Source: Chrysophaeum taylorii
Taxonomy: Eukaryota; Sar; Pelagophyceae; Pelagomonadales; Pelagomonadaceae
Reading direction: 5' to 3'
DNA length: 64,000 nucleotides
NCBI GenBank assembly: GCA_029834535.1
Contig: JAQMWT010000260.1
Span: 1-64,000 of the forward strand
Both the position numbers and the translations under genes were made by a program. Each line of letters opens with the position of its first letter. Position 1 is the stretch's first letter. The notes beneath the pieces were generated by a model. It was not told the DNA's origin. It did no database searches and was given only the letters and a program-made list of their open reading frames with translations. Shown here piece by piece: positions 1 through 64,000 of the stretch.

Positions 1-45
1 TCCTAACTACTAATCGACAGATGTTTGTCTGTCTGTTTGTCTGTT

Positions 46-1046
46 TGTCCCTCGATTTAGGGGAAGGAACAGGTAGGCGCGAGAGTAAGGATCAGGTAGG
101 CCCGCGAGCCAGACAGTGATCCTCCAAGCCGTCTACGGCGACCTCGCAGACTATTTCCACGACCCGCGGCGGCTCTTTCAGCGCGCCATTCTCACGCCCC
201 GTCGAAACGATGTTGTCGATGCTGACAACGCGCGCATGACCGCGGCCTTTTTTCCCGGAGACGAGGCGTCGGAGTTCTTTTCGGCTGACTAGGCTGGGTC
301 GGAAGACGACGCCTCGCTCTTTACAGTAGAGTTTTGAACTCCCTGACAACCAACGGCATGCTGACTTTGATCGCGAGCTTAATGTCTTCGCAACCTCGAC
401 CCGTCGCACGGCCACTGCAACGGTACCAGATACATGATCGATCGTGTCGTTGTCACCGAGGCTCCTCCAGCCTGTATCCCTTAAGGCCCGCCGACGCCAA
501 ACGATCACCAAGAGCCAGGGCCAGACGCCCCGCGAGGTCGGCATCCTCTTGGCGAAGCCCGTCTTCTGCCACGTCCAGCTCTACGTGGCTCTCTGTCGAT
601 CGGCAACCCCGAGGATATCCTCTTCTTGGTCGACGACTCCACCCTACTCCACACGTGCTGCGCAATACCGATAAGCCCCCTCCCGGCGTCTACACGCGCA
701 CTGTAGGTGAACACTGGACCAGGTGAACTTACTGGGGTTAGAGATTGGGACTAGGTTGAGCGGAGTGACCAGGTGAGCTTACTGGGACCAAGTGAACTTA
801 CGGGGTTTTAGAGTGAACGCAAGGCTACGGCGTGTACGGGTAAAAGCGGCTTAGATTGGCGGAGGTGAGAGCGACGAGCCTCGAGAGTGGGGTGAGTGGG
901 TGTGAGCACGAGTGGGTTTACGCCGAACTTACTGGGGTTAGAGATTGGGACTAGGTGAACTTACTGACCAGGTGAACTTACTGGGACCAGGTGAACTTAC
1001 TGGGGTTAGAGATTGGGACTAGGTGAACTTACTGGCCTGCACTTGT
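46..1046 (+). mobile_element. Helitron 3' fragment, copy 1 (PIF1-like helicase C-terminus)
   Basis: This roughly 1-kb unit recurs at 1067, 18362 and, inverted, 47843. Translated piecewise it shows the final helicase blocks of a Helitron RepHel protein: RAILTPRRNDVVDADNARM (about 200-240), an NSLTTNGM stretch (about 335-365), and the PIF1 signature KSQGQTPREVG followed by VFCHVQLYVALC (about 510-600). The rest, to 1046, is non-coding and built of short repeats around GGTGAACTTACTGG. All four copies end CCTGCACTTG followed by T, close to but not the canonical Helitron CTRR-T terminus. The frame is broken, so this is a relic. No Rep nuclease domain is present. I am confident of the helicase match and less sure of the exact 5' limit, which is simply where similarity between copies begins. 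Confidence 0.75.
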
Positions 1047-1066
1047 CTGTCTTTAAACTGTTTGTC

Positions 1067-2054
1067 TGTCTCTCGATTTAGGGTAAGGATCAGGTAGGCG
1101 CGAGAGTAAGGATCAGGAGGTAGGCGCGAGAGCCAGATAGTGATCCTCCAAGCCGTCTACGGCGACCTCGCAGACTATTTCCACGACCCGCGGCGGCTCT
1201 TTCAGCGCGCCATTCTCACGCTCCGTCGAAACGATGTTGTCGATGCTGACAACGCGCGCATGACCGCGGCCTTTTTTTCCCGGAGACGAGGCGTCGGAGT
1301 TCTTTTCGGCCGACTAGGTTGGGTCGGAAGACGACGCCTCGCTCTTTACAGTCGAGTTTTCGACTCCCTGAGAACCAACGGGATGCTGACTTTGAGCGCG
1401 AGCTTAAAGTCTTCGCAACCTCGACCCGTCGCACGGCCGCTGCAACGGTACCAGATACATGATCGATCGTGTCGTTGTCACCGAGGCTCCTCCAACCTGT
1501 ATCCCTTAAGGCCCGCCGACGCCAAACGATCAACAAGAGCCAGGGCCAGACGCCCCGCGAGGTCGGCGTCCTCTTGGCGAAGCCCGTCTTCTGCCACGTC
1601 CAGCTCTACGTGGCTCTCTGTCGATCGGCAACCCCGAGGATATCCTCTTCCGAGTCGACGACTCCACCCTACCCCACACGTGCTGCGCAATACCGATAAG
1701 CTCACTCCCGGCGTCTACACGCGCACTGTAGGTGAACTTACTGGGACCAGGTGAACTTACTGGGGTTCGAGATTGGGACTAGATGAGCTGAGTGACCAGG
1801 TGAACTTACTGGGACCAGGTGAACATAGTGGGGCTTTTAGAGTAAAGGGTTTTTAGAGTAAACTTAAAGGTTGGCGGCGCGTGCGGATCAAAGCAGCTTA
1901 GATTGGCGGAGGCGAGAGCGACGAGCTCAAAGGAGTTGGTGTGAGCTAGGTGAACTTACTGACCAGGTGAACTTATATGAAACTTACTGGGACCAGACCT
2001 GAACTTACTGGGGTTAGAGATTGGGACTAGGTGAACTTACTGGCCTGCACTTGT
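1067..2054 (+). mobile_element. Helitron 3' fragment, copy 2 (tandem to copy 1)
   Basis: This is a second head-to-tail copy of the unit at 46-1046, separated by about 20 bases of TGTC-rich sequence. It keeps one reading frame open over more than 200 codons in the helicase part (about 1140-1754), but the helicase motifs themselves fall in more than one frame: LQAVYGDLADYFHDPRRLF and RAILTLRRNDVVDADNARM come early, then NKSQGQTPREVG and VFCHVQLYVALC in the frame read from about 1469 to 1699. The 3' tail repeats the GGTGAACTTACTGG motif and ends CCTGCACTTG-T. Two complete 3' ends in tandem suggest end-to-end insertion or slippage of the rolling-circle terminus, which is known for Helitrons. Confidence 0.75.
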
Positions 2055-3799
2055 TTATTTATTATCCCTGGGTACGTACGTACGTACGTACGTAAACCAT
2101 TATCCCAAGAGCGACCTGGTCGCGACAAAACTTAATACGAGTCGACGCAACGAGATGGCTGTTCGTGCGCTAAATTGTGTCCGTCTCGCGCGCCCGATCG
2201 ATAATCAGACGGCCTGTAATTTGCTGCGATTTATTTATCCTTCGAAGCGAGGCAGCCACAACGGCTGTCACGACGAGCAGCTGTTGCAGAGGCCCAGCGC
2301 GTCCCCTCGATGCGCAGACTTAAAGGTGTCGCCTTGTCACACCATCGCAAAAAATTGGCTGCGCTCCTCAGCCAAAAGGTAGCGCTGCAGAATTGAAGCG
2401 AGCGTAGTGAATTCCCGACGTTCCAGGTGTCGTAAGTGGTAGGTCTCGCATGCACGGCGCGAGAAAACATTTGCAGCGGAGAGTACATGGGTTTTCCGTC
2501 CATCGAGAGTCGCATCTCGAATTTCAACACCGTGATAGCGGTATCTAAATCGTAGGAGGCATTACCGATCCAGACGTGTCAAACGCGACCTCTTTTCGAG
2601 ACGTAACGCCTTAAAAAGTTCTTCTCCGCCGTTTTGTCTCGCCATGCAAGATGGCCTCTTTGTGCACAGCACGAGTCCCCGCTTAATTTCTCGACGTTCC
2701 CGCACAAATAGGTCGCAACTCTTCCACCGCGTCGCGTACGAACACTCGGGCTCTTCTCAAACAGCACAAAGCGAACAACACTACAATCATGGATGCGACT
2801 TGAACTCTTATTCCTTCGGAAACGTCATCATCTTTTTAGCTTTTCGACGAGTTGAGTTTTGCTGCGAAAGAAAACCTGTAACAATAATCCATCGGGACCT
2901 CTCCACAGCACTCGTGGAAATAAAGACAACTGTCCAGGCGCTCGGAGAGACACGCGCGCCAAGTCCGAATCAACGATCACCGCGCTTCGCATCCTTTATC
3001 CGTTTTGCCAATCGCTGTTTCGGCGACGTCAAAGTTCCGTTGTTTCGGCGACGTCAAAGTTCCCCCCAGAAACAACGTACGACGTCTGCGGCCGCCTCTC
3101 GGCTCCGATGATCGGAAAATCCTCCCTCCCAGATACTTTACTTCTTGCGCCTCATCCTCCCATGACAAGTCCAAGAACTTGCCCCGTCGGTGATCTGACC
3201 GGCTAAAGCGCTGGTCGTCGCCTCCTCCCGGCGTTTTGACCCGCTGCTGTCGAGCTTGGACTCCAAAAAATCTTTTGACTCCGGCAGCGAGTGCATGAAT
3301 TTTGACAACATTGCCCGACTCTTGAGAAGGACCTTCGGATTTAAACAACCTCGCGGACACGCGGATCCTGTCCGCATCCGACCAGCGCAAGTATCAGCGG
3401 ATCTGCCTTTGGTCGGCCGAATGAAGAAGAAACGGTCCGCAATCCTTACCTCAGAAACCAAGGGTTTACGCTGCCTGTCGACGGACAATATATATAGTAA
3501 GGACCGCAATCCTTTAACCTCGTCGTGGTGACCGACCTGAAGCTAATAGCTGCCAGTTGTCGTTGAGCACCAACCAAAGCACAAATAATTCCGAGCGGGG
3601 TGCATGCAGAAAGAGGCGGTGAAGATCTCGTGTCCGGAGTACGAAGTCGACGACCACAGCGAGCGCGAGTTTTTTTTTTTCTGGGTTGAATGCCATTTCA
3701 ATTTTTTGCGATGTCTGACGGCGGGGTACGAGAAGACGAAGAAGGAGAACGCATCGAGCGTGTGAAGGCGACCTCGTCAACGCCTATCGAGAATGCCGC
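2055..3799. other. Intergenic stretch without a recognised gene
   Basis: It begins with a (CGTA)n microsatellite at about 2070-2094, directly followed by a segment of about 30 bases (around 2090-2120) that reappears at about 58093-58122. Around 3016-3063 a 23-base segment is present twice with a 2-base spacer. Several short open frames exist on both strands (for example 2644-3111, plus strand), but none shows a motif or residue pattern I recognise. Confidence 0.4.
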
Positions 3800-5165
3800 A
3801 CGCCACCGATGAAACTACTCCCGAACACGAACGAACGAAGTGTCTCTGATGACGACGACGATGATGTAGATAGCCAGTCTCGCTTCTACGAGTCAATCGT
3901 CAAGTCGTTCTTCGGAGTGGCCCCCTGGCCTGCACGTCCACCGACGGCGGCGTTTTTAGAGAAGAGCGTCGCGTTTCAAACGAGATGCATCCTACCGGGC
4001 GGAAGCTGCCGCTGGTCCTCGGCAGGCTTGCGAGAGAAAGGATGATTCAATCAAGGAGCATCATCGAACGCCGGACGGGTGTCTGCGTTTAATTAAGGGA
4101 CAGTGTATCCGGCCATCTATGACGACGAATTTATTATCCAAGGCAAGTCGCCGTTCTCCACCACGGCGAGGTCCGTCAAAGAAAGCCTCTCAAGGAACGC
4201 TGGGTTCGTCTCGCGGGTGGCGTCCCTCGCTAAATATGCATTCCCAGGCTGTCAAGTACGTGATAGCGTGCGCCAGCGAGCTGCGGCCGTTTAATTATTT
4301 GCTGAATGGGGGGTTATTTGCGAAATCGATCCGGAGACCGCCGTGCCTTCCACCTGCAATCGAATTGCTCTCGCACTCGTGGAATACGACAGGGAGCGGC
4401 GGCTGGATTTGTTTCAGAGGTTCGGGGCGGAACGGATGACGGGTTTTCATCTGTGCACCTCGGAGGATGGGTGGACAGACGGCAAGGGCAAATGCAAATA
4501 TGAGTGTACAACCTCCAATGTCATCCATCATTGGCGTCAAGGAGGAAAGCCTTTATTTGGACGTTCGCGCACTCTCGGCCGAGGACATTAGAAAAGGGAA
4601 ATTGGTGGATGTGGGCTCCGTCCGAGAGCAGCTGAGGTTGACGAACGCCCAGCTAGTGATTGGATTCGAGCTCTCGGCTAAGACTGATACTGCTGGCGAC
4701 GTTGCCTACAAGAACACACTCGCGCAATCCGGATTACGACTTGTTGCACGCGCAATTCTGGACGGCGAAGCGGTTGGTGTTGCAGCGAAGCAGATGGTGG
4801 CCCTACGTGAATTCGAAGGATTCTTTTCGGTCTGCAGTCCGCACAACACAGCACGCGCAGTTGTTCTGTGGAGGACACTGAGCATCGGGACGAAACAGTC
4901 GAAGAAGAAGTAACCCAAATGTCAAAGCCCTAGTCAAGAAGAAAACAGAAAGATAGCGTCATTCTTTCACCGATCGTCGGTTCGCACGCACGAACTGCTG
5001 GCTGAACAGAAGAAGCGCGGCGGCGTCCCCAAGGGCAAGGAGCTTGGAGAGGTGCTGCGGGCGATGTTAACCGGTAGGCTGCCGAAAAAGATACTATCAC
5101 TCGAAACAGCGTGCTTCGTGAAATACCAATAACCCGTGGTTCTCGACAGAGCGCGCCGCGGGAAT
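3800..5165 (+). pseudogene. Decayed hAT-type transposase (DUF659-like)
   Basis: Pieces in different frames follow the order of hAT-like transposases of the DUF659 type. They are: a FVKSFF/PPTAAFLEK-like segment near 3885-3970; HLCTSEDGWTDGKGK near 4450-4495 (the DGWTD block typical of this group); then LYLDVRALSAEDIRKGKLVD and VIGFELSAKTDTAGDVAYKN at about 4550-4720, which fits the tDnAgd block around a catalytic aspartate; and RTHELLAEQKKRG at about 4990-5025. The frame changes between these blocks and stops occur, so the gene is broken. No terminal inverted repeats were identified. The next transposon starts 20 bases downstream. An alternative is another hAT branch related to the copies at 41.9-47.6 kb, but direct similarity to those is weak. 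Confidence 0.5.
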
Positions 5166-5186
5166 TGCAAACCATAATAATAATAA

Positions 5187-7836
5187 GGGAAAAGTCAAGT
5201 TTCCAACCACCATATAAGTTTGGTCACCGTAAACCTTCAACAACAAGTTTGGTGGTCACTTAAGTTTGTGAGTCAATCCGTATCTTGGTTGACTAAACTT
5301 GCACTCTTAGAGAGCAAAAACATACGGTTCGTCGTGACAAAACAAGGCCCGCCGTGATCAAGCTTTCAGCAGTTCTGCACGTCGTCGCGCTGTGGTGACT
5401 CCGGATCGTCCTTCGACTTCGAAACGAACACGGTATCGATGCGGGTTTGGTCGCCGCTCGGGTCGCGTGGTGGTAACACGCCGACGTCGGTTGACCACGA
5501 CGCCGAGAAAGAAAACAACAAGTCTAAGCGTGCCCAGACGAAGGTGGTAAACGACTATGAGAGATCGCCGAGTACGCTGTCGCAGCAGCTCGGAGCGCGC
5601 AAAAAATACGAGGGTAGTCCACTTTACTCGATCTAACCAAGATGCCAAGTTCAGCATGTACACATCTCGAGGCCGACTTGCAGCAGCATCTGATGTTCGA
5701 CACGGGCGGCAAGTTTTTAGACGGCGCGTACAACAACAAGGTCTACAGCGCGACGACAGCGCTGTCGTTCAAGTGCTATATGCAAGATGCAGCTTTTATG
5801 TGCGTGCTGGTCGTTGTGATGTGCAAGTAGACAATATCGTCGCGTGTGCTAAGAGGCACACCTGCTCTCGGAACCTTCGCTTTGCCGACAAAAAAAGATC
5901 CAGCTATCGCGCGAAGCACTTCTGCGAGGCCGTGTCCGTCCTCATCAAGGGCTTTTTATGGAGGGCAAGTCAGGCGGCTCGCTGGCCGGTTAGCACCAGG
6001 AAAGTCCGCGCTGGGAATCATGGGGTTCCCTCGGTTGGGCAGAACGCGACGGACAGGTCGATTGTTCGTGGGCCAACACGTCCGCGGCCTGCGACGCTTT
6101 TGCACGACCTCGCACAAGACCGCGCGCTGTGGCGGTCCACCATCAACAAGTCCGTCCTCGTCCCTCGCCTCTCCCCCGACTGCGTGATTTTCCTCCGTGA
6201 TTCAGTACCGGCTCCTGCCGGTCCGGCCTGGCTCCCATGCTCGGGAGAGGTCTGAAGTTAGTTAGTTAGTTCGTCAGTCAGGCGGCTCTTCTCGGCACAT
6301 GCGTTTGATAGACATCTGCAACAATGTCATCCGCTATTAAAGGCACGAGATGACGAACCGGGATCGTTCGCTGTAGTCTGTCATAAACATCGAACTAATA
6401 AGGCGCATCCGAATGAATAATCTTGGGCGACGAAGAAAACTGCGTGGTATCAGCGTTGTCTTGCGCAGGCCTGGTTTGTGGATGTTGTTCTGCGAGTATT
6501 CGCATGTTGATGCGTGTGTATGGTCAAACTTGGAGGCATTCAAATTGGTGTGATCAAATTTCGAACAATCATATCAAACTTGTCATATATCTAGACTCGT
6601 ACTGATGACGGGGTTAGAATTACAGGGGTGGTGTCAGAGATCTCTTCCGGAGCGAGGCTGTCGACGTCTTGACATCCCTTCGCGCCGCAGCTTGTATTAT
6701 TTGCCGACTTAAATTCTCGTACAGTGGTCGACGGTGCAGCAGCAGCAGCTCCCGGGGAGATCTCTCTTGCGGCAGGGAGGGGTTGTCGAGATGCGGGAGG
6801 AGGAGGAGGATAAGGAGGTGTTCTCTTACGGTCGTGCGAGTTGTTTGTGCTGGCGTAACGGCACGTGCTCGCGTTGCCGTTTTCCCATGATCAAGCAGGA
6901 CAGCTATTGAACTCCGGATCGGGTACGCGACGATGAGGAACTCCTGAACGTGGTCCTGTACGGCCCCGGACAAGTGTGGGACTACAATCAATCTTTGGGT
7001 GCTCCTGGGGCGGTGCTCGCGCAGTTTCTCGAGGTCGTCGAGTTTCGCGTTGTCGACCCCGAGTCGATTATCAAAGACGCGCTCCCTCTCGGAGAGAAGA
7101 TTTTGGGATGCACAATGTAGTGATCCGTCTCACGCAGGCCATGTAATAAGCCTGGTGTCCGCCGATGTCCGCCGCTTGTTGTTGAAGAATGACGCACGAC
7201 CACGGCAACACCACCGTGGTGAGTCGCGGTTTGGGTGGCTTCTACGAACGATGGAAGGTACGAGAATAAATGGGCCCAGCTTATTAAGTACGCCAAGCCG
7301 TGGGAAAAATCTGCTCTCGAGGCCGCGCGTCGCTGCCCGCTCTCCTTGCGCGTATCGTCGCCGCGCTGTCTTAGGACGGACCTCCTTCTAAGGCGGGCGG
7401 TCATGGGGGGGTGTCCATGCCAATGCCGCGCGTGTAACGCCACGGTAGATTGATTCTGCGTAGCTGCAGCACCTAGCTCTCGTTTTTAAAGCATTATTTT
7501 CGCAAAACCAAAAGCGCCGCTCACGCGCCCCCTTAAAAAAAAAAGCCTCCTTCTTAAGTTTGATTTAAAAAGCCGAAGTTTGGTCAATTATTACTGTGGA
7601 AGTTTGAGGAGTAGTGATCAAACTTGTTGACCAAACTTACAGGGAAATTAATCAAACTTGGAGGGTCGATTGATCAAACTTAATGCAACTTCGGAGGAGT
7701 GACGCCAAACTTATTAACTGACCAAACTTCTATGGAAAGTGTGACCACACTTGTGAGTTTTTCCTTAATCATACATCAAAATCGAGCAAACATGAAAAAA
7801 ATTCACCAAACTTGTTGACCAAACTTGACTTTTCCC
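5187..7836. mobile_element. DNA transposon with 16-bp TIRs, PIF/Harbinger-like ends
   Basis: The ends are a perfect 16-bp inverted repeat, GGGAAAAGTCAAGTTT at 5187-5202 and its complement at 7821-7836. Both are flanked by TAA triplets (TAATAATAA on each side), as expected for a 3-bp TWA target duplication. Subterminal zones (about 5205-5310 and 7545-7820) are packed with AAGTTTG/CAAACTT words, likely transposase-binding repeats. TIRs starting with G runs and TAA targets point to PIF/Harbinger, a superfamily also present as a coding fragment at 37 kb. Inside, coding-like stretches occur (for example 5642-5830 and 6999-7440), but no DDE domain was recognised, so it may be non-autonomous. A SINE-like element sits at 5981-6275. 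A solo end of the same family lies at 19400-19510. Confidence 0.6.
5981..6275 (+). mobile_element. SINE-like retroposon with (GTTA)n tail and 13-bp TSD
   Basis: About 295 bp ending in GAAGTTAGTTAGTTAG. It is flanked by a perfect 13-bp direct repeat, AGTCAGGCGGCTC, at 5968-5980 and 6276-6288, the mark of target-primed insertion. A second copy lies at 17670-17976. A short body, a tetranucleotide 3' tail and a long target duplication fit a SINE or a 5'-truncated LINE end. No clear RNA polymerase III A/B boxes and no reverse-transcriptase residues were seen, so the two options remain open. It is inserted inside the TIR transposon at 5187-7836. Confidence 0.6.
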
Positions 7837-8041
7837 TAATAATAATAATGAGTAGACCAAATTATTTTCTAAGATAGAGCAATACAGGCGGGTCGACACT
7901 AAAAATCATCCGACACTACAAATAAATTACCCGATCTTTCGAAACTCAGCTTCCGCAGTTGTAGGAAGGCCACCAGAGCCAAGCCGAAGGTGGGTCTAAG
8001 CGCCCCAAGGCAGCATGGAAGGAGCCTGGGCGGGCCCCTAT

Positions 8042-8073
<32 letters not shown>

Positions 8074-8074
8074 G
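8042..8074. repeat. (GACA)n microsatellite
   Basis: Eight uninterrupted copies of a GACA tetranucleotide. The same motif recurs at 21867-21907. Confidence 0.9.
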
Positions 8075-9035
8075 CCCGGGAGAAGCGGCAGCGAGAAAAA
8101 ACGGCTCCTTAGAAGCGAGTTTTCAACAAGAAAACGGCGGCGTTGGACGCAAAAAAGAAACGCCAGCAGCAGCAGCAGAAAGTTTTTTTTCTTCGCGGAG
8201 GGAGGCCTTAGCGTATTGTACCGAGAAGGAAGGAGTAGGGCCCAAGAAGGAAGTGCACGACTTACCACCCAGAGTGGATTGAGCTCATCATCACCTGGAG
8301 ACGACAGCTCGACGATAGACTAAAGAAGGAGCGTGTTTGATGAAACAGCCGCGACGCTCGAAACTCGGACCGGATGTTGCTCGCGCCGAAGGAGGAGCAG
8401 GCGCCTGTGAAATGGATCGTTTTTGAGAGCGAGCAACAAGGCCCGCGCCAAGCTGCGAAGAAGAAGAGATTGGAGTCAACAAAGTGCGCCATATAATACA
8501 CTCCTCAACCGTCGACTTGTTCAGAACCGGCGCGGCGGAGGACGCGAGAAAGTTCCGTTCAACAACAACGCCACCTACAAACTTGTGTGCGGCCATTACA
8601 AACTTGTGTGCGGCCATTTTTTCGCCCTCGTGGAAGAATTGTTCATATCTTCGCCCGCAACTCGCACCACCGGATCAGCACGAAGATGATCGAGCAAAAT
8701 AATAATCGAGGCGAAGCGTGCCTGCCGCCTCGAACTGCGACGAGATGGGTGAGGAGGACGTACTTTACTTTGCGGGAATCAATCCACGGAGTCGCGCCGA
8801 GCTCAAGGCGGCGGCAATTATGTGGATGTGCACGGCGCCATATCGGTCGGCCTTGTCTCCTGAACCTCGACGACGAGACGCCCCATTTTTTTCTTTCGTG
8901 GACTACGCCGACAACAACAAAGGGAACGCCAAGACCAAATTTAAGGGTGATGTCTGCTGCTGGGCGGCAGGCCTATGACTACCGCGAGTGCAAAACACTG
9001 TCGTCATATGATGTGCCGGGGCCTGTGCTTGCCGC

Positions 9036-9038
9036 GAT

Positions 9039-9073
<35 letters not shown>

Positions 9074-9074
9074 T
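9036..9074. repeat. (ATTT)n microsatellite
   Basis: About ten copies of ATTT within otherwise GC-rich sequence. Confidence 0.9.
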
Positions 9075-11224
9075 ACGCGGCTTATTTTCTAAACCTGCGG
9101 CATGCTTCGCGATGCGTGGCAGCGCTGCAAGGACGGCTGCGTCTGCGGCAAAGACAATGGCACCGTCTGCGACGCCAGCAAACTCTCAAGTACTGCTGCT
9201 GCGAGATCTGCGGGGACCTCCCTCAAACGGAAGCGGTGCAGTAAGAAGGCGTGCTGGAGGATCTTGCGTTTGTCGTGCCGGATGATGCTGAAGATGAGGA
9301 GGAGAACAGCAACGTCGAATGCGAGATCGGGGTCACGAAGCAACCTGCTACCTGAGTCCCGCGACCAGGCCACCGACACTCCGGGAGCTACGGTCATAGT
9401 GCTTATTTCGACGCCTAGTGTGGTGGCTCGCCCTTCCTCCTCATGCCTGGTAATTTTTTAGTGACTTTAAACTGGGGAATGGCGCGCCCCAGGTCTGTCC
9501 GAAAGGAGAGAGTGGTCGGGAGTGAGCGTCTCACATCGCTCGTCGAGTTCGGTCCTTGCAACAAAACAGTAATTATTAGTGTCGTCGACCCGCCCGTTAA
9601 GTTGATTCTATAATAACTTAGTATTGCGATGCATCAATTTAAGTTGTTGTCGGAGTTCCGAGCGCGGGGTGGCTGCGACTACCGTCTGAGTTCCCCCCTT
9701 CGAGAGAAGTATTTTCAAGAAGATCCCCAGATTTGCAGGTACGGCGGCCGTGCGCGTGCGGGGCCGTCACATCCAGACGCGCAAGACCCTTGCAGACAAG
9801 GTCCGTCCGCCGCTTTGTGGACCGGAACTAACTCTCTCTCTAACGAGAAAGTAAGTGGTTGTCTTTTTTTTACGACTCCCTCTCTCTCGGACACGAAAGT
9901 CCCACTTTGATTTGAAGCCATTTATTTCCACCGACCTCCTTCGGTCTGCATTCACCGCCTTCTCGAACGAAAACACCACGCAAAGGAATTCAGGATGATT
10001 TTTTTTTTGGCTGCGCGAGCCAAAGTGCGGGCAGAGCACATCCTGGAAGTGCCTATGCACTCAATGTTGTCGAGAGAACGCCTAAGCGAACTATGAGGAT
10101 GAGCTTGCCGGTACCGGCGACGAGGAGGAAGAGAACCCGCCGCCGCCGCCCAGAGATGACGTCCAAAATTATCTTTCGACTTATACTCGCTCGAGAAGCC
10201 GTCGTCGACCCACCTCAGCACCTCGGTCAGCGACGAAAGCCCCTTTCAGTCGACCACAGTCTGTGTCCCGCCGCGCCCCTGGCAGCGCACCATGCCGAAT
10301 GTAACTCTTTTGATATCGGCGAGACCCACGCAAAGCCGGCCTTCCCAGTCAGTCTTCAAAAATATCCAACGGGCGGTTGTTGCAAACACTTACTTAACCC
10401 GAAGATAAGAGGCGTAAACTCGAAGAACGGAATGTGGACGACGTCGCAGGCAAGCCGCCGCAGCCGTTCTCAGGCCGGCCCGTCGACCGCGGCCGCGTCG
10501 AGCGCCAATCCCTCTTCGATCACGAAGATGTATGTCCTGCCAACGCCGCGGTCGCAATGACAGCGGGTGGTCGGGCAACGGCGAAACGAGGCAAGGCGGC
10601 GCCAAGATCATCAAGGGAGGTCGACGAAAAAATCAAATCGAAGTCCATTTTTTTGTCGCCCGCGTTGGCGCAGGTTCTGAACTCCTCGAGCCGCGCGGAA
10701 GAACGGCGATCGGGAAAAGAAAAACGAGGCGCCGACGAGCGTCTGCCATTACTACGCGTCGTATTCTGCGGCCTCAAAATTTATTTTTTTCAACAGTCGA
10801 CAAGTTCCGAGAGCTGAATTTGAATAAGAGTTAGAGAGAATCGCGGATCTGCTGCTTCCCCCAGTTAATTTGCTGCCATCGAGTGGGCCCGCGTCGTGGT
10901 GGCAGGCGGCGCTGCGTGTTACCTCCTCGTCGCGCCGGTGAATGAGAACGGCGCCAGTCTGACGCGCCGCCAGTCTTTTGCTCGCGTGTCGCACTGCTGG
11001 TCTTGCCTTCTTCGGTGGCGTTTCAATGTCGTTCCTGTTGGAACTCTCGAGGACGGATAGTAGTATCACCGCAACGCCGCGAGTCATCCACGCCTCATCA
11101 GCTCGCGTCCAAACCCTACGGCTCAACCCGAAAGAAATGCCCACAGACAGACGACACACACTTTAATTTAATTTACCATTACTTTACAGTCGTTTTTTCA
11201 AAATGATGGTAAAGTAATTTTATT

Positions 11225-11960
11225 TACACCCGCGTGTAGAGTTCGAAGGCGTCTTCGTGAAGTGGGTCTAGTAGGCTCGCAGCATCGATTTGCTCGAGGG
11301 ATTTTATTTCCTGACGACCTCTCGGACTTTTCTAAGCATCCACGGACCCCCCCCCCCCAAGCTCTGATGATATGCTCAACAACGTCGGCAAGCTCTAGGC
11401 GCGATTCGAAACCAGGAGTACGGCTACTACCTTCCAGACATGGCACGAGGCTCGAAGGGCAATCCATCAATCAATATATCGGCGCGCTCGCGCATCATCT
11501 CAGCTGCCAACTTATCGTCATGACTGAGGGTGCTGCAACACCATCCTCGGAGCTGGACATGTTTGTGGTGACCCTGCGCACGAACGAACAAGGAGTTTAT
11601 TAATTAAGGTTTAGCTCGCGTTTTCAAGTCCGAGATCATTCATTCATTTTCATTTGACTCTAAGAAAAAGGAGACGGGAAGATTAACTACGACGATTAAC
11701 CATTTTAAGAGCAACCGAGTCGCGAGCATCACATCGTTGCGTTGTGCTTCCGTCGTCGTCCCTGCACGAGGCTGGGGCTGGATTAGAAATACGGCAAATT
11801 TTAAAATTTTCAGCCCGAGCAGCCTTTACCTTTGCACTTTACGCTGCGGCACCGTAATGCTCGACTTTTTGTTTACGAATTCCAAGTTTACTCAAAAGGT
11901 GTGGTAAAGATAATGCTCGTTCCATTACGAAAAACTGATTTCGTAAGTAAATGCACCAAT
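11225..11960 (+). pseudogene. hAT transposase C-terminal fragment and 3' end
   Basis: The segment is about 75-80% similar by eye, in inverted orientation, to 24260-25200. The plus strand encodes pieces of a hAT C-terminal dimerisation region: ARIISAANLSS near 11495-11525 and SSELDMFVVTLRTNEQ near 11545-11595, matching the hATC pattern (Ser-rich block, SAAN, then a leucine-rich end with LRxN). The coding part ends with TAA at about 11601. About 350 bases of AT-richer 3' sequence follow, to a terminus near 11958 that resembles the complement of the hAT end at 24260. Frame shifts are present and the 5' part is missing, so it is a truncated relic. Confidence 0.55.
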
Positions 11961-14900
11961 AATTACACACACTCATTCGATGTGGGCGACAGACGCGCCG
12001 TCTCGAGATGGCGAAAAAAGCGGGACCCAAACCCCAAGTCGGCGGCGGCGGCGTAGGAGAAGCGCCGGGCACCGAAGGACGCACCTACCCAAATCGAAAA
12101 AGCGGCTGTCGTACGACAAGGCGAGGGCCGTTGCTACCAAGAAGCGCAATCAGCAGCAACTGACCTTTGAAATACGGGAGAGAGGGAGGATTCAAAACGA
12201 AGATGTGCTTGTTTTTCGAAGAAGAACTCTGAGCTGAACTCTGTGCGCTGGGACCAGTCGCTGCTTTTGGAGGTGAACTCAACTTGAAGATGCATTCGCC
12301 GCCGCCACCACCTGTCGGCAAGAAGATCGAGATTTTTCGACCTGACCATTAGCACGCGTTGTTTTTTCTGTCGACGACTTCGAAGCCAAAGCTCGAGCAA
12401 GAGTCGTCCTCGCGCGAGGTCGACCCAAAGGAGGGCAGCAGCATCCTGCCGGCGACGAAGCCGAGTCGCAAGACCGACGGGTGAAGGTCACCGTTTGGTT
12501 TGGCTAAGCTGTCTGCTGGGGAAGCGCAAAGCCCGGGAGCCTGCAAGAGCTCGGGAGGCCAAGCGCCAGCGCGCGGAGGAGCGCTCTCTCCCAAAAGGCG
12601 AGCTGACCAACCCAACGCGCAGGTCGGACCGCCCGGTATCGATGCAAGGATGATGGCTGTGTCTGCGAGGACCGGCTTCGATGACATCCGGTGCGACGAG
12701 ACTAGCGGCGCCGACCTGACCTGACCTGACCTGAAGAAGCGACCCCGGCGAGAAGAAGAAGAAGAAGTGCGTGAAGGAGCGCGAGGCGACCGCTGCTGCT
12801 GCTGATGACGTTGGCGACGACGACGACGGGCCCCGACGACGAATAGGTCGAGGGCCTTGGATATTTCGCGGTGCTCCCGTCGACTCCCACCATCGACCTC
12901 GCGGCGCCGTGCTCGTATAATTGCGTCTCCTTCTCATTTTTCGCGTTTACACGGCCATTCACACGGCGTGTAATTTTTGGGGTTAGTTTCACAACGCGTC
13001 GTCGAAACTCTTCCAGAAGACCAGAGCTTTTGCTGCATCGGGAGAGCCATTTTTTTTGGTCGCGTCGGCGGCGTCGCTGGTGTCGACGGCTCTGCGCTAC
13101 GGCCGTTGATGTTCCCTGGACCTGGCTGCCGTTACGTTACGGTCTGGCGCGATGTGGATAGAAGTACCATTATACTTCGTTGGCACGTGGAAATATTACT
13201 CTCTCGTTGTTAAGGGAGACACGGTAGGCCGTACGTGACCCGAGCCGCGGGAGCGATTGGAGGCGCCAGTTTATTATCAAATTGAATTGAATTGAACTCC
13301 CGGCGAGGAGCTAAGACCCGTTCTACTATAATTTGGCGCTGATTTTGTGGCCCTATAGTCAGCTAACCCGCGTTAGCCGACGCTTCAATTAAAAAAACGA
13401 GTGGCCGAGATCTATTTCAGCCGCCGCCTCGAGGAGATTTTTTTTTGGCTAAATGGCGAATTCAAGGAAGGAAGGAAGGAAGGAGCCCCGCGATGGAATC
13501 AACTGACGACGCTCGGCGCGCGCGACGAGATTCGGCTCACGAAGCCGCGAACGTTCCGTACGGAGAATTGGACGGACGCCGATGATGGCGCGGTTGTGAT
13601 GTCCAAGTCCCAGCAGTGGAACTCGATCCTGGTGGTCTTGGAGGCTCGGTTGCGAAAGAAAGAAAGAAAAAGAAAGAAAACTGGCGGCGGCGGCTTGTGC
13701 GCAGCAGCAGCATAAAGCTCGACTGGCTTCTTCGCGCTATGATGCGATCGCAGCAGCAGCGGACGCTACGAAAGTCATACTTTGCACACGACCATTTCCT
13801 TAGGCTTCATTCTTCTATGTTGTTGTCAACGACGAAGATTCGTTCAAAATAATCTCTCTCCGAAGCATCTTTTATGAGTGAAAGGCCGCCCCTACGCTCG
13901 ATTCGACGAGTAGTCAAACGGCGTCGTTGTCCGAAGACGCCGAATTGGAGGAGCGTCTTGCGCGGAGGAGGAGTTATGTCGAGAGTCGTCGATATCGCGA
14001 AAAGTATTCCTACTTTGCGCATATGGTGCGTGCGGCGCACGGTCCCACCGCCGGATGTACTGGAGGCCGAGCTGGACTTTTCGCGAACTGCGCCGCAACT
14101 GGTAAGCAGCTCTTCGCCAATCAGACGTGGCGGCGCCAATCAGACGTGCCATCATTATTGGACACGTTCGACGTGGGTGTCTATCTGATCACCCAGAGCT
14201 CAATTACTATTTTGTCTCAAGTCAAGATTGCGGGCGTCCCCGTTTGTTTTTTTACTGCTGCACTATTCGCGTGGAACGTCCTTCACAGCTACTGGAAGGA
14301 TACCATTATCTTCACACTTGCGGCGACGAAATCTGGTGGTGGCACTCGCGTCGCACTCGCCACGTCTCTGCATCAACCTCGTTCGTTCGCGGATTCAACT
14401 ACGGCTGAAATAACGACATGGCCGTGGACAACGGTGAACCGCCGCCGACGTACGGAAAAGCTGCTTCTACACTCATTGGTTGATCGAGGGAATTCAAGAG
14501 ACGACAGCTTCGTGGTATGACAGGCCGGCGCATCCATTCTTTGTTTCGACGCATCCATTCTTTGTTTTGCAACTCGGGGGATTTTGCTTCCACAAACGAG
14601 CAGGTCTACGTCGTCAGCTCTCGCGACGAATGAGGACGAGGCGAAGGTCGATGATGACGATGATGATGATTTGCGAGTCTGATGATGTTGTTGTCTCTTG
14701 TGGCGATCGACGCTGCCTGAGGCATTGCGCAGGCGGGGCACAGCCGAGGGATACGTCGTTCGTCATCCAGGTTGCGCAGATTTTTCAACAACAACGACGG
14801 CGGAGAAAGAAAACCCTAGTCCAAGTCAAACTACTCAAGTCCAACGCGCACGACGACGACGCTATCAATGAGTCCGAAGGAGTTTGCTGACTGGTGGGAG

Positions 14901-17187
14901 AATCAAGTCGAGGCTCTCGAATCTCGCGCCGAGACTTTTTTTTTTTTTTTTTCGAGCAGGATTTTTTCTTTCCGGAAGAATGCGGGCCTCTCTTGCGCGA
15001 ATATGGCAAGGAGCGGCAGCCAAGGTTTTGAATACAATCGCTGCTGGTCCTGCGCCGACGTCCACCGTGCGCGACGAGAATGTCCGGCTCCGAGCTACGC
15101 GATCCCTCGCGACGACCGAAGCGAGCGCCGCCTTTCAAGATCCCGCACCCCGACTGGCCCGTGGCGGATCGGAGGAGCCAAGGAATGATATGGAGGATTC
15201 GCCGTTCATCACATCGAGGAGCATGCCGATACGTCCACTCCCGCTGAAGCCGCCGCCGCATTCGTGGGCCTCCCGCCAATTTCCCTCCTGCAGATGCTGC
15301 CTTTCCCTTCTAGCGCTTCTAGCCCTTCTTGTGTCGAACGTAAATTCCAGGAGCTGCGTCACCGCCCCTGGATGAGACTGTCGAGGGTCGCTCAGTAGTA
15401 CCGCGCCATTGCCCGTCGTCTGCGTCAGCGACTCCCTTCTCCCTTTTAACGTTGCCGCGGCAACGAACCAGCTGAATTTTTCCGACGTGCGCGGGACTTG
15501 CCCTGGCTCTTCAAGTTTGCTGCTGCCACCAAGCCCCGCGCAACGAACGAACAACTCGGAAGCACTCGCGACGGTCGAATCGATTCGACCGTCGCCGTCC
15601 GATATCGCCTCGTCCTTGATGGAGAACAAGTTCACGACGACGCCGAGGTAGTTTTGGTCGCGGGGCCAATGCCGTTATACTTTCATCCCCGCTCGATAGT
15701 GTACACACCCACCCTTCGGCGGGCGTAATCTCCGCTCCGTCGCCTCGTCGCCGTAGTGCCCGCGTCCTCGCCGCCAAGGAACTTGCCGAAGATGGATGCG
15801 CTCGAGGTTGGCCTGCGTGCTTCTGGTCGACTCCTCCGATGCCTTGGTCGCCCATGGTCAGAAGGTGACGTTCGTACAAAGTTCAACTCGACTCACCGGG
15901 TTTGGGCCCCGACAGACCTAGAGGAAGGGTCTTTAGTTCCCGGTCGTAGAAGGTCTTGACGGCGGGGCTCTGAGAGCCTCGAAGGTACCTACCTACCTTT
16001 GGGTAAGCGAAATGCGACCGAGGCTCGCGATGTGCTCGATCGGGCAATCGGCGATGTGCTCCTCTCGGGCAATCGGCGATGTGCTCCTCTCGGGCAATCG
16101 GCGATGTGCTCCTCTCGGGCAATCGGCGATGTGCTCCTCTCGGGCTCAAAAGAACGACTCACAGAGTCATTTCAAAGTCTCCTGGGGTCGGAGGAGGAGG
16201 AGGAGGAAATTCCTGCCAAATCGAGGGAGGTGTCGAAGGAGCTCGGCTTCGTCCTGGGTGGTACGCGGGCGTGCTTCCCCGAGCTGCTCCTCGATGGCGG
16301 CCCTCGAGACACTGAGGTATCTCGAGTTTCTCTCTCCGCGGAGTTGAGTCGAGTTGGCGGCGCCAGGACAACCTGGAGATGACTCGGAGCTTTGGATTCG
16401 GCATCTGGCGCGGCAATTTACTACGAGAAGGCAGGAACAGCGCATTCAGAATTTAACCGTGGAGAGTTCGCCCGCCTGGCAGAGGTGGATCCAATAGGCT
16501 GGCTGGCTGGTTGAAGAGGCCGGACTTTGGTCGACTTTTTCGGGCTCAGTCTCAGCCCTAAAGCTTAAGCGCTCGAGAGAGAGAGATTCGAGGCGACGCG
16601 GCGTAGATCCGATCCTCGTTTTTGGCGCGCTGCAGCTGTCCATATGATCTTCTCGAAGCCCGCCGCGAGAGCTCCCGGCGCTCGTGGATTGGCAGCTCCG
16701 TCGGCGGGGGCTCGTTTTCTTTGATGATCGCCGCAAGCCCGGCTTCCCTTTGTCGTCGCAGACCGACCTGCGACCGCCCTCAGCCTCGGGGGCCTGCGCT
16801 TTCTTCAACAGCCCCCGCGATGGCCGCGAGCTCGCAGCCAGTGCCTTCACCAGAGCAATAGGTGGCCCTCCTTGTGAATGTCGTCGAGAAGGGTTTCTTT
16901 CTTTCTTTCTTTCTAGCGTTAGAGGGCCGTTGGTGCCGGCAAGTAATAATCACCGGTCATAAAGGGTAAGAATCAGCAGCAGGCAGCAGGCGCGCAGTCC
17001 GTCCGTCCGTCCGTCCGCCCGCCCGACCGACCGACCGTCCGTCCGACCGACAGCCCGTCCGCCTTCCCGATCCGGATATTATGAGGCACAAAGTACGAGA
17101 GAAAAGAAAGAGCCCGGCAAAAAAGATGGGGTGGTCGCACGCAACGCAAGAGGTGTCTGTCTGTCTGTCTGTCCTGAGTGTCTTCTA
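11961..17187. other. GC-rich region with unrecognised coding-like stretches and simple repeats
   Basis: No gene could be assigned. Plus-strand stretches with protein-like composition include KKRLSYDKARAVATKKRNQQ (about 12100-12160), KAREPARAREAKRQRAEERS (about 12530-12590), a second CKDDGCVC motif (about 12644-12670) echoing 9126, MAEIYFSRRLEEIFFWLNGEF-like code (about 13401-13463), and HIEEHADTSTPAEAAAAFVG (about 15212-15270). Frames change every 50-150 bases. The cause may be very short introns, decay or indel errors, which I cannot separate. Tandem and simple repeats: 16029-16145 (25-bp unit), 16892-16914 (CTTT)n, 16998-17052 (CGTC/GACC)n. Confidence 0.3.
16029..16145. repeat. 25-bp tandem repeat, about five units
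   Basis: The unit begins GATGTGCTCC and ends CAATCGGC. Units 2-4 are identical; the first and last differ at a few bases. The period is not a multiple of three, so it opens spurious reading frames. Confidence 0.9.
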
Positions 17188-17475
17188 CTACTTCTTCGGC
17201 TTCATGTACTGCTCCTTCTCTTCCGGCGACAAGGCACGCCACATCTTGCCGAGTTCCTTGCCGATCCCGCCGAACGTCAAGTCTGCGGAAAGTTAGTCAA
17301 AAACTCGAGAAATTTGAACGTTACCTGGATTTTCAGCTTTAACGGTTTCGCGATGCTCCTTCGAAAACAACATGAAGCCCTTGAGCGGCTTCTTCGCCTT
17401 CTTATCCTTCGTCGACGGCGAATCCCTGCGAACGCCTCGGTTTTCACAACGCCAGCGGACGCACTTCTTTCCCAT
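17188..17475 (-). CDS. Small HMG-box protein with two tiny introns
   Basis: Minus-strand exons 17475-17465, 17425-17325 and 17282-17188 join to 68 codons, starting MGKKDSPSTKDKKAKKPLKG and ending at TAG. The introns are 39 nt (17464-17426) and 42 nt (17324-17283). Both are GT-AG, and the second has a GACTAAC branch-site-like sequence 10-15 nt before its AG. Residues 17-63 match an HMG box: KPLKGFMLFSKEHR, then KAENPDLTFGGIGKELGKMW and ALSPEEKEQY. This DNA-bending fold is typical of chromatin proteins of the HMGB/NHP6 type. The box stops about 15-20 residues early, within helix 3, so the protein may be truncated or a further 3' exon was missed. A frame without splicing breaks the domain, which supports the introns. 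A nuclear role is inferred. Confidence 0.75.
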
Positions 17476-17669
17476 ATTGTTAGCTGTTTCCCGGTAGCTC
17501 GTCTTTTGAAAGAAAGAAAACCCGCCGCTCTGATTGTGTATAGGGTAAGGATTGGATACATAAAGCGTGCTAACCTAACCCTCTTGATGCCAACCCCATC
17601 AAAAAAGGGACGTGTTTGTTATCTCAGAGGGAGTGAGTGAGAGACGGGTGCCCGCACGCCTCCTCCCGG

Positions 17670-17976
17670 GCTGGCCGGTTACTAGCACCCGGCGAAAAAA
17701 AAAAAAAAAGTCCGTCCTCCGCGCTCGGTTGGGCAGAACGCGACGGACGACAGGTCGATTGTTTTTGGACCAACACGGCCTGCGACGCTGCTTTTGCACG
17801 ACCTCGCAGCAGCAGCAGCAGCACAAGACCGCGGTGGCGGTCCACCATCAACAAGTCCGTCGTCGTCCCTCTGCTGCGTGAAATAAATTAATTTTCTCTG
17901 TGATTCCGTACCGCGGCTCCTGCCGGTCCGGGGCCTGGCTCCCATGCTCGGGAGAGGTCTGAAGTTAGTTAGTTAG
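17670..17976 (+). mobile_element. SINE-like retroposon, second copy
   Basis: Similar to 5981-6275 along its whole length and ending in the same (GTTA)n tail after GGGAGAGGTCTGAA. It differs by a poly-A stretch at about 17695-17709 and an expanded CAG run at about 17807-17821. No flanking target duplication was seen, so this copy is probably older or has been altered at its ends. Confidence 0.55.
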
Positions 17977-18361
17977 ATCGACCGTTCTCGAGCCCGAGGA
18001 GGTCGACCGGCATCGTCCCGACCTCGAATTTCAGCGGCGACAACCATTTTCCACGCACGCCGGAGCTTCTTCGGCATTCTCCAACTTTGCTGTTTTTCTG
18101 TTTGTCTTTAAATGTCGACTGCTAAGAGTGTGTGGGGAGGGCATGAAGGATGTGGGTGGGTGTCTGGGGTAGGAGGGATGTGCCTGACGGGCGGAGATAA
18201 ATAAGTACGCGGGACCTAGTCGTCGGGGCCATCGCCGAGTCGTGGGGCAGGCGAAGAGAGGACCAAGGGCCCCGCCTTGGTAGGTCGTACGCATGCTGCC
18301 GCCGGACGTATGTGCGACGAAGGGTGACGTCCTGCTGGGATCGGGCGGCCTGGGGTGTGTG

Positions 18362-19384
18362 TGTCCCTCGATTTAGGGTAAGGATCAGGTAGGCCCGCGA
18401 CCCAGGCAGCCATTGATCCTCCAAGCCGTCTACGGCGACCTCGCAGACTGTTTCCACGACCCGCGGCGGCTCTTTTAGCCAGCGCGCCATTCTCACGCCC
18501 CGTCGAAACGATGTTGTCGATGCTGACAACGCGCGCATGAATGAATGACCGCGGCCTTTTTTTCCTGGAGACGAGGCGTCGGAGTTCTTTTCGGCGACTA
18601 GGTCGGAAGACGACGCCTCGCTCTTTACAGTCGAGTTTTTTTTCAATTCCCTGACAACCAACGGCATGCTGACTTTTTTGATCGCGAGCTTAAAGTCTTC
18701 GCAACCTCGATCCGTCTCGCACGGCCACTGCAACGGTATCAGATACGTGATATCGATCGCGTCGTTGTCACCGAGGCTCCTCCAACCTGTATCCCTCAAG
18801 CCCCACCGACGCCAAACGATCACCAAGAGCTAGGGCCAGACGCCCCGCGAGGTCGGCGTCCTCTCGCCCAAGCCCGTCTTCTGCCACCACGTCCAGCTGC
18901 TCTACGTGGCTCTCTGTCGAGTCGGCAACCCCGAGGTTATTCTCTTCTGGGTCGACGACGCCACCCTACCCCACACGTGCTGCGCAATACCGACCGATAA
19001 GCCCCCTCCCGGCGTCTGCACGCGCACTATAGGTGAACTTACTGGGACCAGGTGAATTTACTGGGGTTAGAGATTGGGAATAGGTGAATATAGTGACCAG
19101 GTGAACCTACTGGGACCAGATGAACTTACTGGGGGTTTTAGAGTAAACTCAAAGGTTAGCGGCGTGTGCGGATCAAGGCAGCTTAGATTGGCGGAGGCGA
19201 GAGCGACGAGCTCGAAGGCGTGAGTGTGAGCACGAGTGGGTTTACGTCGAACTTACTGGGGTTAGAGATTTGGACTAGGTGAACTTCCTGACCAGGTGAA
19301 CTTATATGAAAAAACTTACTGGGACCAGGTGAACTTACTGGGGTTAGAGATTGGGACTAGGTGAACTTACTGGCCTGCACTTGT
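18362..19384 (+). mobile_element. Helitron 3' fragment, copy 3
   Basis: Matches the units at 46 and 1067 from the shared start TGTCCCTCGATTTAGGG to the shared end CCTGCACTTG-T. The helicase relic (about 18415-19010) and the GGTGAACTTACTGG-rich tail (about 19030-19384) are both present. Small insertions compared with copies 1 and 2 (for example in T runs) put the helicase blocks in different frames. It is a relic with no Rep domain. Confidence 0.7.
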
Positions 19385-19399
19385 TTTTTGCTCTCTAAT

Positions 19400-19510
19400 G
19401 GTACAAGTTTGTGTAGTCAACTAGAGCAACGCGATACGGAAACTAAAGAAGTGTTGAGGAGGGTTTACGGCGATCAAACTTATTACATTTTTTCAAAGTT
19501 GACTTTTCCC
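19400..19510 (+). mobile_element. Solo end of the GGGAAAAGTCAA TIR family
   Basis: The segment ends AAAGTTGACTTTTCCC at 19510 followed by TAAT, and contains CAAGTTTG/CAAACTT words and a GATACGG stretch found near the left end of the element at 5187. It looks like one terminus of the same DNA transposon family, with the remainder lost or replaced by the adjoining Helitron copy. Confidence 0.5.
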
Positions 19511-19580
19511 TAATGAATGAAAAGCCTCGTTCGCTTTTTCACCTTACCCTCTCCGACGACGATCGATGCCGCCTCAACTA

Positions 19581-20099
19581 CTAGCGCCCGAGGCTGGCGG
19601 CGAGAGTTCCTGTTGCTTTTCCTGGAGGTCCTGCCGGCCCAGGACTAGGAGGCTTTGAGAGTGCCGACTCCTGCTTGCCGGCGCATTTGGCGCATGCGCA
19701 GGGACAGCTTGTTGACGACCTTGTGGATCGCCTCGCAGGCGTTTTTGGGTGAAGAATCAGAGCGCCAGCGTCGTACTTGACTTGATCATCGACGATGTGG
19801 AGCTTGAGCTGCATGTGGATGTTCGGGTACTCCTCGCGAGAGTCGCAGTCGAGCCGCTCAACCTCCGAGTCGGCGAGGAGACGCGCAGCGCGGACGAGAT
19901 GGAAGAGAGACGCGTAGGCGCGCGCTAGATGGCGGCCTCGATCTCTTCTTCTTATAGTTTGGCCATCCGTCTCCATGAGCTCGTAGACTATAGTCCTCGA
20001 CGTCATCCAGAAAGAGGCCTCGCTGACGAGGCCAGGCTGTACTGCGCATTGAACCTGCCTGCAACAAATGAGATCAACGCGACTAATATTATCAAACAA
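19581..20099 (-). CDS. Unrecognised open frame, 172 codons
   Basis: An uninterrupted minus-strand frame. Its middle (about residues 70-125) has protein-like composition, including LLADSEVERLDCDSREEY and MQLKLHIVDDQVKYDAGALI. The ends are arginine- and proline-rich and less convincing. No domain, signal peptide or membrane segment was recognised. It may be one exon of a host gene or part of a decayed element. The start is simply the first in-frame ATG. I do not propose a function. Confidence 0.3.
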   Translation of the reverse strand: MFDNISRVDLICCRQVQCAVQPGLVSEASFWMTSRTIVYELMETDGQTIRRRDRGRHLARAYASLFHLVRAARLLADSEVERLDCDSREEYPNIHMQLKLHIVDDQVKYDAGALILHPKTPARRSTRSSTSCPCACAKCAGKQESALSKPPSPGPAGPPGKATGTLAASLGR

Positions 20100-20626
20100 T
20101 GGTATGCTAAGGGGATGGATGAAAATGCACGACGTTCATCATCAGAGGAGGGCTGCAGAGAGGAGTGTTGGTATCTCGTGTCGAATTTTTTTTTGTCGCG
20201 GTCTTTACTAGCGAGGAAGTAGAAGAGGTGCGGAGTGACGGATTCCCCCCCCCCCCCTACCTGGCGATGGAAAGAGCATTTTCCACGCCGGCGCTCTCTC
20301 GAAAAGCATAATTCAAACAGCCCCCCCCCCAAAAAAAAAAACACCCACCGCCGCCCACGCGACACGTGCAAAAAATTCGCCGGTCACCATGGGAAGGAAG
20401 GAAGGAAGGATGTGTATCAACGAGGTCCTCGAGCATCGACCTCCTTTGGTTTTGAAAAAATGTCGGATAAGTCGAGCGAAACAGGCGTGATCGCCCCGTG
20501 GCTGGCTGGCCTCTAGAGCATTGTCGTCGGCAAGAAAGATCCCATCTGTGACATATATTATTTAGGATCCTATCCTAGACCCCTATCCGCTTTGCTAACA
20601 CGGTGGTGTCGGTGTCTAGAGCCTCA

Positions 20627-20899
20627 TTAATCTTGGTCTTTGAGGTCAAGAAAAAGGGAACAGAGCGCGTCGATCTCCTCGTCGTGGTCTTCGCCGCTGT
20701 TGGCGCGGTGAACGAGATCGTGAAGTCGAAATTCGACGTCCGCGACGTCAGTGACCTCCTCCTGAAAAAATGGAGCGCTCGCAGCGATTCGTTTCCGACG
20801 CTCGATTTTCTTTTTGGGCTTGCGCTTGTTCTGCGACGAGAAGGTAGGATCGCGGTATCCTGCGTTCGAGTCGCGCAGCGCTTTGCGCGACGCCTCCAT
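20627..20899 (-). CDS. Unrecognised small basic/acidic protein or exon, 90 codons
   Basis: Open minus-strand frame from ATG to TAA. The N-terminal half carries a strong basic cluster, NKRKPKKKIERRKRI (about residues 24-38), resembling a nuclear localisation signal. The C-terminal half is acidic and helical-looking (VADVEFRLHDLVHRANSGED, then EEIDALCSLFLDL). This layout is that of a plausible small nuclear protein, but no family is recognised. A TTTTTTCAG just before codon GAG in the middle could be a splice acceptor, so this may be an exon of something larger. Confidence 0.35.
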   Translation of the reverse strand: MEASRKALRDSNAGYRDPTFSSQNKRKPKKKIERRKRIAASAPFFQEEVTDVADVEFRLHDLVHRANSGEDHDEEIDALCSLFLDLKDQD

Positions 20900-21033
20900 T
20901 TTTGGATCTTCTTGGTGAGTAACTGTTTATAGGATAGGGGTTTCGCAAATCAGATTCGGTTGCTCAACGGTCTGTCTGTTGTTGTTGAAACGGTAGCGAT
21001 ATGGACTCGTCGGAAGGGAATCAACAACGAGTG

Positions 21034-21230
21034 GCAGGCAGGCAACAAATGAAGTGGGGACGGACCGCGGTGCAACTCTTCTCTTCGCGGCGACAATTTC
21101 CAGAAAAAACTTGGCGACTGCCGCACGCACCGTTGCTACGTTTGGAGGCTGCCGGCGCGCTTGAGTGGCAGGCTCTCGCGAGAACATGATTCCTACCACC
21201 CCTTGCAAGGCTGCAAATTAAGCTTGAAGC
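21034..21230 (+). pseudogene. RAP-gene remnant with the whole repeat array deleted
   Basis: Base-level similarity to the intact gene at 48846-52484 in two pieces joined together. About 21045-21160 matches the N-terminal region just before the repeats (CAACAAATGAAGTGGGGA..., then GGCGACAA...ACTGCCGCACGCACCGT). About 21163-21227 matches the last 20 codons (GAGTGGCAGGCTCTCG to AAGGCTGCAAA). Everything between, meaning the repeats and almost all of the RAP domain, is gone. Reading frames are broken. It is therefore a fourth and most reduced member of the family in this window. Confidence 0.6.
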
Positions 21231-21543
21231 ACCACCAGCGCTATACCACCCTTCCGCGGTTCCTCGTGTTTTCGCCCCGCTTCCTATGACGCTTGCTTGC
21301 GATAATTTATAGCCTGGGAGTTTGCGACATTCGTTTCGTTCACGTCTGTAATTGAGCCAGTGTTTTTTTTTCGAAGGTCGAGCCAGCGACACACCCTGAG
21401 ACACGTACGAAATCGCCCTTTTACGGGAGGCGGTCGAGCAGACGTGGCGTTACTCGAGGAAGGTGCCACCAGCAATGCCGGTTTGCCTACGTGGGTCGAA
21501 GCGCCAAAGTAGAAGCATCGAGTCATCGCCAAGATATCCGCAG

Positions 21544-21548
21544 AAATA

Positions 21549-21580
<32 letters not shown>
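21544..21580. repeat. (GAAA)n microsatellite
   Basis: Nine copies of AAAG, followed closely at 21701-21731 by six copies of an ATCCG pentamer and at 21867-21907 by ten copies of ACAG. Confidence 0.9.
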
Positions 21581-21581
<1 letters not shown>

Positions 21582-21866
21582 TCCGGCGGTCTCGCTCTCG
21601 GCCAGGATATCGTCCTGGTCAGCGGCGAGAATGTTTGGAGCAGCAGGAGCTTGTCTTGAGCTGGCCGGAGGCACAAGTAGGAGGTTGTGGACGCGGGCAT
21701 ATCCGATCCGATCCGATCCGATCCGATCCGATTCGGCGAAGAAAAAAATAATTTTCTTCTTTGTTGTTCTTGGCGCAGGTGCGGCCGGGCGCTTCGAGAT
21801 CCCGTGACCATGACCGCGGCCTTGCTTTGCTTGGCGGCGGCCTCCAAAATTTGTTCCAGGGTCTGC

Positions 21867-21906
<40 letters not shown>

Positions 21907-21930
21907 GGGGACCTTCTGGACCCCCGGATC

Positions 21931-23100
21931 CGTCGCCGTCAGCAGCGACCTGCCTTATTTCCATCTTTCGGGCGACCATCTCCTGTCGCGTCACCAGGAG
22001 TGCCATATATGAGGGTTAAAAAAAAAAAATTCCGGAAACAATCAAAAGCTTCCGGTAAAACGGGGTCGGTCATTATGAAATTGGATGATGACCGAAGAAA
22101 GAACTGGTGGACGAGCGCGAGTGGGACGGCCGGAAACAACTTGCCCCCACCGGCGGTCTTGTCTTCAAAGCGTGCGCCACTGCCCGGCCAGAAATTAAGT
22201 AAGTTTGGGGTGAAAGAAATGACAGAAAGGATCTTGGAGTTCTTCGGTGAGGAGGTTGTCTGTCTGTCTGTCCCGCTTACCGGAAGTGCTCCAAAGTCTA
22301 CGCAGCGTTGTTGATCAACCAAGCATACGGAAGTCGTGCCTGCTGAAACGCAGGAGCGTCTCTGAACACAGCAGCTAGTCCGCGAAGGCGGCCAAGGACT
22401 GGCTGATTGCGTTTGCGACGCAAGAAGCAGGAGCATATACGGAGCCGGAGCAGGATCTTGCTCGCGTCGAGCAGAGATCCAAAGCGACGGCGGCGGCGAC
22501 CAAGAAAAAGATCGACGAGCGCCACAAAACCCTTGACCAGCATCTATCTGAACAAGTTCTATCGTCTCGCCTCGGTGCAGATCCTGTACGGTCTTCTTCT
22601 TTATTTGCCCCGTTCCGTTCTTCGTCGTTAGAGCACTGGGGTTTTCTTTCGTCGAGATAAAAAGGAAGGCCCTAAAGCAGTGCACATGCCAAGGGCTCGC
22701 GCGCTGCGCGCGACGCATCGAATGCAACAGAGACGCCGCAGGAGATGGTCGATGCCAAGGCGAGCAAACTTCCCGCGAAGAAGACGACGTGCAATGAACG
22801 TCTCCTTCACGCGAAGGTTGGCTTCATGGCGCACTTCACCACCTTTTGGGTCGCCCCGCCAAACGGGGGAGACATACTCGAGGGAGCTCATCGCGGCCGT
22901 GGACGACGACGGCAATGATTTGATGGAGGTCGACAACACTATGACTCGCGCGGAAAAGAAAATGGAATTTCCAGATATTTCTAGAAGTTTCCAAGGGCCG
23001 GCCTCTCTGGAAAAAAAAGTGCTGCGTCAAATCGTGAACGTTCAGTATGTAGTGCGCGCGCAAGGCCTCCACGCTCGCCCACTGTGAGACAGACCGCGTA
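21931..23100 (+). other. Coding-like, unrecognised region
   Basis: Three plus-strand stretches look like protein code: KAAKDWLIAFATQEAGAYTE with the following KKKIDERHKTLDQHLSEQVL (about 22386-22560), KLPAKKTTCNERLLHAKVGF (about 22765-22825), and AAVDDDGNDLMEVDNTMTRA (about 22896-22955). They lie in different frames with stops between. The composition (Lys/Glu/Ala-rich, few Ser/Arg) differs from the arginine- and serine-rich shadows nearby. No family was recognised and no consistent set of introns found. Confidence 0.3.
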
Positions 23101-24259
23101 GTGAGAGCGCGCCCGGCGTGCACGTTCGTCTTGGTGTCATACGGGTCATGCTTTCGAGGGGGATGTTCGAGAGGGGAGGTCCTTTCCCGCGGTGTCGGTG
23201 TCGGTGTCGTGTCGTGTCGTTCACAAGGCGCTGAGTGAGGATTACAGGGGTCAACCTTTCAGTAGTGACGTGACAAAGGGTTGTTGAAAGTGCTGGCGTT
23301 CTTTAGCGAAGAAGAGGGAGGCGGCGCTGGACGCCAATGGAACCTCTACACGGACGGACGACCCGCGGGCCCGGGTCTATAACTACGACGTTCAGTGGGA
23401 CAAAAACAACGCGCCTTGTCAGTCAGTCAGTCAGTCAGTCAGTCAGTCAGTCAGTCAGTCAGTCAGTCAACAGGGGGCTTAAACTCGAAGAAAACAATGT
23501 GGACGACAGTCGAACTCCGACTGTTATTAAGGCTAAGGTTGCTAGAAGAAGACACTCCCCTCTGCCTCTGCTGGCTCTTCCCGCCGGCCGCTTATTCTAG
23601 AGTAGGTGCCGACGTCGACGAGACTCCTCGCCAGCACAGCCGCATCGACGACAGACAGCCTTTTCTTCGACGACCGAGGTTCGCAGCTCTCAACGTTGCG
23701 ACTGAAAAGACGCTGCTAGCTTGTTGCAATCAAAGTTAGACGAAACACTCGAGCAAGCCACCGAGCCCCTTCTAATGCTCGCACTCCCTCTGACAACCGT
23801 TGATGACCTTTAAAATGACTTTCCTAAAACCACTCGCGTGCTCACACCACCGCCGCACCTCCCCGCGCTGGCGGCGGTCGCAGACACCTCAGCGTGGCCA
23901 CCCACGTGTGTCTCTCTCGAGCGCTTTAGCCACTCGCTTAGGGCTCAGTCCGTCCGCCAAAAATACGCGACAGTGACCTCTACTTCCGACGACTTTTGCT
24001 CAGACTTGAACCTCTTCACGAGCGCCTTCATCTTGTTTCGCGCTATAAAAACTTCACCTCGTGACCGTGCGCTCGCAACGCGCGCTGGCGACCGTGCAAC
24101 TTCGCGGCTGCTGAGAGAATGAATGACAAGTGTGTACGGATGTAGCGACCGTATACTAGGCACACAAAGCTACGAGTTTTATCGCAAAGTACGGTCACGA
24201 AACCTGGACTGTGATCAGACTTTAGTCACAAAGTTTGATCACACCGAAACATAAGTTTG
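23101..24259. other. Gene-free stretch with a (CAGT)n microsatellite
   Basis: About 13 copies of AGTC occupy 23418-23469. The remainder has no convincing coding signal. Near 24195-24255 are AAGTTTGATCACACC-type words like those in the subterminal zones of the transposon at 5187, possibly another eroded end of that family. Confidence 0.4.
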
Positions 24260-25480
24260 CAGCGTTGTGCATTTACTAAATCAGTTTAGTAATGTAACGA
24301 CCATTACTTAGTAATTCGTTAAGTAAAAAAATCGAGCATTTTTTACAGCCGCCGGGTGGCGCGTAAAGTAGTAAAGGTAAAGGCTGCTGCTGCTCGGGCT
24401 GGAAATTTTTAATTTTATTTATAATCCAGCCCCAGCCTCGTTTAGGGAGCACAACGCAACGATGTGATGAGCGGACTCGCTTGCTCTCTCTTAAAATGGT
24501 TAATCTTCGTGTACTTAATCGTCTCGTCTCCTTTTTCTTCGATGGGAATGAATGAATGAATGAATGAATGAATGAATGATCTCGGACTTCTTGCACTCGA
24601 ACTTCTTGAGGATCGATCGATGTGGCCGTACTTGTTTCGAGTCAAAACTTAATAAATAAACTCCTTGTTCATGCGCAGGGTCACCACGAGCATGTCCAGC
24701 TCCGAGGAGGGTGTTGCAGCACCCTCAGTCATGACGATAAGTTGGCAGCGGAGATGATGCGCTCGCAGAACCAAATCTCAGCAGGCCAGGCCAGGCAGCG
24801 CGCTGATGTTGATTGATTGCCCTTCGAGCCTCGTGCAATGTCTGGAAGGTAGCCGTACTGATGCGCTCGCAGAACCAAATCTCAGCAGGCCAGGCCAGGC
24901 AGCGCGCTGATGTTGATTGATTGCCCTTCGAGCCTCGTGCAATGTCTGGAAGGTAGCCGTACTACCCCCGGTTTTTTGCCTTCCATTCGCGCGAAGAGCT
25001 TGCCGACGACGTCGAGCAACATCATATGTCCAAGAGCTTGGAATCCTGGAGGTGTCGGAGAGAGGTCCTCAGGAAATAATAAATTCCTTGAGCCACTCGC
25101 TCACTCGATGGTGCAAGCGTACTGTGGACCCGCTTCACGAAGACGCGTTCGAACTCCACCTTGAAGTCATCCGGCATCGCCTCCTCCTCCGAATAATTAA
25201 TAATCAGGTTGCTCCTGCTCTTCGGAATGGCTTCGGCCCAGCAGTCGGGCTCGTTGTCGTCATCTGAGTCGGACGCCGGCGCAGTCGCATGAAGGCGTTG
25301 CCGTCCTCCTCCTCACCGTCGTCATTAGTACCACCCTCGATCCCATTCTTGGTGTGGCATGCCATCGGAGGCGACTGACTGCTCCTCTTCGGGACTCGGC
25401 CTGGCCGTCAAGCATGCGGGGGGGTCCGTAACGCAGACATCGCGTCGACAAGACCCCGCGACGTCGCTCAACTCGACTCG
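24260..25480 (-). pseudogene. hAT transposon 3' portion with terminal sequence
   Basis: It starts at a CAGCGTTGTGCATTTACT terminus (24260), a hAT-like CAG-initiated end that also appears at 53228. From about 24650 to 25480 the minus strand encodes hAT C-terminal pieces: an acidic linker (SDDDNEPDCWAEAI, about 25205-25260), DDFKVEFERVFVKR (about 25130-25172), and SSELDMLVVTLRMNKEF (about 24655-24705), the last being the typical hATC end. The non-coding 3' part (24260-24640) contains a (GAAT)n run at 24547-24580. A segment of about 104 bases is duplicated in tandem at about 24756-24963. The 5' half of the transposon is absent and frames are broken. It is the inverted counterpart of 11225-11960. 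Confidence 0.6.
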
Positions 25481-25723
25481 TCGACATGGGTGACGTACCG
25501 ATGTAGTAGTACAATTCGTAATGTAAAAAGAATTCTTGTAGTTATTGGGTTCACGGCGCACAAGACCAAAACAGCAGCAGTCCCAACCTCTGACGGTGTT
25601 GCCTCCTCCAAAAACAATGGACTTCCCGCTAATAAGCTGTTTTGTTGGTACCCAGACTCGATGGAACGCAACATCTGACCCGAACACTTTGCCGCTCGAC
25701 GCTCTCAACCCAAGCTGCTCACC

Positions 25724-26046
25724 TGTGGCAGTAACGCCTGCCACCTGACTTACCCTGATTGTTGTTGCAAAGGGACCTTGCAATTATGGGGGGGGGTGTC
25801 ATCTTGACATCCGCGCTTCCACTGAAGAACCCAATGTACCGGGCATTTTTTGTATTGCTTTTTTTTGCTGTCTTCTTGCTTGATTATATATACCCTCTTT
25901 TGATTGTTCGTGATGGCGTGAGGTGGTTGCGCTGAGATCGAGCGTGTGGGTGGTGGTTTCGCCGGGCGGGTTGTTGGGAGAAAAAAGGGTTGTTGAGGCC
26001 TCGGCGCCAAGAGGGGCGGGTATCTGAGAGAAAAACCACCACTACA
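25724..26046 (+). repeat. 5' LTR of the gypsy element
   Basis: Starts TGTGGCAG, ends ACTACA. It matches 35251-35596 along its full length, apart from insertions near the start and a CTTT microsatellite present only in the 3' copy. It is followed at 26048 by TGGTCTCAGAAA, which resembles the usual primer-binding site for initiator-methionine tRNA (TGGTATCAGA...). Confidence 0.8.
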
Positions 26047-26047
26047 G

Positions 26048-26100
26048 TGGTCTCAGAAACGGCGGCGGGAATCGATAGTCCAACTCCCGGACTATCGATC
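26048..26100 (+). promoter_or_regulatory. Primer-binding site and leader hairpin of the gypsy element
   Basis: The primer-binding-like TGGTCTCAGAAA (26048-26059) is followed by a perfect 11-bp inverted repeat, ATCGATAGTCC / GGACTATCGAT (26071-26081 and 26089-26099), with a 7-nt loop. A strong hairpin directly after the primer site is where dimerisation or packaging signals sit in LTR elements; that role is an inference. Confidence 0.5.
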
Positions 26101-27379
26101 GATCTCCTTGTTTTTCGGCGGCGAGTCGGTTCGGTTCGTAACGGTCGAGTGAGTGCGAAGCCGGCGCATTTTTTTGTGGGTGAAGATCCAGGGGATCACG
26201 GGTACCGCCGCGGGGTTCATTTTACGTGATTCGGGTCGAACGGGGAGCGGACTTGTTCGTTTTGGCAGCATATCGTAAGATCTGAGTAGAACCCAGCGCA
26301 AGCCCTAACCTAGCTCGCGCGAGGCAGACCACCTCCCTGACGGCGAGCGACAGCAGCGGGAAGGCCGTCCATAGTCCTTCACGCGCAAGTCAAATTCTAC
26401 TACCGTAAGTCCAGCGCACCGGTACGCAGTCAGACGGCTGCCGGCAATTGTCGTCTGACGAAAAGGAATACAACAAGCGAGTTGTGAGCGTTCGGATTAG
26501 TCTTATTATCCGGGCAAAAGCGTGGTCATGGCAGAGAGGCCAATGACAACAGAACGACCGCAGTGGTTTCGGGACGCATAGGAGCGTCTGCAACGATTCA
26601 GTGCCTGCAGGGACTCCATTTGCGTCTATTGGAAGAAGAACACCGCTCAGCACGCCCTTTCAACGGCCGGAAGCCGAGGAAAGCGGCATCAGAAGAGAGG
26701 CAAGATCATGTCTGAGAGCCTCGACAGCCCCCCAAGCGTGCGTGATCATCCTTCCGGATCCACGCGCCGGCGAAGGGGGAGCTACGTAGGTTGCGCCAGA
26801 CGCAACTTCAAGACCGGGCGAGCCGACGTTCCCGTGCGCACGACCCTACGAACGTGCGATGACTACTACGGAGTCATCTCGAGCGGAACCCGGACCGTTT
26901 ACAGCGATGCGTGGACCAGAGGAGAGTGCACCTCCTAGGCCACCATTCGCGAATACGAGAGTTCCGCCAGATTTTCGCGTGGATATCGACCCCGAGGAGG
27001 TTCTGCAGACTATCGCCGAACGATTCGAGATGTGCCAGTCGCGCAGCTCGAGCAAGTCCTACGTGAAATTGAGCGCACCCGCCGCGACGCGCAACAACAA
27101 CGCTCAGAAGTGGAGCGGCAGCGGATCGACAACGATCGACTTCGACGAATGGTGGAGGAATCCACGCGGGCGCATGCTCGAGAGGCACGGCCAGCCTCTC
27201 CGGATGCTACGCGTGTTACGCCCGAAGAAGATGACGCTGTATCGGCACTGACCGACGATCAGCCACCGCGAAGTCGACCGGAGCCTACCCCGCAGCATCA
27301 TACTGACCCCGGTTCAGCACGTCCTCGTAACGAAGAAGATATACTTCGGATCAAGAAGGGAGCTGCTGGTATGACTCGT

Positions 27380-28190
27380 ATCACGTTTTCGAATCTCAGT
27401 GGGCAAATTACTAAGGACCGGGAGGAGGTGGACGCGTGGTGGATGCAATTGCGGCGTATGATGGAAGGCAGAATTGACAAACCCTCAATAGCGATGAACG
27501 TGATCTGAGGCGAGTATCAACTCGCGCCCCTATGGAAGCTTATTATCGCAAATGGGAAGCTGAACGATGTGGAAACAATACAAGGATGGGACCATCACAC
27601 TGAAAGAGTTGCGCCAGCATGATGAGGACTGTCTGGATGCTATGCAATAGGCGACGAAGCTTCCTTGTCCACCTCGGGCTACGGTTGAGGAGCTTGAACG
27701 TGAATGGTTCAATTTACGACAAGGGAATTTGCCATTGAATAAGTATATCGCGCGATGGGTGCAGAAATTCGGCCAGTGGAGAGCAATGTCAGGTCGCGAT
27801 ACTGATCCTGCTGCGTTCCGTTCGCACTTCATTGCTGGGCTCAATTCTGAGCGCTTGCGGACGAGCGTCGAACTTGCTCAGGCCTCACCCCATATGAAAT
27901 AAAGCATCTACTCTCACGCTCAATGATGTCATTCAATTGACCATCCAGATCTCCAAGATTTTAGAAGCCAACCCTACTGTCAACATCAAAGAGGCGATTA
28001 AGAAGGAGAAGGAGCGCGCACCACGGATGAGGAGAGAGCAGCAGATGCAGCAGTTGCAGCCAGTACAACGGGTTTGGTTGTGTTCCTGACTCGGGATTTG
28101 GAACCTGGCTACCACAAGGGATAGATACCAATACGCGTCAAGCAATTATGACGTGCCTTAGTTGCGGCCGGCATGGTAGTTTTTACCACG
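27380..28190 (+). pseudogene. gag region of the gypsy element (capsid and zinc knuckle)
   Basis: Capsid-like code lies at about 27380-27890, with WWMQLRRMMEG and LPLNKYIARWVQKFGQWRAM as in retrotransposon gag domains. A zinc-knuckle-like CLSCGRHGSFYHD follows at about 28152-28190. The upstream 26.5-27.4 kb part is a Gln/Arg/Glu-rich, probably coiled-coil N-terminus. It is a fossil and belongs to the element at 25724-35596. Confidence 0.65.
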
Positions 28191-29129
28191 ACAACGGTGT
28201 GCCGGACAATCCCTCGAGGAAGGGACGTGCTGCTCAGACGTTGACGATTGCGGGTTTTCCAGCGACGCCAGAGGGACAGGAGCAATACCGACGGGCGCTT
28301 TTAGCTGCAGCAGGACAGGCTTCGGTGACTCAGCAAGCGCCGCGCGTTGTACAACAGCCGCAGGTGGTCTACACGGCAGCACAGGTGCTGGGTGCAGGTC
28401 AACACCAGTTGGTTGCAGGCACTCAACAGCGTTTGGTTGCAGGCACTCAACAGCAGGTGATCCGAAGGCAGCCCGCAGTGCAGCGGACCGCTCAGACCTC
28501 GGTGCGCCTGGAGGATTTGACTACGGCTCTCAACACGATGAACTTGATTCGTCAAGCACGGCAGACGGCTCCAACGGTTGGAGGGCAACAGCCGCAGAGA
28601 GCAAACCCCCTAGCCAGCGCAATGATGGTGTCGCCGCTCAGTGGTTTGAAGTGCTTGGTGAAGACCAGGATGACGCTAAGCGAGCGGACTACTGTACTGT
28701 GCAGTATTATGAGCTCATGGAGGGTAACGTGAATGACGGTGACGATGACGATGGTGGAGGCGATGATGATAGCTTCTCTGCAGAAGGCTATTCCCCTGGT
28801 GACCCCATGGAACCTCCTTCCTTTTTGGTCATCACTGAAGATGCGTGGGTGGAGGAGCAGGAGCAAAGTACCGAAGTGACCCGAGTTGCACCCAGAGTTC
28901 CCGCGGAAGACGAAGATAATCGTGACGGATTGGGATATACGATTGTTCGTGTGGGACAAGATACCTTGGTTGCTATGGATATAGTGCCACCGAGGGACGA
29001 CTGCGCCGAGCGTTACGCCGCTCACCCTTCCATCTCTTCGGATTTCGAGAGTTTCTGCCCTCAGACTGCGTTGAATACCACTCAGGATCCCGACCATCGT
29101 GAAAATAAAGCCGTGAGGTACGATGGCAC

Positions 29130-29530
29130 GAGATCCGCCTCTTTGACGTATGTGCGTGTGGCTGTCTCTTCGCTAGATGGTTCGAAATATTCCATCATCG
29201 CTGCCGGTTTGGATGGCATGGCTGATTCCCCCTACATCGAACACCGCTTGTATCGCAAACTTGATCATGACGGCAAAATCATCTATCGTCAGCCCCTCCC
29301 TACGATTCGTACTCTGAATGGGTCAGGAGGTTCGGGAGCTGCTATTCGAGAATGGGTCATTCTCCGGATCTCTTTGGTGCCAACGACATCCATACTGCTC
29401 ATGTTCTTTGTTGGTCAAACTAATGGGCAGTTACTATTAGGAGCACGAGAATTACGACTCTTGGGTACGATTGTGGATTGTGCAACAAAAAGAGCTATTT
29501 TTCGGCGTTCTGAAGTGACCATCGGAGTTC
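29130..29530 (+). pseudogene. Aspartic protease region of the gypsy element
   Basis: Code resembling a retropepsin of gypsy elements: an IIAAGLDGMADSPYI stretch near 29190-29240, at the place of the active-site loop, and QLLLGARELRLLGTIVD near 29430-29480, matching the conserved C-terminal block (LLG, then a hydrophobic D). It is carried in an open frame that starts around 28651 with an acidic Asp/Glu-rich lead-in. Identification is by position and pattern and is moderately sure. Confidence 0.55.
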
Positions 29531-30244
29531 TCGAGAATCGGACTTCTGCCTCGCCACAAGACCAGCATGGAGTTGTGCTTTACAATGATGCATTCGATGC
29601 GACTCCGCAGGTAGTGCAGATGTTCCAGACAGCTAAGCTCGCTATACAATACGGGAATATCCAAACTTGGACGCCAGTTGGTAAACCGTGGAGTTATGAC
29701 AGTCTGCTGCGCTCTATTCGTGCCAGAGCGAATCACCATCATGCTCATCGCGGTGATCAGACTGCTGGAAAAGCGGAAGACCAACTTGAATGCCCTGCAG
29801 ACGAGGAAGATATCATCCCTCATGTCGCGTACGTGACGAGTACTCGATTTCTTGTTCCAAGCCAACCGTACTTCTTGGAGATGGAGTGCGATGTGCCGCT
29901 GGAAACTGGTCAAGTATTCCGACCTCATCGGTAACTCCTCCCAGATCACCGCCTCGTACCTGGCTCCTATTCATCGTATTGCTCCGACTTGCCCAACGAA
30001 GTTCGTGTGGCCGTGGAGCACATTGGTGAAGAACCCATTGGTATCGACCCCGAAGTCCCGGTGGTCGAAGGCGAGATCATGCCGCATGAAGGATGTGTCA
30101 ACATGCAGCTAGAAGCCATTGAGGACGTTTGTCATGCGACTCTCACGGCTGCTGTTGACGAGAATGAAGACGAGGAGGATGTCTTGAGTGACAGACCTCC
30201 TCCTCGGCCACCTCCAGATGAAGAAGTGAAAAAAAACACCAGAA

Positions 30245-31540
30245 ATGGAGATGGAGGCGACCGCTAAGGAGCTGCTATCTAAGCACGCCTCCTTGGTTTG
30301 GATACCCATCACCTACACCTTTGTCGTCGTCTACTTTGCTGGCGCTGGAGGATCAACGTTGGGTATCTGGCGATGCAATGAGCTATATGGCAGTTCATTT
30401 CGCATTGTCCTGGCTTTGGATGCTTGTCCTCAAGCCCGAGCCACCTTTGAGCTCAATTTTCCGAAGATTCCCTATGTTTTGCATGAGCTGGGGAAATCTC
30501 ATCGTCGTACATACGACTTGGTGTTGTCATATTTACATTCAGATTTTTGGAAGCATTCTTCTTATTTTCACGCAAGTCCGCCGTGTATCTATGGGTCGAC
30601 TGCCAATTTGCACTACAGGGACGCACGCAAGGGCGCTACTATTACTTCTTGGGTCCTGCGTCATTTCCGCAACGCACCTTATGTAATTGGACGATGGACG
30701 CTCGAGGAGGAACCATCAGTGATCCCTTTTGTGCATCACCAATATGATGTGCCGCGCATTGTCGATTTCTATAGTATCACACCAGAGTTGCTGTGCTCGC
30801 GCACGCGCCTACTTGCGTGCATTGTTCGCTTGAACCTGCCGCTATTATCGCGTGTACCACCGAATTTAAGGGACCGTTTTGGCCCAGCGTTGGGATTTAC
30901 AGGTGGTCACCCGCTCATTATAGTGAACAGTTTCTCATCTACGCGCCCGGCTATCGGCCCTGCCTTCACGGTGACGCGCAACAAATTGCAGATGGGACCT
31001 CATTTCTCGAACACCCGTCCACTCACGTTGCAGATGCACCAGGAAATTATGACCGTTCCTGCTACGTGGCAATGGGGTGAGAAAGTTTCAGAGACAGCAG
31101 CTATGAAGATGCTTGGCAGTATGGTGCCACCCGCGACTATGACGCGGATCGCGCTAGCAGTGCACAATTCGTTTGACCCTTCACTTCGAAATTTGGGTAA
31201 GTTGCGGAATATTGCGACGACTACGATAGCCCAACCCGATCACCATATTTTACGGTTTTTGCCTTTTGCTGTCGAGTCGCGCATTCCAACGCTCGACCCT
31301 GCCACTCGAAGTGTGTCATGGATCTCGCCCGATGACCTCTACTCTCCTGCGAGTCCTGCACCATCAGCTGCTGCCCCCGCCACCCCGCCACCACCTTCGG
31401 TTACATCGCCTGGGACGGCTCAATCTTTTGCAGGGGGCACCGTCGCCGCTGCTGTTATGCAGAGCAACCAAGCCGAACAACCAGCCCTCCGCAACTGCTG
31501 GAGAAGAAGGCACCGCGAAGGAGCGACCTGCGTATTTTGA
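30245..31540 (+). CDS. Cytosine-C5 DNA methyltransferase carried by the gypsy element
   Basis: An open frame of 431 codons. Residues 28-310 show the ordered motifs of C5 methyltransferases. Motif I is YFAGAGGSTLG (30332-30364, SAM binding). Motif II is ALDACPQARATFELNFP. Motif IV is the catalytic SPPC loop at residues 111-114 (30575-30586). Motif VIII is SRTRLLACIV. A TFTVTR-like recognition segment near residues 240-246 comes before RPLTLQ (motif IX) and MLGSMVPPATMTRIA (motif X, about 31109-31153). The last 80 residues are proline/alanine-rich linker leading toward the RT. The expected activity is transfer of a methyl group from SAM to cytosine C5 in DNA. It probably acts on host chromatin or on the element's own copies; that is inferred. 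Host DNMTs are nuclear and usually larger. Confidence 0.85.
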   Translation: MEMEATAKELLSKHASLVWIPITYTFVVVYFAGAGGSTLGIWRCNELYGSSFRIVLALDACPQARATFELNFPKIPYVLHELGKSHRRTYDLVLSYLHSDFWKHSSYFHASPPCIYGSTANLHYRDARKGATITSWVLRHFRNAPYVIGRWTLEEEPSVIPFVHHQYDVPRIVDFYSITPELLCSRTRLLACIVRLNLPLLSRVPPNLRDRFGPALGFTGGHPLIIVNSFSSTRPAIGPAFTVTRNKLQMGPHFSNTRPLTLQMHQEIMTVPATWQWGEKVSETAAMKMLGSMVPPATMTRIALAVHNSFDPSLRNLGKLRNIATTTIAQPDHHILRFLPFAVESRIPTLDPATRSVSWISPDDLYSPASPAPSAAAPATPPPPSVTSPGTAQSFAGGTVAAAVMQSNQAEQPALRNCWRRRHREGATCVF

Positions 31541-31649
31541 TAAGTACGACGTTCCGTGGGCGAACGCGCCTCACGACGAACATGGTCAACCTTTACCGGT
31601 GATGCCTCCTCATTTAGCGGATCAGGAGAGCATGCAGGTCATCCCTCCG

Positions 31650-33010
31650 ACCGTCGCGCAGGTCGAAGAGGTGATGACTGAATTGGGTATTACAGAGCAT
31701 CCTGCTTTAGATGACGAGGAGAAGCTGATGATGAAGCATCTAATCTCGTATTCGTGGGCATTTTTCGATGATGTGATGAGACCTGTTGATTCACCTGAAG
31801 TGACGCTCCGGTTCAAAGAAGAGAACCCGACTCCCGTCAAACTCTCGCCATATTGGTTGTCGAAAGAAAAGATTGGATGTTTGCGGATGCAGATTGAAGA
31901 ATGGACCCGAGACGGAGTTATTCGTCCTGCGAATTCTCCATGGGGTTTTCCTATTTTGATGTTGCCTAAGAAAGGCGCTGAGACTGGCACTTCCAATACT
32001 TACAGGGCAGCTGTCGACCTACGGCGCCTCAACACATTGCTCAAGGATGATAGCTGGCCGAGTGTGAGCATGGCTGGCGCGTTGATGTTTCTCATCGACA
32101 AGTTCTGTCGTTCCAGTTCGGATATTCGTTGGGGCTATCACAATTTACGATTGTCGCTAGATGCACAAGATGTGGTCACCTTCACTCGTCCTCTGGGAGC
32201 GTACAGCTACATGCGTCTACCTTTGGGAGTCAAACCAGCCGGACGTTTGTTTTGCAAGCAGTTGAACACTGACTTGTCTCGAAATGGCTATATCGTGATC
32301 TCGCGGCATATATCGACGATATTCTCGCCGGTCACGCGGATACAAAGAATCACTTGCAGTGCCTTGTGCAAGTTATTCCCCATCTCGCCTTGAAGGGGTT
32401 CAGCGCCAAGATCAAGAAGATTCATTTTATGCAAGAAGTCATTGAGTTTGTGGGTCATTTATCTACCCCGAGCGGACTTCTCCCATCACCGAGGTCTTTA
32501 GAAGCCATCAGACACATGCCAATTCCTGGCACTTTGTCGGATGCTGACCCTAAGAAGCAAGTGCAGTCTTTCCTTGGAATGGGGAGTTTTTGCCGGCGTT
32601 ATGTAAGGAATTTTGCGAAAGTTGCAGAGCCATTAAGACAACTGACGTTGCCGGACGTGAAATTCAAGTGGACGAAAGAGTGTCAGGAAGCTTGGGATGC
32701 CATCATCGAGGCTATTGTCACTTCGAAGGGTGTCTAACATCCTAATTACTCGTTGCCTTTCTACATTCGAACTGATGCTTCCGCGCATGGGTTGGGTGCT
32801 TACCTATTTCAAAAAGTACCAGTCGTTGACGACGATGGAAGAGAAAGAATAGAAGAGAGAGTTATTGAGAACTGGAGTCGAACCGTGCCTAAGTCGATGA
32901 GGAAGTATGATCCTCGGCGCTTGGAACTCCTCGCAGTACTCTCCGCTCTTGAAAATTTCCGATTTTATATCGAAGGTCATCATCAGACGAAGTTAGAGAC
33001 GGATCATCGT
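31650..33010 (+). pseudogene. Reverse transcriptase and RNase H of the gypsy element
   Basis: RT blocks run in order from about 31840: LSPYWLSKEKIGCLRMQIEE, GVIRPANSPWGFPILMLPKK, a YRAAVDLRRLN block (about 32000-32035), DIRWGYHNLRL, and SYMRLPLGVKPAGRLFCKQL (about 32205-32270), the latter matching the conserved FGL-AP-FQ block. RNase H follows with FYIRTDASAHGLGAYLFQ (about 32758-32815) and LETDHRNLTF (about 32995-33020). The order RT then RNase H before integrase is that of Ty3/gypsy. Fossil. Confidence 0.8.
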
Positions 33011-33549
33011 AATTTAACGTTTTCTGCGGGATTCGAATCATACGTCTGGACGGTTAGCACGATGTGCTATGCGGCTTGCTGCGTTCGACCGGGAGCTAGG
33101 ATACAAACCTGGAAGCTCCCCTGGCATGCGTATTCCGGATTGTCTGTCGCGCAACCCTATCGACAAATTGATCGAGAAAGATGAAGACGGGGAACCGATC
33201 AATGAAGCTTTTTTGATTTTCCAAGAAATCCCCACCGATGTACCTGGCACAGCTTGTTTCACGTTCTCTTCGGTGACGATGCCTACACCGACGGACAGCG
33301 GACCCACCGCAGCTATGGTAGCAGTCAGTACGCGACACAACGTACAACCGCCTCAATTCTCGTACGAGTCTGAGCCAGTTGACTCCGTCGAACGTCTTCC
33401 TTTTGCGGATCGAGCGGAGGATGAGATCACTCTCGATGAGATAGCGAAAGAACAAGCTGAAGATGACACATGCAAGCGCATCAGACGAAATCTCGTGATT
33501 CTGAACAGAAAGATCAAGACGAGCAATCATTCGTACCTTGTATGAAGTT

Positions 33550-34700
33550 GATAACAACGTGTTGTTGTATAAGGTCGATGATTCGGATTCTCAACGTCTT
33601 GTTGTGGTCCTTCAGTCTATGCGAAAGCGTGTGATCGCCATGCATCACGGTGGATTGTTCGGAGGCCATGTAGGACGAGACTCCACAGCGAATCAAATCT
33701 TATAACGGTATTGGTGGCCAAACGTACGTCTCATCGTCAGTTAATAATGAGTTCGTCAATGCCTGCACATTATTTGCCAGAAGATTCGATCCACCATGCC
33801 TAGGCGTTATGGCTTGCTCTGTCAACCGAATCGCGTCGGAGATTGCTATGTCCCAGGTATGGATCTGATTGGACCTCTGCGAGGCGCAGACCTGCAAACG
33901 TACACACTCGCAACGTACGATGCAGCATCGCATTTCTTGAAATTAAAGCTCTGATCGACACAAAACATGACTATTCCATTTTGAAAACGCGTTTTTGGAC
34001 AAGATTTTACTTGAGGGATGTCGTCTCCCACGGTGGTGGTGCATAGTCACGGATAATGGAAATGAGAGTTCGCGAAACAGGTAATTTATTTCGCACGTTT
34101 GTTCGTCAATTCAACGCACGTTATCGTACTACTACCCTTCCGTATCACCCTCAGAGTAAGTAACCACACTGAACGTGTCAACCGATTTATCAAAGCCTTC
34201 TTGCGAGCTGCGATCGATGAACCGCTGACAGCCAGATTGGTCGAATTTCATCCCATACGTGGCATTTATGTACAATAGGATGTACATTCCGGGAAGAACG
34301 AAGATTTTTTACCTTTCATGATGCGTACTGGCAAGCAACCCATGTTACCGCCCGATTACAATTCTTTTGAGTGAAGAGCGTGATCTACACCGCAATCACG
34401 TCATCAGATTTTGATGGACTTTAAGAACAAGTTTGAATTTTATAATCGATTCGTTACACGAGCTCACCGCAAAGCACAGGAGAGTCAAAAAAACTCAACT
34501 ATGATGCCCACCAAATTGACATCCAGTTTTTTTTTGTCCAGGTGATTAATTATGTTCGTGCCTAAGACGCGCCACAAGCTACATCCCATTTGGCGCGGGC
34601 CTTACGTAGTAGTTACCAGAAAGATCTCTCCCGTCGTTTACGAAATTCAGGACGTCAACAACGATGATATGCTGATTCGGTTGTAGTATCTGTACAAGCA
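33550..34700 (+). pseudogene. Integrase region of the gypsy element
   Basis: The zinc-binding HHCC start is suggested by AMHHGGLFGGHVGRDST (about 33640-33690). The core begins with MDLIGPLRGADLQTYTLATY (about 33860-33920). The C-terminal module KLHPIWRGPYVVV (about 34577-34615) matches the GPY/F motif common in gypsy integrases. Fossil. Confidence 0.65.
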
Positions 34701-35250
34701 ACAGATTTGTGCCTTCTTTGAAAGTGCCAACCATCGACATTTCTTCAGCCCCTCTGCATTTACCTTCAGGCCGTTTCTAACGTGGTAAGTTCGTGATTTT
34801 TTTCAGGGTGAAAGGACGATCCAACGCGTGGAAGAAGCGTATCTATGATGGTGCCGAAGTCTACGAAGAAGAATACGATCAAGACAATGATACAGTTGCG
34901 CTTCACTACTATACCGATTTGGGACCGCGCGATCGATGATCCTCGTGTTTGTTTTTGATCCTACACTAAGCCTCTGGCTGAGCGACGTTTAAGACCAGAA
35001 TACAAAGACGGAGGTAGCTTCACACGCCTACGACGACCAAACATGGAGGGCTGTGAACCCTGTGTGACTGATTTTCGCCGGGATGAAATCGACGTCCTCG
35101 TCACTAACTTGAGCCTCCACAGCAACAAAGTTCCTGCTGCTGATGTAGCTGACCGAGCTTATCGTGTACCATTCGTGAGCGTGTGGACCTTCGTCCGTCA
35201 CCCTTCAAGTCGAGGACAACTTCATCATCTCAAGTAGGGGGCTCCTCTCC

Positions 35251-35596
35251 TGTGGCAGCAACGCCCATTCCCCCCCACTTGCTTGCCTGCCACCTGACTT
35301 CCCCTGATTGTTGTTGCTCTGGTACTGACCTTGCAATTATTGGGGGGGTGTCATTTTGACATCCGCGCTTCCACCGAAGAACCCAATGTACCGGGCATTT
35401 TTTGTATCGCTTTCTTTCTTTCTTTCTTTCTTTCTTTCCCTCATTTTGATTGTCCGATTTTCGTGATGGCGTGAGGTGGTTGCGCTGAGATCGGGCGTGT
35501 GGGTGGTGGTTTCGCCGGGCGGGTTGTTGGGAGAAAAAAGGGTTGTTGAGGCCTCGGCGCCAAGAGGGGCGGGTGTGTGAGAAAAACCACTACTAC
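35251..35596 (+). repeat. 3' LTR of the gypsy element
   Basis: Partner of 25724-26046. Directly upstream, AGTAGGGGGCTCC (about 35233-35245) is a purine-rich stretch at the place of the polypurine tract. A (CTTT)n run occupies about 35410-35437. Confidence 0.8.
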
Positions 35597-35599
35597 CTC

Positions 35600-36885
35600 G
35601 TATTGCCGTCCGTTGCATCACAAAAGACCGTTTAACGGTCTTCTGGAGAAACGAACGGACCGATGATGAGACGCGGGCCAGCTCGGTTTCTGATGATCGA
35701 GAGCAAGGGGACGACGCAGACGCAGCGAAGGAGGACCTGCGGCGTCGCGCAACGATCGGCCATTTCGACGACAAGAGTACCGACGAGGCCCCGCGATGGC
35801 AACAAATAAAGTGGGGAAAGCAGATGACGGACCGCGGCGCGAGTCGATTCTTTCGCTCTTTGCGGCTCGAGGCGACAGATTCAGCGCTCGCAACGTGGCG
35901 ACCGCCGCGCACCGCGACGCCAAATTGTCGCGGGGTCAACAAAAAATCCGTAAAGCGAGCGCCGCGTCGAGAGCCGCGTTGATAAGTGTCGACGCCGCGT
36001 CGGACAATTCAATCCGAAGAGCCTCGCCAACGCGGCGTGGGGATTCGCGGCGGCGGATGTTCGAGCGCCCGAATTTTTTCGCGCCGAAGCGGCGTCGTCG
36101 CGGTTGGGCGAGTTCAAACCGCAGGAGCTCGTTAACACGGGTTGGGCCTTCGCGACGCAGGGGATCGAGGCACCTCAGTTTTTTGCGGCGATCGCCGGCG
36201 CCGCTATGTCGCGGCTCGGCGAGTTCAATCCGGCAGGACGCTCGCCAACACGGCGTGGAGCTTCGCGAAGGCCCAGGGAATCGAGGCGCCCGATTTTTTC
36301 GACGCTATTGCCGCCCGGCCGCGCGATTTCAAACCGCAAGAACTTGCCAACATAGCGTGGTCTTTTGCCTGCGTCGACTGGACAAAGGACCCCGAGTTTT
36401 TCCTGGAGTTCGCCTCTGTCGCAGACGTCTCCATCCTAAATAATCGCGAACTTCACCTCTCGACGATCCACTTTCGTCTGACTGTGGCCAGACGACTACT
36501 TCTCGTCAGACCACCGCGTGCTGCGGGAAGCGCGTCGGGGGACCCGTCACCATCCCAGCTCCAACGCGACGTCGTCGCATTAGACCGAATTGGCTGGGTA
36601 CAGGTCTTCGAGTACGTGTCAAAAGAGGGATTGTCGCTCGACATTTTGCAACCCGACACGAAGCGGTCGAAGTCGACGGGCCATCCCACTATCTCAAAGA
36701 AACGAGAGTTGCGAACGGCTCGACGCGCTTCAAATCCAGACTATTACGGCGGCTTGGCTGGGACGTCGTCCGTATTCCGTTCTTCGATTGGTCTGCCCTC
36801 GACGGCGAGCGAGACCAAGACTCTTACCAAAGCTGAATATATACCAGCATACCCTTCCGCCGCTATCACGACGACCAAAGTTGCG
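35600..36885 (+). pseudogene. Broken repeat-RAP gene, about four repeats
   Basis: A relative of the intact gene at 48846, starting immediately after the 3' LTR of the gypsy element. The N-terminal block EAPRWQQIKWGKQMTDRGAS lies at about 35788-35847. Repeat units follow at about 36003-36390: FNPKSLANAAWGFAAA, FKPQELVNTGWAFATQ, TLANTAWSFAKAQG and FKPQELANIAWSFACVDW. The pre-RAP region (GDPSPSQLQRDVVALDRIGW, VFEYVSKEGLSLD) is at about 36540-36650, and a RAP end reading RLLRRLGWDVVRIPFFDWSA is at about 36740-36800, in another frame. At least three frame shifts separate these parts, so no full protein is made as it stands. The 20-fold drop in repeats compared with a long array argues for past recombination within the array. 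Confidence 0.7.
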
Positions 36886-36914
36886 ACGAAACCTTGAAAC
36901 AGGCACCATCTAAC

Positions 36915-37480
36915 GTACCAAAAGTTGTGGGACTCTCTGAGGAGGACGAAACGAAACGAAAAGCTGTGATCGAGCTGTGCCAGCGGGCGGCTCTACGCGC
37001 CGCCGATCGCGCCGGAGCAGCGTCCTTGGACTACGTGGGACGACGACGATCGGGGGTCAACGAGTCTGCAAGAACAACGAACGATATAAGATTGATCAAC
37101 AATCCAGATCTGCATCAACCAAGCTTACAGCGTTCTTCTGGGTCCGAGGTATGCGCCGAGGTTCGACTTGCGATCAGCATACCTTGCTGGGGGGACCTAC
37201 CTCGACATCTGCTCTAACTCTGGGGGGTGTCTCCGGCGGAGGTTTATCGATCGATCGATCGATCGATTTTTTGGAGATGTGTTGGGGCCATCAACACCAT
37301 GATGTTACCTATAGACTGCTTCCCCCTGGACGACGAGACGGAACTCGAGAAAAAAACTGGAGGCGGGCTGGGCTCGCCAGTCACGCCGCGCGGTCCTTCT
37401 TCGAAGCGTGGTGGGTGCCATCGACGGTTGCTGCATCTGGCAGCGGTACAGCGTCGTCGTCGAATCGCGCGGCGAAAGGT
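36915..37480 (+). pseudogene. PIF/Harbinger transposase fragment
   Basis: Successive pieces in different frames follow the N-terminal half of a Harbinger-type DDE transposase: a Glu/Lys-rich lead (EEDETKRKAVIELCQRAALR, about 36940-37000); RFDLRSAYLAGGTYLDICS (about 37160-37215), the usual helix before the catalytic domain; VSPAEVYRSIDR (about 37228-37263); AINTMMLPIDCFPLDDETEL (about 37287-37345); and RSVVGAIDGCCIWQRYS (about 37400-37450). The GAIDG motif contains the first catalytic aspartate. The C-terminal two thirds of the catalytic domain is not recognisable downstream. Frame shifts make it a relic. It may be related to the TIR element at 5187 (TAA target), but no TIRs were found here. 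Confidence 0.6.
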
Positions 37481-39180
37481 CCAGTCCCACCCCGTGGCAC
37501 TATGCTTGAGGCGCTCTCTCCTTCCACCTCCCCCAGTGCAACGCTCCTCAAGTTTTTGCCAAGATGGCGTTATGAACCACAAAAGGTGGGCGTCTCGCGT
37601 CTGGACGATGACCACCCGCGATCGGCTTCGACCAGTGAATCTTCGACGGCGGCGAGCGAGCTTCAGAAAGCGGGTTGCGCCAGCTCGGGGACACAGCCTC
37701 AGTTGCGGACGCGCGCGCTGCGCCGACGGATGCAGCCTCTGGCTGCTCCGCGCCCTCCGTCTCCGACTCGGCCGAGTCGATCAGTTTGGAGGCCGCGCTT
37801 GTCTCGTCGTGTCGTGTCGTCCCCCCGTTTTATTTCGCCCCAAGAAGCCACGAGCGCGGTTCTTGCACTTGGGGTCCTGCAAGCTCCGCTCCGCTCCGCC
37901 GGCCGCCGCTTGATCAATATCCGTGGCATGGGAGGAGTTTGCTTTTTTTGTTTTCCGGCCTTTGACACCTTCGGGGTACAACTCTGCATCGCAGCCTTTG
38001 ATCTTCAGCGCCGCCGCTGCGCTTCGCTTCCTTCGTGGTCCCGCCATACTCGGGACATGTTTTTTCACTTTGATGATACCCTCGAAAATTATTCTATTCG
38101 AGCTAGAGAACAACGGGTCTTAGAGCCGTTCTCGACCATGATTTGCTAAGTTCGATTTTGTCAACTTTGATTTTCAGGCCCTTATTTTCGAGCCCCTCAA
38201 ACTCGATCTCGAAGTTGTTTCGAACGCCAAGTCTCGATATGGCTCGAGGGATGTCATTTCGGAAGAGCAGAAGCGGTCGGGGTTGCGGTCGAATTTATCG
38301 CGCCCGGGTGGACGGACCCCCATGACCAAGCAGGCCTGGTAATAATCCGCGTGGTACGTGCCCCGACAACACTGGAACGAAGCCGGCGCCGACACCGCGT
38401 ACACGGTCATCATACGGGGATCAGCTGCTGCGCTCGGTGTTCCTGCCGTGCCGATACGGGACGCGGCCGTCGTACTCTCAGATCACCCCGAATTAGCCTT
38501 CACCTCCTGCGACTCAGCACTGGACCCGCCAGCACAGCCACCCGCGGATATATGGTCAACGTCTTTAAGTCAAGCTGCGGGCAGACTTTCTCATAAGGGA
38601 CCAGACGGCGGCGATACGCGGGCCGAGCCGGATTCTGAGGACACTGGAACTGGTTCTGCAAAAAAAAGGCGGCCTGTTGTACCTTCAACAACACGCTCGA
38701 CGACGCCGAGCTCGACACGAACCTCTTCCTTAGCAAGGACGGCTTAAAACCCGAGGATCTCACTCCGTTCCCCCCAGCCCTGGCCACGTCGCCAGCGCCA
38801 CCACGATCAAGTAAAAGTTCGCCGACGACCAGCGCGCCCACATGCGCCCGCTTGACCTCTGCGCCCCCCCTCTGAACTCCCGTTCCCGACCAGAAAAAAA
38901 AAATGTGTATCTATCTTAAACCTATGCGCTCCAACACTTTTTTTGGCGGACGGACGGACGGACGCACAGGGTTTAGGTGGACAACAGGCAGCGGCGTGGG
39001 CCCGCCGCTGCGCCCCGAACCTCGTCGCAATCCACGAGCGCAACGAGGCGATGACGTTTTACAACTCGTGCCTCGAGCATCCTTTTTTTTCCGCTCGAGC
39101 CTCCTCCTCTTCCGCTCGCCGTCGTCGGAAGTACTTTGTTGACCAAATTTTCGCTTTTAACTTTGCCCTCCCCGGAGGAG
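37481..39180. other. Coding-like, unrecognised region on both strands
   Basis: Minus strand: an open 110-codon frame at 37781-38113 with a basic, Lys/Arg-rich middle (SMAGPRRKRSAAAALKIKG, GVKGRKTKKANSSHATDID), and upstream of it NNFEIEFEGLENKGLKIKVD (about 38170-38225) in a different frame. Plus strand: CCTFNNTLDDAELDTNLFLS continuing into KDGLKPEDLTPFPPALA (about 38675-38790), and AAAWARRCAPNLVAIHERNE (about 38985-39050). These have natural residue composition but no recognised domain. It could be a pair of small intron-rich genes or decayed elements. Confidence 0.3.
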
Positions 39181-39186
39181 GGAGAA

Positions 39187-39361
39187 CGGTTCGATAACCG
39201 TTCGAACCGTTCGAACCGTTCGAACGGTGTTTGAACCGTTCGAACGGTGTTTGAACCGTTCGAACGGTGTTTGAACCGTTCGAACCGTTCGAACGGTGTT
39301 TGAACCGTTCGAACGGTTCGAACGGTGTTTGAACCGTTCGAACGGTTCGAACGGTTCGAAC
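39187..39361. repeat. Palindrome-based satellite, CCGTTCGAACGG
   Basis: The 12-bp perfect palindrome CCGTTCGAACGG recurs about nine times, joined either directly by AACC/TTCG extensions or by GTGTTTGAA spacers, giving a main period of 20 bp. Every unit can pair with itself or with any other, so the array could fold into cruciforms. Open minus-strand frames made of it (repeating RTVQTPFER) are products of the repeat. Confidence 0.9.
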
Positions 39362-40145
39362 TGGTGCGCGCGAAAGTTGCAAAAAAGGGACTTCGCAAAT
39401 TTTGGAAACTTTGATGATCTGGTGAAGAACATCTGATCTCGCTACCCGCAAACTCTAAGCCCGAGATATTGAAGCAGCTTTTATAGCGATAGGTTTACGA
39501 CTGCACGCCGCAGATTGAATTCCAGTTTGTTTACCGGCAGAGATCGCATCATCAAACGACCTTGTCGAGTAGATTCGAGATTCTTAAGCTCCTCGCGCCA
39601 AGGCAGCGCGCTTAGGGCGTCAGAGTCCACCTCAACGGTCTAGACGAGGTTTTTTTTTTCGACGATGATGGATCGCGAGCACCAAAAAAAATGGCACCAC
39701 GACGATCCTCGGAAGAACTGGCGCGTCGTCGTCAAAACACCGCCTCGCAGTCGACGGTTGGACGACCCGCGCGATGATTGCCGTCCTCGACGACGAGCGG
39801 TCACCTCTCGGGAGGCGTCGCGCCGACTCGCCATCAAAGCTATACTACGAGCGCAACCAAAAAAAGCCAAGGCCGTCGCCGCGGCTTGGCGAAGCTGGTG
39901 ACCGCGGGCGAGACGCCCGGCGGTAGATCGAGACCGTTCGCCGACGACGACGAATCCCCGACCGCGCAGCAAACAACAACCAGCGTCGCCGCCGCCGCCG
40001 CGAGGACTGTAACGGTCGAGACTTGCAGCCCCGTTCTCAGGAGCGACGACGAGAGGGTGAGACTCAGCGCCGCGGGCATGGCCGCTACCCCGAAAGTCAA
40101 GTCGCGCTGCTCCCTCGAGCCACGCGCTAGGCACCAATATTATCG
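39362..40145 (+). other. Stretch without a firm gene; coding-like lead-in to the RAP pseudogene
   Basis: Nothing is recognised at 39362-39640. Between 39665 and 39900 an Arg-rich plus-strand frame begins MDREHQKKWHHDDPRKNWRV. It could be a diverged 5' part of the RAP pseudogene that starts at about 40146, but it has no visible match in the intact gene. Confidence 0.25.
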
Positions 40146-41020
40146 AGGCCCCGCGATGGCAACAAAGTGGGAAAGCAGATGACGGACCGACTCCCGAGAC
40201 GATTCTCTCGCTCTTCGCAGCTCGTGGCGATATATTCAGCACTCGCAACTTGGCGACTGCCGCACATCGTGTTGCCAAGTTTGTTGGAGGCCGCGATGTG
40301 CAACGCGATCGCCGCGCGATGGTCCTCGCGGACGCTCGTCGGCAGTGCATAAGATTTTTCTATCCACAGAACCTCGCCAACACGGCGTGGGCCTTCGCGA
40401 CGGCGCGCATCGACGCGATTGCCCTGGTGGTCTGGTCGCGGTTGGGCGAGTTAAATCCGCAGGACCTTGCAATTACAGCAGCGTGGGCATTTGCCTGCGT
40501 CGACTGGAAAAAGGATCCCGAGCTCGCCTCCGTTGGCGTCACAGATCTTGATGCCCTCGACGATCGCGAAGTGTCGCAGCTCCACCTTGCTTCGCTCCAC
40601 TTTCACCTCGAGTGGCCCGAGCACCACCGGAGCTTCCGGCTCTCAGACCACCAGCAGATGCTCCAGGAAGCGTATCAACGGCAGGACCCATCACCATCCC
40701 AGCTCCAACGCGACGTCGTCGCATTAGACCGAATTGGCTGGACGCCGCACGTCTTCGAGTACGTGTCAAAAGAGGGATTGTCGCTCGACATGGCGCACAC
40801 CAAGCGCGCGGTCGAAGTCGAGACGGGCCATCCCACTATCTCAAACAAACGAGGGTTTGAGAATGAGTCGACGCGCTTCTTCAAATCAAATCCCGACTGC
40901 TACGCCGGCTTGGCTGGGACGTTGTTCCTATTCCCTTCTTTGAATGGTCTGCCCTCGACGGCGAGCGAGACCAAGACTCCTACCTCCGGGCAATGCTGCG
41001 AGCTCCACCACCAGCGTAAA
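40146..41020 (+). pseudogene. Broken repeat-RAP gene, about two repeats
   Basis: Homologous to 48846-52484. It runs from the N-terminal block (EAPRWQQ..., PETILSLFAARGDIFSTRNL, about 40150-40245) through LATAAHRVAKF to one composite repeat. In that repeat FYPQNLANTAWAFATARIDA joins directly to IALVVWSRLGELNPQDLAIT, meaning the front of the first repeat is fused to the end of the last. The pre-RAP part is well kept (HQQMLQEAYQRQDPSPSQLQ, VFEYVSKEGLSLDMA, about 40648-40800). The RAP core (SRLLRRLGWDVVPIPFFEW, about 40890-40950) is out of frame with it. The open frame 40250-41107 therefore ends in non-native residues. Array collapse by unequal exchange is the simplest explanation. Confidence 0.75.
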
Positions 41021-41107
41021 ACCAAACGCAATCTTCTTCCCTTCTTCGTTTGTTTCCTCCTTTCTTATGGGAGCCTAGACAGCATGGTCCCCCCGATCCG
41101 ATTTTAA

Positions 41108-41859
41108 TGCTGGGAGTTGCTAACTATCTAAAGAGTAATAAGAACCGTCGTCGTCGGGCTAGGCGTCCGGGCTGAGCGATGCCGGTGGCGGCCGACTGGA
41201 CCGCACTGGGGGCATGCGGTCTGGCCTCGACGACGTGGGCCTCCCTTTCGCTCGGCAACGCGGAGGTGGCCTCGTTGGACTCGAGATTAGCGACGGCCTT
41301 GGGAGCGAGACTGGCCTGCTGCGCGTCCTTTTTCGACTTTCACTCGGCGTGGTTGATTCAAGTAACAAAAACCAGTCAATCCAACGGCGTTCGCGATTCG
41401 AACTGTACCTCTTAGAGACGGAAAATATGTTGCCATCTGGGCGGATGGATTCCTTGTCGCAGTGGTAGAAATCCTTAGCCACGGCGCGTCCTGTCTCCTT
41501 CGACGGAGGGACAGCACTCGACAGTGCCAGGTCTTCTTGTGCGTGGAATTAATGTGTGTAGAGTGGTAGGGGGGGGCATGGCAAAAATGAAACGGGGCTG
41601 CACCTTGACGTGACGTCGACGTCGGCGATAACGGAATCGGCTCCAGTGCATGTACACAGGTTCGTGTTGGACGAGGATGTCAGCGGGGCGGAGGAGGAGG
41701 AGGAATAATACGACGCGAGGCCGTACATTACACACCGGAGCACTAGTATCGGGATAACGCGCCCGCCCGGGGAGGAGAGCGGCGCCTTCTGGGGTTTGGA
41801 GGCACGTTAAGCGCCTCACAGAACAGAACAGAACAGACAGGGGATCGATCACCCCCCCG
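41108..41859. other. Gene-free stretch
   Basis: No convincing code. It separates the RAP pseudogene from the hAT copy. A CAGTGCCAGGTC-type sequence near 41512 could be a hAT end but has no partner I can see. Confidence 0.3.
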
Positions 41860-44160
41860 AGCGTGCGAAGAAAGACTCGGACTGCAATAAAAGGACGCAC
41901 GGCTGCATCTTTCGCGATCCGACGAGCGGCACGTGTTACGACCTGCTGCGATGCCAAGAATCACAAGAAGAAGAAGAAGAAGAAGGGGATTTGGAATACG
42001 ACGGCGGCGCTGGCGCACTTCGAGAAGGAAGGCGCACCCGGACTCCGAGATTGGTCGGAACGAGGCGGAGAAAAAAACGGAAAGCGAGGGAGGGAGGATT
42101 GTCAGAAGCGTTAGAAGCTGCCGCAGACGAATGATTCCCGCGGTGAGGAGGAGGAGGAAGAGACTGTCTGGACAACTACATTTCGGTAAAGACAGGTGGT
42201 TCCTCCGACAGGAAAGGCTGTCGCGCTCGGTTTCACAGCTCGGTATGTCGTCTATGTGGCGCAAAAAGTGTCGATGCATGCGGTGAACGACCGATACTTT
42301 CGGGAAATGAATCACGCCTACTTTCAACTAGGCAGCAGCAGCAGAGGCGGTTCGTGTCCACACCTCCGTCGCAATGGGCTCGGGTTCTGGGTTAAAGCGG
42401 AGTTCGCGAACTTGGTGCGGGTGATCTTTTGAGGTCCAAGTGGGAGCCGCCGAGGGAAACCCCTTCGCGCAGTCGACACATATGACGGCGGCGGCACACT
42501 CAAGGACCACCACAAGAACCGTGTCGCTGTCGGTATCCAGTTTATTCCAAAGGAGTGGGATCGCAACCTCGTCATCTGTTTGGGGTTCCGAACGGTGACC
42601 GACGGGACGAAGCAGACAACGGCGCGCGCGCGCTCTCGAGGAGATTCACGTCAACATCACGGGTTCCGTTTCGTACAGAACCGCCGTCGCGAACGTCGAA
42701 CCTCCGACCAGGCTGCGTTGGGCGTCGCCGAAGAAGTAAAAAACTTGGTGGGCGACGTCTGCGACATGCACGAGGCGAGTAAGATCTCGCGATCCTGAGG
42801 ATCGGAGATCTGACGCGATCAAAAAACAAGAAGATCATCAACCGCTTTTTTTTCCCCGAGGGCCAGGCTATCATGCAGTTGGCTCACGACATCGCGAAGT
42901 AAGCACTTCTCCTACTCGGGACCGATCGCACGGACGCTCTCTTTTAACAAACTGCGCAAGCTCACCCGCTGCCCTCGCATCGAGCCCAAGCTCGACCTGA
43001 ACGGCACCCGCGTCTCTGCGCGCCACGCTCTCCTGCGCTCTATGCTCCAATTGACGAAAGCCCTCCACATCTACGCGGTCCAACACAAGAAAAAAAATCG
43101 ATTGGGCGGTCAACGAAGAGGACTTCGAGACGATGGCGGAGTTCGAGGCCATCACGCATATCACCGACGCCGCCGAAAAGCTCGTCCAACTATGAGGGCC
43201 TCTTTATGGGCGCGGTCTCGAGCACGAGCCCCAGATGATCACCAAGCTGGGAGCGGATAGTTTCTCGCTCATCGATTACGAGGGCGACACCGCGGGCCGC
43301 ACGCTCCCTCGTCGCATCAAGGCCATCGATGATTATTTCACCCAAACCGGCAAGGAGTGCCATAGGCGCGCATCCTCGAAGCTCAGCGACGCTACTGTGG
43401 GAACAAGGGCGAGTCGATCATTCCTTTCTTGAAGTACAATCAGAGATCCGATCGCGACCTCATTGCTGCTCTGCTCGACTTCCGCACCATCAGCATCATA
43501 TCTCTGAGGAGGATGAGCCCAAAGCCATTCCCCTCCTGAAGAAGAAGCTGTATGTCGAGTACGGCAACAATATATCCATGCTGCCCAGCGGCTCGAGCAG
43601 AAGGCTGCAGCTGCGGCGACGTCTCCGCAAAAAAAAGGATGCTGGTGCTGCTGCTGGTGCTGCGGGCGAGAGTCTTGTTGCTGCCGATGGCGGCGGCATG
43701 GACACTTGCGCTGATGCGGCCGTGGATAATGGCGGCATGTTAAATTTTGGGTTGTGGGGCGATACGTTGCAGGTGGCGGATCCGGAGCCGACGCCGACAC
43801 CAGCGGAGGAAGGAAGAGCCGGCTGTGGACTTTGGCGCGGCGTTACCCCCGCCGATGGATCAGGTTCGCGAGCCAGATCAAATGGATGCAGGAGTTTCCG
43901 GCGGAGCTCAAAGACTCTACCCAGCCTCTTGACGTTGTTGATGATCTCCTTCCACTACACGTCGGCAAGCTCTACCAACGTGCGGAGCAGAACCCCGACC
44001 TGGGCTTATTTCCCAAACTCGCCCGTGCCTCGCGCGGTGCTATCGGGATATAGCATATACCGGCCGAAAGCGTTTGCGAGCGCGTCATTTTTTTCCGCTG
44101 GAAACACTGTCATGGACGACAAGAGCACTTGCCTAGGCTCTGAGATATATATCTGAGATG
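41860..44160 (+). pseudogene. hAT transposase, copy A (broken, nearly full length)
   Basis: Plus-strand pieces follow the hAT order: TYDGGGTLKDHHKNRVAVGI (about 42480-42535), VICLGFRTVTDGTKQT (about 42570-42617), EGQAIMQLAHDIAK (about 42860-42900), PKLDLNGTRVSARHALLRSM and LQLTKALHIYAVQH (about 42985-43090), EEDFETMAEFEAITHITDAA (about 43111-43170), LIAALLDFRTIS (about 43460-43495), and finally the dimerisation region LFPKLARASRGA plus SAGNTVMDDKSTCLGSE (about 44008-44150). Each matches copy B at 45163-47586 where both are present. Frame changes separate most blocks, so no active enzyme is encoded. An N-terminal zinc-finger region may lie at about 41870-41990 but is unclear. Terminal repeats were not found. 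Confidence 0.7.
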
Positions 44161-44178
44161 CGGACAGTCCTCCTCCAC

Positions 44179-44209
44179 ATTAATTAATTAATTAATTAAT
44201 TAATTAATC
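44179..44209. repeat. (ATTA)n microsatellite
   Basis: Seven to eight copies of TTAA/ATTA directly after the hAT copy A dimerisation region. Confidence 0.9.
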
Positions 44210-45162
44210 GGGAGTTTATGGAATGGGCACGAGAGAAGTACGCCAACACCAAGCTCATCTCCAAGCACCACGAGATTTCGGACGAGAATAACGACGACGA
44301 CGACGCTATCGACCTGGCCTCTTAAATCCTTTTCCACCCCAGCCCACCATATCCCGCACTTATTACCCAATAATGCCATTCTTTTAAAGTGTGTTTTCTC
44401 GTGCTTCAGCAGGGGGAGGTACGAGAGACGAGGGGAGGCGAGGAAGACGCGAACAACGCGCGTGGGACGGACGTTTTTGAGGCGAGGAAGACGCTAACTG
44501 CGCGTTTGGGACGTTTCCAGCCTCTGCCGGCTGCTTTATATGCGGCCGCTTTTCTCGTTTTCGTGATGTTGACTTTGACTTGACCATCACGAAAGCAGTC
44601 AGTCATACTGAAAGTTGTTGATTTTGACGTTTGCCAGATCTGACCACTGTCATCGTGACGTCAAAGTCAAGATTTTTGATGTGACAAAAATTACGGTGCA
44701 GCCCTGAAATGAAATACGAAGGGTCACGAGAAAAGGGTTAGGGTCACTAGGGTTAGGCGATAAAACCAAGAGGCGCATCTTCTGGTGCTTGAGTCGCGCG
44801 TAACCTCAACTGTCGTCGTCATGCACTTCCCGGAAGGCAGCAGCTTTGGGCGCGCGGCGGCGACGCCCAAACGGCATTGGATTGTTTTTTCAAAAATGGT
44901 GTTTCATAGATATAATTAGTAGTAAAGACTAAAATGGGTTTGGCTTAATTCCGAAACTTAGTAGACGCGTCTTGCATCAAATTAAGTCGTTGTTGTCTGT
45001 CTTTAAAAGGTCGACTGCGAAGAGGGGGGGGTGCGTCGTCGTTGTTCTCTGGGTTCCCAGCGCTTGAAGGCTCTCTCCCTTGCCCTGGTCGTGAGTTTAG
45101 CAGGAGACAATCGGTTGAAGCTTGCTTTTCCAACAAATATTGCAGTTGAAAAGATAGAAGAC
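44210..45162. other. Spacer between hAT copies
   Basis: The first 120 bases still look like the acidic end of hAT copy A (EFMEWAREKYANTKL, about 44215-44258). Beyond this no gene is recognised. There is a GAGGCGAGGAAGACGC direct repeat at about 44436 and 44480. Two TTAGGG-like words (about 44736-44757) are isolated. A 35-base segment at about 44993-45020 resembles 18095-18125. Confidence 0.35.
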
Positions 45163-47586
45163 CAGCGTTGGGAATTCACTGGGCTCACTTCACTAGGTTC
45201 ACTGAATTTGATTCACTTCACCGAAAATGTTCGTCTCCGAAGTCCAATGTTCACTTCACGTTCATTCACTTTGGCTGACGGCCAAGTCTGATGAGCCAAG
45301 TCGAGCCGCGCTACCTGGAGGTGGAGGATGATGTTGATGATAAGGAGGAATTTAAACGCGGTGTTAACAAAAGGAGGAAGTTCACAAGAACGAGCCGATT
45401 GCGACGTCGATGTTGTGACGTGGAAAACACGCCCGGCACCAAAAGTGGACGATCAACAACCAGGTTTTTTTTTCCGAGGTGTGGTGGTGGGACTGCGTGC
45501 GTCGACTGAAGGAACATCATCCTGACGACCACCGCGTTGACTGACTGACCAGTGGGGAGGCGACGACGCATGTGTGTGTCCGGTGCTGCTGGGAGCGCCT
45601 GAAGGTGGTGACGAGAGACTTCAAGAAAGGCACGTGGCAGACAGACGACCAAGCCCTCTTGGGGCCGGCCCACTTCAAGGCTGCGCATCCGGAGGAGGAC
45701 AAGCTGGGACGTCAACAGCTCACCAAGAAACAGAAAACAGACCAAGAAAAGGAGGGCGTTTTTTATGACGGCCGTGGGCGCTGTGGCAGGCTCTCGAAGG
45801 GTAAATCGGATGTTACGAGATACTTCATGGCCATGCCCAGCCAGGCAAAGCACTCTTCCCTGATGGCGTTCTCGGCTCGGCACTACGTGTACACGTCGGC
45901 AGCGGTTTTTTTCCAAGCGCACCTTCGACGGACGACGAAGATCATCGCAGCCTAATTGAGGCGGCGTATTACCGCGGTGGTGGTGGCAGGAAAGGCAAGT
46001 GCCCTCGTTCAGGACTCGAAAGGCGCTGTTTGATGAATGGGTGGACGCTGAATATCGTTGTTTTGTTGTTCGAATCTTGATACACGTCGTTACGGAGTGT
46101 TATGAAGCGGCGGCTTTCGGCAATCCATTCGCCCAGGTGTCTGCTGCATGACGGCGGCGGGACACTCAAGGATAATTTCAAGCGACAGGCCATTGGCCTA
46201 TCCTTCATCTGGCCCGATTGGAGTGGCGTTGAGACGGTGTTCCCGCGTGGGCCTCGTTCCAGCTGACGACGGAACCGATTCTGGCACGGCTTCTCTGGTC
46301 CGTTCTGTTTGTCGCGGAGCGTGCGAGAATCGATATCGATTTGGCGGCCGCAACCATTGTTCAAGACCGGGCTGCAATTGGCGTCGCTGAAGAATTTTTT
46401 GTTGAGGTCGAAGCGTGTGACATGCATGATTATCTCAAAGATCTCGGCAGGGGCATGTGGCGACTTGACACGCGATCTAGAGGCAAGCAGTTGATCAATA
46501 GATTCCCAGGTGGCCAGGAGCCGCTGAACAGTGGTGGCCACGATGGTGCCAAGTACTACTTTTATTATGGCACACGTTTGAAGGATCTGCATGCGCTTTT
46601 GCCATTACAGCCGGGGGAAATAAATCGCCGGAGCTCAAGCTCGACCTCAATAAGACGAGGTTCTGGTCGCGATACCAACTTATTCGTTCCTTGCTGCGTA
46701 TGCACCACGTGCTCAAACTGTACACGACTACCAACATTGGACTCCCCTGGACAATCAGTGATGAGCAATGGGTGGCGTTGGCTGAATTCGAGGCGATTTT
46801 TGCTATAACGGATGCGGCCGCTGTTTTCGTGCATCATGAACACTTATACCTGGGGGCGTGCGCCGCATTGATCAAGCACAACGTGATCGAGTCTCTGCGA
46901 GCTGGGACGCTAGAAGTCATTGATCTCCCGAACATAACTGCGAAATCCATGCCACGTAAGACTGTCGATGTTGACGACCTCAGCAAGACAGGCAAAATCT
47001 GTCTTGAGTGGGCTATTCTCGAATGTGAGCGTCGTTTTTTTTGCGGGAATAATGAAAACTACGTGCGTCACTTCGACTATGAATTCAACGATCGCGAGCT
47101 GATTGCCTTCCTTCTTGACTTTCGGACTATCAACTGCCTGTCGTCCAATCAGAGAGCTCGGGCCAGGAAGTTGCTGACGGAAGAATATGTGATTTGCGCA
47201 CGGACTGCATTCCACCACGAAAAGGCAAAGACTTCCTCCGAGTCTGCGCCGCCCTCCGAGCCTGCGCCTGCCCGCAGTCTCTTGGCGGCACTCGACGCAC
47301 CCGGCGCTTGGGACGACGACATTAGTGGCGATGAGCCTTCTTTTGCTATGCCTGAGAACCAGATGCCCGATTTCAACGTGGAGGAGTTTGAACAGGTCTT
47401 CACTCAATGGATCAGGCTGTCGAGATCGCTCGACTGGAAAGAGCATTATCCTGAACTTGAGAAGAAGGATGAAGTCGGCTTCACAGATCTGGCTGTGCTC
47501 GACGTTGGAAAGCCGTATCGACCGCTCACCAAGAAGCAGTATGGGTTCCTTCCTTCCGGACATGGCGAGAGCCTCCTCCTCTAAGG
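45163..47586 (+). pseudogene. hAT transposase, copy B with 5' terminus and BED-type finger
   Basis: The element starts at CAGCGTTGGGAATTCACT (45163), a CAG-type hAT end also found at 52739. The N-terminal part shows a BED-finger-like pattern, CVRCC followed by HFKAAHPEEDKLG (about 45570-45710). Then come HDGGGTLKDNFKRQAIGLSF (about 46145-46205), FFVEVEACDMHDYLKDLG (about 46395-46445), LDLNKTRFWSRYQLIRSLLR (about 46640-46700) and a long open frame of 297 codons (46691-47584), including EQWVALAEFEAIFAITDAAA, ELIAFLLDFRTINC and DFNVEEFEQVFTQWIRLSRS. It stops at LPSGHGESLLL where the dimerisation region should begin; a copia 5' fragment abuts it there. Several frame breaks lie upstream of the long frame. 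hAT enzymes cut and paste DNA using an RNase H-like fold. Confidence 0.75.
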
Positions 47587-47589
47587 TTT

Positions 47590-47845
47590 TTTTTTCAATC
47601 ATCAAGTTTTTGCGAAAGCTTGCTATCTTTAATTTCGATCGAGGACATGTTGGACGATAACGAACCGAACACGTAGCAATGAACTGAAGCCGAGGAGGAA
47701 TCGCCACGAAGTCAAGCAGAGGCTCGACCGTGGAGAACACCTGCTGCCATGTTACAACTGGAATGGGGCGTTAGACTAGCGACAAGGGAAAGACGTAGGG
47801 ATACGAGATACGTGGTGCAGGGGTAAGTGTCATAGCTTCCTCACA
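47590..47845 (-). mobile_element. Copia-type 5'-end fragment, inverted (fossil)
   Basis: On the minus strand it reads TGTGAGGAAGCTATGACACT..., matching 53251 onward for about 255 bp: a short LTR-like stretch ending CA, then TGGCAGCAGGTG at the primer-site position, then the first codons of a gag-like frame (SSIEIKDSKLSQKLD). It abuts hAT copy B on one side and the Helitron copy on the other. Fossil fragment. Confidence 0.55.
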
Positions 47846-48752
47846 AGTGCAGGCGCCAGTAAAGTTCACCTAGTCCCAATCTCTAACCCCAGTAAGTTCG
47901 GCGTAAACCCACTCGTGCTCACACCCACTCTCCTTTGAGCTCGTCGCTCCCACCCCCGCCAATCTAGGCTGCTTTCATCCGCACACGCCGCTAACCTTTG
48001 AGTTTACTCTAAAAACCCCAAGTTCTTCACTTGGTCCCAATAAGTTCACCTGGTCACTAAGTTCAGATAGTCCCAATCTCTAACCCCAGTAAGTAAGTCA
48101 CCTGAGTCCCAGTAAGTTCACCTACAGTGCGCGTGTAGACGCCGGGAGGGGGCTTATCGCTGGATATTGCGCAGCACGTGTGGGGTAGGGTGGCGTCGTC
48201 GACCCAGAAGAGGATATCTATCCTCGGGGTTGCCGACTCGACAGAGAGCCACGTAGAGCTGGACGTGGCAGAAGACGGGCTTGGGCAAGAGGACGCCGAC
48301 CTCGCGGGGCGTCTGGCCCTGGCTCTTGTTGACCATTTTGGCGTCGGCGGGCCTTAAGGGATACAGGTTGGAGGAGCCTCGGGGAAAACGACACGATCAA
48401 TCACGTATCTGGTACCGTTGCAGTGGCCGTGCGACGGGTCGAGGTTGCGAAGACTTTTTTAAGCTCGCGATCAAAAAAGTCAGCATGCCGTTGGTGGTGG
48501 TCAGGGAATTGAAAAAAAACTCGACTGTAAAGAGCGAGGCGTCGTCTTCCGACCCAACCTAGTCGTCGGCCGAAAAGAACTCCGACGCCTCGTCTCCGGG
48601 AAAAAAAGGCCGTGGTCATTCATTCATGCGCGCGTTGTCAGCATCGACAATATCGTTTCGACGCGGCGTGAGAATGGCGCGCTGGCTAAAAGAGCCGCCG
48701 CGGGTCGTGGAAATAGTCTGCGAGGTCGCCGCCGTAGACGGCTTCCTTATTA
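47843..48752 (-). mobile_element. Helitron 3' fragment, copy 4 (inverted)
   Basis: The inverted counterpart of the unit at 46. Its 3' end (CCTGCACTTG-T on the minus strand) lies at 47843. The helicase signature VNKSQGQTPREVGVLLPKPV and FCHVQLYVALCRVGNPED is at about 48215-48335, and the 5' limit is near 48752 at the LQAVYGDLADYFHD-equivalent sequence. It ends only about 90 bases before the start of the intact RAP gene, so the promoter of that gene may lie within or against Helitron sequence. Confidence 0.7.
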
Positions 48753-48845
48753 ACCTTTCGAGTGATCCTAAACCCTGGGGACAAACATAGACGCTGACCG
48801 AGGGCAAGGGTTGGGAGAAAGACACGTAAACTGTATGTTGAAACG

Positions 48846-51800
48846 ATGCACGCGAAACGGAGACGCCAGGACTACGATCAGAACTGGGCACCACCTCGCT
48901 GGCTTGTGGCCGAACGAGGATATGGGAGCGACACACCCCACGAACCGTCGAACGCAACGTTTGGAGACGACCGGACAAATCAAGACCACTTGCCGAGAGC
49001 AGAAAACAATCCAGATTTGCAGGACAGGCATCGATCGCCGCCCAACCACCGCGCTGGTCGAGACTGGCGCCGTTCGCCGGCGCAACTACTAGAAGAGGGC
49101 GAGGTGCAGGAAAGCCGTCGCGACGCCGACGCTTTCTTGGCTATGGAAGCCCCGCGATGGCAACAAATAGAATGGGGAAAGCAGATGACAGACCGCGGCG
49201 CGACTCCCGAGATGATACTTTCGCTCTTTGCGGCTCGAGGCGACAAATTCAGCGCTCGCAACTTGTCGACTGCCGCGCACCGTGTTGCCAAGTTTGGAGG
49301 CTTCGATGTGCAGCAGCACGATCGACGCGTGATGGTCCTCGCGGACGCTTGTCGGCGCTGCGTTAGAGAATTCAACCCGCAGGAGCTAGCCAACACGGTC
49401 TGGGCCTTCGCAACGGCGCGCGTCGCGGCGCCCGAGCTCTTCGCGGCGGTCGCCGGCGCGGCTTCGTCGCGGCTTTGCGACTTCAATCAGCAGGATCTCG
49501 CCAACACGGCGTGGGCCTTCGCCACGGCGCGCGTCGAGGCACCCGAGCTCTTCGCGGCGATTGCCGGCGCGGCTTCATCGCGGCTTTGCGACTTCAATCA
49601 GCAGGATCTCGCCAACACGGCGTGGGCCTTCGCCACGGCGCGCGTCGAGGCACCCGAGCTCTTCGCGGCGATTGCCGGCGCGGCTTCATCGAAGCTGGGG
49701 GAGTTCAATCCGCAGGAACTCGCCAACACAGCGTGGGCCTTTGCGATGGCGCGCATCGAGGCACCTGAGTTCTTCGCGGCGATTGCCCGCGCAGCTTCGT
49801 CGCGGCTGGGGGAGTTCAAACCCCAGGCGCTCGCAAACACGGCGTGGGCCTTCGCGACGGCGCGCGTCGCGGCTCCCGAGCTCTTCGCGGGGATCGCCAA
49901 TGCGGCATTTTCGCGGCTTTACGAGTTCAATCCGCAAGACCTCGCCAACACGGCGTGGGCCTTCGCGACGGCGGGCATCGAGGCACCTCAGCTCTTCGCG
50001 GCGATCGCCGGCGCTGCATCCTCGCGGCTTTGCGACTTCAATCCCCAGAACCTCGCCAACACGGCGTGGGCCTTCGTGAAGGCGCGCATCGAGGCACCTC
50101 AGCTTTTCGCTGCGATCGCCGGCACGGCTTCCTCTCGGCTTGGCGAGTTCACTCCGCAAGCGCTCTCCAACACGGCATGGGCCTTCGCGACGGCGGGCAC
50201 CGACGCACCTGAGCTCTTCGCGGCGATCGCCAGCGCGGCTTCATCGCGGCTGGGCGAGTTCAATCCGCGGGACCTCGCCAACACGGCATGGGCCTTCGCG
50301 ACGGCGGGCACCAACACACCTGAGCTCTTCGCGGCGATCGCTAGCGCGGTTTCATCGCGGCTGGGCGAGTTCAATCAGCAGGACCTCGCCAGCACGGCGT
50401 GGGCCTTCGCGACGGCGCGCATCGAGGCACCTCATCTTTTTGCGGCGATCGCCGGCGCGGCTTCATCGCGGCTGGGCGAGTTCAATCCCCAGAACCTCGC
50501 CAACACGGCGTGGGCCTTCGCGACGGCGCGCATCGAGGCTCCTCAGCTCTTCGCGGCGATCGCCAGCGCGGTTTCATCGCGGCTGGGCGAGTTCAATCCC
50601 CAGAACCTCGCCAACACGGCGTGGGCCTTCGCGACGGCGAGCATCGAGGCACCCGAGCGCTTCGCGGCGATCGCCGGCGCGGCTTCATCTCGGCTTGGCG
50701 AGTTCAATCCGCAGGACCTTGCAATTACAGCGTGGGCCTTCGCGACGGCGCGCATCGAGGCACCTCAGCTCTTCGAGGCGATCGCGGGAGCGGCTTCATC
50801 TCGGCTTGGCGAGTTCAGTCCGCAGAACCTCGCCAACACGGCGTGGGCCTTCGCCACGGCGTGCATCGAGGCACCTCAGCTTTTCGCTGCGATCGCCGGC
50901 ACGGCTTCCTCTCGGCTTGGCGATTTCAAGCCGCAGGAGCTCGCCAACACGGCGTGGGCCTTCGCGACGGCGCGCATCGAGGCACCTCAGCTCTTCGCGG
51001 CGATCGCCGGCGCTGCATCCTCGCGGCTTTGCGACTTCAATCCCCAGAACCTCGCCAACACGGCGTGGGCCTTCGTGAAGGCGCGCATCGAGGCACCTCA
51101 GCTTTTCGCTGCGATCGCCGGCACGGCTTCCTCTCGGCTTGGCGAGTTCAATCAGCAGGACCTCGCCAACACGGCGTGGGCCTTCGCGACGGCGGGCACC
51201 GACGCACCTGAGCTCTTCGCGGCGATTGCGGGAGCGGCTTCATCTCGGCTTGGCGAGTTCAGTCCGCAGAACCTCGCCAACACGGCGTGGGCCTTCGCGA
51301 CGGCGCGCATCGAGGCTCCTCAGCTCTTCGCGGCGATCGCCAGCGCGGTTTCATCGCGGCTGGGCGAGTTCAATCCCCAGAACCTCGACAACACGGCGTG
51401 GGCCTTCGCGACGGCGAGCATCGAGGCACCCGAGCGCTTCGCGGCGATCGCCGGCGCGGCTTCATCTCGGCTTGGCGAGTTCAATCCGCAGGACCTTGCA
51501 ATTACAGCGTGGGCCTTCGCGACGGCGCGCATCGAGGCACCTCAGCTCTTCGACGCGATCGCCGGCGCTGCATCCTCGCGGCTTTGCGACTTCAAACCCC
51601 AGGACCTGGCCAACACGGCGTGGGCCTTCGCCACGGCGTGCATCGAGGCACCTCAGCTTTTCGCTGCGATCGCCGGCACGGCTTCCTCTCGGCTTGGCGA
51701 TTTCAAGCCGCAGGAGCTCGCCAACACGGCGTGGGCCTTCGCGACGGCGCGCATCGAGGCACCCGAGCTCTTCGCGGCGATCGCCCGCGCTGCATCCTCG

Positions 51801-52484
51801 CGGCTTGGCGAGTTCAATCCCCAGAACCTCGCCAACACGGCGTGGGCCTTCGCGACGGCGGGCATCGACGCACCCGAGCTTTTCGACGCTATTGCGCTGG
51901 TGGTCTGGTCGCGGTTGTGCGAGTTAAATACGCAGGACCTTTCAATTACAGCGTGGGCATTTGCCTGCGTTGACTGGAAAAAGGATCCCGAGTTTTTCGT
52001 CGAGCTCGCCTCCGTTGCCGTCATAGATCTTGATGCCCTCAATGATCGCGAACTGTCGCAGCTCCACCTTGCTTCGCTCCACTTTGACCTCGTGTGGCCC
52101 GACCAGAAAGACTTTTATCCGCTGTCAAAGCACCAGCAGATGCTCCAGGAAGCGCATCAACGGCAGGACCCATCGCCGTCTCGATTCCAACGCGACGTTG
52201 CGACCGCTTTAGACCGAGTTGGCTGGAAACACGTCTTCGAGTACGTGTCAAAAGAGGGATTATCGCTCGACATGGCTCAACCCGACACCAGGCAAGCGGT
52301 CGAAGCCGACGGCCCATTCCACTATCTCAAACAAACTAGGATTGTGAACGGATCTACGCGCTTCAAGTCCAGATTATTACGGCGGCTCGGCTGGGACGTT
52401 GTCCACGTTCCGTTCTTCGAGTGGCAGGCTCTCGACGGCGAGCGAGAACGCGACTCTTACCTCCATGCAAGGCTGCAAAGATAG
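48846..52484 (+). CDS. Heptatricopeptide-repeat RAP-domain protein, intact
   Basis: A single open frame of 1,212 codons with no introns needed. Residues 1-170 form a hydrophilic Arg/Asp/Glu/Pro-rich lead ending in RWQQIEWGKQMTDRG and ILSLFAARGDKFSARNLST. Residues 172-1020 hold 23 tandem 37-residue repeats of the type FNPQDLANTAWAFATA...EAPELFAAIA, plus a degenerate 24th (AWAFACVDWKKDPEFFVELA). The C-terminus is a RAP domain (about 1135-1212: EYVSKEGLSLDMAQPD, VEADGPFHYLKQTR, SRLLRRLGWDVVHVPFFEWQ). Length, repeat period and RAP end fit heptatricopeptide-repeat proteins and related OPR/FASTK-like factors, which bind organellar RNA and steer its processing or stability. Import into mitochondrion or plastid is inferred; no clear transit peptide is visible, so the start could lie upstream. 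Only about 90 bp separate it from the Helitron copy. Confidence 0.9.
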   Translation: MHAKRRRQDYDQNWAPPRWLVAERGYGSDTPHEPSNATFGDDRTNQDHLPRAENNPDLQDRHRSPPNHRAGRDWRRSPAQLLEEGEVQESRRDADAFLAMEAPRWQQIEWGKQMTDRGATPEMILSLFAARGDKFSARNLSTAAHRVAKFGGFDVQQHDRRVMVLADACRRCVREFNPQELANTVWAFATARVAAPELFAAVAGAASSRLCDFNQQDLANTAWAFATARVEAPELFAAIAGAASSRLCDFNQQDLANTAWAFATARVEAPELFAAIAGAASSKLGEFNPQELANTAWAFAMARIEAPEFFAAIARAASSRLGEFKPQALANTAWAFATARVAAPELFAGIANAAFSRLYEFNPQDLANTAWAFATAGIEAPQLFAAIAGAASSRLCDFNPQNLANTAWAFVKARIEAPQLFAAIAGTASSRLGEFTPQALSNTAWAFATAGTDAPELFAAIASAASSRLGEFNPRDLANTAWAFATAGTNTPELFAAIASAVSSRLGEFNQQDLASTAWAFATARIEAPHLFAAIAGAASSRLGEFNPQNLANTAWAFATARIEAPQLFAAIASAVSSRLGEFNPQNLANTAWAFATASIEAPERFAAIAGAASSRLGEFNPQDLAITAWAFATARIEAPQLFEAIAGAASSRLGEFSPQNLANTAWAFATACIEAPQLFAAIAGTASSRLGDFKPQELANTAWAFATARIEAPQLFAAIAGAASSRLCDFNPQNLANTAWAFVKARIEAPQLFAAIAGTASSRLGEFNQQDLANTAWAFATAGTDAPELFAAIAGAASSRLGEFSPQNLANTAWAFATARIEAPQLFAAIASAVSSRLGEFNPQNLDNTAWAFATASIEAPERFAAIAGAASSRLGEFNPQDLAITAWAFATARIEAPQLFDAIAGAASSRLCDFKPQDLANTAWAFATACIEAPQLFAAIAGTASSRLGDFKPQELANTAWAFATARIEAPELFAAIARAASSRLGEFNPQNLANTAWAFATAGIDAPELFDAIALVVWSRLCELNTQDLSITAWAFACVDWKKDPEFFVELASVAVIDLDALNDRELSQLHLASLHFDLVWPDQKDFYPLSKHQQMLQEAHQRQDPSPSRFQRDVATALDRVGWKHVFEYVSKEGLSLDMAQPDTRQAVEADGPFHYLKQTRIVNGSTRFKSRLLRRLGWDVVHVPFFEWQALDGERERDSYLHARLQR
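49359..52000 (+). repeat. 111-bp tandem repeat array inside the RAP gene
   Basis: Twenty-three units of exactly 111 bp (37 codons) plus one diverged unit. Nucleotide identity between neighbours is high. Units 11-15 recur almost unchanged as units 18-22 (a shift of seven units, 777 bp), and units 7-8 recur as 16-17, showing block duplication. Variable positions are mainly around the NP/NQ/KP/SP residues and the AR/AG/AC/AS-IEAPQ/TDAPE segment. Confidence 0.95.
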
Positions 52485-52738
52485 CATCGTCTTCCCTTGC
52501 CCACTCGATGATGATAGAAAATTCACTTCGCGCGGACGGTCCAGACGACGTGTGGTTCAAGAGCTTGGACCACTCTCCCGCATGTCGTGAATTGTCCCGA
52601 ATGAGACCCCGCGCGGCACTCTCTCTCCTTTCCCAATAATTTTTCTTCTGTAGGATTTCTCGTACCCTTTGCGTTTTCTTCTTTGGCTTTCTGGTCAAAA
52701 CATGACGTTGAAGCTTCTCTTTCATGGCGAGCAAAAAC
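52485..52738. other. 3' flank of the RAP gene
   Basis: No further gene seen. It may hold the transcript end. A hAT terminus begins at 52739. Confidence 0.4.
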
Positions 52739-53227
52739 CAACGTTGGGAATTCACTTCAGCGAGCGAACGTGAACCACTTCACCAGCCACGCAATTTTGG
52801 TGAAGTGATTTGAAGTGAACACGTCGGCGGCTATCGTGAACCTTGGTGAAGTGAACGCCACTTTTTTTTTGATGCCAGCGCCGGTCCCTGCCGCGCCCCG
52901 TCATTTCCGTGCCCCCCGCGCGCTATTTATTGCCTCCTAGGTCTGGTGCTCTTAGATTCATTCACGTTTCGGGGCGAAGGGGGAGCCAGAGTGGATGGTG
53001 TTCAGGGCGTGTCCCTGTACTTAAAATCCGGGCCGCCGCAGCGCCGCCGCCGCCGCCGCAATGAAGAAATTCTTGTTCATGCGCAGTATACTGGCAACTT
53101 TGTCCGTGGCGGTCCACGCCGAGCATGACCGTGTTTCTTTCCCTCGGTCAGGACAAGGTTTCCAATGCCCAGGCAGCGCTCACAGTAGTAGCTCTGCACG
53201 CCATGTGTACTACCAATTGAAAAAACC
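52739..53227 (-). pseudogene. hAT 3'-end fragment (copy-B type)
   Basis: It begins with CAACGTTGGGAATTCACTTC at 52739, close to the copy-B end at 45163. On the minus strand it encodes the last hAT residues (GNLVLTEGKK near 53125-53160, and ASILRMNKNFF near 53065-53097, in different frames). The rest of the transposase is missing. A CGC-rich simple repeat lies at about 53035-53060. Confidence 0.5.
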
Positions 53228-53250
53228 CAGCGTTGTGCATTTACTAAATC
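53228..53250 (-). mobile_element. 23-bp hAT terminus (24260-type) cut off by an LTR
   Basis: CAGCGTTGTGCATTTACTAA followed by ATC is identical to the first 23 bases of the hAT end at 24260. It stops exactly where TGTGAGGAAGC, the copia-type LTR start, begins. This reads as a hAT end into which an LTR element was inserted. Confidence 0.5.
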
Positions 53251-54649
53251 TGTGAGGAAGCTATGACACTTACCCCTGCACCACGTATCCAGTATCCCCA
53301 CGTCATTCCCTTATCGCTAGTGTAACGCCCCATTCCAGATGTCACATGGTAGCAGGTGTTCGTTCACGATCGAACCTGTGCTTGACTTCACGGCGACTCC
53401 TCATCGGTTTCCGTTCTTTGCTACATGTTCGGTTCGTTCTCGTCTCTCATGTCCTCGATCGCAATTAAAGATAGCAAGCTTTCGCAAAAACTTGATGCCT
53501 TCAGCCGTGCGCGACATCTTTTCCACCACTGGCCACGTCGTCTTGAGAACATGATATTTTCTACCGGCGATCACACTATCTCGACCAACGATTGGTTTGG
53601 ACTAGCATCTCAGCATCTCGCTGCTCTGCAGAAGCATCTCGCTGCTCTGAAGCAGATTTTCTCAGCATCTCGCTGCTCTGAAGGCGAATTTCGCGTCAAG
53701 CAACAACGTTGATATCCATGAAAACCGCGACATGAACTTCACGCGACTTTACAAGCGCATTACCGATGTCTACATGGGCCATGGGGATCGCGTAGCGAGC
53801 TTCCTCAACAAGTTCATCATCGGAGTATACAAGTTGCTCGGCATTGTACCACTCACCGGAGTTCAAGTTGCTCGGCATTGTACCTGATCCGACGCACCCT
53901 CGAGTGGGTCCTCGCATTTGACTACGTGCATCGTGCTTCACGACTTACTAGCTTTGTTTTATCGTCTCGCGTCTCGTACCGATGAATGTGGTTGTACCCT
54001 TGAGAAGTTCAACAGCAATCAATTTAGATGGCATGCACAACCACTTCTGCCGCGCTATCCGCCGCGTCGTCAGCCACAACCCCGACTTCAGACTCTTCCA
54101 ACTGACCTACCCTATACGCTCCCCTTTCCCACCAACCTGGCTCTACTCGATTCCGACGCACTACCTACCCAATGTCCTTTTGGCGGCTGCAAGGATCACT
54201 TTAAGGGGACTGCCGCAAGTTTCACAGTTCCTAGCTATTCCACGACAACGCGCTACCCACCATCGCCGTTCTTCTCAACAGCGCAACACTCCAAATGACT
54301 CCACCAACACCCAACAACACCAACCCACCAAAACCAACACCAGCAACACTACCTTTTCTGCTCCTATGCCTACTCCAACCTTGACTGATTCTAGTTCCAC
54401 TCCGCCGCTTTTCTTAATACCACCACCTATTACACCCCCCTTCACCGGCTTAAACGGCCACACCCACCGTCTCACATACATTTCCCGATACTCTATCTTA
54501 TCATCTTTGCACCTTTCTGCCAATCAAGATAATTCCAAGTCAGCGTGTGTACCGCCGAATGTCTGATGCAAGCACATCAACAACCCCATCCCACGGAAGC
54601 CCCTCGTTTTTTGTTTTTAGCTCCCATTGCACAGGCGCCCTTCGTTCTG

Positions 54650-54870
54650 TACTTTCCGCTATTCGTTGCTCAACCCCTCGTTCTGTATTTTCACCTCGTC
54701 GTTGCTCCTCTCCTCGTTCTGTATTTTCCCCTCGTCGTTGCTCCACTCCCCATTGTGCATTTTCAGCTATTCGTTGATCCACTCCCCGTTGTGCATTTTC
54801 AACTATTCGTTGATCCACTCTCCGTTGTGCATTTTCACCTATTCATTGATCCACTCCTCGTTGTGCTTGT
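54650..54870. repeat. 36-bp minisatellite within the copia relic
   Basis: Six to seven imperfect units, each containing a GTTGTGCATTTTCA-like core and ending near CGTTGATCCACTCC. The period is 12 codons, so reading frames on both strands remain open and give repeating peptides. Confidence 0.8.
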
Positions 54871-56379
54871 CGGTTTTGGTAAAACCAGCGACTCGCGTTT
54901 CATCGCCCATTTCACCCGCCACAACTAAGCTGTGCCTGTCAATTTTCCGCGTGCGCAGCTTTCGTGCTTCCTATGTGGTTGGATCGCTCATCTTCGGGAT
55001 CCTGGACCGCCGCTTCTTTGCTGTGTTATTCGGCTTCTTCGTCTACGGTATCAACACAATGTTGTGGTTCTCCTTCACGCACTATCGCTTTTTCGCCGCT
55101 TTTCTGACCTTTAAAATTCGGTTTTACTATCGACGTGAGTTCCGTGCTCAGACCCGCGACGCTATCAGCAATGTTCTTACGTGTCACTGCGACGCTATCT
55201 GCAACGTTCTTACGTGCCACAAGTGTTTTGCCACTATCGCAGATCGCCGCTTGCTCCTCCAACGTTGGCCCATATGGCAACTTCGTTCTTGCGAATGCGA
55301 AAACGGGCCACTTTCTTATCTGCCACAGCAGGCTGGCATACAGCAGCCTGGTCTACCCGTGTTGGTTCCTTACACCGCTGGCGCGTCCGAAGTCTTCCAT
55401 CTTCGCGTACAGGACGCGGTCGTGCCCATGGCCACTTGCTCGCGCCACAACAACCAAACACCCAACGTTCGCATCAACCCTGTTTACGCCTCTTTTTGCT
55501 TCAGCCGCCTCCGACCATCGTCATCACCTGGTCACCATACAACATATCTGACCAAAGGCACCGTTCTCATCATGCGTCTGGTACACCGCCATCATATATA
55601 CCAGCCTGTGTTTCCGCTATCTTTGCCCCGCTACGATTCTCAGTGGCCACAATCGTCTAACGCACGTCCTCCCAGGCACTTTTGTCGCTATTGTTCTTCA
55701 GACCTCGATTTTGCTGACAGTTTCGATTATCAGATTTCCCGCAATGTCAACCACCGAAGGAACTTCAACGTTGTTCTGACTCGAATCACGCTTCCCAGCT
55801 CTCGTCTACTGTTGCCCCATTGTCACCTGTTCCTGCTGTTGCCCGATTGTCACCTATTCTTCCGCTGTTGCCCCCTTGTCCCCTGTGTTTGATGAGAATG
55901 CGCCGGTTTCACTGGGTCTGATCACCCCATCACGTGAACTGACCATTCTACGAGCTCATGAACTCCGACGAACCAAAGAGAGAAAACAACAAAACGTGCA
56001 CAACAAAGTCGAGCCAACCAGAGCCGACAAAACAACAAGCATGCGAAACATAAAGCATGCAAAACAAAGTCGAGCCAAACGGAGCCGACCGCGCAAAGTC
56101 GACAAAAAGCGCACATTATTCAGAAACAAATGGAGAGCCAACTCAAACCCACAATACTGGCGTTTTACCACGCACTGTCGATTCTGTGTCATCTTGTCAT
56201 TCCCTTCGATTCTGTGTCCTCTTGTCCTTCTTCCCTGTACGTTAATTATTCTAGTTTTCGTTTGTTAGTTCATTATGTCTTCCTTCCCCTCTGTCTCGCC
56301 CAGCCCATCCAAATCCTGCCCGTCGGTTGCAAGCCCTTGCCAAAGAATATCATATGTTGTTCGCGTTCCTTCTACTTTT

Positions 56380-57806
56380 TCTGGCACCATCTGCCATTTG
56401 AAGTGGGTCCACCGCACGAAGTATGAATCTGGCCGCTTCAAATCGTACACTGCTCATCTCGTTGTCCGCGGTTACACCCAGGTTCACGGCATTGCTTACC
56501 ACGACACGTACCGTCCTGTAGATGTCATCTCTGCTTTCATACAAGCCCCTGTCGGACGTTGCTGTTCACGACTGGGATTTGCATAAGTTGGATGTCAACT
56601 CCGCTTTTATCCAAGTTCCCATTGGCGAAGACATCTATGTCTGGCCACCCGAAGGTTATGCTCCTCGCCAACCCACCGATGGTTTCAAAATCATTTACAC
56701 GCTCTGTCGCTCTTGGTATGGTTTGCAAACAAGCTTGTCGTAATTGGTGGCTTTATTTGGCACGCTTTCTCGTCAATGATTGTGGCTTCGTCCGCGGATC
56801 TGGTGACACTTGCAATTACAATGACACTTGCAATTACAAGCTCGTGCTTAATTCTACCGTTGTCCTACGTCTCGTTCTTGTCGTTGATGACCTTCTTGTG
56901 GCGCACCCTCGTCCTTGCCTTGGTCATTACCAAGCCTTCTTCCTCCGTTTCCGAACCTTCACTGATGTTAACGAGCTTGATCTGACCACTTACGTTGGTC
57001 TCTGCATTACGCGTGATCGCGCACAACCAGACTTGACTCCCGCTCCCAAAGTTCTTCCTCTTTCTGCGGCTGATTGTCATGCTCCTGGTTCTCCAGATCA
57101 CATCTTCATGGCGCGCATCCCTTTTCGTCGTATTGTTGGCTGTGTCCTATTTATCTCCATCATGACTCGCCCTGATATCACTTGGTCCATCATGACTCGC
57201 CCTGATATCACTTGGTCCGTCAATCAGTGTGCGCGTTTTTCCCACAATCCTGGTAAACCTCACTGGCACGCTTCATCTCACACTCTGCGTTATCTCAACG
57301 GTTCTCAGGATCTTGCCCTTATTCTTGGTCGCGATTCTACCCTTCGTCTCTGTGGTTATTCCGACTCCAGCTGGGCCGACGACCCTGCTGACCGCCACTC
57401 CACAACTGGTTTTTGTTTTCTCCTTGCTGGCTCTATGATCGCCTACTGCTCCCGCTCGCAGTACTTACTTGCTCGCTCTTCTTTTGAACCTGAATTGCTC
57501 GCTCTTTACGCCGCTACTGCTGAGCTCTCTTGGCTTCTCAAACTTTTTGATGACTTTGATCTCCCTCGTCACACCGTCCCAATGTATATCGATAATAGCA
57601 CCACCGCCACCCAAGTCCGTCTCCAATGTCTCACACGGCGCACCCGCCATCTTGACATTTACTTTTACAGCACCGCCGAATATCATCGCAACCACATCAT
57701 TAATCTCCAACACATTACTCGTCTTGACACCCTTAGCGATATTTTCACCCGCCGTACGGAAGCTCCTTCCTTCCTCCGGCTTCGTGCTCGTTACCTCACT
57801 TCGTGA
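56380..57806 (+). pseudogene. Copia reverse transcriptase and RNase H region
   Basis: The copia RT start is clear: HLKWVHRTKYESGRFKSYTA then HLVVRGYTQVHG (about 56392-56490, equivalent to the KARLVAKGFTQ block), with KLDVNSAFIQVPIGEDIYVW (about 56587-56646), VLVVDDLLVA (the YVDD-type region, about 56876-56905), and RNase H blocks LRLCGYSDSSWADDPADRHS, TTGFCFLLAGSMIAYCSRSQ, and ARSSFEPELLALYAATAELS (about 57343-57530). The end RRTRHLDIYFYSTAEYHRNH is the usual copia C-terminus. Fossil. Confidence 0.8.
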
Positions 57807-57960
57807 TCTTCGCCCTGATCTCTGTTGTTTTTCTTTCTTGCCACAATGCCTCTGTGACGTCTTCCTCAAAGCTTCTCCTCTGTGAGCGTCTCACTTACCC
57901 CTTTTTCCTTTTCCTTCTTTTTCCAGCACCTGTGTGAGGACCTCACTTACCCCTTTTTCC

Positions 57961-58978
57961 TTTTCCTTCTTTTCCAGCACCTGTGTCAAGCGACGAGTCA
58001 GGGCAGGGTTGCAGCCACGTAGCACCGTTAAACACTTGATCCCAACATTGAGACTTCTTATAGTGCCATAGGGTTTTTGCCCAAAATTTATGTGTACGTA
58101 AACCATGATCCCAAGAGCGACCACCCGGTCCTTGGTTACCTCGTGTTCTTTCTTTCTCTCTCTCTCTCTCTCGCGCGCGCGACTGTCGTTTGGCCGCCAC
58201 GTCAGGACCAAAAAATTATGGAGAAAAGAAATTTGGGAGCGTCGTCTCAAGACTCGTGTCTTTCTTTCTTCATCTCTTCTTTCTCCTTGCCCTCTTTGCG
58301 CCACGTCCTTCTTGCTCCTTCGACCATGTTTTCCTCTGCGCGCAACTCCTTCTAATAATAACGGACCTCCTGTCTGTCCAGACAGTGCTCTAGACGCCTT
58401 TTGATGCCAATCACAGCCTCCCGAGTGACTTTGCCATGGACGCATCCTCGATCACAAGTTCGGCTCAGAGTGAAGTGTGTTTCCGGAGGAAGTGAGCGAC
58501 GTTGTTGTCGGAAATGGAAAAAAGATCGAGGTTGAAGTGTGCTCGAGTGTGTCGCGATGGAAAAAGCTGTGCTCGAGTGTGTCGCGAAGGAAAAAAAAGC
58601 CCGGCGATGTTTTGCGACGGCGCGTAGGTGGCAAAGCGGCTTGGACAGCGTAGAGAAGGCGGCGAATGGAGATGTGGGAAAGGACCTCACCGCACCTCAC
58701 CGCACCACACCGCACCGCACCGCACCGCACCTACAGCCGGGGGGCTGTAGCACGCCCGTGTCGTACGACGACAGTAGAGATAGAAAAAAATCTGAATTAG
58801 GGTTAGTACTCCCTATTATAGGGTTAGTTTTCCACCTTTTGATTTAATTAGAAAACGCTGTGTTTATTCACACCGGCTGTCCTCGATTAAGAGACAGATT
58901 CGAGGCTAGACTACCACTGTTTTTCTCACGCTCTGCTGCTGAAGGGTAACACAGTTGTGATTACTGTTCTCTAGGTAT
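57961..58978. other. Region between the copia relic and the next LTR element
   Basis: It contains a CTTACCCCTTTTTCC-type segment duplicated in tandem (about 57890-57980), the segment shared with about 2090 (58093-58122), a (CT)n run at about 58145-58172, a GTGCTCGAGTGTGTCGCG direct repeat (about 58541 and 58571), and an ACCGC-rich tandem repeat at about 58688-58730. The 5' LTR of the element starting at 59 kb probably lies in its right part, but cannot be fixed because the 3' LTR is outside the window. Confidence 0.4.
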
Positions 58979-59047
58979 TGGACACCAGAGCTTCAGGATT
59001 TATTTCCAGACAAGCCCCGCTCACTGACGTTCCTGAACCCAAGCAAA

Positions 59048-61260
59048 ATGCCAACCAATCAAGAACTACTCCAGAAGGAGATGAAAGAACAAGAAGTTCG
59101 TTTCAAAAGAGACTTGGAACAACAAGCTCGAGCGTACGAAGCTCGGCATAAACAAGAGATGCAAGACCAAGAAACTCGCTTGATGGCTCGAATAAGTGCG
59201 TTGGCCACCCAAGTCCAAGCCAAGCAACGCAGGGGACACCACCACCTGCCGTCGCTGCTGCGGCGTCGCCTCCCACTCCGGCTCAACAAGATCCCAAGTC
59301 CAAGGTCAACACCTTTAGTGACCCCCCTAGCGCCGTCCTCAAGTCGATGGACAACGCTCAAGTCACACCCCAGATGCTTTCATTTCGCGTCATGCAATTG
59401 TTCGTCGAACATCTGATGCCGGAAACAGGCATAACTCAGTACTTCCTACAGGGCTTCTACACGTGGGAATCCGTCCTGCGCGGATCTAACGATCTCGCTG
59501 ACGCTCTCCTAAGCCACTGCATCGACGAATACGACAAGGACCCCGACAACCACTCTACCGCCGGGAACACGCCAGATTTCCAAGGCCGTTACGTCTACTA
59601 CAAGGGTGTCTACCGCAAGTTCGGCAAGCACTTCCTGGAAAACGTCTACGACACAAAACTCCAAGAACTCAAAGACCAAGACAAGGACCCAACCGATATG
59701 ACAAAAGGCAAGTTATATCCAATTACTCAACCCCATCTCCAAGGAAAAGAAGCCGACTTCATCGTATATCTCCGCGAGACTGTACACCCCCTATTTCGCC
59801 GTTTCCTACATGCCGGTAGCGACTCCGTCAAGCACCCAGCATACGACGAAATCGATGCACTCGGATCCTCCTACCCGACGTGACTCGAATTTGTGCTTCA
59901 AGTTCGCCTCGCACTCGACAAGCACACGGGCCAGAACCACATCCACCATGCGCATTATGTTTACATTGCCTTTCTGGACACGCCGTTCAACCCTGAAATC
60001 CATGAGCCAGCTCACTACATCGACTACATGCGTCATGTCCAGCAACAACTGCGCCAGATCACCACGGACGCTTCTCTCCAACTTCCCGACGACAAGATCC
60101 TCGAAGAAATTCACCAAATTCTCCGCTTCAAGTACCCCCCAAGCTTGCTTGACTCCCGCGCCCCAACACACATCAAGGGCTTTGCACGTCTTGCTAACTG
60201 TCTGCGCAATCCCAACGACTCGCTGTTACTCGACGAAGACAAGGAAGCCATCCACCACATCCACCACCTTCCTAAGCTTATCGCTCGCATCTCTGTCATT
60301 TCGACGTTTGAGCGCAACTTTTGGGCTCACCTCAAGCCTCACCCAACTCTCAACTTCATGCTTTTGCGCTTCGTTACGGACTTTGCTCGTCTGCCAACAA
60401 AGGACAAAGACAACCCCCGCTTTCGTTCCCGCCGTCACGGTCTCCACCTCACCGAAGACGATGATGACACCTCTCCCTCTGAAGAACACGACACCCCACC
60501 GGACCCCGTCGAAGACGCCGACCCCGTCGCTGTTTTTCTCACGGAGGCCAATCTTGATCAAGAGGAAGACAATGACCTTATTCACCAACTCCACGCCTAC
60601 CGCAAGAAGCAAATTTCGCGGCACGTCAAAAAGCCCCCTCCAGGCAAAATGCCTCCTAATCCTCGCTCCCCGTCTTACTACGACGTCAATGACAGTCCTA
60701 AGCCCAAGGCCACCCCTGTCACCCCACCGAAGAACAAGCACCGTCCCCGCGCTCCTCCTGTCACCCCTGACAAACGCGAGCACCCACATCTTCGCAAGGT
60801 CACCTTCCCCACACAACCTCATCCACCCAAACCATCCACTCCCGACCAACGCTTCAAGGTCCCCCTTCGTGAAGTCCGTCGCAAGCTCCAAACCATACGG
60901 AATCTTAGCCAAGCCGGTCGCCAACATACGTCCAGCTCCGAGCGTATGAACAAGCTCAAGCTCATCAACCTCATCACCACCATTTCCGATGAGATACTTC
61001 TTTCTGAAGCCGAAAACGACGCCGCCGAATTTCTCCAGATGTTAACGTCCGATCCCCAAGACGATCAACCTGATGAGGGCGAAGCCGAAACCGATGAACA
61101 AGACGACAACGGACACCTCGGTTTCTATGACGACAACGGTCAGATAAACCTCTACGACGATACCGTTCCCGAAACCAATGATGAAGATGACTCCGCCGAA
61201 GACTACGCCAAACGCCACAGTGACTACATGCGTGCTCTCCATCAGAGTCGGCTTTTTCGC
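59048..61260 (+). pseudogene. gag region of the copia-like element
   Basis: It starts at ATG with a Glu/Gln/Arg-rich probable coiled coil (NQELLQKEMKEQEVRFKRDL, about 59052-59115, continuing to 59230). A capsid-like middle follows (LPETGITQYF-type and DDKILEEIHQILRFKYPPSL, about 60095-60150). The end is a long Pro/Asp/Lys-rich region with RKVTFPTQPHPPKPST (about 60795-60842) and a very acidic end (about 61060-61230). Length (about 700 codons) exceeds usual copia gag. No zinc knuckle was recognised. Fossil. Confidence 0.5.
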
Positions 61261-61454
61261 TGATGGTTGCTGACGACGCCTGTGCCGCCAACCACACTTT
61301 ACTTCATCAGGTACCAAACCGCCAGATGACGAATTTCCCGACCTCATCAACTATTTCCACAAGAGTCGCAGATTTTCTTTGTGCAGCTTACACCCCAGAA
61401 AAGACCTCAAAGAAGACTAGCTCACTGCACGGATGCAATGGCCCCGGCACTGAA

Positions 61455-61600
61455 ACCTCATTGATTGACGGTGGCGCATCTTTTTGCTTTACGCGCACAA
61501 TTCAAAATTTTGTTCCCGAGACCATACGCCGAATTCCCGAACACACCATTCATATGGGACGAGGCACCCTCACCAGCCACTTCAGCTCTGCATGTACAAG
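61455..61600 (+). pseudogene. Aspartic protease region of the copia-like element
   Basis: TSLIDGGASFCFTRTIQNFV (61455-61515) matches the retropepsin active-site loop of LTR elements (a hydrophobic stretch, D-x-G-A-S, then an aromatic), followed by IRRIPEHTIHMGRGTL. It sits between gag and methyltransferase. Confidence 0.65.
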
Positions 61601-61929
61601 CAACCGACCCACCCCTGCCCCACGAGCCCTACCTTTATGAGCTTCTCACGTCCTCAACCTCAGACCCCCACGATTATGCGACACTTCTAGGAAAGACCGC
61701 CGTTGTACTCGCCACTCGCAAACCCAACGGCCTGTTGTCCCTGCCATCCCATCCCCGGCAAACATTCGCCACTGTGGTTAGCTTTCACACACGAAAACGA
61801 ATGTCACTCCACGATGAGATTGCTCACATCACACGTCATGTCGCAAAGACACGCTCACAATCGCACACGTTTGAATTCGCGAAGTTACAAAACCATTCCA
61901 TGTATCTTACCGAACTGCTCAACCTCCAA

Positions 61930-63560
61930 CATCCTGTCGTCCACTACGCCTTCAATGGCTCCGCAGGCCTCTCTGTGCAAACACAAACCCCTCTGCTCAA
62001 AACAGCCATTATTGCAGGCGGACTTCACCAGGAGGGTTTCGACACCTTTCGCAAACTATTCGACAAACGCCTAACTGTCGTAGTTACCTGCGAAATCAAC
62101 GATATCTTGCGCACCCGTGCGCAACACCTCTTTCCGCACGCCACGCACTATGCGGACACCTGCAAAATCAACGATATCTTGCGCACCCGTGCGCAACACC
62201 TCTCAGTGTCATGAAAGAACACGGCGGTTATGACCCTCCGGTCACCGCCGACCTCTTCGTCACCGAGCAACTCCGCTTCGTTCGTTGCACGCTCCCGACT
62301 TATACCATTGTCGAGAACGTACCTCCCAACCCCCGAACTCACCACGAGTATGCTCAACTCGCCAAAGGTTATCAGCGCTTAGGCTACTTCCGCCACTCCG
62401 GCGTCTACAATGCCTCTGCTTTTGGTGACGTCATCAGCAAGACACGCTATCTCGCTGTGTATGCCCGGCACCCGCTCACCGGCTACAACCTCGAGAAAAC
62501 CGCCTCTCCTTGGTTAACCTCGCCTCCGAGCATGGTTCCTCTCCTGGACCCCAGTCACAACATCCCTGACGATCTCTGGATCGCCAAACCCGCCCTTCGT
62601 GGTACAGTGCCCCGCTCCACATTGGACTACTACCAGCACAAGGCTACCTACTCCTACAAGCCCGCCAACGCCTCGAAACTCTCGATTTCCGAAAATGCCC
62701 GCATCTGCCAAATGCTCGCACGTCTCACCAAGCCCTTCACGGATCTCGGTCTAGATGCCGACGGCACCCCCTACGCCGTGATGGCGTCCATATCCCACCT
62801 CCTGGTTTTCACGCTCATGCACAACCATTTGTCGCAACACCCCACTCTCGCCGCTTGGAACACCATCCGCTGTTTTCATGCCTCCGAGTCTCAATGTGCT
62901 TACCATTCGGATGGAGCCATCACCGGCACCGCCGCTACTGCCGTCGCATGTGGATACTTCTCGCGCGCCTCCCTCACCCTACATTCCAGGCCCCCTCAGA
63001 TTTTGGACTGTTCCCATCAACCCGCAGTCTTCTCCCCAACGCACTCCTTTTCCCTGGATGTTCCCAAGGGCACCGCCTTTCTGGTCGTCGCTTACACCAC
63101 CTCCTTGGCCGCCGCTCACAGCTGTTCGCGCCCGTCCACTTGGGTCCACTATATGAATCGTTCGCATCCTGGCTTTGCCGCGATCGACTCACAAGGGCGA
63201 ATTGCTCTCGATGACCCCAAGGGACTCATTATGTCCAAAGCACGTCCCACTTACGCGGACTATGTCGGCCACATCGGAGACACGCTTCAGAAGAGCACCA
63301 AGTGCTACTCGGTCACTGGCTCGTACCCCACCAACACGAGCTACTCCAATGCCTTGCTGCTGATCTCTCCAGACCACATTCGTTACGCGACCCTCAACGA
63401 AATCGCAAAATTTGGACACCACTCGGACCCGGAACTGCTCCGCCTGTTCAAACAGCACCCGCCGTACTTCGCGTTCAAGGCACTGGCCAACGCCGTCCCG
63501 CACCACATGTTGCAGGCAAAGTACAGCGCTGTCCTCGCATTCCACGAATCGCACCACCAC
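61930..63560 (+). pseudogene. Cytosine-C5 DNA methyltransferase region of the copia-like element
   Basis: Ordered C5-methyltransferase motifs: VVHYAFNGSAGLSV (motif I position, about 61936-61977), VVTCEINDILRTRAQHLFPH (motif II, about 62083-62140), YTIVENVPPN (motif VI with the ENV triad, 62301-62330), and FGDVISKTRYLAVYA (motif VIII, about 62421-62465). A long target-recognition-like region follows, then RYATLNEIAKFGHHSD (motif IX, about 63383-63430) and ALANAVPHHMLQAKYSAV (motif X, NAVP at 63489-63500). The sequence differs strongly from the gypsy-borne enzyme at 30.2 kb, so the two look like separate lineages. The expected role of the family is SAM-dependent cytosine methylation of DNA. 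Fossil. Confidence 0.75.
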
Positions 63561-64000
63561 GTGAACCTTCACGTCGAATGGGCCACGATACGCCATGGCA
63601 TCCCCAGCCCCGGAGACATCAACCAGGTTGCAGAATTCTTCTCGGCCATCTCCAGCCGTCTCTTAGCAGAGGAAGACCTGAACCTCACCTCCCTCTTCAA
63701 TGCCGTTGCAGATGCTCACCATGATGCGATCCGCAAACCAAGCAAATCGACAAACCTCGAGACGCTTCTTGCCGAGGCAACCGTTGCTAAAATCCGAGTC
63801 GACAAGCGACCCAGCCCCCCCAGCGCTTCGACTGCTGCTCTGCCTCCCTTGCACCAGCCCGGCACCATTCAGCACGCCAAAAGAGTGCTTTTGGTCACTC
63901 GCTGGCACCGCATACACCACCAGCAACCCGAGATTCTTCGCCGCACGATTGCCGCTAATGTAACGAATCTCCGCCCAGGTGATGATCGGTATCTGCAAGA

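Follow-up and report, generated by a model that had tools for sequence, protein, structure and literature searches.

Why should a retrotransposon carry a cytosine methyltransferase, and on which nucleic acid would such an enzyme act? The question is raised by a locus of the pelagophyte Chrysophaeum taylorii, within a stretch of 64,000 nucleotides (contig JAQMWT010000260.1, positions 1 to 64,000; hereafter the window), where a first-pass annotation had proposed a Ty3/gypsy element with a C5 cytosine methyltransferase (MTase) frame of 431 codons between protease (PR) and reverse transcriptase (RT). Few lineages are known to have cytosine methyltransferases on retroelements, and the present case adds to the puzzle of a parasite carrying the chemistry that hosts use for silencing. 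The parts of the element are listed below in window positions.

25724..26046 (+), 5' LTR, TG...ACA, a direct repeat with 35251-35597
26048..26062 (+), putative primer binding site TGGTCTCAGAAACGG, by sequence, just past the 5' LTR
26501..28609 (+), gag region, split over frames, by tblastn with the gag codons of locus L040 (pieces of 57-92% identity)
29137..29646 (+), protease-like region (DGMAD...LLLGARELRLLG), by tblastn with the L040 region (94%), motif and position
30245..31540 (+), C5 cytosine methyltransferase open frame, domain at about 30272-31246, PF00145 at 2.7e-8, 96.6% to the L040 domain
30584..30586 (+), motif IV catalytic Cys codon (SPPC), by sequence, Cys in 29 of 31 copies
30704..30712 (+), motif VI Glu-Glu-Glu (LEEEP), by sequence, middle residue Gln in 29 of 31 copies
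30800..30808 (+), motif VIII Arg-Thr-Arg, by sequence, both Arg in 31 of 31 copies
31127..31132 (+), motif X Pro-Pro (GSMVPP), by sequence, in 31 of 31 copies
31731..32482 (+), reverse transcriptase, frameshifted, by tblastn with the L039 RT (82-86%)
32636..33184 (+), RNase H, PF17917 at 5.8e-18 on ORF 32753-33184, by tblastn from 32636
33402..35165 (+), integrase, broken, after the RT, by tblastn with the L040 and L043 integrases
35251..35597 (+), 3' LTR, a direct repeat with 25724-26046

The list of open reading frames confirmed 30245-31540 (+) as an open frame of 431 residues, and a Pfam profile search matched it with PF00145 in two stretches (E 2.7e-8), the better of which aligns residues 242-305 with profile positions 260-321. 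The score of 34 bits stands against a curated cut-off of 22 bits, so that the check proposed with the first-pass annotation came out in favour of the enzyme; phrog_116, a PHROG 'DNA methyltransferase' family, matches the frame as well (E 7.6e-10). In the canonical motif scheme, motifs I (FAGAGG), II (ALDAC), IV (SPPC), VIII (RTR), an IX-like stretch and X (VPP) follow one another in order, as had been claimed, with motif IX recognisable as an IX-like stretch only. Motif VI, absent from the earlier list, is present as LEEEP with Glu at its mid-position. The ATG at 30245 was rejected as the true start, since in other copies the frame continues from gag-PR (1815 and 2129 residues open). The final 18 or so of the 431 codons are unlike most copies: most full-length rows in the genome stop at residue 410-415, and five other rows extend to residue 431.

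At E<=0.1, PF00145 matches four of the seven members of profile A3, while the PHROG DNA-methyltransferase families phrog_363 and phrog_116 match seven and six of them, respectively; the MTase frame of L053 scores 19.2 bits with PF00145, under the cut-off, and the MTase domain of L044 has no Pfam match. Motif I, the motif IV Cys, motif VIII and motif X are present in all five gypsy representatives. In each of these motif VI reads EQE, with the Glu of the canonical ENV retained and the Asn replaced, and motif IV reads PPC followed by Ile or Val instead of the canonical PCQ.

The element spans 25724-35597, about 9.9 kb, its LTRs being some 323 and 347 bp long, and tblastn places its parts in the order gag, protease-like region, MTase, RT, RNase H, integrase. 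The LTRs and this order support both the Ty3/gypsy identity and the site of the C5-MTase between PR and RT given in the first-pass annotation. In L043 and L044 the Pfam domains likewise follow in the sequence RVT_1, RT_RNaseH, Integrase_H2C2, rve, and an integrase after the RT is the order of Ty3/gypsy. Direct LTRs were found in the window element, L040 and L039, and the stretches retrieved for L043, L044, L053 and L042 yielded none; the same 15 bases as TGGTCTCAGAAACGG also directly follow the 5' LTR of L040. The polyprotein order is gag-PR-MTase-RT-RNase H-integrase, the protease being assigned by motif and place only, as the Pfam profile search of the window gave no protease match at 29137-29646. 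At the protease site, DGMAD is read in all five representatives (L040, L039, L043, L044, L053) and in the window. Retropepsins read DTGAD at the active site, and the sequence DGMAD possibly denotes an altered one.

The copy in the window is decayed, as its PR, MTase and RT each occupy a frame of their own. Of 305 bases aligned between its LTRs, 30 are different, with gaps in addition, and inspection by eye of its flanks gave no clear target-site duplication. The window copy is thus a decayed relic of a large selected family. Elsewhere in the window, 48846-52484 holds a 1212-residue protein of tandem 'NTAWAFATA' repeats, RAP/OPR-like by eye, with shorter relatives at 36142-36897 and 40250-41107 that are linked by the repeats D3 and D5, and a dense array of GAACCGTTCGAACGGT-like units occupies 39184-39355, overlapped by an untyped ARAGORN tRNA (39281-39369) that is probably spurious. 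Across the genome, PF00504 antenna proteins give 84 rows, with runs of equal or near-equal scores on contigs C88, C539 and C390; these runs, one to few kilobases apart, are probably tandem gene copies. When one of the 84 proteins was compared with the PDB, multi-repeat LHCI chains filled the top four rows, and FCP- and VCP-type antennae were among the best single-domain matches, so that this one protein points to a chlorophyll a/c-like antenna; chlorophyll c is present in dinoflagellates as well.

Is the frame an isolated insertion? In the 70.8-Mb assembly of C. taylorii, the window frame found at least 108 rows including itself, the others at 64-96% identity; all copy counts given here are lower bounds, as only the best candidates were scored (97 of 1048, for example, with the window frame). 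Several of these matches sit inside open frames of 1400-2129 residues, among them L039, where gag, PR, MTase and RT share a single frame of 2129 residues, and L040, where gag-PR-MTase and the start of the RT lie within 1815 residues. RT rows at 63-66% identity led to the further families L043 and L044, which have a homologous MTase at the same place, L053 being a sister of L043 (MTase 81% identical). Genome searches with the MTases of L044, L043 and L039 gave at least 125, 126 and 132 rows, respectively, and the window-frame, L044 and L043 searches combined gave at least 266 assembled MTase loci after rows less than 1.5 kb apart had been merged. As a control, the gypsy MTases were compared with five host or copia loci, and nothing was found below E 0.8. 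The contig pairs C25/C521 and C10/C297 show the same features at near-identical coordinates; they probably represent alleles or duplications in the assembly, and the copy numbers may be too high as a result.

The MTase occupies the same polyprotein site in three or more Ty3/gypsy families, among which identities of 57-82% for the RT and 40-46% for the MTase were measured. Among the matches listed, an MTase row lies upstream of 104 of 150 RT rows, and inspection of 14 of the remaining 46 revealed a whole or broken MTase in seven (L055, L059, L060, L062, L063, L064, L065), a deletion in six and no MTase in one (L061). The order gag-PR-MTase-RT therefore recurs in many copies, and the frame is not an isolated insertion. 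We infer that the domain was gained once, before the families split.

The MTases of different gypsy families are 36-48% identical, and the residues that do not vary between families are the motif I Phe/Gly, the motif II Asp, PPC, both Glu of EQE, RxR, TxTR and PP. Between L039 and L040, NG86 estimates gave w of 0.04-0.09 for the MTase (codons 1261-1560), 0.40 for the stretch that directly precedes it, 0.36-0.56 for the stretch that directly follows and 0.09-0.16 for the core of the protease; between L043 and L053, w was 0.07 for the MTase and 0.03 for the RT. These estimates are rough, dS being close to 1 or higher in most windows as well as for L043/L053. Because of these dS values, a comparison of private with shared variants was added, made by pairwise projection with 17-30 copies per site; an earlier alignment, in which 12-15 of 30 copies per site were left after masking, was dropped, its MTase trend having the same direction. 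Among 30 copies, private MTase variants, in which post-insertion decay is mixed with possible assembly error, have N/S of 130/68 (w 0.62), against 23/53 for those that are shared (w 0.14; Fisher p 1.6e-7), while in the other five regions shared w is 0.27-0.42 (p 0.03 to 0.2).

When L039 is added to these 30 copies, the catalytic Cys is found in 29 of the 31, the first motif VI Glu in 30 and both Arg in all; 16 of the 31 keep all scored sites and have no stop in codons 16-330, and the sole departure of the window copy among the scored sites is the middle of motif VI. Catalytic sites changed in six of 406 cells, compared with 263 of 8729 elsewhere (29 copies against L011). The catalytic residues are thus present, in line with the first-pass annotation, and, in addition, the MTase domain was kept by purifying selection while the elements multiplied.

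Another enzyme lies at the end of the window.

58984..64000 (+), second element, related to L042 (Ty1/copia) and carrying a C5-MTase of its own, by tblastn of L042 ORFs (78-97%) and translation

This copy is decayed and cut by the window end; its MTase, at about 61.9-62.8 kb, has a frameshift near 62187 and a damaged motif IV Cys region, with ENV and KTR kept. PF00145 matched at least 57 rows in the genome (best 123 of 474 candidates scored), two of which are host genes and 55 of which fall in profile positions 12-175, unlike the MTases of the window family, whose best stretch lies at profile positions 257-321. Nine of the 57 rows were inspected and the other 48 were judged by the profile part matched; one and the same other MTase was found in seven of seven inspected loci (L003-L008, L042). 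In L042 its motifs read TLPCQ, IVENVPPN and SKTRY, with motifs I and X divergent, and the frame continues to RVT_2 with an integrase-like part between (by eye), which identifies the element as Ty1/copia; L003-L008 were called copia by similarity. The copia subgroups have w of 0.10-0.17 at dS 0.4-1.3, and the two closest pairs 0.32-0.35 at dS 0.08-0.10. Between gypsy and copia MTases hhalign detected nothing (0.06%), though it was also blind to host DNMT2 versus DNMT5 (0.19%); judging from their sequences, the two enzymes were likely captured separately. A copia-like RNase H remnant was noticed by eye at 56559-57806, and the GC skew, taken in 2-kb steps, falls to values between -0.13 and -0.34 over 54000-64000, which sets this stretch, in part copia element, apart from the remainder of the window.

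The origin of the gypsy MTase was sought in several collections. In a set of 5.8 billion proteins, where eukaryotic proteins may be sparse, no relative was found with the window ORF (7992 candidates scored), profile A1 (6737) or the MTase part of L044 (2320), nor was one found in phage records by tblastn, in viral contigs with A1 and A3, in bacterial and archaeal genomes with A3 or in the PDB with A1 up to E 1; several of these searches need shared short words or peptide patterns, which a distant relative could escape. When PDB hits up to E 10 were considered, profiles A2 and A3 reached the C5-MTases 3g7u and 8yf3 at sub-significant levels, and A3, with five hits in all, added the DNMT2 chains 9hgm and 1g55 (E 0.29-0.32); unrelated chains were among the hits (two with A2, one with A3). 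No DNMT3 chain was among these A2 and A3 hits, and a sequence affinity to DNMT3 was thus not found. DNMT2 does not fit either, as SPPC is followed by Ile or Val and similarity is not significant, and no SNF2 match occurred in the scanned element frames, so that these do not qualify as DNMT5.

Motif spacing gives another cue: 33 residues separate motifs VI and VIII of the gypsy MTase and 104-105 separate VIII and X, which is closest to DNMT3A (35 and 100), the corresponding values being 41/161 for host DNMT2, 44/141 for HhaI, 45/267 for DNMT1, 38/210 for host DNMT5 and 43/107-108 for the copia MTase. Such short spacing as in DNMT3 is suggestive only, and the cues diverge, DNMT3-like by spacing and DNMT2/Dcm-like by profile; an alignment of gypsy, copia, DNMT1/2/3/5 and HhaI sequences was unreliable between motifs IV and VIII. 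The gypsy MTase, assigned here to none of DNMT1, 2, 3 and 5, seems to be an orphan-type lineage with no relative found, 'orphan' being used as in the accessible part of PMC12344493.

The host has methyltransferases of its own. One gene is a DNMT2 (L001; PDB 1g55 'DNMT2' at 7.7e-39), and another, separate from the elements, is a DNMT5 (L041) that combines PF00145 and SNF2-rel_dom in one frame and matches PDB chain 7r76 at 2e-122, a chain listed as Rad8 that is presumably the fungal DNMT5. The human DNMT1 and DNMT3A catalytic domains found nothing in the genome (2 and 0 candidates), a weak negative as the search had no positive control.

Derivatives without the MTase bear on whether an element needs it. 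Six copies of the L039 subfamily lack it: L057, L066, L067 and L068 have one common junction (L039 positions 4553/5662), while the left edge is at 4679 in both L056 and L058, their right edge being that of the other four. Their flanks are 97.5-99.6% identical to L039. The frame is continuous through the junction (MSKE-TVPPATPPPP) in L066 and L067, L066 being open from the protease into the RT over the fetched stretch, and L057 and L068 are out of frame near it. A gag-PR deletion is additionally common to L056, L058, L067 and L068, that is, to four of the six, implying that mobilisation in trans is seemingly common in this subfamily. One L039 subfamily has therefore spread after losing the MTase, and the enzyme is either dispensable in cis in the L039 subfamily or supplied in trans.

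A methylation footprint was looked for in the private variants of 30 gypsy copies, where no excess of CpG-to-TpG changes was found, C-to-T changes per 10 kb being 45 at CpG, 44 at CpA, 57 at CpC and 46 at CpT. The window gypsy family (window, L040, L039) has a CpG observed/expected ratio of 1.05-1.09 and copia one of 1.01-1.10, compared with mostly 1.22-1.31 in non-element and host stretches and 1.54 in the DNMT5 gene, and TpG/CpA is mildly higher in the two element families; L043 (1.29), L044 (1.23) and L053 (1.20) are not CpG-poor. Flat C-to-T rates together with a mild CpG lowering amount to no strong CpG methylation footprint.

We consider it most likely, at a probability of roughly 0.5, that the MTase domain of this gag-PR-MTase-RT-RNase H-integrase polyprotein methylates the element's own cDNA. 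As RT and MTase belong to a single polyprotein, the enzyme is located where cDNA is made. Made as part of Gag-Pol, it would be released by the protease or left tethered, then packaged, and would methylate cytosines of the cDNA around reverse transcription and integration, so that a new copy might enter the nucleus with a host-like mark, sheltered from nucleases, deaminases or integrity checks, a mark that host DNMT5 may maintain afterwards. Against self-methylation stand the lack of a CpG transition excess, the families L043, L044 and L053 that are not CpG-poor, the MTase-less subfamily, and an active site that departs from the canonical ENV/PCQ in its EQE and its PPC followed by Ile or Val. 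The missing footprint would be accounted for if the substrate were RNA, the enzyme then marking the genomic RNA of the element or its tRNA primer. RNA methylation has indeed been proposed for SymbioLINE (PMC5890265, accessible part). In the present data, hhalign gave 71% for the gypsy MTase versus host DNMT2 and below 1% for the other compared pairs, and two of the five PDB chains reached by the A3 profile up to E 10, 9hgm and 1g55, are DNMT2. We nevertheless hold an RNA target to be unlikely: the DNMT2 matches are sub-significant, those in the PDB span motifs I-II and stand alongside the DNA enzymes 3g7u and 8yf3, and, since single-sequence hhalign missed DNMT2 versus DNMT5, its silence on the other pairs means little. 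Moreover, the motif IV signature of DNMT2 is PPCQPxTR, which the host enzyme carries as SPPCQPHTR and the gypsy enzymes lack.

Action in trans that targets host chromatin or competing elements could silence rivals or prepare tolerated insertion sites, and the high copy number as well as the mildly lower CpG and higher TpG/CpA of the window gypsy and copia families agree with it; as such an effect would benefit all copies, however, it is hard to select in one lineage, and again no CpG transition excess is seen, which makes it rather improbable. The non-canonical EQE and PPC-Ile/Val of all five gypsy representatives could also mean that the fold is kept for binding cDNA, RNA or methylated/hemimethylated DNA, like a targeting chromodomain and with no catalysis. 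We find this improbable, given that a pure binder need not retain the Cys, whereas none of the families compared departs at the catalytic Cys, the motif VI Glu or either Arg of RxR, and changes at these sites are rare among copies. The decay of the window copy would even suit a misread frame or a functionless piece of a host gene that a single element had picked up accidentally, an explanation whose chance is close to nil, as it is refuted by hundreds of loci, several families and purifying selection. Methylation of the element's own cDNA thus remains our preferred reading of the gypsy enzyme.

A broader and quite speculative extension, which we think unlikely to hold, is that DNA methylation is written by retroelements and only maintained by the host: with DNMT5, of the maintenance type, and DNMT2 in the host, the gypsy and copia enzymes, each captured separately, would be the candidate sources of de novo 5mC on pre-integration cDNA, which DNMT5 would propagate. 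The candidate writers differ, the gypsy lineage having the altered EQE and the copia lineage the canonical PCQ/ENV. If true, methylation could be seeded or re-seeded in genomes with no chromosomal de novo enzyme. The genome offers hundreds of loci, two enzymes with no similarity detected between them in two LTR superfamilies, families of different age, MTase-less derivatives as natural internal controls and a host with DNMT5 and no DNMT1/3 found so far, and the supply of de novo 5mC by retroelements is therefore directly testable in this alga.

How does this compare with known systems? The papers cited in the following are represented by their accessible parts. The first-pass annotation rightly named retroelement C5-MTases in Symbiodinium and Klebsormidium, carried by LINE and DIRS elements in the former and by one gypsy (Dnmt3) in the latter (PMC5890265); since KnitGypsy-Dnmt3 is already published, a gypsy-borne MTase as such is not new. 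SymbioLINE-Dnmt, SymbioDIRS-Dnmt3 and KnitGypsy-Dnmt3 are described with Ka/Ks below 0.2, and methylation of cDNA is discussed; SymbioDIRS-Dnmt3 domains put CG methylation de novo in yeast, while KnitGypsy-Dnmt3 and SymbioLINE domains had no activity there, a result judged inconclusive by the authors (PMC5890265). The same source describes Symbiodinium Copia elements as having no DNMT domain, and PMC12344493, citing the 2018 work, names 'LTR Copia and DIRS' for Dnmt3. PMC6338049 reports methylase-bearing retrotransposons, stramenopiles included, with adenine and cytosine enzymes not separated by group, so that a stramenopile gypsy DCM may be among those meant, and proposes antiviral roles. According to PMC5890265, Iyer, Abhiman and Aravind (2011) is one of two studies with rare DNMT-RT linkage, and part of the present finding may already be contained in it. 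In the accessible part of PMC3145265 nothing on retroelement DNMTs was seen, and among titles and abstract openings, with partial coverage, no work on gypsy or copia C5-MTases beyond the 2018 cases was found.

Other modification enzymes in mobile elements are an N4/N6-type methyltransferase in an Ectocarpus Sola transposon (PMC12477816) and, in orchid Ty3/Gypsy elements, a captured m6A RNA demethylase, likewise a modification enzyme but not a methyltransferase (PMC9289625). On the host side, DNMT5 is recorded in pelagophytes, diatoms and haptophytes (PMC9998398), and that of Chrysophaeum keeps its SNF2, in contrast to dinoflagellate DNMT5, which lost it (PMC12344493). Apparently new here are an MTase lineage with no relative found, the EQE motif VI and the copia-borne enzyme; the natural MTase-less derivatives are new as well, and the host lineage is probably new for a retroelement C5-MTase. 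A close counterpart, KnitGypsy-Dnmt3 of Klebsormidium nitens, is likewise an LTR Gypsy element with a C5-MTase in Pol, Ka/Ks below 0.2 and key residues kept, but its enzyme is Dnmt3-related and its repeats have a DIRS-type arrangement, whereas the elements described here have direct LTRs, SPPC/EQE and at least 266 loci. SymbioDIRS-Dnmt3 and SymbioLINE-Dnmt resemble them as high-copy retroelements with a C5-MTase under purifying selection, and the SymbioLINE enzyme is an orphan lineage, as the gypsy MTase here seems to be; their backbones are DIRS (tyrosine recombinase) and LINE, whereas those in Chrysophaeum are Ty3/gypsy and Ty1/copia.
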